Assembly (NCBI RefSeq): GCF_965363235.1
Contig: NC_134846.1
Span: forward strand, 93,614,571-93,678,570
DNA length: 64,000 bases
Source: Mytilus galloprovincialis
Lineage: Eukaryota > Mollusca > Bivalvia > Mytilida > Mytilidae
Direction: 5' to 3'
Shown here: positions 1 through 64,000 of the stretch, piece by piece
How the letters are laid out: each line of letters begins with the position of its first letter
Numbering within the stretch: the first letter of the stretch is position 1
Made by a program: the position numbers and the translations under genes
Notes under the pieces: model-generated
The model's input: only the letters and a program-made list of their open reading frames with translations
Database searches by the model: none
Told to the model about the DNA's origin: nothing

Positions 1-1078
1 ATTTTGTATATAGATGCCTCATGTTACGAAGTTTCCGTCAGTCACATGTCCATTGTCCATGACCTCATTTTCATGGTTCAGTGACCACTTGAAAAAAAGT
101 TCAGATTTTTTGCAATGTTAAATTTTCTCTTACTGTAAGTAATAGGATAACTATATTTAGTATGTGCGTACCTTGCAAGGTCCTCATGCCCATCAGACAG
201 TTTTCACTTGACCTCAACCTCATTTCATGGATCAGTGAACAAGGTTAAGTTTTGTTGGTCAAGTCCATATCTCAGATACTATAAGCAATAGGTCTAGTAT
301 ATTTGGTGTATGGAAGGACTGTAAGGTGTACATGTCCAACTGGCATGTGTCATCTGGCCTTGACCTCATTTTCATGGTTCAGTGGTTATAGTTAAGTTTT
401 TGTGTTTTGGTCTGTTTTTCTCATACTTTATGCAATAGGTTTACTATATTTGTTGTATGGAATGATTGTAAGGTGTACATGTCTAGGGGGCAGATGTCAT
501 CTGACCTTGACCTCATTTTTATGGTTGAGTGGTTATAGTTAAGTTTTTGTGTTTTGGTCTGTTTTTCTCATACTTTATGCAATAGGTTTACTATATTTGT
601 TGTATGGAATGATTGTAAGGTGTACATGTCTAGCGGGCAGATGTCATCTGACCTTGACCTCATTTTCATGGTTCAGTGGTCAAAGTTAAGTTTTTGAGTT
701 TTGGTCTTTTTATCTAATACTATATGTCATAGGTCAACTATATTTTGTGTATGGAAATATTTTATGATCTATATGTCAGTCGTGCAGGTTTTATTTGACC
801 TTGACCTGGTTTTCAAGGTTCATTGCTCAGTGTTAAGTTTTTGTGTTTCGGTCTATTTTCTTAAACTATAAGCAATAAGTCAACTATATTTGTTGTATGG
901 AAGCATTGTTAGCTGTACATGTCTGCCTGGCATATGGTTCAACTGACCTTGACCTCATTTTCATGGTTCATGTTAAGTCTATGTGACAGTCGTAATAAAG
1001 CTTTATATTTAGGATTATCAACATAATATCAATGAGTAGTAAAGAAGGCAAGACATTTCTGTGTGTGCACTCTTGTTA
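1..1078 (+). repeat. Dispersed element built of ~147 bp tandem units
   Basis: About six head-to-tail units, each containing GACCTCATTTTCATGGTTCA followed by a T-rich stretch and a TGTACATGTC motif, spaced about 147 bp apart (near 358, 506, 652, 797, 949). The left side is cut by the window edge. The right end (about 1040-1078, reading GACATTTCTGTGTGTGCAC) recurs in reverse complement at 34992-35020, where the same family lies in the opposite orientation. There is no open reading frame. I associate this family with mytilid genomes; that is recollection. Confidence 0.8.
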
Positions 1079-1089
1079 TAGTTCATTCT

Positions 1090-1462
1090 TATGTTGTACT
1101 GTTATACCACTGTCCCAGGTTAGGGGGAGGGTTGGGATCCCGCTAACATGTTTAACCCCGCCACATTATTTATGTATGTGCCTGTCCCAAGTCAGGAGCC
1201 TGTAATTCAGTGGTTGTCGTTTGTTTATATATTACATATTTTTTTTTCGTTTATTTTTTTACATAAATAAGGCTGTTAGTTTTCTCGTTTGAATTATTTT
1301 ACATTGTCTAATCGGGGCCTATTATAGCTGACTATGCGGTATGGGCTTTGCTCATTGTTGAAGGCCGTACGGTGACCTATAGTTGTTAATGTCTGTGTCA
1401 TTTTGGTCTTTTGTGGATAGTTGTCTCATTGGCAATCATACCACATCTTCTTTTTTATATTA
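1090..1462 (+). repeat. Mytilid dispersed repeat, long copy
   Basis: The copy runs from a GGTTAGGGGGAGGGTTGGGAT segment through CCTGTCCCAAGTCAGGAGCC, AGGCCGTACGGTGACC and ends at GTTGTCTCATTGGCAATCAT. Parts recur at 7172-7400, 8205-8290, 13855-14075, 27305-27380, 33120-33220, 34825-34985, 42107-42180, 44765-44815, 48178-48300, 61441-61645 and 63505-63615, in both orientations. It is the most frequent dispersed repeat in the window. It lies just downstream of the POLG2 stop codon and may form part of its 3' flank. Confidence 0.8.
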
Positions 1463-1548
1463 AGAATACTCCATCCCATTTGGCCTTGACATTCTATTTC
1501 ACATGGTTATACATGTTATAACTTCTTCTCTAGAACCAATGTTCTGTA

Positions 1549-1692
1549 CAAAATAGATTATTTCTAACTTGTGCATGTCAGTTTATTTTGTTATCTCCCC
1601 TGTCAGAAGTCAATGTTCCTTAAAACAGATTATTTCTAACTTGTGCATACTAGTTTATTTTGTTATCTCCCCTGTCAGAAGTCAATGTTCTT
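1549..1692. repeat. 72 bp tandem duplication over the POLG2 stop codon and poly(A) region
   Basis: Two copies, 1549-1620 and 1621-1692, share GATTATTTCTAACTTGTGCAT, AGTTTATTTTGTTATCTCCC and TGTCAGAAGTCAATGTTC at a 72 bp offset. On the minus strand each copy contains the codons for the last residues (about KNIDF), a TGA stop, and an AATAAA (at 1659-1654 and 1587-1582). The copy nearer the exon (1621-1692) is the one translated; the other lies in the 3' UTR and gives two spaced candidate poly(A) signals. Confidence 0.85.
1582..1659 (-). promoter_or_regulatory. Candidate POLG2 poly(A) signals (two AATAAA)
   Basis: AATAAA on the minus strand at 1659-1654 and 1587-1582, 16 and 88 bp past the stop codon, one in each copy of the 72 bp duplication. 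The first is very close to the stop, so the second may be the one used. No transcript evidence is available. Confidence 0.4.
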
Positions 1693-1731
1693 TAAAATAA
1701 TCTCTTTCAGCTGAGTCAAGTGAATTTTTTC
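1675..1731 (-). CDS. POLG2: POLG2 exon 10 (C-terminus and stop)
   Basis: The 3' splice site TTATTTCAG precedes GAAAAAATTCAC. The exon encodes 18 residues, EKIHLTQLKEIILKNIDF, then TGA at 1677-1675. It aligns position by position with the end of vertebrate POLG2 (EMMHISKLKDFLIKYI). Phase 0 matches the end of exon 9. The last codons, stop and downstream AATAAA are tandemly duplicated (see the repeat at 1549-1692). Confidence 0.85.
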   Translation of the reverse strand, partial: EKIHLTQLKEIILKNIDF

Positions 1732-4700
1732 CTGAAATAAGAAACAAATAGAAGGTAAAGTTTATACACATTTATCAAATTATAAATATAAACCTATATT
1801 TGTTGTTATAAATTTAGCTTCTTGTATCTTTTGGGGTTCATATCCAGATTTGTTATTTTCAGTTCTTTTTAAAACACAATCACACACACAAAATTTGTTA
1901 CTTGAAATTTGGAAAACAAATTAACTTTATTTATAGTGCAACATCTTATTTTTCTCCAATGCTTATGATTTTGCTGCCAGTAACAATGAGCATTCTTTGA
2001 CATTTGTTTTGGTGCATTAAAGTAAACAGAGCCTGCTTCCAGTACCTGTGTATCCTTATTTGATACAACATTCTCTTGTTTTTGTTGACTGTAGTAATAG
2101 TTTCTATACTGTACATTATTATTTTTACCCTTTGTTATTATACTGATAAAGATCAAGGGATGAGTTCAAATACCTATTTTAAATCCACTACACCAATTGC
2201 AATTTTGTGACTGTGACGAGAAAAGGGGTATAATATATTTACATTTATATATTGTTATTGTGAGGTTTTTTTTATTGCGAAAAAAAAGAGTGTTAATTGT
2301 AATCGCAATAATCTAAAATTGCATTCTGGATATTTTTTATATGAATGAAAAGACTATTTCTCATTATCACAAAAATAATATTTGAATTTTGGTCTAAAAT
2401 GACAAAATCGCAAAATAAACACATGCAATAATTTCTGAATTTATAGTATTTCACTAATTCTTAGACAGTTGATCCTTTTGCTGACCCTTTGATTATTCTC
2501 ATCTAATCAAAAGATGGTTTGTTAAATCTCATTTTTCCATTGGTCAAAATAAAAAATTATGTAAAATTTCTCTGCATTTCACATTGTGACATCCCCAAAA
2601 AAGGTGACCATGCCTGGTGATGTCACATAAAAAGGAAACCATGCCTGATGGCATCACATAAAAAGGTGACCATGCCTGATGACGTCACATAAAAAGAAAT
2701 ATGTTTTAGCAGAAAAGCACTAGTCGTCTACAGTGGCGGATCCAGAAAAAAATTTGGGGGTGGTCCCAAATGAATATGGAATGGAATGAACAGGGTTAAA
2801 AAATACCTTCGACATTATGGAAGATCATGAATTTGGACAACACCATGTAATGCACATATTCCTAGGTAAAGGAATTTAAAGACATGTAAAACTGATTTTT
2901 ATTTAAGACTCTATACAATATCTTGCAATCTAAAATAACACAACATACAACTGTCATCTGAATTAGGCAAGCTGTAAAAAAAGTTTAGCTAAAAGATTCC
3001 GAATCGGTTAAAATAGTTCTACGTAAAATTGTTCAAAATTTACTTATTTAACAAAGAGTCGTTTATCAGGTCATTCAACATCATGCTTCGCGGGTGTTTC
3101 CTTGCAAAGTTATCTATAAGTTCCAAACTGTAGTGCACATGCATCAACGCAAGTCCGTTTAAATGCAATTGTCCCAAAGTTGTTCTCAGGTAGGTTTTTA
3201 AAAGTGATAACTCACTGTTGGATCGCTCACATTCGCAACTCGTCACCCCCATGGCAGCTATGATTTTTAAGATAACAGAAATATTTGGAAAGTCTGTTTT
3301 GCAACATACTTTCAGAGCAGGAAGGAAAGGGCAGGAGAAAAGGGGGAAGGGAGTGGGGGGCTGAAAGAGATAGATAAACAAATTTAATTTAATTCATTCA
3401 TTATGATTGTTTTTTCAAAATGTAGATAAATGAAATTTAAAACCGAGACTCTGTTAGTTGGACAATGCAATTATATGCGGAAATTTCACTTAAAAATTCA
3501 AGAATAATTTGTATTTCCCTTAAAAATAAGAAGTCAACTTCTTCATATTGACGAGCTGTTTTGACAATTTAATTACATGTATACAGGTGAAACGCATTGA
3601 TCCGTGTTCTATCATTGTGACACCTCCAGGTATCCAGGTAATCCATAACCAATTAGTGCGATGAAAGGATTAATCTTAATTTGTTAATTTGTTAATTAGC
3701 TAGTTATTGAAAAAATAGACACTTTAAAAAAAAAATTGAGGTTCGTCATGGGGGTGGTCCGGTGCGCCGTGGGACCACCCCCTGGATCCGCCACTGGTCT
3801 ATAAATCATTAGTGAAACAGATTCAACAACTAAATCTTAAGGACTTACAATACAGTTTTGATCCCATATTGTAATTTTGCTGACAATTTGAAACTAGGCT
3901 ATTTTTTACCTTATTAAATTAAGTATGTAATAAAAAATATACCTTCATGTGCTACTTTTTGAGTAAAATGAGGTCCAAATTTTATATATTTGCTCAAAAT
4001 TCGGATTTGTGGACTTCCTTTCGACAGAAATATATAACTTTTTTGTTTAAAAGATAAAAAAACACAAGCTGTTTTTTGTTAAATTATTTCGAAATTCTGT
4101 TTTATATAAATGTCCTTTAAATTTGTGCAATTTGTTTTTCAAATAACTCATATTTATGATTGATTGATTGTTGGTTGCTTAACGTCCAGTGGCAAATATT
4201 TCATGCATATTCAGGACGAGAACAAGTCCACAATAAATATGATAGGTAGGTTGTTGTAATAGAGGCCATCTAGGATGATGGTAGGGGAAATTTGGACTGC
4301 CACTGGAAAATGAGGGTATATTGGATAGGGACAGAAATTTTGCCTTGCAACAGGCCACCTATGGACCCCTCAAAGAGTTGTTGCAAGGGTTCTTAACGTG
4401 CAAAGAGCGTGGCACTCTCTTTACACGAGGCATCGGATTTAACGTCCCCTTCTGACGGACGTGACTGCAAACTTGATACATCCCGCACAGCCAAACGGAC
4501 GCCCCACTTCAGCAAGCGTTTTACTGCCGGTCGGGAGAAGACCAAGTGACCATATTTCTATACCCCAGTCACCCTTGGGGTTTAAAACTCATATTTATCA
4601 AATGTTCAAGAATGTAGAAAAAAACGTCACTTTTTGCTGTGTATTTATCAAATTAAAAAAAATTGCACTATTTACGTTTTCATGAAAATTGGCACTAACA

Positions 4701-7700
4701 ATCTTCTAACGTAAACAAACCAAATGGCATTTTAAAAAAGGGGGGCCATGAACTCGTTTTCCATGAACTTGTTTTCAAGTTAGATAAGTTTGAATGTAAA
4801 ATTAGTCAAAAACTGAAACTTTTCCGCATAAGTCATAGTTTGACTTTGCGAAAATAACAATTTAAATTAGCAACGACATTACCTCCCGCGTAACTGTATC
4901 GTATGTGCCCTTAAGCAATACTTTATCTTTTCACTCTTACATTTTAAAAATTCAACTGTCTCAAGTGGATGAATATTGTATTACACTCGATACAGCAGTG
5001 GAATCTATATATGACATATAACCGAGTAACATTGTTTACCTTTAATGTAGTATCTTTATTTCTAAGTTCAATGGTTCCTGAATCTAATGTCCCTTCACTC
5101 AGAATAGCAGTATATGGCAGGCCCATCATATCATTTCTAATAAAAAAAATAGTTATTAAAATTCTTCTTTTAATTTGATCAAAGTCATGATTTTTATTGT
5201 GTCTCAATCGGTGAAACAAAAAGCTCAGGAAATACTTACCGTGAACACATTTTTACACATTAGTTCTAAACTCAATATTTTTAGAAAAAAAACACCATTG
5301 TTACCCTGGTTTCAAAATTTTAGCTTTACAAGTTAATGGAAATTTGTATTTAGTTTAATATTAAATAGATGGTTTTTATCAATAACTAAATCAATGATTT
5401 TGAGTACCCCATGGATAAATGTAATTTCAATGTAATCTTTGATAGATGTGCTATAAATACATACTAGTATATAGAAAGTAAGTAAGTTAGTAAGTAAAGT
5501 AAGTAAATTTTATTTATAGTCGGGCATGGTATGTACAAATCAACAAATAAAACATGAGCTCTGTAGAGCTCTTAACCGACTTAATATTTAAAACAAATTA
5601 TAAGCACATTTGACAAACTACACGAACAAATAAAACACATGCATAATATAATAGCTAAGCAAACATGCTTAAGGGCATACGATACAGTAGAGATCCCTCG
5701 TTGATTTTTTCCTAAAATTTTGATAGTAGGTCAATTTCAATGTGTACTTTCCAAATATGAAAAGAAAAAAGTACCTTCATGACTTACTTTTTGAGATAAT
5801 TTGGTTCGAAATTTGCATATTTGGAAGAAAATTCCCGAAAATTCATAAATAATGACTTTTAAAGAAAGTAACAATACTTTTGAACAAAAAGTCATAACTT
5901 AACCGGGTTTTGTGTAAAACGTTCCCTTGATCCATGGCATCTACATGCTGAAACAAATTTAAGGTTAAACCAAATTATTATTTTCCGGGTTTAGATTGAT
6001 ATATGCGAAATAAAGAAATTGACCATATTTTTGCGTCTTTTCGGAAGTGCAGAAAAAAATTGATCGTTGATTTTTCTTGAAAATTTGGCGGAGTGTTCTT
6101 GAAACAGTACTTGATTGATTGCAAAAGAAAAAAAAATGGGTCCATGTGCTTGTTTTTTCAATAAAAGCCATATACCTTAATATTTTACGACGTCTGCCAG
6201 TATGGCGCTAAATTACGTTATATAAAGTTTTAATCGCACCAACGTCGTGTAATCATTCCCGCCGTACACGACTATGCTGTCAAGTATATGAAGGTGTTTT
6301 CCAAAGCATTGATACTTATCATAAAAATTCATAAGATGGTTATTCAAAAAATCGCTAAACATTTGTGATAAACATGAGGTAAACATTTACGGAACGTAAT
6401 TTGGACAGGAACCTTTTCATAATATAAAAAGGATATAAAAAAGGATCCCAGCAGATTAGATGTACGCCAAAACAGAAAAATCTTATAGAAGTATAAAGGT
6501 GCAGCTCCGTCCGACATTAGTTTTAAATTGCTTCATGTACCAAAATAGGATAGCCAACATTATTGCAAATGCCCTAACATGGCAAAATGTGAACCAACTA
6601 TAAATTAAGTGAGGTGATACAATTAATTAACAACCGTAAAACCTTCAACAATGACAAAACCTGTCAGCTTTAAAAGGCCCCGACGTACTTGGATTTGTTT
6701 CTTTTTACATTCAAAAGATACTTCTTGTTCTATAGTTTGAGCTGTTTTGTGCAATTTCATGTCCTAATTGCCTCAGTCGACTGAAAATGAAGTTGTAGTA
6801 TAACATTTCATAGGAAGTACAGCAGCTAGTATTAGAGAATAATATTCAAGGATGTCTTATCAATAGATAAGTTGCATTACCTTTTATACGGCGTAACTGT
6901 ATGAATATTGGCGTACTTGTTTGTCTAGAATTAGAGCTATATTGAAAACACTTTATTTGTTCTTCTGTCCGATCGTCTAACTATAATTGTGTTACTTTTA
7001 TCAGAAACAGCGCTACTGCATGACTTCATATTTGCTCATCAGCTTGACAGCGACGAGTTTTAACGTGTGTACACTTTCTGATCTGTCTGTCTGTCTGCAA
7101 TTAGTGTACATTTGTCGATACTTCAAATTATATCTCTCAATACATTGAAGTGCAAAAGGGAGATGCTTATACACATAAGAAGACGTGGTATGATTACCAA
7201 TGAGGCAAATCTCAACCACAGACCAAATGACAAAGACATACACGACTATAAAACATCGGACGGCCTTCAACAATGATTAAGACCCACACCGCATAGTCAG
7301 TTATGAAAAGACCCTACATAACAAATGCAAAACAACTCAAACGCGAAACTTACGGCCTGAGTTAAGTACAAAACAATGAACGAAATACAAATATGATATA
7401 CAATAACAAACGACACCATTGAATTCTTGTTTTGGTCTATAACATCCAGATTGATATACAACAAAATAAACCAATTAAACAAACTAACGTGTGACAATTC
7501 TTCATCTATTGGCAATATTTTGCTTAAATTCAAAACAAAAACGACACCAATGCATTTTTTTAAATCTTTTTAACGGACTTTTATTGACACCTTTTCTACA
7601 TACAAATGTACATATATAATATCATATAATTTTAAAAAATCAATTAAACTCTGCAATTTTTTTTATGTACCAAGGCAAGTCCAGAACAGGATGAGAGACT

Positions 7701-10700
7701 TCTTTATTTACAATTTTATTTACGAATAGGGGTGTTGTACGACCTTGTCCACCCATGAGGGTCTCGCATATGCAGTCGGTTTTGTTATTTTATTGATTGT
7801 CTGTTAATTTCGACCGTACAATAACAATTCACCATTCAATTTGCAGTCTTTCCAATGCTATACAAGAAGAAAAAAAATAAAGACACAAACTATTTTGATT
7901 TTGATTATCTTTCAATTCAAGATAGTATTATTGACTTCATTATCAATGAATGAAAATAAATGTTCTCGTCATGAAAAATTTTGCACAGCTGTACCCCATT
8001 TCGTAGTAATGACTTTTGTGTATGGATTTCAAATCTTCCAACACTAGACCCGATTCGGCCACTCTACGCGCCATATATTTTGTTAAAATGTTCTTATTAA
8101 TCACGGGTTCATACGTTTTCTCATTTCTTTTAGTTTCATAAAAACAACATGTTAATATCATAAATGTTCAATTTAATATTTGCCGCTGAACGTCAAGCAG
8201 CTATTAATAGATATAGGAAGATGTGGTATGAGTGGCAATGAGACAACTCTCAATCCAGGTAACAATTTATAAAAGTAAACCATTATAGGTCAAGGTTCTG
8301 TGTCTTTTACCTTTTCTTCAATTCGTCATGCAAAGTTGTATTTTGTTTATTTTTGTTCATCTCCAGTATTTCCTTTGTTCTCACTGCTCTTCGGCGGATT
8401 TCGCCGTCTTTTAGAAACGACAAAGCCGCTTTTTTAGCAGGTACTTTTTTTGAAATTCGCGCAACCTGATTATGACGTCAGTGAATATTCCGCGAAAATA
8501 TGACTTCATTTAAAGCGACGTCGCGAAATGTTGACGTTCTTATTAGAAACACCGCGAAATTACAACGTTCTGGTTACCAACGTTGCGAAAACAACACGAA
8601 AAGTTTTGAAAACATTATTATCTGCCCCTGCTACTGTATCGTATTCCCTTAAATCAAAGCAAGCAAGCTAAAAGAAAGAAAAAGCAAATTTTGCTTTAAC
8701 TGGCACACTGACAAAAGCAAAGGGAGCTACCATTTGATTTTTATGGGGGAGCTAGGATGAAATTTGAAAAAAATAGGCAGGACAGGAGTTTTGAGTAAAA
8801 AAAAAGGCAGGATGAGACACTTGCAAAAAAAAAAAGTCAGGACGACAATTTAGGTAAAAAAAAGTCAGGATAAACTAAAAAAAAAGAACGCAGGACCGAA
8901 CAGAGTGAAAAATAAAAAGGCAGGACAGAGATTACAGCTAAAAAAAAAATGCAGGACAAATTTTTTCATCCTAGCCCCCCCCATAAAAATCAAATGGTAG
9001 CTCCCTAAGCAAATATATAAAACAAAAGCAAACAAAAAACAGAACACAGGGCTTGAGGATTGTGGCTCTGATACAACAAAGTTAATGTCTACAGAAGCAT
9101 TTTCTGGCTCTGATACAACAAAGTTAATGTCTACAGAAGCAGTTTTCTGACGAACACCATGAAGTATAAACACAATTATCTCCTACTATAAAAACATTAT
9201 TTAAAAAAAGACGGAATAAAAGTCCAGAAAACAAAGCTTACATACCTTATAAACTGATCTTCAACTGAGAGGGAATCTTTTGCATGAAATACATCAATCC
9301 CGGCATTCCTTAAATCTTTATTTAGATATGATGCAACTTCCTGAATTTCATTTGATCTTGATTTAGATGAACTGACTATAGACAACTTGTATGGAGCAAT
9401 CTTTGGATGCAAGTTTAATTTCTGAGAGAAGAAAATATTCAGCTGTGAGATGTTTTTTATTTCTCATCAAAATACTTTTGCAAAAAAAATCATAATGTTT
9501 CTGACACTGTACACATCCAATAAACTACATGACCCAAAATAAAAAGGCTCAAATGAGTATGAACAGCTTGAAAGGCAATTGCCAGCTTTAATATAAATAT
9601 GCTTTCTATGAAGGTAAATTTGGTGCCCTAAAAATCTTTCAACAAACTATTATATAGGGTCTGGGTATGACGTCAACAATACTATGACAAACTATTCTTA
9701 TTGTAGCAATTAGGAATATAATGCATGCAATATTCTCTTTAGTTTGAAAATGTATAGGATTTAGAGATATTGTTTTTGGAAAATGACGCAGTCATTGTTC
9801 CATAACTGCCGACCTGATTTCTCTGCCTACCGCGCTTGGTTTCGTATTTACTAATTTCAATACAAACTGGAGGAATGTGCTTGTGTTATCATTATGCATG
9901 AGCATTGTGTAGTAATCAGCCAGGAACCAGTTTACAAACTAACTGGTTTCTGTTTGTATTCCACTACAGTCGAAGAAAGTGTTGTAGTTTGACAGGAACC
10001 AGTCCAGAATTTTGTAAACTACAAAACGTAATCGGTTATTATCATTCCGTTTTGGTGTTTCATACCGACTTATATGGTTTGAATAAGCTTAAGACCCTTC
10101 AAACATTAATGTGATAGGTATATTAAAGACGGTTTTACAAAAGGATGAAACTGTTTTGCTTTAAAAGTCGTACTATAGTGATATATGTTATGTACGGATT
10201 TCCACTCTCACCGGTTAATTTCTTCTTTTACACGTGCTTTTGAAACTTCCTGTTTAAACATCGCAAGTTTTAAAATTGTTTTTTGAGTGAATTAAACTTA
10301 TTTTAACAATCACGAAGCGTTCGGGAATCATTTCAAGCAGTTTCTTCTTCTCTTTGATGATGGAAAATAGGTTTTCTCAAGAAAATACCGCAAACGATCG
10401 CAGAGGAATTGAAACGTACAAGTCAAGTCGGCACCTGGTTAAATTGGCATCTAGTCAAATCGGCACCTATTTGACGTCAATTCGGCTTCCAATAATATTT
10501 ATTATAATATTTTCTATTCAATTAATTAATAACTGTTACCAAGTACATAGTGAATATTAGGTAAACAACGAGACCAAAGTGAATATGTTGTTGTGTATAA
10601 AAGTAAACAACGAAGCTATTGTTTTAACCATTAGACAATTATTAAAATTAAATGGAAAACTATGAGTCCCTTTCAATAAATCAAACTTTCATGCCAAATA

Positions 10701-13700
10701 ATTAGCAAATTTAAGGTGGTTTTTTTCCAGTAATGTTTAAACAGCATTAAACAAACAATCCTGTAAAAGACTCAACTGGTTAAATAATGCATAAAAATAT
10801 CCAATAAGGCTATTTTATTTTTTTCTGGGACGCCTTCCTAAGACGTTCGTAGGAAGGCGTCCCAGAAAAAAATTAACATAGCCTTGTGGTCATAGGAAGG
10901 TGTCCCAGAATAAAATTTAAAAAGCCTTGCCAGACTTAATAATTATTTGGACTACTCATATATATCATTAAAAATACACCAAAAAATTCATGTAGTTGAG
11001 AAAAATAAATACATTCAAAATGTACATGAACATCCAAAAAAGTGAAAGTTAGTATTAACTCTTTTTGCTTTAAAAATTTACAACTGCATATAAGTATTGA
11101 ATGCTTTTTTTTGTAAATTCATTGAGGTGTAAAAGCGTTGACCGAAGTACTTTTTGTATGAAGCGCATAAGCGCTTCATTCTAAAAATGTGCACACGGTC
11201 AACGCTTTTGCAACCCTATGAGGTTACAAAAAGAAACATTCAATACTTATAATTACTTTTTTTAGCTAGGATCATGAAAACACGAATTTTATAACTTTTT
11301 TATTCAATTCATCTGTGCACTTTATTGTGGGACCACGTGTTATCATGAATGAAAAGTTTTATTGAGTGATGCAATTGCTTGAGGAATAACATGTGATGTG
11401 CAGTTAGCCAATCAGAATAAAGTATTATAATGAAACATATATCAAATGTAATTATAACAAAATACATTACGTTGTAAGAGTTATCTCCCCAAACACTGTT
11501 TTTCTTGTGGCCACCTCTCCTTCGTAACCGTAAAAGATTTTATTTTACCAAATTGCTCGTTACATATTTAGGATAAGAATATTCGTTTGAACCATAGCTC
11601 TATGGGGACTCCATATGAGAGTTATTCCCCCTTTTTCATTTGATTCAAGCGATATGCATTTTCAACTGGTAAACCATAACTGATAGAGACCTAGGGTCTT
11701 CATGAGGTCATTGGTACTAAAAATGAAAATGAGGTCAATGTCAAAGGTCAAGGTCATATTATAAATTTTGATTTTGGCTTATTTTCACTTCTTTTCAAAT
11801 ACTGTATGACATTTTGACAAATAATTTTTCATAAATTATTAGTTGCGACATGTCCTTACTTGTATATTTTGGTTGAAAGGCTGCGCATACAATAAAAGGG
11901 AGTTTTTGTCCATCTTACATTTAAAATTATGCGTCAAGTGGTAGTTCTCATTAACCAAACATATTAAAGACCTAGGATATTTTGATTCAAGGTCCATGGT
12001 TTGTGACCTTGAAATTGAGGTCAAGGTCATAGGTTAATAGGACGTCATAAAGCCATAGGAACTAACATTTTAAACTGATTTTTCATATTTCAATATAAAA
12101 ATAGATCTTTTCTAGTGGAAAGACTTCAATTATTCTCTGAACAATTTGTTTTTAATTTACATCATATTTTGTGGGAGAAGGGGGTTCAGACTATGTGGTA
12201 TCAGGTCTGTTTGCGCCCAATACACTTTCGCACCTCGCACGTTCACACCCAAGGTCCATTCGCACTCTACTCATTCGCGCCCAATTTTAATTCAAATTCA
12301 AGTTGAATAATTGGAAAATCATGATTGTTGTTTTAAATTGCTTTGGTGTAAATACTGAATGTATTTTTAGCTTGGTATGAGTAAAACATTGAAGATTTTA
12401 AAGGAAAAACACAAAAGATAATTGTTTTTAAGCCCTTTGATCTGAAACAACGAAACAATAAAATATAGGAACCAAAATATAGCAATCCACTATTATAACC
12501 AAAACATGATAAAATTTATTCAACACACAGAAAAAAAATAGTCAGAATCTCACTTCATTATGAAAGAGGTCAATGAAACAAAGTATAGCAATACACTAAC
12601 CAAAACATGATTAAGAGTTATTCAACGCTAAATAAAACGTTGACAAAATACCACTTTATTTAGAAAGGATTATTATTATCTTTAACAATACGCTATCCAA
12701 AACATGATTAAGATTTATTCAACACAAAAAAAAAAATGCTGTCTCACTTTATTTTGAGACAATGACAACAATTATACTTATAAGAAAACACTTGCTTACA
12801 GAGTTATTAAACACAAAACCAATTAAGATTAGTTGCGAACATGTAGGGTGTGAAAGTGAAAGGGGGCGAACATGAGTTGGTGCAAACGTGAATGGGCGCG
12901 AACGGACCCGGATTCAGCCTATGTACCAGTGAGAAATATAGAAGCCTTTCTACGGTATTTATTTGTACAATTCAGGTAGTCTTGACCTATTCATTTGTCT
13001 TAAAAAAAAACCCAGCCAGTTGGCACCTTCACTTCACACACACACATATACGAATATCAATTATATGCTTACGAGACATGTTGCATTGTTAAACTAATTA
13101 CGGTATGTGAAAATCAAGACTTGCATAAAAACTATCCCAATATTAGAGACAGTGGCGTCATTTTTCTTCAGAGCTTTCAGCTCTTTGATTATAACTTAAG
13201 CAGTTCAATGACAAAGAAATAATCCTGATTATAATCATAAACCTGTGATCTTGGAAAAAAATTAGGTCAGCCATACAGATTGTAAGAACTTAAAACTTTC
13301 AAAATTTCAAATTATTACACTGTAAACTAAATTTCTCAGTGAATCATAATTGTTACACGGTTGATGCTCGAATAAGTTGACAGACATTTCAGAATCCAAA
13401 CAGAAAAGATTCACAATCCTGTTTCAAACTTTTGATTATTGACTGTTTGACTATTTTATGATTTGTTACAGCACTATACCTCAGTAGGTAGAGATTTCTT
13501 TCCTGTTTGAGCTGTACTTTCTGTATAAGCATCACATAAACAAGCCATTAAGCAATGTTCCAATACTGTACTACACTCTATCAAATGAGGGGTGTAACTT
13601 TTATTTCCATTTGCACACTGAAAGAAAACAAAATCAACATCATGTTTTAATGTGTTTTTTTATGCAGTTTTGTTGCTTATCTAACTGATAATTTAATTTT

Positions 13701-16700
13701 AATTTCGTTCATACATACTCAGTCTAAAATCAAATCTCTCATTGTGAGGTTTCTGATTGCTAAGATATTTTGAAAAATATCAAACTTCAGATAATTGCAA
13801 TGAAAATTGAATTTAGTTTTCTGTCTTGTAGTTTAATTACAACAATGTGATTATAAAAATAAGAAGATGTGGTATGATTACCAATGAGACAACTCTCTAC
13901 CAGACACCAAATGACAGAAGTTTACAACTATAGTTCACTGTATGGCCTTCAACAATTAGCAGAAACCATAGCACATAGTCAGTTATAAAAGGCCCAAAAA
14001 GTGACCAATGTAAAACAATTCAAACCAATATAAACTACTAAATTACAGGCTCCTGACTTAAGATAGACACATATACAGGATGTGTTGTTATTTTTTTGTT
14101 TTTTGTTTGTTTTTTTTTGGGGGGGGTAAGCATTTTTCCTGGAATGCATACAGTACTTGCAACCTTAGGCGTTACTATTTCAGCGATCAATCAGCGGTCA
14201 TCGATCAGTCACCGATCAGTCAAGTTCGCGTCAAACTCACGTCAGCAATCCGTCAGACTTATAGTAAAAGTAATTGACTGATCGGACTGATCGGACGGAT
14301 AGTACCGATAGACCTTAATGACGGATTGAACTTTAATACGTCACATGATGAACTAATACAAATTACGGAATCTTAGTTTCGTTTAATTTAACTAAAATGG
14401 CGACTCATGAAAATCGAACGTTCAATGATACATTTTGTTTATTAATTATTTAGCAAAGTTTTATGAATTTAAATGAAAAGAAATGTACAGATAAAAGCTA
14501 AATTAAAATATCATCATTAAATAATAATTGTCTTTTTCGTTTTATTAAGGTTAATTATTTTCAAACCCGGCGAGTGTCTACATCGCGAAATTGATTTTAT
14601 TATTTTCCACACATACTCGGGAAAAACAAAATGAAAGGATCAGTTATTGAAAAATGTAGTCTATTTTTTTCAATATCTTAAATTTTTGTATCCTTATCAT
14701 CATAAAATTCTTTAAAAAAAGTCATAATCATGGACTTTCTATATTCTCGTCACAATCGAAGCCTTTGAAATAACAAATTACAAAAATAACTACTCCTAAA
14801 CAATAAAAAGTACAAAAATCTAATTCTTATTAGCAGACTTGTCTCAAGATGGTAAAAATAACTGATTTCAAATAAAATAGTATCATTTTCAATAAAAAGA
14901 AGAATAATTTAGCTTATTTTAAACGATGCGAATAATATTTTAGTATGATTTCTCTGACATTCTTTTAATTTTATGAAAAAAAACTATTCTAAACTATAAA
15001 AAGTACAAAAATTTAATGGCGGTCAATAATTTTCAGTAAAATGAAGAAGTATTTGCATTTTAGGCAACACGTACAAAAATTTACGGTCTCACTAATTAGC
15101 GACAACAAGAATTTTAGCGACAACAAGCGTCAACAAGCGACAAGAAGCGACAACAAGAATTATTTTAGCGACAACAAGCGACAAGAAACTATTTAGCGAC
15201 AAGAACACATTTTTTTTAATTAAAATTAATTATTGTAATAAATATTAAAAGAATATGCAAAAGAAAATAATTTTAGCGACAAGAAAGTTAAAATTGATAG
15301 AAAAAAATGAAACATTATTTCCATAATATTTTATTAAATTAATGACAATCTTGAGTTTTCAACAGGTGTTCACTATTTACAATGATTGTATATTCTGGCG
15401 CGTGTAATTGTATAGTCTGACGCGTGTACAAAGTTGAAGGTGTTAATTGGATGTTATTGTAGCAATAAAACAGGGGACACACAACTCGTTAAGCAAATGA
15501 ATCAAAATATTATATTCCATTATGCCCGCTCCATATATATCTCCATTCGTTTATTCATACTTTGACTTTGATGAAAACAGATACATACATTATCTTATAC
15601 ATATTCTTCATATTTAAAAATAATAAAAAAAGAAGCCCAATCTCTTTCTTCTTCACAAATGTTAAATTTCTTCATCTACCAATATACTAATATAAACTTC
15701 GCAATCTCTTTCTTCCTCACAAATGTTTCCTTTCTTTGTCTATCTATATCATAAAACATTTTAATTAGACATATCTGCTCGTATATTTAAAAAAAAAACA
15801 TTAAATACAAATTTCTTTCTATCTAATAAAAAAAAAATGTTTTCTTGTCGCTAAATAGTCTTCTTGTCGCTTGTTGTCGCTTGTTGACGCTTGTTGTCGC
15901 TTCTTGACGCTTGTTGTCGCTAATTAGTGAGACCCAAAATTTAGTATCTTTTTCCTTAAAGTAAGCATATTTTATGAAGAACAGCCAATCTTGATGTACA
16001 AAAAGTACTCAAATCATATCACGGTAAATAATTTGTATCAAAATAAATCAATAACTGCATTCTTATTCCACAAAAATAAAAGTTTAAGTATTTTGATTCT
16101 CATTATATCTCAATTCTGATTAGAAGACTTGTCTCAAGATGGTAAAAATAACTGATTTCAAATAAAATAGTATCATTTTTGATAAAAAGAAGAATAGTTT
16201 TGGTTATTTTATACAATGAGAACAAAATTTTAGTATGATTTTTCTGATATTCTTTTAATTTTATGAAAAAAAAAACTATTCTAAACTATAAAAAGTACAA
16301 AAATTTAATGGCAGTCAATAATTTTCAGTAAAATTAAGAAATATTTGCATTTTAGGCAATGCGTACAAAAATTTAGTATCTTTTTCCTTAAAGTAAGCAT
16401 ATTTTATGAAGAACAGCCAATCTTGATGTTCAAAAAGTACTCAAATCATATCACGGTTAATAATTTGTATCAAAATAAAAAAATAACTGCATTTTTATTC
16501 CACAAAAATAAAAGTTTAAGTATTTTAATTCTCATTATATCTCAATTCTGATTAGAAGACTTGTCTCAAGATGGTAAAAATAACTGATTTCAAATAAAAT
16601 AGTATCATTTTTGATAAAAAGAATAATTATTTTGGTTATTTTATACAATGCGAACAAAATTTTAGTATGATTTTTCTGATATTCTATTAATTTTATGAAA

Positions 16701-19700
16701 AAAAAACTATTCTAAACTATAAAAAGTACAAAAATTTAATGGTGGTCATTAATTTTCAGTAAAATGAAGAAATATTTGCATTTTAGGCAACGCGTACAAA
16801 AATTCAGTATCTTTTTCCTTAAAGTAAGCATATTTTATGAAGAACAGCCAATCTTGATGTACAAAAAGTACTCAAATCATATCACGGTTAATAATTTGTA
16901 TCAAAATAAATCAATAACTGCATTCTTATTCCACAAAAATAAAAGTTTAAGTATTTTAATTTTCATTATATCTCAATTCTGATTAGAAGACTTGTCTCAA
17001 GATGGTAAAAATAACTGATTTCAAATAAAATAGTATCATTTTTGATAAAAAGAATAATAATTTTGGTTATTTTATACAATGCGAACCAAATTTTAGTATG
17101 AATTTTCTGATATTCTATTAATTTTATGAAAAAAAAACTATTCTAAACTATAAAAAGTACAAAAATTTAATGGCGGTCAATAATTTTCAGTAAAATGAAG
17201 AAATATTTGCATTTTAGGCAACGCGTACAAAAATTTAGTATCTTTTTCCTTAAAGTAAGCATATTTTATGAAGAACAGCCAATCTTGATGTACAAAAAGT
17301 ACTCAAATCATATGACGGTTAATAATTTGTATCAAAATAAATCAATAATTGCATTCTTATTCCACAAAAATAAAAGTTTAAGTATTTTGATTCTCATTAT
17401 ATCTCAATTCTGATTAGAAGACTTGTCTCAAGATGGTAAAAATAACTGATTTCAAATAAAATAGTATCATTTTTGATAAAAAGAATAATAATTTTGGTTA
17501 TTTTATACAATGCGAACAAAATTTTAGTATGATTTTTCTGATATTCTTTTAATTTTATGAAAAAAAACTATTCTAAACTATAAAAAGTACAAAAATTTAA
17601 TGGCGGTCAATAATTTTCAGTAAAATTAAGAAATATTTGCATTTTAGGCAACGCGTACAAAAATTTAGTATCTTTTTCCTTAAAGTAAGCATATTTTATG
17701 AAGAACAGCCAATCTTGATGTACAAAAAGTACTCAAATCATATGACGGTTAATAATTTGTATCAAAATAAATCAATAACTGCATTTTTATTCCACAAAAA
17801 TAAAAGTTTAAGTATTTTAATTCTCATTATATCTCAATTCTGATTAGAAGACTTGTCTCAAGATGGTAAAAATAACTGATTTCAAATAAAATAGTATCAT
17901 TTTTGATAAAAAGAATAATTATTTTGGTTATTTTATACAATGCGAACAAAATTTTAGTATGATTTTTCTGATATTCTATTAATTTTATGAAAAAAAAACT
18001 ATTCTAAACTATAAAAAGTACAAAAATTTAATGGCGGTCATTAATTTTCAGTAAAATGAAGAAATATTTGCATTTTAGGCAACGCGTACAAAAATTCAGT
18101 ATCTTTTTCCTTAAAGTAAGCATATTTTATGAAGAACAGCCAATCTTGATGTACAAAAAGTACTCAAATCATATCACGGTTAATAATTTGTATCAAAATA
18201 AATCAATAACTGCATTCTTATTCCACAAAAATAAAAGTTTAAGTATTTTAATTTTCATTATATCTCAATTCTGATTAGAAGACTTGTCTCAAGATGGTAA
18301 AAATAACTGATTTCAAATAAAATAGTATCATTTTTGATAAAAAGAATAATAATTTTGGTTATTTTATACAATGCGAACCAAATTTTAGTATGAATTTTCT
18401 GATATTCTATTAATTTTATGAAAAAAAAACTATTCTAAACTATAAAAAGTACAAAAATTTAATGGCGGTCAATAATTTTCAGTAAAATGAAGAAATATTT
18501 GCATTTTAGGCAACGCGTACAAAAATTTAGTATCTTTTTCCTTAAAGTAAGCATATTTTATGAAGAACAGCCAATCTTGATGTACAAAAAGTACTCAAAT
18601 CATATGACGGTTAATAATTTGTATCAAAATAAATCAATAATTGCATTCTTATTCCACAAAAATAAAAGTTTAAGTATTTTGATTCTCATTATATCTCAAT
18701 TCTGATTAGAAGACTTGTCTCAAGATGGTAAAAATAACTGATTTCAAATAAAATAGTATCATTTTTGATAAAAAGAATAATAATTTTGGTTATTTTATAC
18801 AATGCGAACAAAATTTTAGTATGATTTTTCTGATATTCTTTTAATTTTATGAAAAAAAACTATTCTAAACTATAAAAAGTACAAAAATTTAATGGCGGTC
18901 AATAATTTTCAGTAAAATTAAGAAATATTTGCATTTTAGGCAACGCGTACAAAAATTTAGTATCTTTTTCCTTAAAGTAAGCATATTTTATGAAGAACAG
19001 CCAATCTTGATGTACAAAAAGTACTCAAATCATATGACGGTTAATAATTTGTATCAAAATAAATCAATAACTGCATTCTTATTCCACAAAAATAAAAGTT
19101 TAAGTATTTTAATTTTCATTATATCTCAATTCTGATTAGAAGACTTGTCTCAAGATGGTAAAAATAACTGATTTCAAATAAAATAGTATCATTTTTGATA
19201 AAAAGAAGAATAGTTTTGGTTATTTTATACAATGAGAACAAAATTTTAGTATGATTTTTCTGATATTCTTTTAATTTTATGAAAAAAAAAACTATTCTAA
19301 ACTATAAAAAGTACAAAAATTTAATGGCAGTCAATAATTTTCAGTAAAATTAAGAAATATTTGCATTTTAGGCAACGCGTACAAAAATTTAGTATCTTTT
19401 TCCTTAAAGTAAGCATATTTTATGAAGAACAGCCAATCTTGATGTTCAAAAAGTACTCAAATCATATCACGGTTAATAATTTGTATCAAAATAAATCAAT
19501 AACTGCATTTTTATTCCACAAAAATAAAAGTTTAAGTATTTTAATTCTCATTATATCTCAATTCTGATTAGAAGACTTGTCTCAAGATGGTAAAAATAAC
19601 TGATTTCAAATAAAATAGTATCATTTTTGATAAAAAGAATAATTATTTTGGTTATTTTATACAATGCGAACAAAATTTTAGTATGATTTTTCTGATATTC

Positions 19701-22700
19701 TATTAATTTTATGAAAAAAAAACTATTCTAAACTATAAAAAGTACCAAAATTTAATGGCGGTCATTAATTTTCAGTAAAATGAAGAAATATTTGCATTTT
19801 AGGCAACGCGTACAAAAATTCAGTATCTTTTTCCTTAAAGTAAGCATATTTTATGAAGAACAGCCAATCTTGATGTACAAAAAGTACTCAAATCATATCA
19901 CGGTTAATAATTTGTATCAAAATAAATCAATAACTGCATTCTTATTCCACAAAAATAAAAGTTTAAGTATTTTGATTCTCATTATATCTCAATTCTGATT
20001 AGAAGACTTGTCTCAAGATGGTAAAAATAACTGATTTCAAATAAAATAGTATCATTTTTGATAAAAAGAATAATAATTTTGGTTATTTTATACAATGCGA
20101 ACCAAATTTTAGTATGAATTTTCTGATATTCTATTAATTTTATGAAAAAAAAACTATTCTAAACTATAAAAAGTACAAAAATTTAATGTGGTCAATAATT
20201 TTCAGTAAAATGAAGAAATATTTGCATTTTAGGCAACGCGTACAAAAATTTAGTATCTTTTTCCTTAAAGTAAGCATATTTTATGAAGAACAGCCAATCT
20301 TGATGTACAAAAAGTACTCAAATCATATGACGGTTAATAATTTGTATCAAAATAAATCAATAATTGCATTCTTATTCCACAAAAATAAAAGTTTAAGTAT
20401 TTTGATTCTCATTATATCTCAATTCTGATTAGAAGACTTGTCTCAAGATGGTAAAAATAACTGATTTCAAATAAAATAGTATCATTTTTGATAAAAAGAA
20501 TAATAATTTTGGTTATTTTATACAATGCGAACAAAATTTTAGTATGATTTTTCTGATATTCTTTTAATTTTATGAAAAAAAACTATTCTAAACTATAAAA
20601 AGTACAAAAATTTAATGGCGGTCAATAATTTTCAGTAAAATTAAGAAATATTTGCATTTTAGGCAACGCGTACAAAAATTTAGTATCTTTTTCCTTAAAG
20701 TAAGCATATTTTATGAAGAACAGCCAATCTTGATGTACAAAAAGTACTCAAATCATATGACGGTTAATAATTTGTATCAAAATAAATCAATAACTGCATT
20801 CTTATTCCACAAAAATAAAAGTTTAAGTATTTTAATTTTCATTATATCTCAATTCTGATTAGAAGACTTGTCTCAAGATGGTAAAAATAACTGATTTCAA
20901 ATAAAATAGTATCATTTTTGATAAAAAGAATAATAATTTTGGTTATTTTATACAATGCGAACAAAATTTTAGTATGATTTTTCTGATATTCTATTAATTT
21001 TATGAAAAAAAACCTATTCCAAACTATAAAAAGTACAAAAATTTAATGGCGGTCAATAATTTTCAGTAAAATGAAGAAATATTTGCATTTTAGGCAACGC
21101 GTACAAAAATTTAGTATCTTTTTACTTAAAGTAAGCATATTTTATGAAGAACAGCCAATCTTGATGTACAAAAAGTACTCAAATCATATGACGGTTAATA
21201 ATTTGTATCAAAATAAATCAATAACTGCATTCTTATTCCACAAAAATAAAAGTTTAAGTATTTTAATTTTCATTATATCTCAATTCTGATTAGAAGACTT
21301 GTCTCAAGATGGTAAAAATAACTGATTTCAAATAAAATAGTATCATTTTTGATAAAAAGAATAATAATCTTGGTTATTTTATACAATGCGAACCAAATTT
21401 TAGTATGAATTTTCTGATATTCTATTAATTTTATGAAAAAAAAACTATTCTAAACTATAAAAAGTACAAAAATTTAATGGCGGTCAATAATTTTCAGTAA
21501 AATGAAGAAATATTTGCATTTTAGGCAACGCGTACAAAAATTTAGTATCTTTTTCCTTAAAGTAAGCATATTTTATGAAGAACAGCCAATCTTGATGTAC
21601 AAAAAGTACTCAAATCATATGACGGTTAATAATTTGTATCAAAATAAATCAATAATTGCATTCTTATTCCACAAAAATAAAAGTTTAAGTATTTTGATTC
21701 TCATTATATCTCAATTCTGATTAGAAGACTTGTCTCAAGAGGGTAAAAATAACTGATTTCAAATAAAATAGTATCATTTTTGATAAAAAGAATAATAATT
21801 TTGGTTATTTTATACAATGCGAACAAAATTTTAGTATGATTTTTCTGATATTCTTTTAATTTTATGAAAAAAAACTATTCTAAACTATAAAAAGTACAAA
21901 AATTTAATGGCGGTCAATAATTTTCAGTAAAATGAAGAAATATTTGCATTTTAGGCAACGCGTACAAAAATTTAGTATCTTTTTCCTTAAAGTAAGCATA
22001 TTTTATGAAGAACAGCCAATCTTGATGTACAAAAAATACTCAAATCATATGACGGTTAATAATTTGTATCAAAATAAATCAATAACTGCATTCTTATTCC
22101 ACAAAAATAAAAGTTTAAGTATTTTAATTCTCATTATATCTCAATTCTGATTAGAAGACTTGTCTCAAGATGGTAAAAATAACTGATTTCAAATAAAATA
22201 GTATCATTTTTGATAAAAAGAATAATAATTTTGGTTATTTTATACAATGCGAACAAAATTTTAGTATGATTTTTCTGATATTCTTTTAATTTTATGAAAA
22301 AAAAAACTATTCTAAACTATAAAAAGTACAAAAATTTAATGGCGGTCAATAATTTTCAGTAAAATGAAGAAATATTTGCATTTTAGGCAACGCGTAAAAA
22401 AATTTAGTATCTTTTTCCTTTAAGTAAGCATATTTCATGAAGAACAGCTAATATAATCTTGATGTACAAAAAGTACTCAAATGATATGATGGTTAATAAT
22501 TTGTATCAAAATAAATCAATAACTGCATTCTTATTCCACAAAAATAAAAGTTTAAGTATTTTGATTCTCATCATATCTCAATTCTGATTAGAAGACTTGT
22601 CTCAAAATGGTAAAAATAACTGATTTCAAATAAAATAGTATCATTTTTGATAAAAAGAAGAACAATTTTGGTAATTCTAAACAATGCGAAAAATTTTTTA

Positions 22701-25700
22701 ATATTATTTCTTTTACATTCTTTTAATTTCACAAAAAAACAACCTATTCGAAACTATAAAAAGTTCAAAAATCCAATGGCGGTCACAAAAAAACAACCTA
22801 TTCGAAACTATAAAAAGTTCAAAAATCCAATGGCGGTCAATAATGACCATTTTCGTAGGAATAAGTTTATGTTAACAGAGTCATATAATACAATTATGTA
22901 TTGTATGTCTCTGATGTTAAATATATTTAATACAAAACTATTAATCAACACAAACAATTTAACGCTCTAAGCATATTATTCTGTTATACTATTTTCACTT
23001 TTTTATTGCAACCAATTTTATTACAAATTAACGTGTAAATTAAGGTGTCTTCGTAGAGGTCCGCGTTCATCGTTTGTAAACACTGTCGAGTTCGGTTTAC
23101 ATAAGAATTTTAAATATATACGTATCCGTCCGATCCGTGCATAAATTTAATTTACTGATCGATCGGTGACAGTTGTCAGGGTAACTCTCACATAGGTTAT
23201 TTGACTTATCTGACGGATCCTATGGGTCACCGATCACCGATCACTCATCGATCAGTCAAACATCCGTCACCGATCATTCACCGATCAGTCAAGTTCACGT
23301 CAAACAGTAACGCCTAAGGTTGCAAGTACTGTAGCTCTCCCCAATAATTCTTTGTACTTGTAATTTATTAGCAACAATGTTATAAACATTTGTACTGTAA
23401 TTTATTTACAACAATGTAATTATACATTTTTACATTTTTACTTGTGATTTATTAACAACAATCTAATTACACATTGTAGTTTATTTACAACATTGTAATT
23501 ATACATGTAATGTATCTACAACTATGTAATGATGTTATGGTGAAATAGAAAGATTTGAAATTGTCAAATATTTTTGGCTTGTAAACCTCTTAAAATGTAT
23601 CCTCCAATTTCATACAGCTTAGGTATTAGTATACTTAGCAGGCATGGATCATATAATAATATTATCTTGTATCTGTAGTTCCCAGTTTTATATTTACTTT
23701 TTTATTTGGTATCTATAGTTTCCTGTTTGATATTTACTTATTAATTATCTGGTATGTGTAGTTTCCTGTTATATATATACATGTTATTTTATATGCAGTT
23801 TCCTATCTTACTTGTAATTTTACTTTTGTAGTCTCCTGAAGGTCACTGACTGGGTTACTTCCCCTACTGATTATTTCCTCAACATTATCTTGTCCCCATG
23901 GAAACTGACACTGTATGAATGCTCTACTAGTATTTTCATTTAAAGTCTCCAACTCTGAACAGGAAATCTGTGCTGGATCACTAGCATACTAAAAATACTT
24001 TTTACTTTTAGAGCTAAATTCTTAATTCTTGTAGTTTAAAGGTTTGGTTGGCTTCAGCTTTAATATATACTATTCTCTACATTATACTTAACAATCAAAT
24101 AATATTTAAAAAAAAATTAAGTATACAAGATGAAGCCCTGCCTATCTGTTGATTGCAGATGTCAATCTTAATTACAATGCTTGAGAAAACATGTTTACAA
24201 ACAAAGCAAGAGTCAACCAAACCATTAAACTACAAGCAATAGGAAAATAGTTCCAGACAGTAAACATATTGGCATTAGTTACAAGGTGAGTTTCCTCTTT
24301 AAGCTCTTTAAGCATTTTGTTTCCTATCTTATAATTAAGTAAGTAGAACAAGCATTAAGGACTTGGTTTTCATGTAAACCAACAGAAGAAATTTCAAAAT
24401 ACTTGGTATTACAATCGTTCATGCTATTTAACGCTCTAAAGCTTAAAATTAGCTAGGTTGGTCCCCTCCGTAAAACATTTAGTATGCCTTCGGAATATAC
24501 AAATGTATTGTCAGGAATTTCAATAACGGCCGGGAAACAGACTAAAAATTAGCCTAACACAATCCCAATGAATCTGATGTGTTCTAGGCAATGCTTTAGA
24601 TTGAATACATGGTACAACAAACTATTGTGATTGTTATCAATGACATAAAGATATCCAACAAATAATCTGAAATAATGGCATTATTTACCTTTCTCCACCA
24701 CAGTAATCTCTGTTGAATCCACTGATCAAATGACTGTAGAGCTGAACTAGGGCTGCAGAAATACTGTAGAACAATGCTTGTCTGAACTGAGGAGCTACAA
24801 TAAAATAGACCAATCAAAAGACTGTAGAACTGAACTAGGGCTACAAAAGTACTGTAGAACTGAACTAGGGCTACAAAAGTACTGTAGAACAATGATTGTC
24901 TGAACTGAGGAGTTACAATAAAATAGACTAATCAAATGAGTGTACAGCTGAACTAGGGCTACAGAAATACTGTAGAACAATGCTTGTCTGAACAGTTGTC
25001 TGAACTGAGGAGCTACAAAAAAATAGACTAATCAAATTACTGTACAGCTGAACCTGGGCTACAAAATTACTGTAGAACAATGCTTGTCTGAACTGAGGAG
25101 TTACAATAAAATAGACAAATCAAATGACTGTAGAGCTGAACTAGGGCTACAAAAGTACTGTAGAACAATGCTTGTCTGAACTGAGGAGCTACAATAAAAT
25201 AGACCAATCAAAAGACTGTAGAACTGAACTAGGGCTACAAAAGTACTGTAGAACAATGCTTGTCTGAACTGAGGAGCTACAGTAAAATAAATTAATCAAA
25301 AGATTGTAGAACTGAACTAGGGCTACAGAAATACTGTAGAACAATGCTTGTCTGAACAGTTGTCTGAACTGAGGAGCTACAAAAAAATAGACTAATCAAA
25401 TGACTGTAGAGCTGAACTAGGGCTACAAAAGTACTGTAGAACAGTGCTTGTCTGAACTGAGGAGCTACAATAAAATAGACCAATCAAATGACTGTAGAGC
25501 TGAACTAGGGCTACAAAAGTACTGTAGAACAATGCTTGTCTGAACTGAGGAGCTACAATAAAATAGACCAATCAAAAGACTGTAGAACTGAACTAGGGCT
25601 ACAAAAGTACTGTAGAACAATGCTTGTCTGAACTGAGGAGCTACAGTAAAATAAATTAATCAAAAGACTGTAGAGCTGAACTAGGGCTACAGAAATACTG

Positions 25701-28700
25701 TAGAACAATGCGTGTCTGAACAGTTGTCTGAACTGAGGAGCTACAAAAAAATAGACTAATCAAATTACTGTACAGCTGAACCTGGGCTACAAAATTACTG
25801 TAGAAGAATGCTTGTCTGAACTGAGGACTTACAATAAAATAGACTAATCAAATGAGTGTACAGCTGAACTAGGGCTACAGAAATACTGTAGAACAATGCT
25901 TGTCTGAACAGTTGTCTGAACTGAGGAGCTACAAAAAAATAGACTTATCAAATTACTGTACAGCTGAACCTGGGCTACAAAATTACTGTAGAACAATGCT
26001 TGTCTGAACTGAGGAGTTACAATAAAATAGACAAATCAAATGAGTGTACAGCTGAACTAGGGCTACAAAAGTACTGTAGAACAATGCTTATCTGAAATGA
26101 GGAGCTACAATAAAAAAGACTAATCAAATAAGTGTACATCTGAACTAGGGCTACAAAAGTACTGTAGAACAATGCTTGTCTGAACTGAGGAGCTACAATA
26201 AAATAGTCTAATCAAATAAGTGTACATCTGAACTAGGGCTACAAAAGTACTGTAGAACAATGCTTGTCTGAACTGAGGAGCTACAATAAAATAGACTAAT
26301 CAAATAAGTGTACATCTGAACTAGGGCTACAAAAGTACTGTAGAACAATGCTTGTCTGAACTGAGGAGCTACAATGAAATAGACTAATCAAATTAGTGTA
26401 CACCTGAACTAGGGCTACAAAAGTACTGTAGAACAATGCTTGTCTGAACTGAGGAGCTACAATAAAATAGACTAATCAAATAAGTGTACATCTGACCTAG
26501 GGCTACAAAAGTACTGTAGAACAATGCTTGTCTGAACTGAGGAGCTACAATAAAATAGACCAATCAAATGACTGTAGAGCTGAACTAGGGCTACAAAAGT
26601 ACTGTAGAAGAATACTTATCTGAACTGAGGAGCTACAATAAAATAGACTGATCGGATGTAGGTAAAGCTGAACTAGGGCTACAAAAGTACTGTAGAACAA
26701 TACTTATCTAAACTGCAGACAGTTTGATAAAAAAAAATACTGGGCATAAACAAACTAATAGCTTTATAATTAGACTTATCAATTTTTATTTTACAATTTG
26801 TTCGAGTCAATCCTAAATGTATGCATTAGAAATCTACTAAGGTTTATATATTGATTATGTTTTTATCAATAAATCTTACATGAACATGGATATAAACAAT
26901 TTATAATTTCAAAGATGTTCACATAAACTTAAAAAAGTTCTTAGGATTTACTGATTGAATGTCAGTTTTTAGTTCCACATTCATCTCTATTGTCTACCAA
27001 TATATCAAGTAAGCCAGGTTTTATTGGTGGTGGAAGCTAGGGTACCAGGAGAGAACCCAACGTTCATATTATCATATATATATATATCAATAATACAGTT
27101 ATGAAATGTACATTTTCTGTTTATAAATTTTGAATGAATGAAAAACACTTATTTCTAGCCACAGGCAAAGATGGCCTAAGCCACATTTTGCAAAACATTC
27201 AAAATTTATTGTTAACAATGCTCTTAATTTTTCATTTGTCCTTGCAATTGATTTGATTTGAGTGTCACTGAAGAGTTTTGTGTAGACAAAACATGCAACA
27301 GGTAAATAGATATAGGAAGATCTGGTGGAGTACCAATGAGACAACTCTCCATCCAAATAACAATTTAAAAAAAGTAAAACATACTATAAGCCAGATGAAC
27401 TTTTTAGTCCTTGCTTAAGTTTCTTGTTAGTCCCTTGAGTATAGTATTCAATTTTCAAAATCTAATTAAACACTTACTCAAATAAAAACGTATCTTCATA
27501 TTGTGTTGCTAGAGACTCAGGGAAAGTCTGTCCTCTTTGTACTATAGCAAAAGGTAAAGTGTAGTTGACTAGTTGTAGTATATCTGGTAAATGCTTTAAT
27601 GTACCTGTTGAATAGAGTAAACTCATGTTTATATGGTTGAATTTTAAGATGCTGTCATTTATATTTCAAGCAGACATCAACAGATGCAAAATAAAATAAT
27701 GTCCCACATGAAATAGTGTCAACAATAATGTGCACAGACAATTATCATAATGAAATACTGACAAGGACAATATTTCTTGATGAAATAGTGTACTTCTCTA
27801 GGAAATTTTGTAAGAGAGGACAATATTTCACTATTAATTTTTGTTGAGGACAGTACTTCACTGTTAACGTCTGTTCAGGACAATATTTCGATGTTAATTT
27901 CTGTTGAGGACAATATTTCACTGTTAATTATTGTTGTGCACAATATTTCACTGTTAATTTCTGTTGAGGACAGTATTTCAATGTTAATTTCTGTAAATGA
28001 CAATATTTCACTGTGAAATACTATCCATGACAATACAATCAAGTATGTCTTCCCTGAAAAATTACAAGCCATGAAATTGTGAGTGTTTCTGAAATCTTTG
28101 GAATATTGTTCTTAAAAAGAATGTGTATAGCTGTAACATGCTGCATCAAATAGTTCTCATTTAAATTGTGGAGCAAATAGTTCTCATTTAAAGTGTGCAG
28201 CATGCACATTTTTATATTTATAGTTAAAATAATTTTATTAAGCAAGTGTATGATTACTGAGCTACTTCTCATATGAACTCATTATTGACTATAATCAAAA
28301 ACTGAATTGACTGTCAGACAATGCTTTTCCTCTTACTCTTTTACTCTATGATGGAATAAAGACTTCTAAATATGGATATATGTTTTTGAAGTTCTATGTG
28401 ACATCCATTTTCATTGAACTAGTACACATTTGGTTGAAGGGCCAGCTGAAGACCATCTCCAGGTGCATGATTTTCTCACTGTGTTGAAGACCCATTAGTG
28501 GCGTTCATCTGTTTTCTGCTCTTTGGTTGGGTTGTTTATTTTTTTTTACACATTCCCCATTTTAATTCTCAATTTTATTTTCATTATAATTAATCAAAGA
28601 ACAGATTTCAAATATTTATATTTATTCAAATAACAATAAATAAAAGTGTTGTTAAGAAAATTCAGATAACATGAACAATACCAAAAACATGTTTAACTTC

Positions 28701-31700
28701 TCTTTTGTTTTTTTTGCCCCATAAACCTATATTTGTACCAAATCAGTCGTCTATTTAAGATAAAATAAGTTCTTATGTACCTTGAGATAGATTACTTCTA
28801 AGTTGCTTTGGTTCATCTCTGTAATAAAATAATAATTTTTGTAAGTAAAATGTAGCAATGAAGAAAAGTCAGGTAAAAGTCAGGTAAAAGTCAAGTAAAA
28901 GTCAGGTAAAAGTCAGATAAAAGTCAGGTAAAAGTCAAGTAAAAGTCGGGTAAAAGTCAGGTAAAAGTCAGGTAAAAGTCAGATAAAAGTCAGGTAAAAG
29001 TCAGGTGACAGTCAGGTAAAAGTCAGATAAAAGTCAGGTAAAAGTCAGATAAAAGTCAGGTAAAAGTCAGGTAAAAGTCAGATAAAAGTCAGGTAAAAGT
29101 CAGGTAAAAGTCAGATAAAAGTCAGGTAAAAGTCAGGTAAAAGTCAAGTAAAAGTCAGGTAAAAGTCAGGTAAAAGTCAGATAAAATTCAGGTAAAAGTC
29201 AGGTAAAAGTCAGATAAAAGTCAGGTAAAAGTCAGGTAAAAGTCAGATAAAAGTCAGGTTAAAGTCAGGTAAAAGTCAAGTAAAAGTCAGATAAAAGTCA
29301 GGTAAAAGTCAGGTAAAAGTCGAGTAAAAGTAAATCACACATACCATTTTCTATAACATTTATAAAATTCCATAATGAGTAACCATGACTTTAAATAAAC
29401 CAGTTAACCTGAAACTGCTTTGTAATTTAGTCTATTTTAGAACTTTAACATTGCATATGTACAGTTTCAATATGATTTATACAGTACCACCACAAATTTT
29501 TGATAGTAATACTTTTTTCACACCAGTTGTGTAATAACTAATCAGCAAGGCAATTCATATGGCAACTACTTTTTATACACCTTGAATGCTATGTACTCCA
29601 ATTACACACCTTAAAGTATAGTCAACAATACAACTACAATACTGGTATATAAGTAATGTACCAATATTGTTGTTTTTAAAAAAAAAGTTACAATACTGGT
29701 ACAAAATTTTTATACCAGAATGGCGATCACCAACTACAGGAGATCCCAGGGATGAGCTGAGAGAGGGAAAGGTTTGAAAAGTGAACGTTCAAACTTAACA
29801 TAGTTTATGAAGCAAATTTTTATAAGACAAATCAAAGTCATTAAAATGATTTGTTGGATGTGTTTAAGATGTTATGTCTCTATGCACAATACATTGTTTG
29901 GACCCAGATGGCTTCAACTGGTTTGAAAAAGTAAATTTTAGAACTTATCCGGATTGAAAAAAATAGCAAAAAGGTTTATTCAAATATCTTTATTGTTTTT
30001 ATCCTGATGACAGTGCCCTAGGCACCGAAACATGTCGATCAATAAATTTCTGCAGCAGTCCCTAAAGTGTTGTTGTTATAAGACTCTCTACATTTTAAGT
30101 TTTTTATCATAACAACCCTGCATACCCCCTGGTATCCACTTTATGGACTCTACCGTACTACAGACTCACCAGGCGTTGGTTCACTTTCGTTTGTAATTGA
30201 AATATTTTTTTAGTGTAAGAGATAAAAAGTTAGAGGTATTTTGTTATTTCTTATACAATATTTAAGATACTTAAAAAAACTTTCATAAAAGGTTATACAA
30301 CTTTACAATTGTTCCATACACTAAATAATTTAATTAACCTATTTTTATAATATCTAAGAAAAAGACTGAACAGTTGGGCCGGACACACTATACTAAGCTT
30401 GAAACTGTTTTGGATTGTTATCAAATTTTTGACATAATATAGGTTTTTGACACAAAACAAATGTCAATCTTACAAATAAATTTCACAATACTGTGCAATT
30501 AAAGATTTCTTCTTGAAATTTTATAAAAATTTGAAAAATTTTGAAAAAGAAATTGAACCCCTTAAAAAAATTGGAACCCCTCTAAACTTTTTGAATCCCC
30601 CCTTGGAGCAATATTACTCCAACACTCGATCCCTGCCTTTCCTTTGTAGTATGGAACCTTGTAGTACAATTTCAGAGAGATCCATACACTTAAACACAAG
30701 TTATCTAGAAACTAGATAGATGCTTGTTTGCCCTTTTTTTGGCCCCTAATTCCTGCATGAATGAGGTAATAACCCCCAAACTCAATTCCAGCCTTCTTTT
30801 TGTGATATGGGACCTAGCCTTGTGGTACAATGTCAGATAGATCCATACTCCTACATACAAGTTATCGTCCAGAAACTGCAAAAATGCTTGTTTTTGGCCC
30901 TTAACATGCCTTAGGGCATACGATACAGTTTTCATCCCATATTTACATTTTGATAAAAATTTCCATATTATATAGACTATTTTTTACCAGATTAAATCAA
31001 ATATGTAATAAAAAATATACCTTCATGTGCTATTTTTTTAATATTAAAAATGAGGTTGAAATTTCGTATATTTGCTCTAAATTCGGATTTGTGGCCATAT
31101 TTTCCCTTTTGAAAGAAAGTCATAACATTAAAAAAAGAGGGGTCCATGAACTCGTTTTCAAGATAAATCAGTTTGAATGATAAAAATCAGTCGAAAACTG
31201 AATCTCTTCCCGATAGGTCATAGTTTGACGTTGCGAAAATAACAATTTACTTTCGCAACGTCATTACCTCCCCTGTAACTGTATCGTATGCCCTTAAGCA
31301 GGCTCGTGAGTACAAAAAAATCAGCAAATATTTATGAATTATATTTTTCATTACAAATTTTATTTATTGTACTATTAGTTGTTACTTTATAACATGGTAC
31401 AAAAATAAACCCAAAAAAATCAATTTGTTTTGGCCCCAGATGCTTTTTAAATGTTTATATCATTGAAAAAGCTCCAAATTATCTCCCTTTGGTGAAAAAA
31501 ATGCAATTTTTTTGCATTAAAATTAAAATATTTTTTTTTATTCATTGGTGACCTTAATTTTTATTATTTTTTTCAAATAAGCTGTACTTAAACTAAAATA
31601 TTGTAAAATTCAAGCGATTTCTGTAATTTAGTTCTTTTTTTATTTCGATATTACTTTTTTTCTCCTATTAGTTCAACAGAAAAAAATTACCTAAACAAAA

Positions 31701-34564
31701 ATGCATGTTTCTTTTGAAGGCAGATCTTGAGCTTAAATGAACGGTGACCCCATATTATAATTTTATTTTTCTATTAGGTATAGGATAAAGTTTATTTATA
31801 AAAAAATTAGCAAACTCCTATATTAGAAAAAAAATTGATTTATACCCGCGAGCCCCCTTAATTCCTAATGTTGGCACCATAAACCCCAAAATGAATCCAA
31901 ATCTTCTACTTGTGATATTAGACATTAATACAATTTCAGAGCAATTAAAAAACACAAGTTATTATCCTGAAAGTAGAAAAATGCATAATTTGGGCCCCTT
32001 TTGGGCCCCTAATTTCGAAACGGTTGGGACAATCATCCCCAAAATCAATCTTTGTGGTATTGAACCTTCTTATAAAATTTCAAAGAGATCCATTCATGTA
32101 AACTAAAGTTAATGTCTGGAAATCAATGTGACTTAGGACGATGACGACATCATACCATTTTACGATCCCAAACGTTTGTTTGCGGGCGTATAAAAACTTA
32201 ACATTGTCCAATGAACCATGGAAATGAGGTCAAGGTCAAATGAAACTTCCAAATGGACATGTACACCTTTAAATTATTCCATACACCAAATAGAGTGGCT
32301 CTAATGTTTGTAGTACATGTATGTGAGAAAATCACAAACAAACAAAACATTGTCCTATGAATCATGAAATGTTAGATGAAACCTGCCTTAGCTTGTACTA
32401 ATTAAAGTATAGACCACATAACTTCAAACTTGATCACTGATTTATTCAATGAGGTCAAGGTCATGTGGACCCTACCAGATGGATATATATGTAAATCTTG
32501 CAAGGAAATCATTCATCAAATATATTTATTCTATTACTCATAATAAGTATTTCCCTTAACAAATTTTTTTTTTTTTTCAAGCAGTCACTGACCCATGAAT
32601 GTGAGGTCAAGAACAATGGAAACATGAAAGACTGAATCTTTGTAACATGAGGTCTCTGTATATAAATTATGAATCATCAGATGCTGGATTGCATGGTTTA
32701 AGCTAGGATTTTGAAGGCTTTAGTCACTTTTGCGTGAGGTATTGCATGTAAAAACCAACATTAAGAAAAAAAACTGAAATATACAACTACAACAAAGAAA
32801 GTTATTATGAAGGTTTTCTGTGAATGAAGCAAACAATAAATGTACTAACGTGTTCCTGAAGACGGAGTTCTCTACAGGATAAGTATCTATCTGTGAAGTG
32901 ACTAGACTGTCCCATCTGAAATATAGTCAAATTATGATGAGGTATGTTAGCAGAAAAGACGCACAAAGAAGCTAGACAGCTGTATACATTGTAGTAATAA
33001 ACACTACAAAAATCGTTAAAAAAGAAGCTAGACAGCTATATACACTACAAATATCTTTGAACTCTGACTTCTCTTAAACTGAGTTTAATGTGCGTATTGT
33101 TGTGGGTTTGTTTTTTCTACATTGACTAGAGTTAGACATGATAGAGGGAGGGTTGAGATCTAAAAAAATGTTTAACCCTGCGCAATTTTGGGCCTGTCTC
33201 AAGTCAGGAGCCTCTGGCCTTTGTTAGTCTTGTATGATTTTTAATTTTAGTTTCTTGTGTATAATTCGGAGTTTAGTATGACGTCCATTATCACTGAACT
33301 AGTATACATATTTGTTCAGCATGTTTAGCAGTCAAGGGTCTAACTTAAATAAGTTATCAGGGGAAAATAACATGCATGTGTTATTACAGAAACTTTCATG
33401 AGTTGTCTACTCTTTTTTCCTTAATCTGTAATAACATATGTTTGTTATCAGTTAAATATATTTTATCTTTAAAGGGCACTTGGAAATTCTTAAAACTTTG
33501 CGCAGTAGCTTAATATATTACCTTGATAACTAATTTTCTAATTCCATTAATACAATTTTGATCAACCATGGTAAATCAATGAGACAAGGCATTTAAGGGC
33601 AAACTAAGTTGTAATAACCAGGCTTAGTTATTACAAGCATGTAACTAACTATATGAGAGTAAATGAGACACTTGGAATCTTGTGCAGTACCTCATTACAA
33701 GCTCTGATCATCATTTCTTGCAATGAATTGAAATAAATTGTTATGCATGTCAGGGCAAAGCCTCTATAAAGAGATATAGAGAAGCTGTAATAACACCCTT
33801 TGGTTATTGCAGGAATATATTTCCTGTAATGAGTCATTGACATAGGTGTACTATATATATAGATGCATGATTGGTAAACTATGAGCTGGTATATCTTTGC
33901 AAAGATTAGTATATATACATAAAGAAAATTATAATATCAATAGAACTTGAGAAAAATTTAACAAAACAAAGGTTGTTGATTTTCCCTTTGAAACATGTAA
34001 CATACATATGTTATCACCATGATCACAGTTTTTTGATAATTTAGAGCACAATAACAACATGTATGCAATTTTCTCTAATAACTTATTTAAGTTAGACCTT
34101 TGACTGTTTAGGGGCCAGCTGAAGTACGCCTCTGGGTGTGGGAGTTTCTCGATACATTGAAGACCCATTGGTGGCCTTCTGCTGTTGTCTGTTCTATGGT
34201 TGGGATGTTGTCGCTTTGAAACATTTCCCATTTCCATTCTCAATTTTATTGTTCCAGATATTAGGACACCTCCACAGCCTAAAGTCATGAATGTAAATTT
34301 ATAACAGATGAAGTAATACTTTTAAACAATAATTGGTTGAGATTTCTAGATGATATTAAGACTCCTGCTGGACCAAATGTATTAAACTAATTAAGATTAA
34401 GTAATACTTAACAATAATTGGTTGAGATTTCTAGATGTTAAGACTCCTGCTGGACCAAACGTATAGCTACTAAACTTTCCTCTATTTCTATTTCTCTTTA
34501 CAAATGATGATTTATGTAACAAGCTGATTATTTTCTCCATCTGTGCCAAGCTAGCTTTTGCCAT
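1675..34564 (-). CDS. POLG2: DNA polymerase gamma accessory subunit, mitochondrial (whole gene, 10 exons)
   Basis: POLG2 is the processivity subunit of the mitochondrial replicative polymerase; it binds the catalytic subunit and strengthens DNA binding. It has a class II aminoacyl-tRNA-synthetase-like fold with an anticodon-binding-like C-terminal domain and no synthetase activity. The ten minus-strand exons listed separately join in frame at every junction to give 377 residues. Landmarks along the chain match the family: FGPAGV (residues ~36-41), LPDILQLVNYTLPF (~90-103), WIQQRLLWWRK (153-163), QFPWGQ (~191-196), LHPKIAPYKLSIV (272-284), GTIELRNKDTTLK (347-359), and a short tail EKIHLTQLKEIILKNIDF. 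All introns have GT/AG ends. The human protein is 485 residues; the difference is a shorter N-terminus and a missing ~39-residue dimerisation segment. The ATG at 34564-34562 is the first in the first recognisable exon, but that exon starts with a good 3' splice site, so an upstream exon, possibly encoding the mitochondrial presequence, probably exists and was not found. Confidence 0.93.
1732..2730. other. POLG2 intron 9, 3' part
   Basis: AT-rich intron sequence. A minus-strand open frame at 2156-1869 has no recognisable domain and is probably chance. A short run of CATGCCTGATGACGTCACAT-like direct repeats (three, about 33 bp apart) lies at 2600-2690. Confidence 0.6.
2731..3796 (-). mobile_element. 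Internally deleted hAT-family DNA transposon
   Basis: The ends are perfect inverted repeats: CAGTGGCGGATCCAG at 2731-2745 and CTGGATCCGCCACTG at 3782-3796. Flanking 8-mers (GTCGTCTA and GTCTATAA) agree only partly as a target duplication. Between the ends a minus-strand frame encodes a fragment of the hAT transposase C-terminal dimerisation region. The element lies in POLG2 intron 9 and reads on the same strand as the gene. Confidence 0.85.
3040..3381 (-). pseudogene. hAT transposase C-terminal dimerisation domain, remnant
   Basis: An open frame of 113 codons. The recognisable part is ILKIIAAMGVTSCECERSNS followed by ELSLLKTYLRTTLGQ and LNGLALMHVHYS. This is the typical hAT C-terminal pattern (V.SCECERSFS.L..IK..LR..M...RL..LA.L.I.), as in ZMYM-like and KIAA-type hAT proteins. 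The first 25 or so residues look like read-through of non-coding DNA. The zinc finger and the rest of the catalytic domain are missing, so the product cannot be an active transposase. Confidence 0.85.
3836..4917. mobile_element. TTAA-ended inverted-repeat element with nested retroposon
   Basis: The right end reads ACTGTATCGTATGTGCCCTTAA (4896-4917) and the left part matches the element at 30907-31297, which has both ends: AGGGCATACGATACAGTT and AACTGTATCGTATGCCCTTAA. The interior ATGTAATAAAAAATATACC and CTTCATGTGCTA are shared between the copies. The left end of this copy is eroded (ACAATACAGTTTTGATCCCA). It is interrupted by the retroposon at 4158-4585. The coding-like frame at 4461-4685 spans this junction and is not a gene. 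Confidence 0.65.
4145..4598 (-). mobile_element. Retroposon (SINE- or LINE-tail-like) with 13 bp target duplications
   Basis: The 428 bp insert is bounded by direct copies of AACTCATATTTAT at 4145-4157 and 4586-4598. Read on the minus strand it ends in a short ATCAATCAATC tail after GGACGTTAAGCAACCAAC, as expected for a non-LTR retroposon 3' end. No reading frame is conserved. The clean target duplications show insertion into the older TTAA element. Confidence 0.8.
5040..5136 (-). CDS. POLG2: POLG2 exon 9
   Basis: The 3' splice site TTTTTTATTAG (minus) starts the exon and the 5' splice site AAAG|GTAAAC ends it. It encodes 32 whole codons, NDMMGLPYTAILSEG then TLDSGTIELRNKDTTLK, matching the family segment YDEMSILFTVLV...LIHLRSRDTTMK. 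This is part of the anticodon-binding-like C-terminal domain. The leading base completes the Arg codon begun in exon 8. Confidence 0.95.
5137..9245. other. POLG2 intron 8 with assorted repeats
   Basis: Contents seen: an AGTA/AAGT-rich tail with TTTTATTTATAGTCGGGCATGG (about 5468-5535), probably the end of a retroposon; a TTAAGGGCATACGATACAG end at 5668 that belongs to the TTAA-ended family, whose partner end is not obvious; a mytilid dispersed repeat on the minus strand at 7172-7400 and a short piece at 8205-8290; a stray ACTGTATCGTATTCCCTTAA end at 8633-8652; and the 284 bp element at 8722-9005. The segment 8430-8600 repeats CGCGAAA-containing phrases. No coding exon was seen. Confidence 0.6.
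8722..9005. mobile_element. 284 bp inverted-repeat element (MITE-like)
   Basis: It starts GGGAGCTACCATTTGATTTT and ends with its reverse complement, AAAATCAAATGGTAGCTCCC; the similarity extends about 45 bp inward (TATGGGGG..CTAGGATGAAA). Flanking 8-mers AAAGCAAA (8714-8721) and TAAGCAAA (9006-9013) agree at 7 of 8 bases, suggesting an 8 bp target duplication. The interior is six or seven degenerate units of poly(A) followed by GGCAGGACA-like words. Confidence 0.8.
9246..9421 (-). CDS. POLG2: POLG2 exon 8
   Basis: The 3' splice site TTCTTCTCTCAG precedes the exon and the 5' splice site ATAAG|GTATGT ends it. It encodes KLNLHPKIAPYKLSIV, then SRSNEIQEVASYLNKDLRNA and GIDVFHAKDSLSVEDQFI plus two bases of Arg. 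It corresponds to the start of the anticodon-binding-like domain (family KLHPCLAPIKVAL...[20 protein letters not shown]). Confidence 0.97.
10419..10806 (+). mobile_element. Dispersed element with GTCAAATCGGCACCT repeats, copy A
   Basis: It opens with several GTCAA(A/G)TCGGCACCTGGTTAAAT-like words and continues through CAATTCGGCTTCCAATAATA, ACTATGAGTCCCTTTCAATA and AACAGCATTAAACAAACAAT to ATGCATAAAAAATA-like sequence. The same order of landmarks occurs in reverse complement at 57285-58035; the GGCACCT words also occur at 54243-54345. No coding capacity is visible. Confidence 0.7.
10817..10872. repeat. Near-perfect hairpin with a third arm
   Basis: TTTTTCTGGGACGCCTTCCTA and TAGGAAGGCGTCCCAGAAAAA flank a 9 base loop (AGACGTTCG). 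A third, diverged arm (ATAGGAAGGTGTCCCAGAAT) follows at about 10892-10911. Short outer words AAGGCTAT and ATAGCCTT extend the symmetry. Confidence 0.85.
11110..11235. repeat. Imperfect inverted repeat with inner palindrome
   Basis: GTGTAAAAGCGTTGACCG on the left pairs with CGGTCAACGCTTTTGCA on the right, around an inner palindrome GAAGCGCATAAGCGCTTC. It is MITE-like. No clear target duplication was found. Confidence 0.7.
12185..12912. mobile_element. Inverted-repeat element with GTTCGCGCCC-type ends
   Basis: The left arm (about 12195-12280) contains TTTGCGCCC, TTCGCACC, GTTCACACCC and TTCGCGCCCAATT. The right arm (about 12838-12912) contains the complementary words GGGTGTGAAAGTG, GGGGGCGAACATG, GTGCAAACGTG and TGGGCGCGAACGGA. 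The interior holds three or more degenerate copies of ACCAAAACATGATTAAGA..TTATTCAAC about 115 bp apart. The ends are not sharp enough to define a target duplication. Confidence 0.65.
13480..13617 (-). CDS. POLG2: POLG2 exon 7
   Basis: The 3' splice site TTTTCTTTCAG and 5' splice site CTGAG|GTATAG bound 46 whole codons. The product CANGNKSYTPHLIECSTVLE followed by HCLMACLCDAY and a Thr/Ser-rich stretch matches the family segment [28 protein letters not shown]. Phase 0 at both ends agrees with exons 6 and 8. Confidence 0.93.
13855..14075 (-). repeat. Mytilid dispersed repeat
   Basis: Contains GATGTGGTATGATTACCAAT, GAGACAACTCTC, AATGGCCTTC-like and CAGGCTCCTGACTTA segments shared with the long copy at 1090-1462, in reverse orientation. 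It sits just outside the 9.2 kb TA-flanked element. Confidence 0.8.
14830..22640 (+). repeat. 431 bp satellite array, ~16-17 units with higher-order pattern
   Basis: Units repeat every ~431 bp (for example the word ATTTGCATTTTAGGCAACGCG at about 16777, 17208, 17638, 18069, 18500, 18930). Most units look more than 95% identical by eye. Variant positions (CATATCACGG/CATATGACGG, AATAACTGC/AATAATTGC, CATTTTTGATAAAAAGAAG/AATAAT) recur every three units (1292 bp), and a longer pattern returns when the AAGAAGAATAGTTTTGG unit at 16180 reappears at 19200. The first unit is more diverged and is split by the element at 15084-15935. Each unit contains a 68-72 codon open frame, which I do not regard as a gene. 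Confidence 0.95.
15084..15935. mobile_element. 852 bp inverted-repeat element nested in the satellite
   Basis: The ends are GGTCTCACTAATTAGCGACA at the left and the complementary TGTCGCTAATTAGTGAGACC at the right. Both are followed inward by repeats of GCGACAACAAG (right: CTTGTTGTCGC). Direct copies of AAAATTTA lie at 15076-15083 and 15936-15943. Sister satellite units read ACAAAAATTTAGTATC without the insert, so the 8 bp target duplication and the empty site are directly seen. The interior has no coding frame. Confidence 0.93.
22735..22842. repeat. 54 bp tandem duplication at the satellite edge
   Basis: Two copies of a segment containing AACCTATTCGAAACTATAAA, AAGTTCAAAAATCCAATGGC and GGTCA. 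This is the last, diverged piece of the 431 bp unit, repeated twice before unique AT-rich DNA. Confidence 0.85.
23334..23811. other. POLG2 intron 6, 5' part
   Basis: Low-complexity AT-rich sequence with loosely repeated phrases (TTTACAACAATGTAATTATACA and GTATCTATAGTTTCCTGTT, two to four times each). No gene was seen. Confidence 0.6.
23812..23988 (-). CDS. POLG2: POLG2 exon 6
   Basis: The 3' splice site TTTTTAG and 5' splice site TTACAA|GTAAGA bound 59 whole codons. The key segment RAFIQCQFPWGQDNVEEII aligns with family NKLYYNFPWGKELIETL; FPWG is characteristic of POLG2. I chose the donor after LQ rather than an upstream AAA|GTAAAA because it gives the family's spacing to exon 7. Confidence 0.93.
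23989..24688. other. POLG2 intron 5
   Basis: About 700 bp of AT-rich intron sequence with no element or exon that I recognise. Confidence 0.6.
24689..24794 (-). CDS. POLG2: POLG2 exon 5, partly inside a minisatellite
   Basis: The 3' splice site TTTTATTGTAG and 5' splice site GAAAG|GTAAAT bound one base plus 35 codons: SSVQTSIVLQYFCSPSSALQ then SFDQWIQQRLLWWRK. The leading base completes Asp from exon 4. The protein matches family TEASLVWFTPPRTSNQW...HRLQWWRK with identical spacing from the first Leu to WWRK. The last 33 bases are unique; the first ~70 bases, with the splice site, form the terminal unit of the array at 24722-26735. A shorter exon starting at the CAG before TGG (24721) is possible but would break the phase with exon 4. 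Confidence 0.85.
24722..26735 (-). repeat. POLG2 exon-derived minisatellite, ~22 units of ~88 bp
   Basis: I count 22 occurrences of the TCTGAACTGAGG word or a variant, spaced 88 bp, or 101 bp where CAGTTGTCTGAA is inserted. Read on the minus strand each unit has GATTAGTCTATTTTATTGTAG (intron and AG acceptor), then coding sequence for SSVQTSIVLQYFCSPSS and LQSFD. It lacks the unique end with WWRK and the 5' splice site. Only the unit at the low-coordinate edge is joined to those. The array therefore fills the downstream end of POLG2 intron 4 with acceptor-bearing partial exons. Confidence 0.93.
26736..27477. other. POLG2 intron 4, 5' part
   Basis: AT-rich intron DNA. A short mytilid repeat piece (GATATAGGAAGATCTGGTGG to GACAACTCTCCATCCAAAT) lies at 27308-27362. 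The minus-strand open frame at 27356-27099 overlaps that repeat and shows no domain. Confidence 0.6.
27478..27604 (-). CDS. POLG2: POLG2 exon 4
   Basis: The 3' splice site TATTCAACAG and 5' splice site TTGA|GTAAGT bound 127 bases. The product reads (G)TLKHLPDILQLVNYTLPF then AIVQRGQTFPESLATQYEDT and FLF. It matches family [28 protein letters not shown]. The first two bases complete the Gly codon begun in exon 3, and the last two pair with the first base of exon 5. Confidence 0.95.
27605..28780. other. POLG2 intron 3
   Basis: Holds a ~30 bp tandem repeat (TGTTGAGGACAATATTTCACTGTTAATTTC, about 27760-28030, six or seven diverged units). At about 28435-28575 there is a dispersed repeat with GGGCCAGCTGAAGACC and TTGAAGACCCATTAGTGGC; a second copy lies at 34110-34260. 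No exon was seen. Confidence 0.7.
28781..28818 (-). CDS. POLG2: POLG2 exon 3 (38 base microexon)
   Basis: The 3' splice site TTTTATTACAG and 5' splice site CTCAAG|GTACAT bound 38 bases encoding DEPKQLRSNLSQ between split codons (Thr from exon 2, Gly into exon 4). It matches family SGKLRENLLHG. The exon is small, but its phases fit both neighbours exactly. Confidence 0.87.
28858..29335. repeat. 11 bp minisatellite, ~43 units
   Basis: Tandem copies of AAAGTCAGGTA, with AAAGTCAGATA, AAAGTCAAGTA and rare other variants. GGTA and GATA types alternate in a partly regular pattern, pointing to longer amplification units. It lies in POLG2 intron 2, 40 bp upstream of the 38 base exon 3. Confidence 0.97.
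30903..31299. mobile_element. TTAA-ended inverted-repeat element, intact copy
   Basis: The left end AGGGCATACGATACAGTTTT (30911-) and right end AACTGTATCGTATGCCCTTAA (to about 31297) are inverted copies over ~18 bp. The interior shares ATGTAATAAAAAATATACCT and CATTACCTCCCCTGTAACTG with the copy at 3836-4917. The right end carries TTAA outside the repeat; the left has CTTA, so a TTAA target site is plausible but not shown. Confidence 0.7.
32195..32665 (-). repeat. GACCTCATTTTCATGG-family repeat, reverse copies
   Basis: Contains CATGGAAATGAGGTCAAGGTC, CAATGAGGTCAAGGTCATGT and TGAATGTGAGGTCAAGAACA about 200 bp apart. These are diverged units of the family at 1-1078, in reverse orientation. Confidence 0.75.
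32850..32915 (-). CDS. POLG2: POLG2 exon 2
   Basis: The 3' splice site CTATATTTCAG and 5' splice site GAACAC|GTTAGT bound 66 bases. The product WDSLVTSQIDTYPVENSVFRN matches family WWTSVVVFREQVFPVD. The first base completes Leu from exon 1 and the last two bases begin the Thr codon finished by exon 3. In vertebrates about 39 more residues follow here. Confidence 0.92.
33324..34111. mobile_element. CAGTCA-ended element, copy 1 (778 bp)
   Basis: The left end is CAGTCAAGGGTCTAACTTAA (33329-) and the right end TTAAGTTAGACCTTTGACTG (to 34106), inverted with one mismatch. Both are flanked by TTTAG (33324-33328 and 34107-34111), a 5 bp target duplication. Just inside each end is a palindrome of type ACTTAAATAAGT. 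The element interrupts a GGCCAGCTGAAG-type dispersed repeat, whose halves continue on either side. The interior has no conserved coding frame. Confidence 0.85.
34326..34380 (-). repeat. Tandem duplicate of the 3' end of POLG2 exon 1
   Basis: The minus strand encodes TFGPAGVL, then I-S-SRNLNQLL. This is the same as the end of exon 1 (34472-34413) except for an in-frame three-base addition. The candidate 5' splice site is TATT|GTTTAA against TATT|GTTAAG in the real exon. It lies ~85 bp downstream of the original within intron 1. Confidence 0.85.
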
Positions 34565-34574
34565 TGTTAATACT
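34413..34574 (-). CDS. POLG2: POLG2 exon 1 of the recognisable coding sequence
   Basis: The first ATG (34564-34562) opens MAKASLAQMEKIISLLHKSS, followed by FVKRNRNRGKFSSYTFGPAG and VLTSRNLNQL plus two bases. MEKIISLLHKSSFV and FGPAGV..RNL match family LLEICQRRHFL and FGPLGVELRKNL. A strong 3' splice site (TTATTTCTTTTCAG at 34588-34575) precedes VLTM in the same open frame, so an upstream exon supplying the 5' UTR or presequence is expected. A classical mitochondrial presequence is not visible here. Confidence 0.88.
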
Positions 34575-34991
34575 CTGAAAAGAAATAATGAAATTCTATT
34601 CTAAGGGCAATCCACTTTCTCCTGAAAAATTTGTCCTTTGTATTTGCAGTTGCATACCAAAATTTTTTGAACTACCATTTGTGATTTTCCATAAAATAAA
34701 CAAATTACAAACATTATTGTGTAGACTTAAGCATTAAAAATCACTATACCGAGACAACTGGATCAAATTATCTCTGTGGAAATTAGCTGTGCCACTAGTT
34801 GCTATTATATAATACAACTGTATAAAGATATAAGAAAATGAGGTATGAGAGCCAATGAAACAACTCTCCATTCAAGTTATAATTTATAGAAGTAAACAAT
34901 TATAGGTTCAAACCAACAGCAAGCTATAAAAGGCCCCCAAAATTACCAGTGTAAAACCATTCAAATAGGAAAACCAATGTTCTAATCTATA

Positions 34992-35990
34992 TAAACAAGA
35001 GTGCACACACTGAAATGTCTCTTTATTAATCATTGATAATATGTTAATAGTTGTAAATATAAAGCTTTATTACAACTGTCACATAAACTTAACATTAACC
35101 AAGAAAATTAAACATTGACCAATGAATCATAACAATGAGGTCAAGGTCAGTTGAACCATGCCAGTGAGGCATGTACAGCTAACAATTCTTCCATACAACA
35201 AATATAGTTGACCTATTGCATATAGTATTAGGAAAAAAGACCAAAACTCATAAACTTAACTTTGACCAATGAACCATGAAAATGAGGTCAAGGTCAGATG
35301 ACACCTGCCAGCTAGACATGTACAAGTAGACCTTAATATCATTCCATACACCAAATACAGTAGACCTATTGCATACAATATGAGAAAAACAGACTAAAAA
35401 ACAAAAACTTAACTGTAACCACTGAACCATGAAAATGAGGTAAAGGTCAGATGACACCTGAAAAACACAAAAACTTAACTATAACCACTGAACTGTGAAA
35501 ATGAGGTCAAGGTCAGATGACACCTGCTAGTTCAACATGTACACCTTACAGTCTTTCCATACACCATGTACACCGAATATACTAGACATATTGCTTATAG
35601 TATCTGAGATATGGACTTGACCATCATTGTCCAAAACTTAACCTTGTTCACTGATCCATAAAATGAGGTCAAGAGAAAACTGTCAAACGGGCATGAGGAC
35701 CTTGCAAGGTATGCACATACCAAATATAGTTATCCTATTACTTACAATAAGAGAGAATTTAACATTACAAAAAATCTTAACTTTTTTTTTTCAAGTAGTC
35801 ACTGAACCATAAAAATGAGGTCAAGGACATTGGACATGTGACTGACGGAAACTTCGTAACATGAGGCATTCATATACAAAGTATGAAGCATCCAGGTCTT
35901 CCACCTTCTAAAATATAAAGCTTTTTAGAAGTAAGCTAACACCGCCGCCGCTGCCGGATCACTATCCCTATATCGAGCTTTCTGCAACAA
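34992..35990 (-). repeat. Dispersed element of ~147 bp units, reverse copy
   Basis: It begins with ACAAGAGTGCACACACTGAA, the reverse complement of the end at ~1078. It continues with five or more units of AATGAGGTCAAGGTCAGATG, AACATGTACACCTTAC and CATACACCAAATATA, and ends near GATCACTATCCCTATATCGAG and TTGCAGGCTTGACAAAAA. It lies just upstream of POLG2. Confidence 0.85.
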
Positions 35991-35999
35991 AAGTTGCAG

Positions 36000-36395
36000 G
36001 CTTGACAAAAATAATTCCCCCACTGGCGACCATTTTGGATAATGGATCGGCTAAAAAGTAACAACATTTGGTCAGCACCTCATAAGGAACATTCATGCCA
36101 TGTTTGGTTTCATTCCATTCAGTGGTTCTCAAAAAGAAGTCATTTGTATGGATTTCCTATAGGGTCCTATGTTAAACTAAGTCCCCCACTGGCAGCCATC
36201 TTGGATGATGGATCGGCTACAAAGTAACAACACTTGGTCAGCACCTCATAAGGGACATTCATGTCATGTTTGATTTCATTTCATTCAATGGTTCTGTAGA
36301 AGAAGTTCAAAATGTAAAAGTTAACAACGACGATGACGGACGCCAAGTGATGAGAAAAGCTCACTTGGCCCTATGGGCCAGGTGAGCTAAAAATG
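36000..36395 (-). repeat. GCTCACCTGGCC-type dispersed element, copy 1
   Basis: It ends with ACGGACGCCAAGTGATGAGA, AAAGCTCACTTGGCCCTATG and GGCCAGGTGAGCTAA. The same terminal words in the opposite orientation open the element at 63616. The interior contains a tandem pair of a ~140 bp unit with CCCCCACTGGC(G/A)(A/G)CCAT, GGATCGGCTA and TTTGGTCAGCACCTCATAA. Confidence 0.8.
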
Positions 36396-36534
36396 AGGTA
36401 GGAGTTAATTTTCAGAAGAAGCAAAAATAATAAACTTTTCGGTGTAAACACAACCATTTTAGGTCAAATAAAATAGTATGTGTGGTCCCAGTGTAACTGG
36501 AGAGCATGAATTTCATTATAAAATTGCTCGTCTT

Positions 36535-36610
36535 CAACGAGACTCGAACCCTTGACAAAATGCTTGACTTTAGTGTTATAAGGCAGTGCATTAACCAATA
36601 GAGCTAAAGA
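36535..36610 (-). ncRNA. tRNA-like sequence (SINE head or tRNA pseudogene)
   Basis: The minus strand reads TTAGCTCTATTGGTTAATGC (A-box-like, about 36607-36588) and, 40 bp on, GGTTCGAGTC (B-box, 36550-36541). This is the order and spacing of a tRNA D arm and T arm. The anticodon arm does not pair cleanly and acceptor-stem pairing is not evident, so a functional tRNA is unlikely. A tRNA-derived SINE is the alternative. Confidence 0.4.
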
Positions 36611-37048
36611 AGTACTTCCTTAGCTCAACCGCTAACAGCTGACTAAATATCAACCACAAATTTACTATGAGAAGTAATCCTATAACACCAGTTACAAAAA
36701 AAAGTAAGGGTAGGTAGGTTGGGATTTTTTTTTAATTCAATGTTTATTTTACATGCAGTCAATCTATATAGAGGGGTGAATGCCCTTTACCATGAGACAT
36801 CAAACGACCATTTTCGGCAACTATTAGCGTCAAATTGATTAAAATGTTACTGTGATTCGTCAGAATATCCTTATCAAGATTAGTCAGAGCTCTCAAATGA
36901 TTATGGTTAACATTGGTTTTGGAAAAAAAATAACGTGATTCATCAAAATCAATTTATCATCTAAGAAAGTGCACATTTTATCATCATGCACCAAAAAATT
37001 ACTGTTCAAGTAATTTGGCAAGAATTTTTTACCGTTATTTGTCATGAA

Positions 37049-37475
37049 GAGGGTGGTAAAGGGTTATTTTCGTGCAACGTGATCGCTGTTTTTTATTCCA
37101 CGTTCAATGTGTTTTTACTTTTTTATTTGACGTTCAGTCGTGCAAGACGGGTGCCTCGTTCAACATGTTCTGCTTATTTAATTTAACGTGCATCGTGATT
37201 TTCAGGGCTTATTTTGCGTGCTCGGTATTTTCAAATAAAATTCAAACACTTGGCAGGGATCGTCAAGAAATACTTTTTTAAAAGCCGTAAACCAATTAAA
37301 TCATAAATGTGTATACTAAATCGGGAATATCAAGTAAAACAAAGAGTTAATATATACAAAAAGACAGTGATTCAGTCAAAAAAGATTCACATAAAAGTAT
37401 TTATTTTCGTGCAACGTTCATTACAGAAATTATTTCACGTTTTTTCCGTGCAAGCACACCCCCATTACCACCCTC
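37049..37475. mobile_element. 427 bp inverted-repeat element
   Basis: GAGGGTGGTAAAGGG at the left is inverted as CCCCCATTACCACCCTC at the right (one or two differences). The interior repeats TTTTCGTGCAACGT, TTCCACGTTCAATGTG and ACGTGCATCGTGATTTTC. No gene was seen. Confidence 0.65.
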
Positions 37476-38199
37476 ATCTAATACTATACAAATCCTAGAA
37501 TCTAGGCTAGATTGGAGCAACATTCTGACTTTAACAGTGCATAATGAAAAATTACAAAAAAAAATCTATGTTTTTTTAATACGACTAAAAATTAGGGTAG
37601 TTACGGTAACTGGAACTACACATATAGTTTTATTTGGCTCTGAAGGCCAACTTTTAACTTTCTTCTGTGGTATTTTTCGATAATACTGAAGATTGTTTTG
37701 GTATTTCCTTTTGAAGCAATAAAAGATTCATTAAATGGAAATAATTTTTCAGAAAATCATCAAGTGACAACTTATTAAATTAGCATATGCCTTCTTTTAA
37801 ATTACTATCTCACTTCAAAGAAAATGTTGTTTTGTTTCAGTAATAATATATATATCAAAACGTGATGAAAACCACTATAAGCACCACCGTTTGATTGGAT
37901 TATCATTTTTCTGGTAACCTGTCTTATGATTGAGACAAGGTCTCAGTCATTTTTTTTTCGATTTATTTCTAGCTTTTTCTTTGTTATGGATCGAAAACTC
38001 GTAGTTATATCTGCGCATGGTCAATTAAATCAAAACATCCGGTTTGTTCAGCCCACATTGAGCTCCACATTTTATAGGCATGTTTGGTTGTCTAATTAAC
38101 TGTTTAGGTTCAAATAATTATTACAAAGGCCCTAACGGGATATCTTGTCCAATTTAAAAGTCTACCGGAATGTTTTTTCATTGAAAATGTTGTTTAATT

Positions 38200-41100
38200 T
38201 AAAGCACCACCTAAAATGAACTAAGCACCAGAGGAGGAAGCTTCTGTTCTGTCTTAAGGTCTTACATCCAGGGTTTGGGTCCAAACTTTGTGAAGCTTGT
38301 AAATTACAGACACCTCTGGTCCAATCTTTAAGTCATGGGGGAACATTTCACAACAGGAAATAGCTACCTTCCCGCTGGTCCAACAGACAAGTATATGGGT
38401 GTATAACACTCTTCGTGAGTCCTAGTTGGTTTGTAAGGCTCATTGGTCCACATGCCTCTTGGGTCCAATCTACAAGTCCGTGTGGTCCTCTTTAAGGGTA
38501 TTTTTAATTTAAAAAAAATATAAGCACCACCGAAAAAAAACTTAGCACCACGGGAGGTAGCTTCCCTCCAATTGGTCCAACTAACATGTATAGGGGTCTA
38601 TAGCACTCTATTGGGGTCTAAGGTGGTTTGTTAAGCTCATTAGTCCACAAGCACATATGGTCAAATCTACACAAGTCCTGGGGTCTTTTGGTGTATATAT
38701 CATTTAAGAAAAATATAAGCACCACAGAAAAAAAACTTAGCACCACGGGAGGTAGCTTCCCTCTAATTGGTCCAACTAACATGTATAGGGGTCTAAAGCA
38801 CTCTATTGGGGTCTAAGATGGTTTGTTAAGCTCATTAGTCCACAGGCACATATGGTCAAATCTACACAAGTCCTGGGGTATTTTGGTGTATATATCATTC
38901 AAGAAAAATATAAGCACCACCAAAAATGGACTTAGCACCACCGGAGGTGGTTTCCCTCCACTTGGTCCAACTGATGTGTATAGGGGTCTAAAGCAATCTA
39001 TTGGGGTCTAACATGGTTTGTTATGCTCATTAGTCCACAGGCACATATGGTCCAATCTACACAAGTCCTGGGGTCTTTTGGTGTATATATCATTTAAGAA
39101 AAATATAAGCACCACAGAAAAAAAACTTAGCACCACGGGAGGTAGCTTCCCTCCAATTGGTCCATCTAATGTGTATAGGGGTCTAAAGCACTCTATTGGG
39201 GTCTAAGATAGTTTGTTAAGCTCATTAGTCCACAGGCACACACGGTCCAATCTACACAAGTCCTGGGGTCTTTTGGTGTATATATCATTCAAGAAAAATA
39301 TAAGCACCACCAAAAATGGACTTAGCACCAGGGGAGGTGGTTTCCCTCCAATTGGTCCAACTGATGTGTATAGGGGTCTAAAGCAATCTATTGGGGTCTA
39401 ACATGGTTTGTTATGCTCATTAGTCCACAGGCACATATGGTCAAATCTACACAAGTCCTGGGGTCTTTTGGTGTATTTATCATTTAAGAAATATTATAAG
39501 CACCACGGGAGGTAGCTTCCCTCCAATTGGTCCATCTAATGTGTATAGGGGTCTAAAGCACTCTATTGGGGTCTAAGATGGTTTGTTCAGCTCATTAGTC
39601 CACAGGCACACACGGTCCAATCTACACAAGTCCTGGGGTCTTTTGGTGTATATATCATTCAAGAAAAATATAAGCACCACCAAAAATGGACTTAGCACCA
39701 GGGGAGGTGGTTTCCCTCCAATTGGTCCAACTGATGTGTATAGGGGTCTAAAGCAATCTATTGGGGTTTAACATGGTTTGTTATGCTCATTAGTCCACAG
39801 GCACATATGGTCAAATCTACACAAGTCCTGGGGTCTTTTGGTGTATTTATCATTTAAGAAATATTATAAGCACCACGGGAGGTGGTTTCCCTCCAATTGG
39901 TCCAACTGATGTGTATAGGGGTCTAAAGCACTCTATTGGGGTCTAAGATGGTTTGTTAAGCTCATTAGTCCACAGGCACACACGGTCCAATCTACACAAG
40001 TCCTGGGGTCTTTTGGTGTATATATTATTTTTAAAAAATATAAGCACCACCGAAAAATTGACTTAGCACCACGGGAGGTGGTTTCCAACCCATTGGTCCA
40101 ACAAACAGGTAAAAGGATCTATAATGCTCTTTGGTGTTCTAAGTTGGTTTGTAAGGCTCATTGGTCAAAAAGCAACTGTGGTCCAATCTATACTAGTCCA
40201 GGGTTTCAGGATATTTTTCACTAAAGAAAAATATAAGCACCACCAAAAAGAAACTTAGCACCACAGAAGGTAGCTTCCCTAAATTTGGTCCAACAGATGG
40301 TGTAGGGGTCTAAATACTCTTAGGGGTACTTAGTTAGTTTGTAAGGCTCATTGGTCCACAGGCAACTGTGATCCACTCTACAAGTCAAGGGGTCTTTTAT
40401 AAAATATAAGCACCACCAAAAACAAACTTTGCATCTCTTGAGGTAGCTTCCCTCCCAATGGTCCAAAGGATGGGTAGTGGGTCTAAAATAGTCTTTGGGG
40501 TTCTTAGTTGGTTTGTAAGGCCTGTTGGTCTAAAAGCAACTGTGGTCCAATCTACATTAGTCTAGGGGTCTCTGGGTATATTTTACTGAAGAAAAATATA
40601 AGCACCACCAAAATAAAATGTAGCACCACAGGAGGTTACTTCCCTCAATTTGGTCCAATAGATGGGTATGGGGGTCTAAATACTCTTAGGAGTACTAACT
40701 TGGTTTGTAAGGCTCATTGGTCAACAGGCAACTGTGGTCTAATCTTTAAGTTAAGGGTTCTCATAGGGTATATTTCATTAAAAAAATATAAGCACCAAGA
40801 AAACAAACTAAGAACCATGGGAGGTAGCTTTCCTCTCGTTGGCCCAACAAACAGATTTAGGGGTCTAACACATTCTTTGGGTCTAAGATGCTTTGAAAAG
40901 GTCATGTGGTTCAATCTTCTAGTCCAGAGGTTTGTTGTAGTATATTTCAATATTTCATATAAGAAATATAAGCACCATCAGGCACGAACTAAGCACCATG
41001 GGAGGTAGCTTTCCTCTCAGTGGTCCATCAGATAGGTTAAGGGGTCTAACCCACTCTTTTGGGTCTAAGATGATTTGAAAAGCACATGTGGGGCAATTTT

Positions 41101-41330
41101 CTAGTCCAGGGGTCTGTTGTTGTATATTTCATTACAGAAATATAATAAGCACCACCAAAAATGAACTTAGCACCATGGATGATTGCTTCCACCCCCTTGA
41201 TCCAATAAACAGGTATAGGGATGTAAAAAACACTTTGAGAGGTCTATATTGATTTATATGGCCCACTGTCTGTGTCCAATCTACGAGTTCAGGAGTTTTA
41301 TGATATATTTCATTGACGAAAAACTTGATT
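38200..41330 (+). repeat. ~195 bp tandem array, plus orientation (~16 units)
   Basis: Units contain TATAAGCACCACC, CTTAGCACCACGGGAGGTAG, CTTCCCTCCAATTGGTCCAA, GTATAGGGGTCTAAAGCACT and GGTTTGTTAAGCTCATTAGT. Units at 38628-39770 are very similar; units after 40100 are more diverged. Open frames of 62 codons recur because the period is a multiple of three; they are not genes. Confidence 0.95.
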
Positions 41331-44300
41331 TTGTTTTACAGGGCCATTTGGTCTACATGTATGCACAAAATGTTACTGACAGGTCTGTATCCTTAAAGCT
41401 ATGTAAATGCAAACAAATGTTGTGAGGAGATTTTAAAGCCAGAAAATTGTATTTCTTATGATAATTCTCCATTGCTCTTCCTGTCTTCAAGGCAAAAACC
41501 CTATAAAGGAGTAATTGAAATAGTATGAAACAAGCACCTTAATACATTAAGTAACTTTGTAAAAAAGAAGAAAAAAACAAATATGATATTCAGCAATGAT
41601 AACAGGCTGCTGACTTAGAACAGTCACATATAGAAAAACATAAATAACATGACGTGTTCATTATGGTGTGATATTTAAAATCACTATGCTAAATTATTGA
41701 TTCTTAATTGTACATCATTTTTATGAAATTGTGTGTCCAACTATATATCTAAATCTTGTTTTTCTTTCCGCAGATTATCCAAATTGACGTCAAAAGTGTT
41801 CAGATATCAGATGTACTACAGCTAAAGAATGAAATTAATTGTGGTCATTTCACAGCTTTTGCTTACAGTCAGCTTTTTTATGGTAGGATAATTTGCACGT
41901 CTTAAGTATTATTAGTGTATACAAATGTAAAATAAATCAATGTATACACACCTTTTATCAATTAATAATTTGTTCATTCATTTTCCCATATTTTGATAAA
42001 TTACATTGCACATAATTTAAATAAATTATCACATATTAAAGTAAACAATAAGTATATCCAATTGGATGAATATAAGTTTCAAGTAGACAATTATTCTATA
42101 TTATTACAAAAGTGGCGGATGACCTGTAGTTGTTAATTTCTGTATCATTTGGCCTCTTGTAAAGAGTTGTCTCATAGGCAAATACATTTACAATCTGTTA
42201 GGGAGCTGATTTTACTGATTCAGACAATTAATTTCATTTTATCTTGATTGATTATGTAGCACTAAACAATTGTCACAAGCAAACATGTATTTGAATTTCA
42301 AGTTATTATTTTAAAAAATTGAGGCTTTATTATTTCAGTGAATTAAAGAATGAAGAGAAATCAACTTATTTATACCCAAGCTGACCAACTGTCAAGAAAA
42401 AGAAGACAAAGCAACTCCATCTGAAGGAAATTAAAAGAAAAGATTTTATCATTACAACAATAGATGTGAAAATGTTATTTTTTCAATCTAAAACATACAT
42501 AACAAGAAATACACTTAAGAAATACTGTTCAAGATTGATTCTTAAAATATCAGTCTTACTTTTTTTATATTCTTGAAGATGTATTGTAAAAATAAATTTG
42601 TTAGATTAAAGTTTTTCAAGGCTTGAATTATCTCCCCTTATTAATCTCCAAAAAACTTTATGCAAGACTGTTTGTTTTCCAACTCCTAGAATTCTAAATG
42701 TTTAAAGTTGAAAATATGTGTCAAAATTTGTTTCTTCTTTGTTTACAGTTTTATGATTGGAGTTCAACCTTTAATCTCAAGAACAAAATAAAGGAAATCT
42801 ACTGTGCACAAAAGTCTTCCTCTTTTTTTTATGAATTGTAAAGATAATTTTTGAAGACTGACAATTCAACACTGTATTAGAGAAATTTAGTTTGCAGAAA
42901 TTCAAGATACATTTTGTAAAACCAAACAATATGATTTTTTTACTTAAATTAAATCTTATTTCAAAATCAAATGACTAAGGGAGATAACTCTACTTCTAAA
43001 TTATTTATCTGAAATAGTAAATTAAAGTGGCTCATTTTAGTATTATCACTAACTGATAGATTTGTCCCTTAATAGAGATTAATGTTCCTAACAATTGATG
43101 CTAACTTATATTTGCTGATGCAAATTATCCCTTAATTTTAAATTATTACTTTTAAATTAAATATATGTTGTTTTTAGGAGTTGTGTCCCTTTAATATTTT
43201 TTTATTTATTAGAATATGTTTGGTATATATGTAATCAAGGCGGTATTTTATGCTGATTACATTATCTTTATTTACATTCAAGATTGTCAAACAATCCTGT
43301 AGTTGTAGTATTTTTGAATTTAGCGATGATCTGTATAAATATGTATTAAAATTAATTGTTTCTTTTGCACGCCCCCCTCAATTACATAGTAATGGCTTAT
43401 TTTTTTTATACCAACCTTAATGGTGAAAGTATTCAGAATTTGATGAATTCTGAAAATCTGCATTTTAGATCTGTGGTAATAAATAAGTTATTTGAATTTG
43501 AAACATCATTTAAGTTGACATGTTACATTTTCAAACATTTACAAATGAACCCACATTTTTATTTTATTTGAAAAGATAATAAATTGAAAAACTTATTACA
43601 TTTTAAATTAATGTATCTCCTACCTACTGATACTTCTAAGAATTCTGTATGCAAATAAAAATGTTCATAGGTATTAAATTTATAGAAAGTCAAACTTGAA
43701 AAGAAACTGGGGTTGAAGTGCATAATTTATGTTTAATTTGAAATTGTAACAAATTATAAACTTTTATTTGATTGTACATTGTGCTGAATGTTGATTGAAG
43801 TTCATCTGTATAGATGAAACTGATGTTTTGAATATTCATTGATTAATAAACTTAATAAGAGTATAATGCAATACCTGTCTTTGTATGTTTTATGAATCAA
43901 TTCAGAGCTACCACAATTTATATCACAAAAAAAAATTATTTTTTTTTTTTTTTTTCTTAAGTTTCTCCATGTCCATTAAATGATTAAACCTGTTAAACTA
44001 AGCATGAACATTTTCTTGATTACTGAATGATCAAATCAATAGAATATAAATCATATGTCCCAGAATGCAAGAAATAGGATGCTGGTCTCAACTTTTTTTC
44101 ATTTCAGAAGGTAGAAGAGTTTGATAAATTATATTTGGATGTCTGGCTTGTGTCTGGTGTCATTGATCTCAGTGTTTTTATCACCTGATTTTGTCAGTTA
44201 TCATGAGTAAAAGGACAATTATATTTGGTATTAAGTCTGCACAAGAGGTATACATTTCTGTAAGAAGGAGTTCATCTTCTTTTTAATTATTGATTAGTAA

Positions 44301-47300
44301 GATACTATAGTAATTATGTGTTGAGTATGAAATGATGATAAGATCTACTAGTATGTGTCGGTTTGGCAGGACTCATCTGACTTTTATTTGAATTTTATGA
44401 TTTCAAACATAAACACTACTTTTACTGTTCTTGTTGATGTATGTTCGTTTATAGCATTTTATGCAAGCAGGGGCATTATCTGTGTCCTATGGACACATTC
44501 CCAATTTTTTTTTTACATTGTAGCTATTATCTTGAAAACTATATTAGATAGATAGAAACTTTAATTGATAAAAATGTTCAACAATGCAACATCTACAATT
44601 AAGACAAAATGGAAGAAATCAACCAAAGACTCCTTGTTGGAGTAATTGCCCTTAAATGACAATTTTTAACTTCTTTCTTGTTTGTATATATGTTTGCCTT
44701 CAAATGATAAGAATTGTAATAAATAGAAAATTAAAATCTTAATGGTTTACTTTTATAAACTGTTACTTGGATGGAGAGTTATCTCATTGGCACTCATACC
44801 ACATCTTCCTTTATCTAAGATCTACTAACAAATCAAATTTTGAGTACATAGTTAGTAGACTGTCGCCCTTTTAAGGAGTGCTTGTCTTTAAATGAGGATT
44901 TATTTACCCTCATTTGTGTCTTGAGCAAAACAGAAGAAGATAAAAAAGAAACTAAACACACTAAATGATAATCAATGAAGATTAACAAAAGAGAGGTATT
45001 TAAATGAGAATTTTATTCCCATTTATAATGTTTAAGAGTGTACTTTGTTGAATAAGAACACAGGCCAAGCTAAAGGTGAGCGACACAAGCTCTTTAGAGC
45101 CTCCAGTTCTGTAACACTTGTGCAAGTGTTTAGTCCAGCTTTGTTTCATTAACGTAGTTGTAAATATCTTGTGGGAAGGAATTCATCAGTCTTTCTTAAT
45201 AAATCCCTGATTTAAACATTAAGGTCACCGAAATTGACATCATTAGAATGATAAATTGAAAAAAAACCTTTTTAAGTTTGAGGACTATGTTTTTCAACAG
45301 ACAATTAACATTCTTTTAAAAGCCTCTTTTAGTTTATCGTTTCTTCGTTGAAATAAGACCTTCATAATATTGGAGCTTCTCAAGAAGATATCTTAAAAGC
45401 TAGACTAACCCTTATACTTCCCCTTTCCAAATGGAAAGGATGTTCTATTTAATAATTACGTTTGGTGACAATGTTAATACCAGTCATCCCTTCCGATCTT
45501 GAAATAAAGGATACCATCAGTACAGCCAAGTCTACATATTGACTTTCATCTAGCAATAACTAATTAGGGTGGTTTTGCACTAAACATAAAGACAAAGAAA
45601 ATTATTTCAGCTTTCCTATCTTGAACTTTCCATTTCTATGTAATAACGTCTTAGCAGGACCATCAAATGGACTTATTCCAGTTGATACGATATTTCATAG
45701 TTTGCATACACTAACATGATTACTATGCAAGAGGCTGTTGCTTACAAGGAATATTTGGAATCAGAGATCAGATATTTCAATTCCTAAATTTAAAGTTAGC
45801 CCTTAAAAAGTTTTACGGAAGCTGATATGATTTGGGTGACCGTTTTAGAATATCTGTGTGACAGATGACCACCAAATTGTGAAAGCCATATATATTCCTT
45901 TTTTCTTTTCCTTGACTGAAAAATCGACTTATCACCAGATTTGTAATCGCCTTGAGCTTCTCGATGGATACCTCTAGTTGACCAAGATATGATTATCGTT
46001 CAACAGCTTCTGATATAACCACAGGTATTTGGTGGGTCTTTCGTTGCTATAAGACATATGTTTCTATGTGGTGTTTTGTAAAGTATTTCTCAATAGGTAA
46101 TCTTCTAATTATATTCGTTGGATGCCAAACTTTTTCCCGTTTTCAAAGGATGAATGGTATGTTTCGCAAGTAACATTTAGATGACTTTGCCTATGTTTTT
46201 ATTTTTATTTTTCAAGATTCAGTAACTTTAACCTGCATGGCATTTTGTTCATTGACTTGGACAAATTTTTCTTCAAAATTAACAAAGGTTTCTTAAAACG
46301 CATTTGGTATTTACTGCTAAAAGGGCCTTTGATTTTTGCGTTTAGATAAAGTGTAGAGATCAATAACTTAGTTCAAACCTTAATGGAATTTCATAAAACA
46401 TTTGCAAAAAGCTTTCAATTTCAAGACATATAAGGGAGTAATAAACTCTAAATCTGAGCGCCATAGATGGAAATTCCAGGATTGAAGATATTAAAACTTG
46501 CGATATAAAAATCAAGCGATGCTGGTACAGACGAGATAAATGAGAAAAAAATCTGTGACTGAAAATGTATAGTTTAGCGCTGTAGACATAGAGTTATGCG
46601 CTGTAGATATATAAAGATCAACACACGGGATTTAACTTCTATAGCGCTTAATATGTCAAGTCCAGCGACAGAAGCTACATCTTCAGATCTTCCACGCTAG
46701 ACCTTGTATTTTTTGCGGTAGACTTTACATATTCGGCTTTAATTCTGGATTTTGTGTCTCCAGATCCAGAACTTGTCATGAGAAGGGGGCGCTGACTGAT
46801 TAAAGGGAGGCCCCAGTCATGCTTCAGTGACCCCTATATAATCAACCAAATTTTTCACACGAAAGCCCCCCCCTCTCCAAGCCCCCTGGATCCGCCTATA
46901 ATACCATTCACATAACATTTGAGCCTAATGCTTAGGACACCGGTGGTTTGTCTCTGACAAAGCGAACAAAAAGTAAAGTTCTTGTATATAATGTCTTGCG
47001 AATTCAGCACTGTAGATGTGAATATTAGCGACAGAATAAAAAAAAATGCAAAAGAGCAGATATTAAGTTAATATAAAAGGAAAATATGTCTTGCATTGGA
47101 TATCCAATCACTGTCAGAGGTTATGTATTTCTTTGTATCATTAGGTTTTATTCTTTACATCGCAAGCCCAAAGACAGTACTTCTTCAAAAGACAAGTTTG
47201 CAGTTGCATTGCAAGATTTAGATGAATTTGGCTAATCGTTTATCTTAATTCCTTCTGGTTTTGCTTAACATCCGAATCGATACATGACTATAGGTAAAGA

Positions 47301-47570
47301 TGTAAGACTTCAAATTTCTAGCGCACAACTATACATCTCAGTCATCTTAAGACTTGACATATATTGCGCTAGACATTGCTACTAGAGGACCTTACGCATC
47401 CAGTAAAGGATTTATGCAGTGCGACCAGCGCCAATCAGACTACGGCTATCTATATATAATTTTCACGGAGTTATGTCAGCCTCATACTAATGTTGAGTTA
47501 TGATAAAGCACTAGAGAAGTAAAATTGAACGATGCAGATCTATACTCTACTAATTATGTATTTAAGTAAT
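41331..47570. other. Spacer between the inverted arrays
   Basis: Mostly AT-rich sequence without a convincing gene. It holds short mytilid repeat pieces (42107-42180, 44765-44815), a repeat end GGTGAGCGACACAAGCTCTT (45076-), a hAT-like end near 46880 (CCCCTGGATCCGCC), and many GCGCTGTAGA/TAGCGCT words in 46500-47500. A possible signal-peptide exon lies at 41829-41882. The frames at 43356-43571 and 44355-44555 have no recognisable domain. Confidence 0.5.
41829..41882 (+). CDS. Possible first exon encoding a signal peptide
   Basis: ATG opens MKLIVVISQLLLTVSFFM, a Lys followed by a long hydrophobic stretch typical of a secretory signal. It ends in phase 0 at a GTAGGA 5' splice site. Upstream, at 41755-41773, TTTTTCTTTCCGCAG is a good 3' splice site, which would place the ATG in an internal or leader exon. 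The candidate 3' splice site at 42338 (TTATTATTTCAG) leads directly into TGA. I cannot assemble a protein, so this may be chance. Confidence 0.2.
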
Positions 47571-47572
47571 CA

Positions 47573-47814
47573 GGGTTAGGGTTAGGGTTACATGTCATAA
47601 ACCTAACCCTAACCCTAACCCTAACCCTAACCCTAACCCTTACTATAACCCTAACCCTGACCCTAACCCTTACTATAACCCTAACCCTAACCCTTATAAT
47701 AACCCTAACCCTAATCCTAACCCTAACCCTAACCCTAACCCTAACCCTAACCCTAACCCTAACCCTAACCCTAACCCTAACCCTAACCCTAACCCTAACC
47801 CTGACCCTAACCCA
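47573..47814. repeat. Interstitial telomeric repeat tract
   Basis: Starts with three GGGTTA units (47574-47591), then a short break (CATGTCATAAAC), then about 35 CCCTAA units in the opposite orientation up to 47814. A few units are degenerate (CCTTACTATAA, CCTGAC). The animal telomere unit is TTAGGG. The tract lies inside the spacer of the candidate foldback element and its open frame (Arg-Val repeats) is not a gene. Confidence 0.97.
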
Positions 47815-48089
47815 TGGCCAACACCCAGTGCAAGAATTTCTCATTAGCACACAGAGTTTACAGTTCATCACTGCATTTTGTATTTTAGCGCTGGTAGTGA
47901 GAAAACATGCATTGCAAAACACTTTCAGCGCTAATCCATGCATTTTTAGCATATCAGACTTGAAATCTTGAATCTTAACTCTTAAAGTCTTTAATATACA
48001 GGGTTACTTCAATTTCTGTGCGAGTAACAATTATATATAGTTTGCAATACTTATGTGAATATATCACAAAAGAACATCGTATTAGATAA

Positions 48090-51000
48090 TACTTCGATGA
48101 ATTGAAATAGACTCTGGACCTTGCTTATTAGACATGATGAATGATAGTTCAGCCCCTGGTGCCAAATACAAAAAAAAAAGAAATGTGATATGATTGCCAA
48201 TTAGACCACCATCAAAAAGAGACCAAACGACAGAGAAATTAATAGCTATAGGTCCCCATACGGCTTTTAACAATGAGCAATGTCCATAGGACTGGACATT
48301 GTAGACCGGCCCACTAAGTCTGATGGACCAATAGACCACAGAAACCACATTAGAACCCTCAGAGTAATTTAGACCCTGTATATTGCCTGTTGGACCTAAT
48401 GGATGATAGCTACAGCCATTGATGCTTAGTTCATTTGTTGTGGTGCTAATATATATGCACTATTTAAGAATTTGACATCTTGGTCTAGTACACCAAAACC
48501 ACTAAGTTTGATGGTCTAATAGGCCATAGAAGCCAGATATGACTTCACCAGATTGATTAAAACCATACACCTAGTTTATAGACATTAAGGAGCTTAGCTG
48601 CTGTCCACGGTGCTAATTTATTTTTGGTGGTACTTATAAATATTTTAGACAGGTAGACATCTTCAACTTGCAGACGATTTAAGCAAGTCTGGTGGACCTA
48701 TATGGTGTGTTTATCAGATAAGTCCCAAACTGATCGCTTAAGACCATTGACATTGAGGCGTAGACCTATTGGAGGCTAGCTCCTAACCATGGTGCTTATT
48801 TCCTTTTGGTGGTGCTTATAAATAGATGAGATGGGTGGATTTCTTTAACTTGTAGACTATTCTAGAAAAGCTGATGGACCCCGCTTGAGTGCTTTAGACC
48901 CTGGGCCTATTATCTTATATCAATTAAAGGATAACTTCTTCCTGTGGTGCTAAATTCGTTTTTGGTGGTGCTTTTCTCTTCTCCCATGAAATATACCATA
49001 AAAGACCCAATGGACTTATAGATTGAATCACATGTGCATATGGACCACGGGGCTTTACAAACCAAGTTAGACCCCCAAAGATTATTTTAAAACCTTTTAT
49101 CTGTTTATTGGACCAATGGGAGGGAAGCTACTCTCGTGGTGCTAAGTCCATTTTCGGTGGTGCTTATATTTTTCTTTTTTGAAATATACCCAAAAGGACC
49201 CCATGGACATGTAGAGTGGACCCCCAGGTGCATGTGGACCAATGAGCCTTACAAACCAAGTTATACCCCAGAAGAATATTTTAGACCTTTTTACCCGTTT
49301 GTTGGACCAATGGGAGGTCAGCCACCTCCCGTGGTGCTTAGTTCGTTTTTTATGGTGCTTATATCTGTATTTAATGTAATATATCCTAAAGCACCATAAT
49401 GAGTTGGAAGTTGAACCACAAGTGTATGTGGACCAATGAGCCATACAAACCAACTTGGACTCACAAAGAGTTTTATAAACCCATATACTAGTCTATTGGA
49501 CAAATAGGAGGGAAGCCACCTCCTGTGGTGCTAAGTCCATTTTCGGTGGTGCTTATATTTTCTTTAATGAAATATACCCTTAATGACCCCATGGACATGT
49601 AGAGTGAACCCAAGGTGCATGTGGACCAATGAGACTTACAAACCAAGTTAGACCCCATAAAAGTATTTTAGAACCTTTTACTCGTTTATTGGACCAATGG
49701 GAGGGAAGCCACCTCCCGTGGTGCTTAGTCCGTTTTCGCTGGTGCTTATATTTTCTTTGATGAAATAAACCCTAAAATAACCCCATGGATTTATAGATTG
49801 AACCCAAGGTGCATATGGACCAATGAGCCTTACAAACCAAGTTAGACCCCCAAAGAGCATTATAGATCCTTTTACCCGTTTGTTGGACCAATGGGTGGTA
49901 AACCACCTCCCGTGGTGCTAAGTTCATTTTCGGTGGTGCTTATATTTTTATTAAATGATATATACACCAAAAAACCCCAGGACTTGTGTAGATTGGACAA
50001 TATGTGCCTGTAGACTAATGAGCTTAACAAACCATCTTAGACCCCAATAGAGTGCTTAAGACCTTTATACGCGTCGTTTGAACCAATGGGAGGGAAGCTA
50101 CCTCCCGTGGTGCTAAGTTTTTTTTTCGGTGGTGCTTATATTTTTATTAAATGATATATACACCAAAAAACCCCAGGACTTGTGTAGATTGGACCATAAG
50201 TGCCTGCGGACTAATGAGCTTAACAAACCATCTTAGACCCTAATAGAGTGCTAAAGACCTCTATACGCGTCGTTTGGACCAATGGGAGGGAAGCTACCTC
50301 CCGTGGTGCTAAGTTTTTTTTCGGTGGTGCTTATATTTTTCTTAAATGATATATACACCAAAAGACCCCAGGACTTGTGTAGATTGGACCATAAGTGCCT
50401 GTAGACTAATGAGCTTAACAAACCATCTTAGACCCTAATAGAGTGCTTAAGACCTCTATACGCGTCGATTGGACCAATGGGAGGGAAGCTACCTCCCGTG
50501 GTGCTAAGTTTTTTTTCGGTGGTGCTTATATTTTTCTTAAATGATATATACACCAAAAGACCCCAGGACTTGTGTAGATTGGACCATAAGTGCCTGTAGA
50601 CTAATGAGCTTAACAAACCATCTTAGACCCCAATAGAGTGCTTAAGACCTTTATACGCGTCGTTTAGACCAATGGGAGGGAAGCTACCTCCCGTGGTGCT
50701 AAGTTTTTTTCGGTGGTGCTTATATTTTTATTAAATGATATATACACCAAAAAATCCCAGGACTTGTGTAGATTGGACCATATGTGCCTGTGGACTAATG
50801 AGCATAACAAACCATCTTAGACCGAAATAGAGTGCTTAAGACCTTTATACGCGTCGATTGGACCAATGGGAGGGAAGCTACCTCCCGTGGTGCTAAGTTT
50901 TTTTTCGGTGGTGCTTATATTTTTCTTAAATGATATATACACCAAAAGACCCCAGGACTTGTGTAGATTGGACCATAAGTGCCTGTAGACTAATGAGCTT

Positions 51001-53310
51001 AACAAACCATCTTAGACCCCAATAGAGTGCTTAAGACCTTTATACGCGTCGTTTAGACCAATGGGAGGGAAGCTACCTCCCGTGGTGCTAAGTTTTTATT
51101 TCGGTGGTGCTTATATTTTTATTAAATGATATATACACCAAAAAATCCCAGGACTTGTGTAGATTGGACCATATGTGCCTGTAGACTAATGAGCTTAACA
51201 AACCATCTTAGACCCCAATAGAGTGCTTAAGACCTCTATACGCGTCGTTTGGACCAATGGGAGGGAAGCTACCTCCCGTGGTGCTAAGTTTTTTTTCGGT
51301 GGTGCTTATATTTTTCTTAAATGATATATACACCAAAAAACCCCAGGACTTGTGTAGATTGGACCATAAGTGCCTGTAGACTAATGAGCTTAACAAACCA
51401 TCTTAGACCCCAATAGAGTGCTTAAGACCTTTATACGCGTCGTTTGGACCAATGGGAGGGAAGCTACCTCCCGTGGTGCTAAGTTTTTTTCGGTGGTGCT
51501 TATATTTTTATTAAATGATATATACACCAAAAAAACCCAGGACTTGTGTAGATTGGACAATATGTGCCTGTAGACTAATGAGCTTAACAAACCATCTTAG
51601 ACCGAAATAGAGTGCTTAAGACCTTTATAAGCGTCGTTTGAACCAATGGGAGGGAAGCTACCTCCCGTGGTGCTAAGTTTTTTTTTTCGGTGGTGCTTAT
51701 ATTTTTATTAAATGATATATACACCAAAAAATCCCAGGACTTGTGTAGATTGGACCATATGTGCCTGTAGACTAATGAGCTTAACAAACCATCTTAGACC
51801 CCAATAGAGTGCTTAAGACCTTTATACGCGTCGTTTGGACCATTGGGAGTGAAGCTACCTCCCGTGGTGCTAAGTTTTTTTCGGTGGTGCTTATATTTTT
51901 ATTAAATGATATATACACCAAAGGACCCCAGGACTTGTGTAGATTGGACCATATGTGCCTGTGGACTAATGAGCATAACCAACCATCTTAGACCCCAATA
52001 GAGTGCTTTCGACCTCTATACACGTCGGTTGGACCAATGGGAGGGAAGCTACCTCCCGTGGTGCTAAGTTTTTTTGTTCGGTGGTGCTTATATTTTTATT
52101 AAATGATATATACACCAAAAGACCCCAGGACTTGTGTAGATTGGACCATATGTGCCTGTGGACTAATGAGCATAACAAACCATCTTAGACCCCAATAGAG
52201 TGCTTTCGACCTCTATACACGTCAGTTGGACCAATGGCAGGGAAGCTACCTCCCGTGGTGCTAAGTTTTTTTCGGTGGTGCTTATATTTTTATTAAATGA
52301 TATATACACCAAAAGACCCCAGGACTTGTGTAGATTGGACCATATGTGCCTGTAGACTTATGAGCTTAACAAACCATCTTAGACCCTAATAGAGTGCTTT
52401 AAACCCCTATACACGTCAGTTGGACCAATTGGAGGGAAGCTACCGCCCGTGGTGCTAAGTTTTTTTTTCGGTGGTGCTTATATTTTTCTTAAACAGATAT
52501 ACCCTAAAGGACCCCATGGACTTGTAGATTGGAACCAAGGTGCATGTGGACCAATGATCCCTACAAACCAACTAGGACTCAGAAAGAGTGTTATATACCC
52601 ATATACTTGTCTGTTCAACCAATGGGAGGGAAGCTATCTCCCGTGGTGCTAAGTCCGTTTTCGGTGGTGCTTATATTTTTCTTTAATGAAATATACCCTA
52701 AAAGACCCCTTAGACTCGGTGGTGCTTATATTTTTCTTAAATGATATATACACCAACAGACCCCAGGACTTGTGTAGATTGGACCATATGTGCCTGTAGA
52801 CTTATGAGCTTAACAAACCATCTTAGACCCTAATAGAGTGCTTTAAACCCCTATACACGTCAGTTGGACCAATTGGAGGGAAGCTACCGCCCGTGGTGCT
52901 AAGTTTTTTTTTCGGTGGTGCTTATATTTTTCTTAAACAGATATACCCTAAAGGACCCCATGGACTTGTAGATTGGAACCAAGGTGCATGTGGACCAATG
53001 ATCCCTACAAACCAACTAGGACTCAGAAAGAGTGTTATATACCCATATACTTGTCTGTTCAACCAATGGGAGGGAAGCTATCTCCCGTGGTGCTAAGTCC
53101 GTTTTCGGTGGTGCTTATATTTTTCTTTAATGAAATATACCCTAAAAGACCCCTTAGACTTATAAATTGAACCGCAGGTGCATATGGACCAATGGGCCTT
53201 ACAAACCAAGTTAGACCCCAAAGAGTATTTTAGACTCGTTTACCCGTCTGTTGGACCATTGGGAGGGAAATTACGTCCCGTGGTGTTCAGTTTGTTTTTT
53301 TGGTGGTGCT
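48090..53310 (-). repeat. ~195 bp tandem array, minus orientation (~25 units)
   Basis: The reverse complement of the plus-oriented array: CCTCCCGTGGTGCTAAGTT, TTCGGTGGTGCTTATATTT, AAACCATCTTAGACCCCAAT and ATACGCGTCGTTTGGACCAA. Units from 49900 to 52400 are highly similar; those from 48090 to 49000 are diverged and hold a mytilid repeat at 48178-48300. A 444 bp block is duplicated (52272-52715 and 52716-53159). Confidence 0.95.
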
Positions 53311-53510
53311 TAATTACTGCAAGGATTTGTATAGTTAGATTATACAAATACTTGAGTAATGTAGTCCATATTAAAAAAAAAAAAAAAATTATTTTAACTT
53401 TTCATTTAATGATAATTTGATGTATCTTAATATCTACGTATACATTAAATAACTCATAGTTGCCCAAATGTATTTATTTTACTGATAAAGTCCGTGGTGC
53501 TTATTGTGGT

Positions 53511-53721
53511 TGTTCGTGGTAGAATCGGGGGATATTCTAACTCTTTGTTTACATCAGAGCACTGCACGTGGTTCCGGTATAACAGTTTTGTGAACAGAAA
53601 TTTGATTGGTTCTGATGTAAAACTAAGCCAATGAGAAGGGGTTTAACAAAATTAACTAGGAAACAACAGAAACATGGATGAATTTGTTTTGCTTTTTGGA
53701 TTCTGAAACAGAAACTTAAAA
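53511..53721 (+). promoter_or_regulatory. Probable DAGLB promoter and 5' UTR
   Basis: The 211 bp between the end of the repeat array and the ATG contain an E-box CACGTG (53565-53570), an inverted CCAAT box (ATTGG, 53605-53609) and a direct CCAAT (53628-53632). This pairing is typical of NF-Y promoters. No TATA box is evident. The transcription start cannot be placed from sequence alone. Confidence 0.45.
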
Positions 53722-53816
53722 ATGCCAGGATTAATAGCATTTGGGAGGAAATGGGGAATAGGATCAGATGATTTTGTTTTCCCAGGAATTTTAGAAATAT
53801 TTTGTAGAGTGATTTG
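53722..53816 (+). CDS. DAGLB: DAGLB exon 1
   Basis: The ATG at 53722 is in the context AAAAATGC. It encodes MPGLIAFGRKWGIGSDDFVF and PGILEIFCRVI, then two bases of Trp before the 5' splice site TTTG|GTAAAT. It covers the cytosolic N-terminus and the start of the first membrane helix. Reading on without splicing meets TAA at once, which supports the splice. Confidence 0.96.
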
Positions 53817-56800
53817 GTAAATGTCCCATATACTGATAATAAAATAATGTTTTTTATATTAATTTTATATTAAAACTGTTTTTAAAGGTTCATCCACAGG
53901 GGCTTGTCACAATTGCCGGGTTTACTATCCATACGAACCCCTAAAAAAACACTTGGGTTTACTATCCATACGAACCCCTAAAAAAACACAAGTGTTTTTT
54001 TAGGGGTTCGTATGGATAGTAAACCCGGCAATTGTAACAAGCCCCTGTGGTTCATCATAACAAATGGACATATATGGCCATTATCATGATTATGGAATAG
54101 GAAGTTCTATCAATAAATTTCTGCAAATAATAGAGTCGACTATCAATAGAGTTTTTCGCAAAGTTGACTATCACATAGAGCTTCTCATAAAGTCGACTAT
54201 CAATAAAGCTTCTTGTAAAGAAATCTGGAATTCTAGTCAAAACGGCACCTGGTTAAATCTGCACCTGGTATAGTCTAATCGCCATCTAGTCAAATTGGCA
54301 CCTGGTTAAATCGGCACTTGATATAGTCAATTCGGCACCCATGTTAGATTTGTTTAATATACCATACATGTCAACTGACCCGTATTCTGCGGGTGTGACC
54401 CGAGATTTTGAGGGATCACCCGGAACACCCGTGGGGTCATTGAAATAACCCGGAATTCTGAAAATGATCTGATTTCACCCGTATTTCTTAGCCTTGAGAT
54501 TGATTTCAAAAGTAAAATTCCTTTGAAATACCGGCAAATTCGTAATTCTTCCATGAACAGGAAGTTCATCTAGCTATGTAAACTGTCAAATTAAGTGACC
54601 CATTAAGTGCATGGCTTCACTTGACAGCTTTGGTGTCAAACACACTGTTAAGGTTCATGTGGACCCTATGGCTAAAATGACCGTATTTCCACCTCAAAAT
54701 TTACTCTGAGTACCAGCAAACCTGTGCATCTGGAAAAGTTTTAAGGCATAGCATGCCCTAGATAAATAAATTTCAAATGCATTGTATGATTTAGAAAATT
54801 CATAACTTAACTGGATTTTGCAATACACTTTTTTTCGTCCCTGCAGAAGATGATAAAATTAACAAATAGTTGAGTTTACCTTGATATGGTCAACTCAGGT
54901 ACACAGTTTAAATAACCAATTATTGTCAGGTATCTATTGTCCATCTCATGTTCATGTCAAGCAATACAGCTCACTTCTATTATTACCTGTGGGGAAGTTC
55001 TCAAACCTGTTTCCCAGCTTAGTTTATTTTGGCACCTTCTGGAGGAATGAAAAAAAGTGCACGGCAAAATCCTGGTAAATTTTTATTTTTCTAAGACATA
55101 AAACATATTTGAAATTTATTTATCTAGGGCATGCTATGTCTGAAATTTTTTACAGATGCGCAGGTTTGTCTGTACTCAGAGTAAATTTTGAGGTGAAAAT
55201 ACGGCCATTTTAGCCATAGGGTCCACATGAACCTTAATTAACACCAATTACCTTAGCTTTAGGTCGTAAATAAATTGCACCATTGGTTTACAAACTGAAC
55301 TAGAGTTACTTCCCCTTATTTGTCACGATTCAAAATTATTCCTTATATTTACGTTTTATGGGTGAAAAAGATTAAATCATGAAAATATAAAATTCAAATA
55401 CATATTGAAAAATAACTTTTCATTATTTTTATACCTTTATACAATTTTTTAAAAAAAGTTGAAAATTATTTTTTACATTTATACTTCCTTTAACTGTATT
55501 ACTATATTTTATCATAGTCTAATTTCCTTGTGGAATGACAAATATTATAGTTAAAGGCTTCCTAGTCAATAGTCTCAAACATTAAAGAATTACATTAAAT
55601 TCTAGTGTTTGATGAATGCAGTAGTTTTTCTCAAAAAGTAAAGCACATAAGACTGAGTTACACAAATTTATAAAAATCTTTAAAAGTGCAATGAAATAAT
55701 ATTAAATAAACTTTAAAATGACTTAACAAAGTGAACATGCATTGATGTTTTGGTATCTTTGATATACATTATAAGAAAATGTACCATAAATACTGAAATT
55801 CAGCTTGAAAAAGTTCGTACGCGTTATGACCTGAGATTTGATTCTTTAATGCAGGTCATGACCTGCATTTTCATCGTCACAGGTTGACAGGTATGATATA
55901 CAATGTATATTTTTAACAGTATTTGAAACAAAAACAGTAAAATAAGGAATGGGTTGTCCAGAAATTTAACAGTACATGTATATATTTACCCAAGAAGAGA
56001 TAAATAAAGAAGGGGTTGGCCAGAATTTTAACAATATATATTTACCCAAGAAGAGATAAATAAGGAAGGGGTTGGCCAGAATTTTAACAATATATATTTA
56101 CCCAAGAAGAGATAAATAAGGAAGGGGTTGGCCAGAATTTTAACAATATATATTTACCCAAGAAGAGATAAATAAGGAAGGGGTTGGCCAGAATTTTAAC
56201 AATATATATTTACCCAAGAAGAGATAAATAAGGAAGGGGTTGGCCAGAATTTTAACAATATATATTTACCCAAGAAGAGATAAATAAGGAAGGGGTTGGC
56301 CAGAATTTTAACAATATATATTTACCCAAGAAGAGATAAATAAGGAAGGGGTTGGCCAGAATTTTAACAATATATATTTACCCAAGAAGAGATAAATAAG
56401 GAAGGGGTTGGCCAGAAATTTAACAGTATATATTTACCCAAGAAGAGATAAATAAGGAAGGGGTTGGCCAGAATTTTTTAACAGTATATATTTACCCAAG
56501 AAGAGATAAATAAGGAAGGGGTTGGCCAGAATTTTAACAGTAAATATTTACCCAAGAAGAGATAAATAAGGAAGGGGTTGTCCAGAAATTTAACAGTATA
56601 TATTTACCCAAGAAGAGATAAATAAGGAAGGGGTTGGCCAGAATTTTAACAGTATATATTTACCCAAGAAGAGATAAATAAGGAAGGGGTTGGCCAGAAT
56701 TTTAACAGTAAATATTTACCCAAGAAGAGATAAATAAGGAAGGGGTTGTCCAGAATTTTAACAGTAAATATTTACCCAAGAAGAGATAAATAAGGAAGGG

Positions 56801-59800
56801 GTTGGCCAGAAATTTAACAGTATATATTTACCCAAGAAGAGATAAATAAGGAAGGGGTTGACTTTTTACTGTTGTCCAGAATTTTAACAGTATATACATT
56901 TGTATTTACCCAAGAAGAGATAAATAAGGAAGGGGTTGGCCAGAATTTTAACAGTAAATATTTACCCAAGAAGAGATAAATAAGGAAGGGGTTGGCCAGA
57001 ATTTTAACAGTAAATATTTACCCAAGAAGAGATAAATAAGGAAGGGGTTGGCCAGAATTTTAACAGTAAATATTTACCCAAGAAGAGATAAATTGGCCAG
57101 AATTGTATTCACATTTTTAAGGGTTGCTGTATACAAATATTTTATACAAATACAAATATTTTATTGGCACAAACTCAATTACAATAATTGGCAACGGCCC
57201 ATGTAATATGTATATATTTTTTTTCTCTCAACTAAATGTGTATTTTAGGTTATACATGTATATATGAGGACCTCATAATGAGGTATTGGGTATTTTTTAT
57301 GCATCTTTTAACCAGTGGAGCATTTTGCAGGATTATTGGTTTAATGCTGTTTAAACTTTCCTAAAAAAAAAAACTCCTACTGTAGTACATTTGTACATGT
57401 AATGGGTAATTATTTTGCATGAAAGTTTGAATTATTGAAAGGGACTCATAGTTTTCCGTTGTATTGCTTCTTATTGTTTCATTGTTAAACAACAGCTTGG
57501 GTAAGGGTTTCTTTGTTTCTTATGAAGTTTTTAAGAATAAAACATCTAGAGGCCCCCCTTTTTGGGAAAAAAATATGGTTGCTTATAAAGGGAATCACTG
57601 AAGCGTGACTGGAGCGGCCCCCTCTTAGTCTCTCAGTGGGCCCCCACTTATGAAAATTTCTAGATCCGCCAGTGACATCACTCATTGAACTACCTGTATA
57701 CTGTTGAGTGAAACATATTAACTACATGTATGTACTTATTGATTAATTGAAAAAAACACTGATCAAAACCTCAGTCATAGAATGTTGGGAAAACTTTAAA
57801 TAATTAAACTTTGTATTCTATTTCTAACTGCTTGATGCTTTTTAATTATGTAATGCATGAAAAAATCCCAACCCTAATAATACATCATGGTTTATATATT
57901 TTTAGAATTATTTATATATATTATTGGATGTCGAATTGATTTTAAATAGGTGCCGATTTGACTAGATGCCGATTTAACCAGGTGCCAATTTGACTTTTTC
58001 TATGGGTGCCGATTTGACCAGGTGCTGATTTGACTTGTACCCGAAATCTGAAGTTCTATGAATAAAATTCTGTAAATAATAAAGTCGACTATCAATAGAG
58101 GTTCTCGTAGAGAATCGACAGGAATGCAACTCATTTTTCCAGGATTGTCCTAAATCTTTATTAAAACGCTAATCAGCATGCATTAAAGTACTGAATCATA
58201 CTCTTGGCCAGTAGTTACACTGGTCTTTACACCACTGAACACCACACAAATTTATTTGTTAAATTTGTCTTTTGTCTTATACAGATGACCTATACATGTA
58301 TATAGTATTTTAGTTATTAATTCAACATATCATAAGAGTAAGAGACCAAATATCCACATCAATCAGAAAATGAGAGTCTATAACACCATATGACAACTCC
58401 TCAATCCTCATAGGTATATTATTTTTTTTTCATTTTTCTTCATCTATGTCTTCTTAAAATAGTTGTACCAATTATAAGAAAAGAGACAGATATCAAAATC
58501 AGAGATCAAGGATATTTGAACTGATAAATACATGTTAATTATAAATATATAGGTAGACGCACACAATGTAATCCTGAAAAAAAGTAATGAATCCTAAAGA
58601 CGTTTTTCTTTATTTTGGTCATGTTGATTATCATGATTATCGACTTTAACATTCAAAAGATGATCTAAAAATTGATTAAATTATAAGTGATATAATTTAT
58701 TTAATCTTTTAATTGTATAGCATCTGCCATCATTGTTTTTCTAAGTGCTTGGTGGGTTTTTTTTTGGTGTTCGGTGGTATGCGGTGGTTTTCAGTGGTGA
58801 AAAGACCCACCCTTTAGGGAATTTTTTTGAGAGATATTCCCTTTTGAGCCCTCAAGGAATCCATGATGTATAAACCGGAAGTGTAGTGCAAAACATGTGT
58901 TCTTATTCTATAGAGTGAGACACTTCAAAGCAAGTGTTCTATAAGAGTAGGACACTATAATAGAGTGAGACACTTCAAAGCAAGTGTTCTATAAGAGTAG
59001 GACACTATAATAGAGTGAGACACTTCAAAGCAAGTGTTCTATAAGAGTAGGACACTATAATAGAGTGAGACACTTCAAAGCAAGTGTTCTATAAGAGTAG
59101 GACACTATAATAGAGTGAGACACTTCAAAGCAAGTGTTCTATAAGAGTAGGACAATATAATAGAGTGAGACACTTCAAAGCAAGTGTTCTATAAGAGTAG
59201 GACACTATATATAGCTATAAATCATGTTTTGTAACAGTATAGACTATAACAAAAAAAAATAAAGATTACATGTACAAGTTCTTTGAAAACTGAGCCACTG
59301 AAATAGTTGGTATATTTGTTATTTCAAGATTTTTAGGTGATAAATTGTCAATAATTTGAGCAATGATGGGTCCTGCATGTTGCTGTAAATGCCTGTAATG
59401 TATATACATTGTAGAAGTGTTTTATTTTTTATTTCGAGGTTGATTTTTATGTTCATTGTGTATAGATAAAGGCAGCAGTAGTATACTGATGTTCAAAACT
59501 CATAAATCGATAGAAAAAACCAAATCTGGGTCACAAACCAAAACCGAGGGAAACACATTAAATATAAAAGAGAATGAGGACACAATGCTAAAATGTAACA
59601 CATACAGAAACGAACTAGGTATTAGACAAAATCTGATGAGAATAACAAATATAACATCAAACAGTCAGAGGACTTACTTAAATAAGTGATTTTTAAATCA
59701 CTTATTTAAGTAGCAAATTCGAGGTTTTGTCACAAATTGTGATTTTGTAGTTTTACAAAAATTTTAAACACATAGGTTTAAATAATAGTTTTTCATTAGC

Positions 59801-62800
59801 ATGATTAGTTAAATTGAAAAAAATGACCTTTTTTCTTCTTTTAAGTAGCAAGGTTTGTGCCTTTAATGCTATCATTTAGCTGCAAATTCTATTTTAGTTG
59901 AAAAAATGCTATAATAATGGCTTTACATAATGGACTGATACTTTCTTAAAAGATTTTTCACAGCAGTGGGAGTATTTTTCCTGTGAAGTTCAAGGTTTCA
60001 TCTTTCAGATTATGTAATAAATTCTACTGTTCGGGATAAACATTTCACTGTTCGGGGGGTGTTGAAATTAGTGGGGGTTATTAGAATAATTATAATGATA
60101 CTTAAAGAAGTGATTTTTGGGACGGAAATTGAGGTATGATACTTAAACAAGTGATTTTTATGTCATTATCCTAGATTCAGTACAAGGCCATCACCTGAAA
60201 TGGCCTGGCCATCCTATCAACACAGATGTTGGTTCTTATAATTTTAGAAACATAATTAGTCCCTGGATCATTAGTATTCTAGATTTAAAGGTACAATAAA
60301 ATTAAATCACTTCTTCTAGTGATTAATTTACAAGTACTACTTAATTGGTGATTATTAAAGAAGGACAACTCTTACTCCTAACCTTTGTGGAAATAATGTT
60401 ACTTGAATCAGTGATTTAGAAAATCACTCATTTAAGTAAGTCCCCTGACTGTCAAAACTTAATACATGAATTTGGGATAGAAAAGTACCGTGATACGTCT
60501 TATAATAATGTGAATACACACTCAAATATAAGAGGAAACAAACGACACAAAAGAAACACAAAGTTAAAATGTAACACACACAGAAACGAATTATAGAAGT
60601 ACAGAAGTGTTTTTTTTTTATTTTCAGGTTAATTTTTATGTCAGTTGTGTATAACCTGCACCAAGATGCCTTTATTAGATGTACAGAAGGAAGTTATCTA
60701 CAGATCTATTGTATTGGAATCCTTGTCATAATGTGTTTGTGTATAATCACTACATGTATAAGTGTGTTTATCAGCTCACGTGGTTCTATAATGAATGCTC
60801 AGCCTAGGAGGAAATTTGTCAAGGTTCTTTATGTACGATCTGTTCTTGCCATCGTAGAAGTTATTTGGAATATATTAGGAAGTTATTGGGCCTTTGGAAT
60901 GAAGACTACATGTGAACATAGTGTAGAACTGGCTGTTAAAATCACTGTCATTGTATTCTGGGTTCTAGCCGTAACTGTGTTCATTGCTTTTTTATTTGTG
61001 TTCGGTATTTTAGGGGGATCAAAGAAATCACATCATGAGGGACTATACAGCAAAGAAAGTGGTGCTTCTTCTTCTGCCATAAACAAGTGGGAAAAAAGGT
61101 TAGACTGTTAATAGATTTTTTTAATTTATATATTTATAGTGTACATGTATTACCCTGCTTGAAAAATTCACATTATGATTGATCATGTAGATAATTTTTG
61201 CAAGATTTCCCTTCCAAAACTTCCTCAGACAATTATAATGTGGTTGTAGTGATACATGTATTACATTGTATACTGACATACTGTAGTGATACATGTATTA
61301 CATTGTATACTGACATACTGTAGTGATACATGTATTACATTGTATACTGACATACTGTAGTGATACATGTATTACATTGTATACTGACATACTGTAGTGA
61401 TACATGTATTACATTGTATACTGACATACTGTAGTAAGGAGAATAAATAGATATAGGAAGATGTGGTGTGAGTGCCAATGAGACAAGTCTCAATCCAAAT
61501 AACAATTTATAAAAGTAAACCATTACACATGTACATGTAGGTCAAGGTACAGCCTTCAACACGGAGCTTTGGCTCATACCAAACAGCAAACTATAAAGGG
61601 CCCCAAAATTACTACTGTAAAACCATTCAAACGGAAAAACCAACGATTTAATGAAAGTATGCCTTTACATCTGTAGCTGGTAAAGACATTAAAAACTGAG
61701 TAATGAGTAAATCAAATTAATCATGATTATTGAGTTCTATCTGATTTACTGTACTTTGAAGCATTTTGAGTATAAACATGATAAACAATATGTGATTCAA
61801 GAGATTATCAAAGATCAGTCATTGAAGCCTAAATCCTAAATAGATAAGAATGCACAAGGTCACAAGAATACAGAAGAAATAATTGCTATTACTGATCGCA
61901 CAACCTTTAAAAATGATTGGCATATTAGATACATGTACATGTATGTGACATGGTTGTTTGTGTGAACATGTACAAATGTACATGTAGTTATGAAAAAGAA
62001 GTCCCAAGTTAATTTGTTTATTTAGATTGATGATTTTTTTTTTAATTTTTTACAGGTGTAAAATAATATGTTGTTGTGTAGCAGGAAGTGAAAAAAATAC
62101 TGGTGCATTTAATGCTATCTCACAAATTCTGGCAGATTATTTTAAGGTAATGATTATTCCTTTGTTTCTATTAACATGATTAATTTTATACATGTACATA
62201 CAATGTATCATTCCAGGTAATAACTATCATGCTTATCATATTTTTATATCCTAGTTATTCCATTCAGTATCAGACATTTTCAGTTCCTTCAATGTTGAAT
62301 TTACATCATTTTTCTTTCTAAATAAAATTAAACTTCGTTTAACAACTTTTAACACTGACATGATGGTAAACATCTTTAACAGTCAGGGGTACTACTTGTA
62401 CAAGTAATTTTTATTTACTTGAAGAGGTAAAAAAAATATTATTATACTTATATAAGTGAATTATAATGTTTGAATAATCTCCCCTTAATTTTCTCAAAAA
62501 TTTACTTGTATAAGTAAAAAAAAAAATACAATCCCACAAAAATTCTCAACTTTTGAAATGTAAAAACATGCCTTTAATGATTTTTCTCAAGTTGGCTCAT
62601 ATTTTGTTATTAGAGTTCAATGGTTCATCTCATTAGTTCAAAAAAGAAACTTATTGCGCAAAGATCTTCAAGGCCTTCAAAAATTGCTCCTTGGGGGCTT
62701 GTAAATGACCAGTGTTCTGAAGATAACAGACAAATAGGATTTCCATTGTCCATGAAATTACACTTGAATGATTATTAAAGACATCTGCAAAGGGTACACA

Positions 62801-63228
62801 ATTTAAAATTCTATTAGAGCAAAGAAATCATAAGAATTTAAGAAAAGCAAATAGGACAAAGTTATGAGGAGAACAGATTAAAATTATAAAAAAATCTTAA
62901 TGTCTAAGGGACATAACTTAGCCATTCTTTTTTACCTATACAAGTAAATAAAATTCACATGTATAAGTATCCTACAAATTTACTAATATAAGTATATCAA
63001 AATTTACTTCTTCAAGTAAATAAAAGTTACTTGTACAAGTAGGACCCCTGACTGTATAATTTAACTTTTGATTTTGAATAGGCTATGTATGTCTCTTTTC
63101 TGACAGGATGTAGATCTGGTACCCACTGATATTGCTGCTGGTTTGATACTGGTACATAAAGACCAAGAGAAACAGATCAGTGATTTGCCATCTATATCAT
63201 ATGATACATTCACAAATGGATCAACAAG
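53722..63228 (+). CDS. DAGLB: sn1-specific diacylglycerol lipase, beta-like (5' part of gene)
   Basis: Diacylglycerol lipases cut diacylglycerol at sn-1 to give 2-monoacylglycerol, including the endocannabinoid 2-AG, at cell membranes. Four exons join in phase into 259 codons plus two bases. The N-terminus MPGLIAFGRKWGIGSDDFVF is strongly family-specific (MPG(M/I)V.F.RRW...SDDLV.P). Four hydrophobic segments follow, around residues 22-42, 56-78, 100-120 and 133-157. Then come a CCC cysteine cluster (198-200) and DLVPTDIAAGLILVH (~222-236), matching DLVPSDIAAGLALLH. SDDFVFPG and DIAAGL favour the beta over the alpha form (DIVPSDIIAGLVLL). The catalytic Ser/Asp/His domain lies beyond the right edge, so catalytic integrity cannot be judged. 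Confidence 0.95.
53894..54050. repeat. 157 bp palindromic element
   Basis: CCACAGGGGCTTGTCACAAT at the left is inverted at the right as ATTGTAACAAGCCCCTGTGG, and the arms extend through CCGGGTTTACTATCCATACG, AACCCCTAAAAAAACAC. The left arm's inner 44 bp (GGGTTTACTATCC...AAAAACAC) is present twice in tandem, so the right arm can pair with either copy. Confidence 0.92.
54648..55237. mobile_element. 590 bp inverted-repeat element with TTAA ends
   Basis: TTAAGGTTCATGTGGACCCT at 54648 is inverted as AGGGTCCACATGAACCTTAA ending at 55237. The similarity continues ~130 bp inward (GGCTAAAATG.CCGTATTT, TTTACTCTGAGTAC, GCATGCCCTAGATAAATAAA). TTAA at both outer edges fits a TTAA target site (piggyBac- or Kolobok-like), though TTAA could equally be part of the repeat. 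The interior has a short frame (54881-55078) with no known domain. Confidence 0.85.
55985..57090. repeat. 56 bp minisatellite, ~20 units
   Basis: Units read CCCAAGAAGAGATAAATAAG, GAAGGGGTTGGCCAGAATTT, TAACA(A/G)TATATATTTA. The left seven or so units carry AACAATATATA, the right ones AACAGTATATA or AACAGTAAATA. One unit near 56860 carries an insertion (GACTTTTTACTGTTGTCC). It lies in DAGLB intron 1. Confidence 0.97.
57285..58035 (-). mobile_element. Dispersed element with GGCACCT words, copy B, containing a hAT-like fragment
   Basis: Reverse-complement landmarks of the element at 10419-10806 appear in order: TTTTTTATGCATCTTTTAAC, GGTTTAATGCTGTTTAAACT, TTGAAAGGGACTCATAGTTT, and near the end AGGTGCCGATTTGACTAGAT. 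Between them, about 57500-57680, is a GC-richer stretch ending TTCTAGATCCGCCAGTGACA, the end type of the hAT element at 2731. The open frame at 57685-57485 belongs to that fragment and has no domain I recognise. Confidence 0.65.
58909..59208. repeat. 50 bp tandem repeat, 6 units
   Basis: Six almost identical units of TAGAGTGAGACACTTCAAAG, CAAGTGTTCTATAAGAGTAG, GACACTATAA. One base differs in the fifth unit (GACAATATAA). The unit contains a small dyad, CACTT...AAGTG. Confidence 0.97.
59413..59463 (+). pseudogene. Decayed duplicate of the DAGLB exon 2 start
   Basis: TAGAAGTGTTTTATTTTTTA, TTTCGAGGTTGATTTTTATG and TTCATTGTGTATA correspond base for base, with a few differences, to the intron/exon 2 junction at 60601-60651. 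The acceptor AG is still present but reads TTTCGAG instead of TTTTCAG. The coding part would give LIFMFIVY against the real LIFMSVVY. The two copies flank the dispersed repeat at 59464-60597. Confidence 0.85.
59464..60597. mobile_element. Dispersed repeat between duplicated exon 2 junctions, split by a CAGTCA element
   Basis: It begins GATAAAGGCAGCAGTAGTAT, continues with CAAAACTCATAAATCGATAG and GAGGGAAACACATTAAATAT, and resumes after the nested element with ACTTAATACATGAATTTGGG and AAGTACCGTGATACGTCTTA. I recall this sequence as a common mytilid repeat in which the two halves are contiguous. It has no coding function that I can see. Confidence 0.75.
59657..60456. mobile_element. CAGTCA-ended element, copy 2 (790 bp)
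   Basis: The left end is CAGTCAGAGGACTTACTTAA (59662-) and the right end TTAAGTAAGTCCCCTGACTG (to 60451). Direct TCAAA lies at 59657-59661 and 60452-60456. Sub-terminal palindromes of type ACTTAAATAAGT occur inside both ends (left: ACTTAAATAAGTGATTTTTA and its mirror). It is nested in the dispersed repeat above, with the host sequence continuing cleanly after removal of one TCAAA. Confidence 0.87.
60628..61098 (+). CDS. DAGLB: DAGLB exon 2
   Basis: The 3' splice site TTTTTTATTTTCAG precedes the exon and the 5' splice site AAAAAAG|GTTAGA ends it. The first base completes Trp32. The 471 bases encode the rest of helix 1, the extracellular loop with Cys residues, and helices 2-4. Family landmarks are GSIMNAQPRRKFVKVLYVRS (after helix 2; family GTICNPGPRKSMSKLLYIR) and WNILGSYWAF. 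The exon ends at SAINKWEKR, where the family has WE(T/K)R before the Cys cluster. Confidence 0.96.
61099..62055. other. DAGLB intron 2
   Basis: Holds a 37 bp tandem repeat (about 61246-61435, five units of GTAGTGATACATGTATTACA, TTGTATACTGACATACT), immediately followed by a mytilid dispersed repeat on the minus strand (61441-61645). The rest is AT-rich with frequent ACATGTACATGTA words. Confidence 0.85.
62056..62146 (+). CDS. DAGLB: DAGLB exon 3
   Basis: The 3' splice site TTTTTTACAG and 5' splice site TTTAAG|GTAATG bound 91 bases. The product (R)CKIICCCVAGSEKNTGAF then NAISQILADYFK matches family [29 protein letters not shown]. It carries the membrane-proximal Cys cluster, a likely palmitoylation region. 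Confidence 0.95.
62147..63106. other. DAGLB intron 3 with a CAGTCA element
   Basis: AT-rich; most of it (62390-63054) is the third copy of the CAGTCA-ended element. Nothing else was recognised. Confidence 0.7.
62385..63059. mobile_element. CAGTCA-ended element, copy 3 (665 bp)
   Basis: The left end is CAGTCAGGGGTACTACTTGT (62390-) and the right end ACAAGTAGGACCCCTGACTG (to 63054). The flanking 5-mers TTTAA and TATAA differ at one base. The sub-terminal palindrome is ACTTGTACAAGT at both ends. The interior contains further ACTTNTANAAGT words and no gene. Confidence 0.85.
63107..63228 (+). CDS. DAGLB: DAGLB exon 4
   Basis: The 3' splice site TTTTCTGACAG and 5' splice site CAACAAG|GTACAT bound 122 bases encoding DVDLVPTDIAAGLILVHKDQ, EKQISDLPSISYDTFTNGST and two bases. 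DLVP(S/T)DIAAGL is a strong family signature preceding the lipase domain. Later exons lie outside the window. Confidence 0.96.
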
Positions 63229-64000
63229 GTACATGTAGTAATATTTTCAAAATGAAAATTATTTGTAAAAGATTGCTTTCAAGTGGTTAGCTATTTCTAG
63301 TGATCATAATGTTTTAATTTAAAATGTACTTTAAAAAAAATATGTATTTGCATTCAGTTATTGCAGATCAAACTTGTTTGTTCATAGTGTATTAATTTAC
63401 GTTTTTTAATTGAGTTAAGCTTTCCAATTGATATTTTATCGTATAATTTTCTATGTTGTGATGTTATACTATTGTTTCAGAAAAAGGGAGAAGGTTTGGT
63501 ACCATTAAAACGTTCAATCCAGCTGCAAATGTTTGCACCTGTCCTAAGTCAGGAATCTGATGTACAGTAGTTGTCGTTTGTTTATGTAATTTATACGTGT
63601 TTCTCGTTTCTTGTTAGCTCACCTGGCCCAAAGGGCCAAGGGAGCTTTTCTCATCACTTGGCGTCCGTCGTCTGTCGTCCGTCGTCGTCGTCGTCCGTCG
63701 TTAGCTTTTACAAAAATCTTCTCCTCTGAAACTACTGGGCCAAATTTAATCAAACTTGGCCACAACCATCATTGGGGTATCTAGTTTAAAAATTGTGTCC
63801 GGTGACCCGGTCAACCAACCAAGATGGCTGCCTTGGCTAAAAATAGAACATAGGGGTAAAATGCAGTTTTTGGCTTATAACTCAAAAACCAAAGCATTTA
63901 GAGCAAATCTGACATGGGGGTTAAATTGTTTATCAGGTCAAGATCTATCTGCCCTGAAAATTTCAGATGAATTGAACAACCTGTTGTTGGGTTGCTGCCC
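63229..64000. other. DAGLB intron 4, start
   Basis: AT-rich sequence to ~63500, then a mytilid repeat piece (63505-63615), then the GCTCACCTGGCC-type element to the window edge. Confidence 0.7.
63616..64000 (+). repeat. GCTCACCTGGCC-type dispersed element, copy 2
   Basis: Opens AGCTCACCTGGCCCAAAGGG and CTCATCACTTGGCGTCCGTC, then a CGTC simple run and CTTCTCCTCTGAAACTACTG. It is the inverted counterpart of the end at 36395, and is cut by the window edge. Confidence 0.85.

Follow-up and report, generated by a model that had tools for sequence, protein, structure and literature searches.

The POLG2 gene and its fifth exon

The window, by which we mean the whole 64,000-nt stretch of DNA analysed here, contains a minus-strand gene of ten coding exons which, judged by full-length homology, is POLG2, the gene for the accessory subunit of DNA polymerase gamma (Table 1). 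The 370-aa model used for homology searches and alignment, from which the seven exon-6 residues YASDPAQ were missing, matched PDB chains that carry the name Pol gamma B or DNA polymerase subunit gamma-2, with E 1.8e-38 for 3ikl_A and, across two fused copies, E 4.3e-81 for 5c53_B. It also matched the M. edulis protein model P0003, at 97% over the full length. The C-terminal anticodon-binding domain PF03129 was detected in the M. coruscus model P0001 and is precomputed for P0003.

Table 1. Coordinates of POLG2 exons and array features in the window (a slash marks a splice boundary)
Feature	Position	Strand	Description
POLG2 first coding exon	34413..34564	-	
POLG2 exon 4	27478..27604	-	
Array in intron between exons 4 and 5	24795..26732	-	20 full units, one decayed 5' unit, last 12 intron bases with real acceptor
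5'-most decayed unit	26645..26732	-	without aligned AG acceptor
Second potential open 84-nt cassette	26021..26104	-	unit 7 acceptor and unit 8 donor-like GTAACT
Unit 10 changed acceptor	25827..25840	-	ATT/GTAAGT, consensus-like donor
Potential 84-nt in-frame cassette	25105..25188	-	unit 17 decoy acceptor and unit 18 donor-like GTAACT
Exon-5 part common to array units	24725..24794	-	coding nt 1-70; from unit comparison
POLG2 exon 5	24689..24794	-	106 nt; acceptor TCTATTTTATTGTAG/CTCC, donor AAAG/GTAAAT; phase-compatible with exons 4 and 6; peptide gap-free against orthologues
POLG2 exon 6	23812..23988	-	begins TATGCTAGTGAT, encoding YASDPAQ as in P0003
POLG2 last coding exon	1675..1731	-	stop codon included

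The peptide encoded by exons 4 and 5 was aligned without gaps over 78 of 78 residues with the POLG2 of 5c53, which we take to be the human protein, and with two one-residue gaps with 1g5h, presumably mouse POLG2. Nine of the 43 listed proteins (P0001, P0003-P0010) entered the orthologue alignment, the 34 proteins P0011-P0044, for all of which the synthetase domain PF00587 is listed, being excluded; the exon-5 stretch has the same length in two named oysters, one oyster-like protein and one unionid. Exon 4 is joined directly to DSSVQTSIVLQYFCSPSSALQSFDQWIQQRLLWWRK, that is, to the last copy of the repeat described below, in M. edulis P0003, and directly to DSSIQTSIVLQYFCTPGSTLQSFDQW in P0005. 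Three public gene models fit a simple reading less well. P0001 (M. coruscus) and P0004 (M. edulis) each have one extra array unit inside, which may reflect a mistake of the gene finder or a genuine isoform, and P0006 skips exon 4. A start of exon 5 at the stronger-looking TTTCTGCAG/CCC, 42 nt downstream and in frame, was rejected, as it gave lower POLG2 scores than the chosen start (18.1 vs 31.6 bits for 5c51_B and 22.1 vs 33.2 bits for 1g5h_A) and is also contradicted by P0003 and P0005.

Anatomy and genomic context of the array

Comparison of exon 5 and its 60-nt flanks with the window gave 21 further same-strand matches at 24851-26715 (82-98% identity, E 3e-60 to 4e-15). The segment common to the exon and the units consists of 12 nt of intron and coding nt 1-70 (66% of the 106-nt exon) and stops at TTTGAT, ahead of the unique end of exon 5 and its donor GTAAAT, in agreement with the earlier note, which had described the unit as the first two thirds of exon 5 without its unique end and 5' splice site. 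The array that this note placed upstream of exon 5 is likewise present, but its count of about 22 units has to be corrected to 20 full upstream units and one decayed 5' unit, and the proposed period of 88 bp holds for only 15 of the 20, four being 100 nt long (12-bp insert) and one 118 nt (30-bp insert); each of these lengths is 1 mod 3. Since the orthologues share the start of exon 5 and the alternative start scores worse, it was the coding exon, an old one, that seeded the array, as had been suggested, and not the reverse: the exon-5 peptide is orthologous to, and gap-free against, the POLG2 of 5c53, and the resemblance of orthologous exon 5 to the unit, whose absence the earlier note had named as a refutation, is seen in P0003, P0005, the oysters, the unionid and the solved POLG2 chains.

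Some interior units are identical at distances of 1, 4 and 10 units, including, over 82 nt with inserts trimmed, those at 25652/25288 and 25564/25200 (4 apart) and at 26028/25112 and 25940/25024 (10 apart), and TRF reported a 364-bp super-unit in the array, all of which points to turnover among the units. In the 1.38-Gb assembly at least 23 matches to the unit were counted, all of them at the POLG2 locus, and among these matches no dispersed copies were found elsewhere. Other exon edges of the gene are duplicated as well, the 3' edge of the first coding exon having one duplicate in the intron (34306-34382) and the end of the last coding exon a tandem duplicate at 1550-1625. A 43-bp array after exon 6 was rejected as a set of exon-6 edge copies, its score being reached by 154 of 1000 shuffles, and no link to the neighbouring exon was found for a 30-bp array before exon 4 (403 of 500 shuffles reach the score) or an 11-bp array before exon 3 (494 of 500).

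Decoy acceptors and donor-like units

The AG of the acceptor is kept in 16 of the 20 full upstream units and reads GTAA in the other four, so that the earlier picture of 21 decoys, with an acceptor in every unit, stands for the former and fails for the latter. The real 15-nt tract is present in seven of the 16 AG-keeping units, and four of the 16 are identical to the real acceptor over 30 nt; TGTAGCCC, itself a second TAG slightly beyond the acceptor, was counted 22 times between 24689 and 26735. Reading on from exon 4, a stop codon is encountered in all 20 units. Because all 16 units with AG reach an in-frame stop within 61-85 nt, a decoy acceptor is, as far as its sequence goes, a poison site and not merely a source of frame shift; the shift that had been predicted does follow from the unit lengths, but the stop would be the main consequence of using a decoy.

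These counts could be read as those of a functional splicing regulator, in which decoys compete for the spliceosome and divert pre-mRNA to stop-containing products, the length of the array tuning the level of POLG2. Kept acceptors, four of them indistinguishable from the real site over 30 nt, and the universal stop behind them are what such a regulator would show; however, recent homogenisation without selection also predicts kept acceptors, AG has been lost in a fifth of the units (4/20), and arrays of this kind in amphioxus are reported not to disturb splicing. Moreover, one search of predicted proteins (not reads) yielded no decoy-terminated POLG2 product, the sole match being P0002, an exon-4 homologue continuing into other sequence. 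We regard this regulatory role as unlikely.

In the four units without AG the acceptor is replaced by GTAACT or GTAAGT, which resemble splice donors. Each can be paired with the acceptor of the preceding unit, and two of these four combinations give an open, in-frame segment of matching phase. The array might therefore supply in-frame cassette exons, with the preceding unit spliced in as an exon of 84 nt that would lengthen POLG2 by 28 residues, and the peptide of the cassette at 25105..25188 is exactly the 28 extra residues of the M. edulis model P0004. Against this, P0004 is a single database gene model, the insert is missing from M. edulis P0003, from the aligned oyster and unionid orthologues and from the solved POLG2 chains shown, and a stop interrupts each of the remaining two pairs, which makes the use of such cassettes slightly more doubtful than the regulatory role. 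A reading in which the array actually generates new POLG2 exons, with some mussels (as in P0004) expressing an isoform that has 28 duplicated residues, is improbable too, if a little less so than either. The lineages concerned are known for unusual inheritance of mitochondrial DNA.

Origin of the array and comparison with known systems

Tandem arrays are difficult to assemble and the copy number given here comes from one assembly, but the differences between units are structured, and one further unit is present in a gene model of M. edulis as in one of M. coruscus. An assembly error, in the array itself or in its copy number, is therefore very improbable. Arrays abound in the DNA of this mussel (17 with a period of at least 30 and at least three copies in 200 kb sampled), yet it is hardly credible that an unrelated intronic satellite overran exon 5 and replaced its start, the coding match being secondary, when the exon-5 peptide is homologous and of equal length in solved vertebrate chains, oysters, the unionid and mussels and when all of the at least 23 matches to the unit in the assembly lie at the POLG2 locus.

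In our view the array is very probably one of the "mirages", minisatellites that have grown out of a boundary between intron and exon, with splicing most likely still at the last copy and with an effect that is probably near-neutral. Its units lie across such a boundary of the host gene (the 3' end of the intron and exon-5 coding nt 1-70), a splice signal is present in many but not all of them, and a homogenised interior is accompanied by a diverged edge; among the gene models P0003 fits regular splicing, while a unit is incorporated in P0001 and in P0004.

The last bases of intron 4 and the first 70 nt of exon 5 would have been tandemly duplicated, and the duplicate then multiplied to the roughly 20 intronic units observed, most likely by unequal exchange. 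A typical unit is a near-complete 3' splice-site module, in which a branch-point-like TTTGAT is combined with a T-rich tract, the AG and sequence of the exon; the donor of the exon is absent. Because only the last copy has a real donor at exon distance and the unique exon end, it is most likely still the spliced acceptor, presumably through exon definition; for this mussel the probable use of the last acceptor is read from protein models of other mussels. Use of an upstream decoy would lead to the stop observed within 61-85 nt and probably make the transcript a target of nonsense-mediated decay. The array is probably near-neutral baggage; selection for accurate splicing would keep it within bounds, and now and then it would be homogenised with the exon.

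The closest likeness is to the mirage of the amphioxus globin gene BflGb6. There the end of an intron and the beginning of the exon that follows are tandemly duplicated in the manner of a minisatellite, with splice signals in many, not all, units and homogenised clusters with excluded boundaries, RT-PCR suggesting regular splicing (PMC3087553). The mussel units share this composition and this partial retention of splice signals, whereas the BflGb6 host is a chordate and not a mollusc, its units are 150-160 bp long and number 6 on one haplotype and 3 on the other, as against 88-118 bp in 20 full copies, and the super-repeat and donor-like mutations are on the mussel side (PMC3087553). The amphioxus mirages of Adh3 (units of 10-72 bp, unstable array length), TnC and PGBD5 (units of 60 and 108 bp) are likewise tandem repeats over splice sites, reportedly not disturbing splicing, in different genes and at different boundaries (PMC3087553, PMC3902484). 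Variable tandem repeats that lie at human exon-intron boundaries, described as possibly activating cryptic splice sites and forming new introns, are minisatellites at exon edges as in the mussel, but their units average 30 bp, repeated 4 times, lie in segmental duplications and are often kept in exons (PMC2812944). In an earthworm, an intronic minisatellite and exon-4 duplications are absent from transcripts, with no statement in the available text as to whether a splice site is spanned (PMC12783039).

The literature search found no exon-edge arrays in molluscs or bivalves, nothing on Mytilus with POLG2 and no decoy acceptors, and "mirage" for splice-site arrays only in two lancelet papers. 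Cuin and Porter are said to have described in 1995 a minisatellite in human IFI6/6-16 with multiple splice donor sites which are used in transcripts; splice sites lie within minisatellite units in both cases, those of IFI6 being donors and those of the mussel acceptors.

In conclusion, the stops behind all 16 AG decoys, the gain of donor-like sites in some units and the amphioxus precedent go beyond the earlier note. With about 20 tandem copies of similar 3' splice sites, four identical to the real one over 30 nt, before one working exon, the array constitutes a natural experiment in which the spliceosome has to choose one acceptor when local signal gives no information. Mirages are thereby extended from lancelets to a mollusc and to a mitochondrial replication gene, and the array shows how exon-edge repeats can mutate towards in-frame new exons.

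Exon 5 of POLG2 and its partial copies

The window's gene for the accessory subunit of DNA polymerase gamma, POLG2, is 97% identical to the M. edulis model P0003, a level that points to a Mytilus as the source, and it also matches solved POLG2 chains which we take to be those of human and mouse. The peptide junction of exons 4 and 5 is in register with solved POLG2 (78 of 78 residues of structure 5c53 align without a gap), and the exon 5 stretch has the same length in the mussel, oyster and unionid orthologues. Judged from these alignments, exon 5 is old and the array in the preceding intron is derived from it, which bears out the central claim of an earlier note, that a conserved POLG2 coding exon seeded the array; the orthologue alignment proposed there as a check gave agreement in length. 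P0005, from a further relative, shows 67% identity and is encoded on a 1447-nt contig, probably a transcript, since it is too short to hold introns of such size. An exon 5 start 42 nt downstream, at a stronger-looking acceptor, was tried and set aside as a poorer fit to POLG2.

Comparison of exon 5 and its 60-nt flanks with the window gave 21 more matches, from 24851 to 26715, on the same strand and with 82–98% identity. Cut at the acceptor, the array consists of 20 full units before exon 5 and one decayed unit at its 5' edge, where approximately 22, the copy in exon 5 included, had been put forward previously; the proposed period of 88 nt holds for 15 of the full units, but four measure 100 nt (12-bp insert) and one 118 nt (30-bp insert). 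As had been described, the units hold the acceptor region and the first two thirds of the exon: the common stretch comprises the last 12 nt of the intron and exon nt 1–70, similarity ending ahead of the exon's unique 36 nt and donor. Over these 82 nt, inserts trimmed, exon 5 differs from its nearest units (25200 and 25564) by three synonymous third-position changes (TAT/TAC, TTC/TTT, TGC/TGT), and a single site alone sets it apart from all 20. Identical units are found one, four and ten apart for some units and TRF detects a 364-bp super-unit, so turnover is visible within the array. In the 1.38-Gb assembly the unit gave at least 23 matches, and all 23 of those found lie at the POLG2 locus.

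Features of the window (positions within the window)
Feature	Position	Strand	Remarks
POLG2 gene	34564 to 1675	minus	ten coding exons, phases match
POLG2 exon 5	24794-24689	minus	
Copy of exon 1 3' edge	34306-34382		
Exon 10 end in tandem	1550-1697		72-bp period, 2.1 copies; E 2.6e-28
hAT fragment	3040-3393	minus	last POLG2 intron
6.9-kb array	15936-22785		431-bp units, 97% matches; in the 10-kb intron that follows exon 6
11-bp array	28864-29331		~42 copies, T-rich on gene's strand; just upstream of exon 3
Two arrays of ~195/390 bp	38376-40895 and 49108-52709		~8 kb apart
Telomere-like TAACCC	47598-47813		36 degenerate copies; ~1 Mb from end of 94.7-Mb contig

Decoy acceptors and donor-like sites

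Upstream decoy acceptors do exist, but instead of the 21 counted earlier, the T-rich tract ends in AG in 16 of the 20 full units, the other four having GTAA. The real 15-nt tract is present in 7 of these 16, and four are identical to the real site over 24 nt of intron and 6 nt of exon, so local signal cannot separate those four from it. In exon 4's phase a stop lies 61–85 nt past the acceptor in all 16, and predicted decoy use would therefore truncate the reading frame whatever the decoy's distance, which takes the place of the frame shift through the 88-bp period that the earlier note had envisaged. Stops also occur in the four GTAA units and in the decayed unit. The simplest account of the choice of the last copy would be exon definition from the exon's only nearby donor.

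Units 8, 18 and 20 carry ATT followed by GTAACT, and unit 10 ATT followed by GTAAGT. Together with the preceding unit's acceptor, these give four candidate exons, each in phase and either 84 or 96 nt long, two of them open and two with a stop; the peptide of one open candidate, SSVQTSIVLQYFCSPSSALQSFDLSILF, exactly matches the insert of the M. edulis gene model P0004. The array may play a part in regulation or in the birth of exons.

Age of the array and its setting

A unit-like stretch also lies ahead of exon 5 in the M. coruscus model P0001, where exon and unit both read SPGS; P0005 has TPGS. At the same place the window and M. edulis have SPSS, the window's units have PS (16/20), PG (3/20; units 8, 10 and 18) or PR (1/20), the unionid has S and oysters differ. 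If G is ancestral in mytilids, these few sequences would suggest that the array is older than the G change and that exon and most units have been homogenised together since; arrays of separate origin, instead of one predating that change, would be the alternative.

Besides exon 5, two POLG2 edges are duplicated, with one extra copy of each found. The 3' edge and donor of the first coding exon are copied once in the intron (score 114, reached by none of 1000 shuffles), and P0003 (VLTSRNL) is consistent with the first copy being the one in use. In exon 10 it is the end bearing the stop codon that is tandemly duplicated, together with the bases after it. Given these two further edges, exon-edge arrays may be common in this mussel genome. 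Arrays with a period of at least 30 and at least three copies cover 11,855 of 200,000 bases sampled as 20 evenly spaced stretches of the window's own contig (17 arrays, four of which reach at least ten copies); in the window there are 12, covering 18,213 bases. No link to exon 3 was detected for the 11-bp array before it. By eye, units of the two 195/390-bp arrays resemble reverse complements of each other, and the hAT fragment encodes a transposase dimerisation domain (PF05699, E 2.6e-8). The M. edulis gene model P0006 skips exon 4 and apparently reads repeats as coding before exon 5 and at the C-terminus, oddities which call for caution with mussel gene models over arrays.

Relation to known mirages

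Minisatellites grown from intron-exon boundaries, or mirages, are known from lancelets. BflGb6 carries tandem copies of an intron 3' end and exon 5' part, six and three units on two haplotypes, with RT-PCR suggesting regular splicing (PMC3087553); a second report adds Adh, TnC and PGBD5 (PMC3902484), and a study of human paralogues proposes that variable minisatellites at exon-intron boundaries may give new introns (PMC2812944). The lancelet anatomy is the same as that of the mussel array, which by its sequence is a mirage. Searches of the open-licence literature found no exon-edge array in any mollusc and, as far as they reach, the POLG2 array is a large new case of a little-known kind, in a new phylum.
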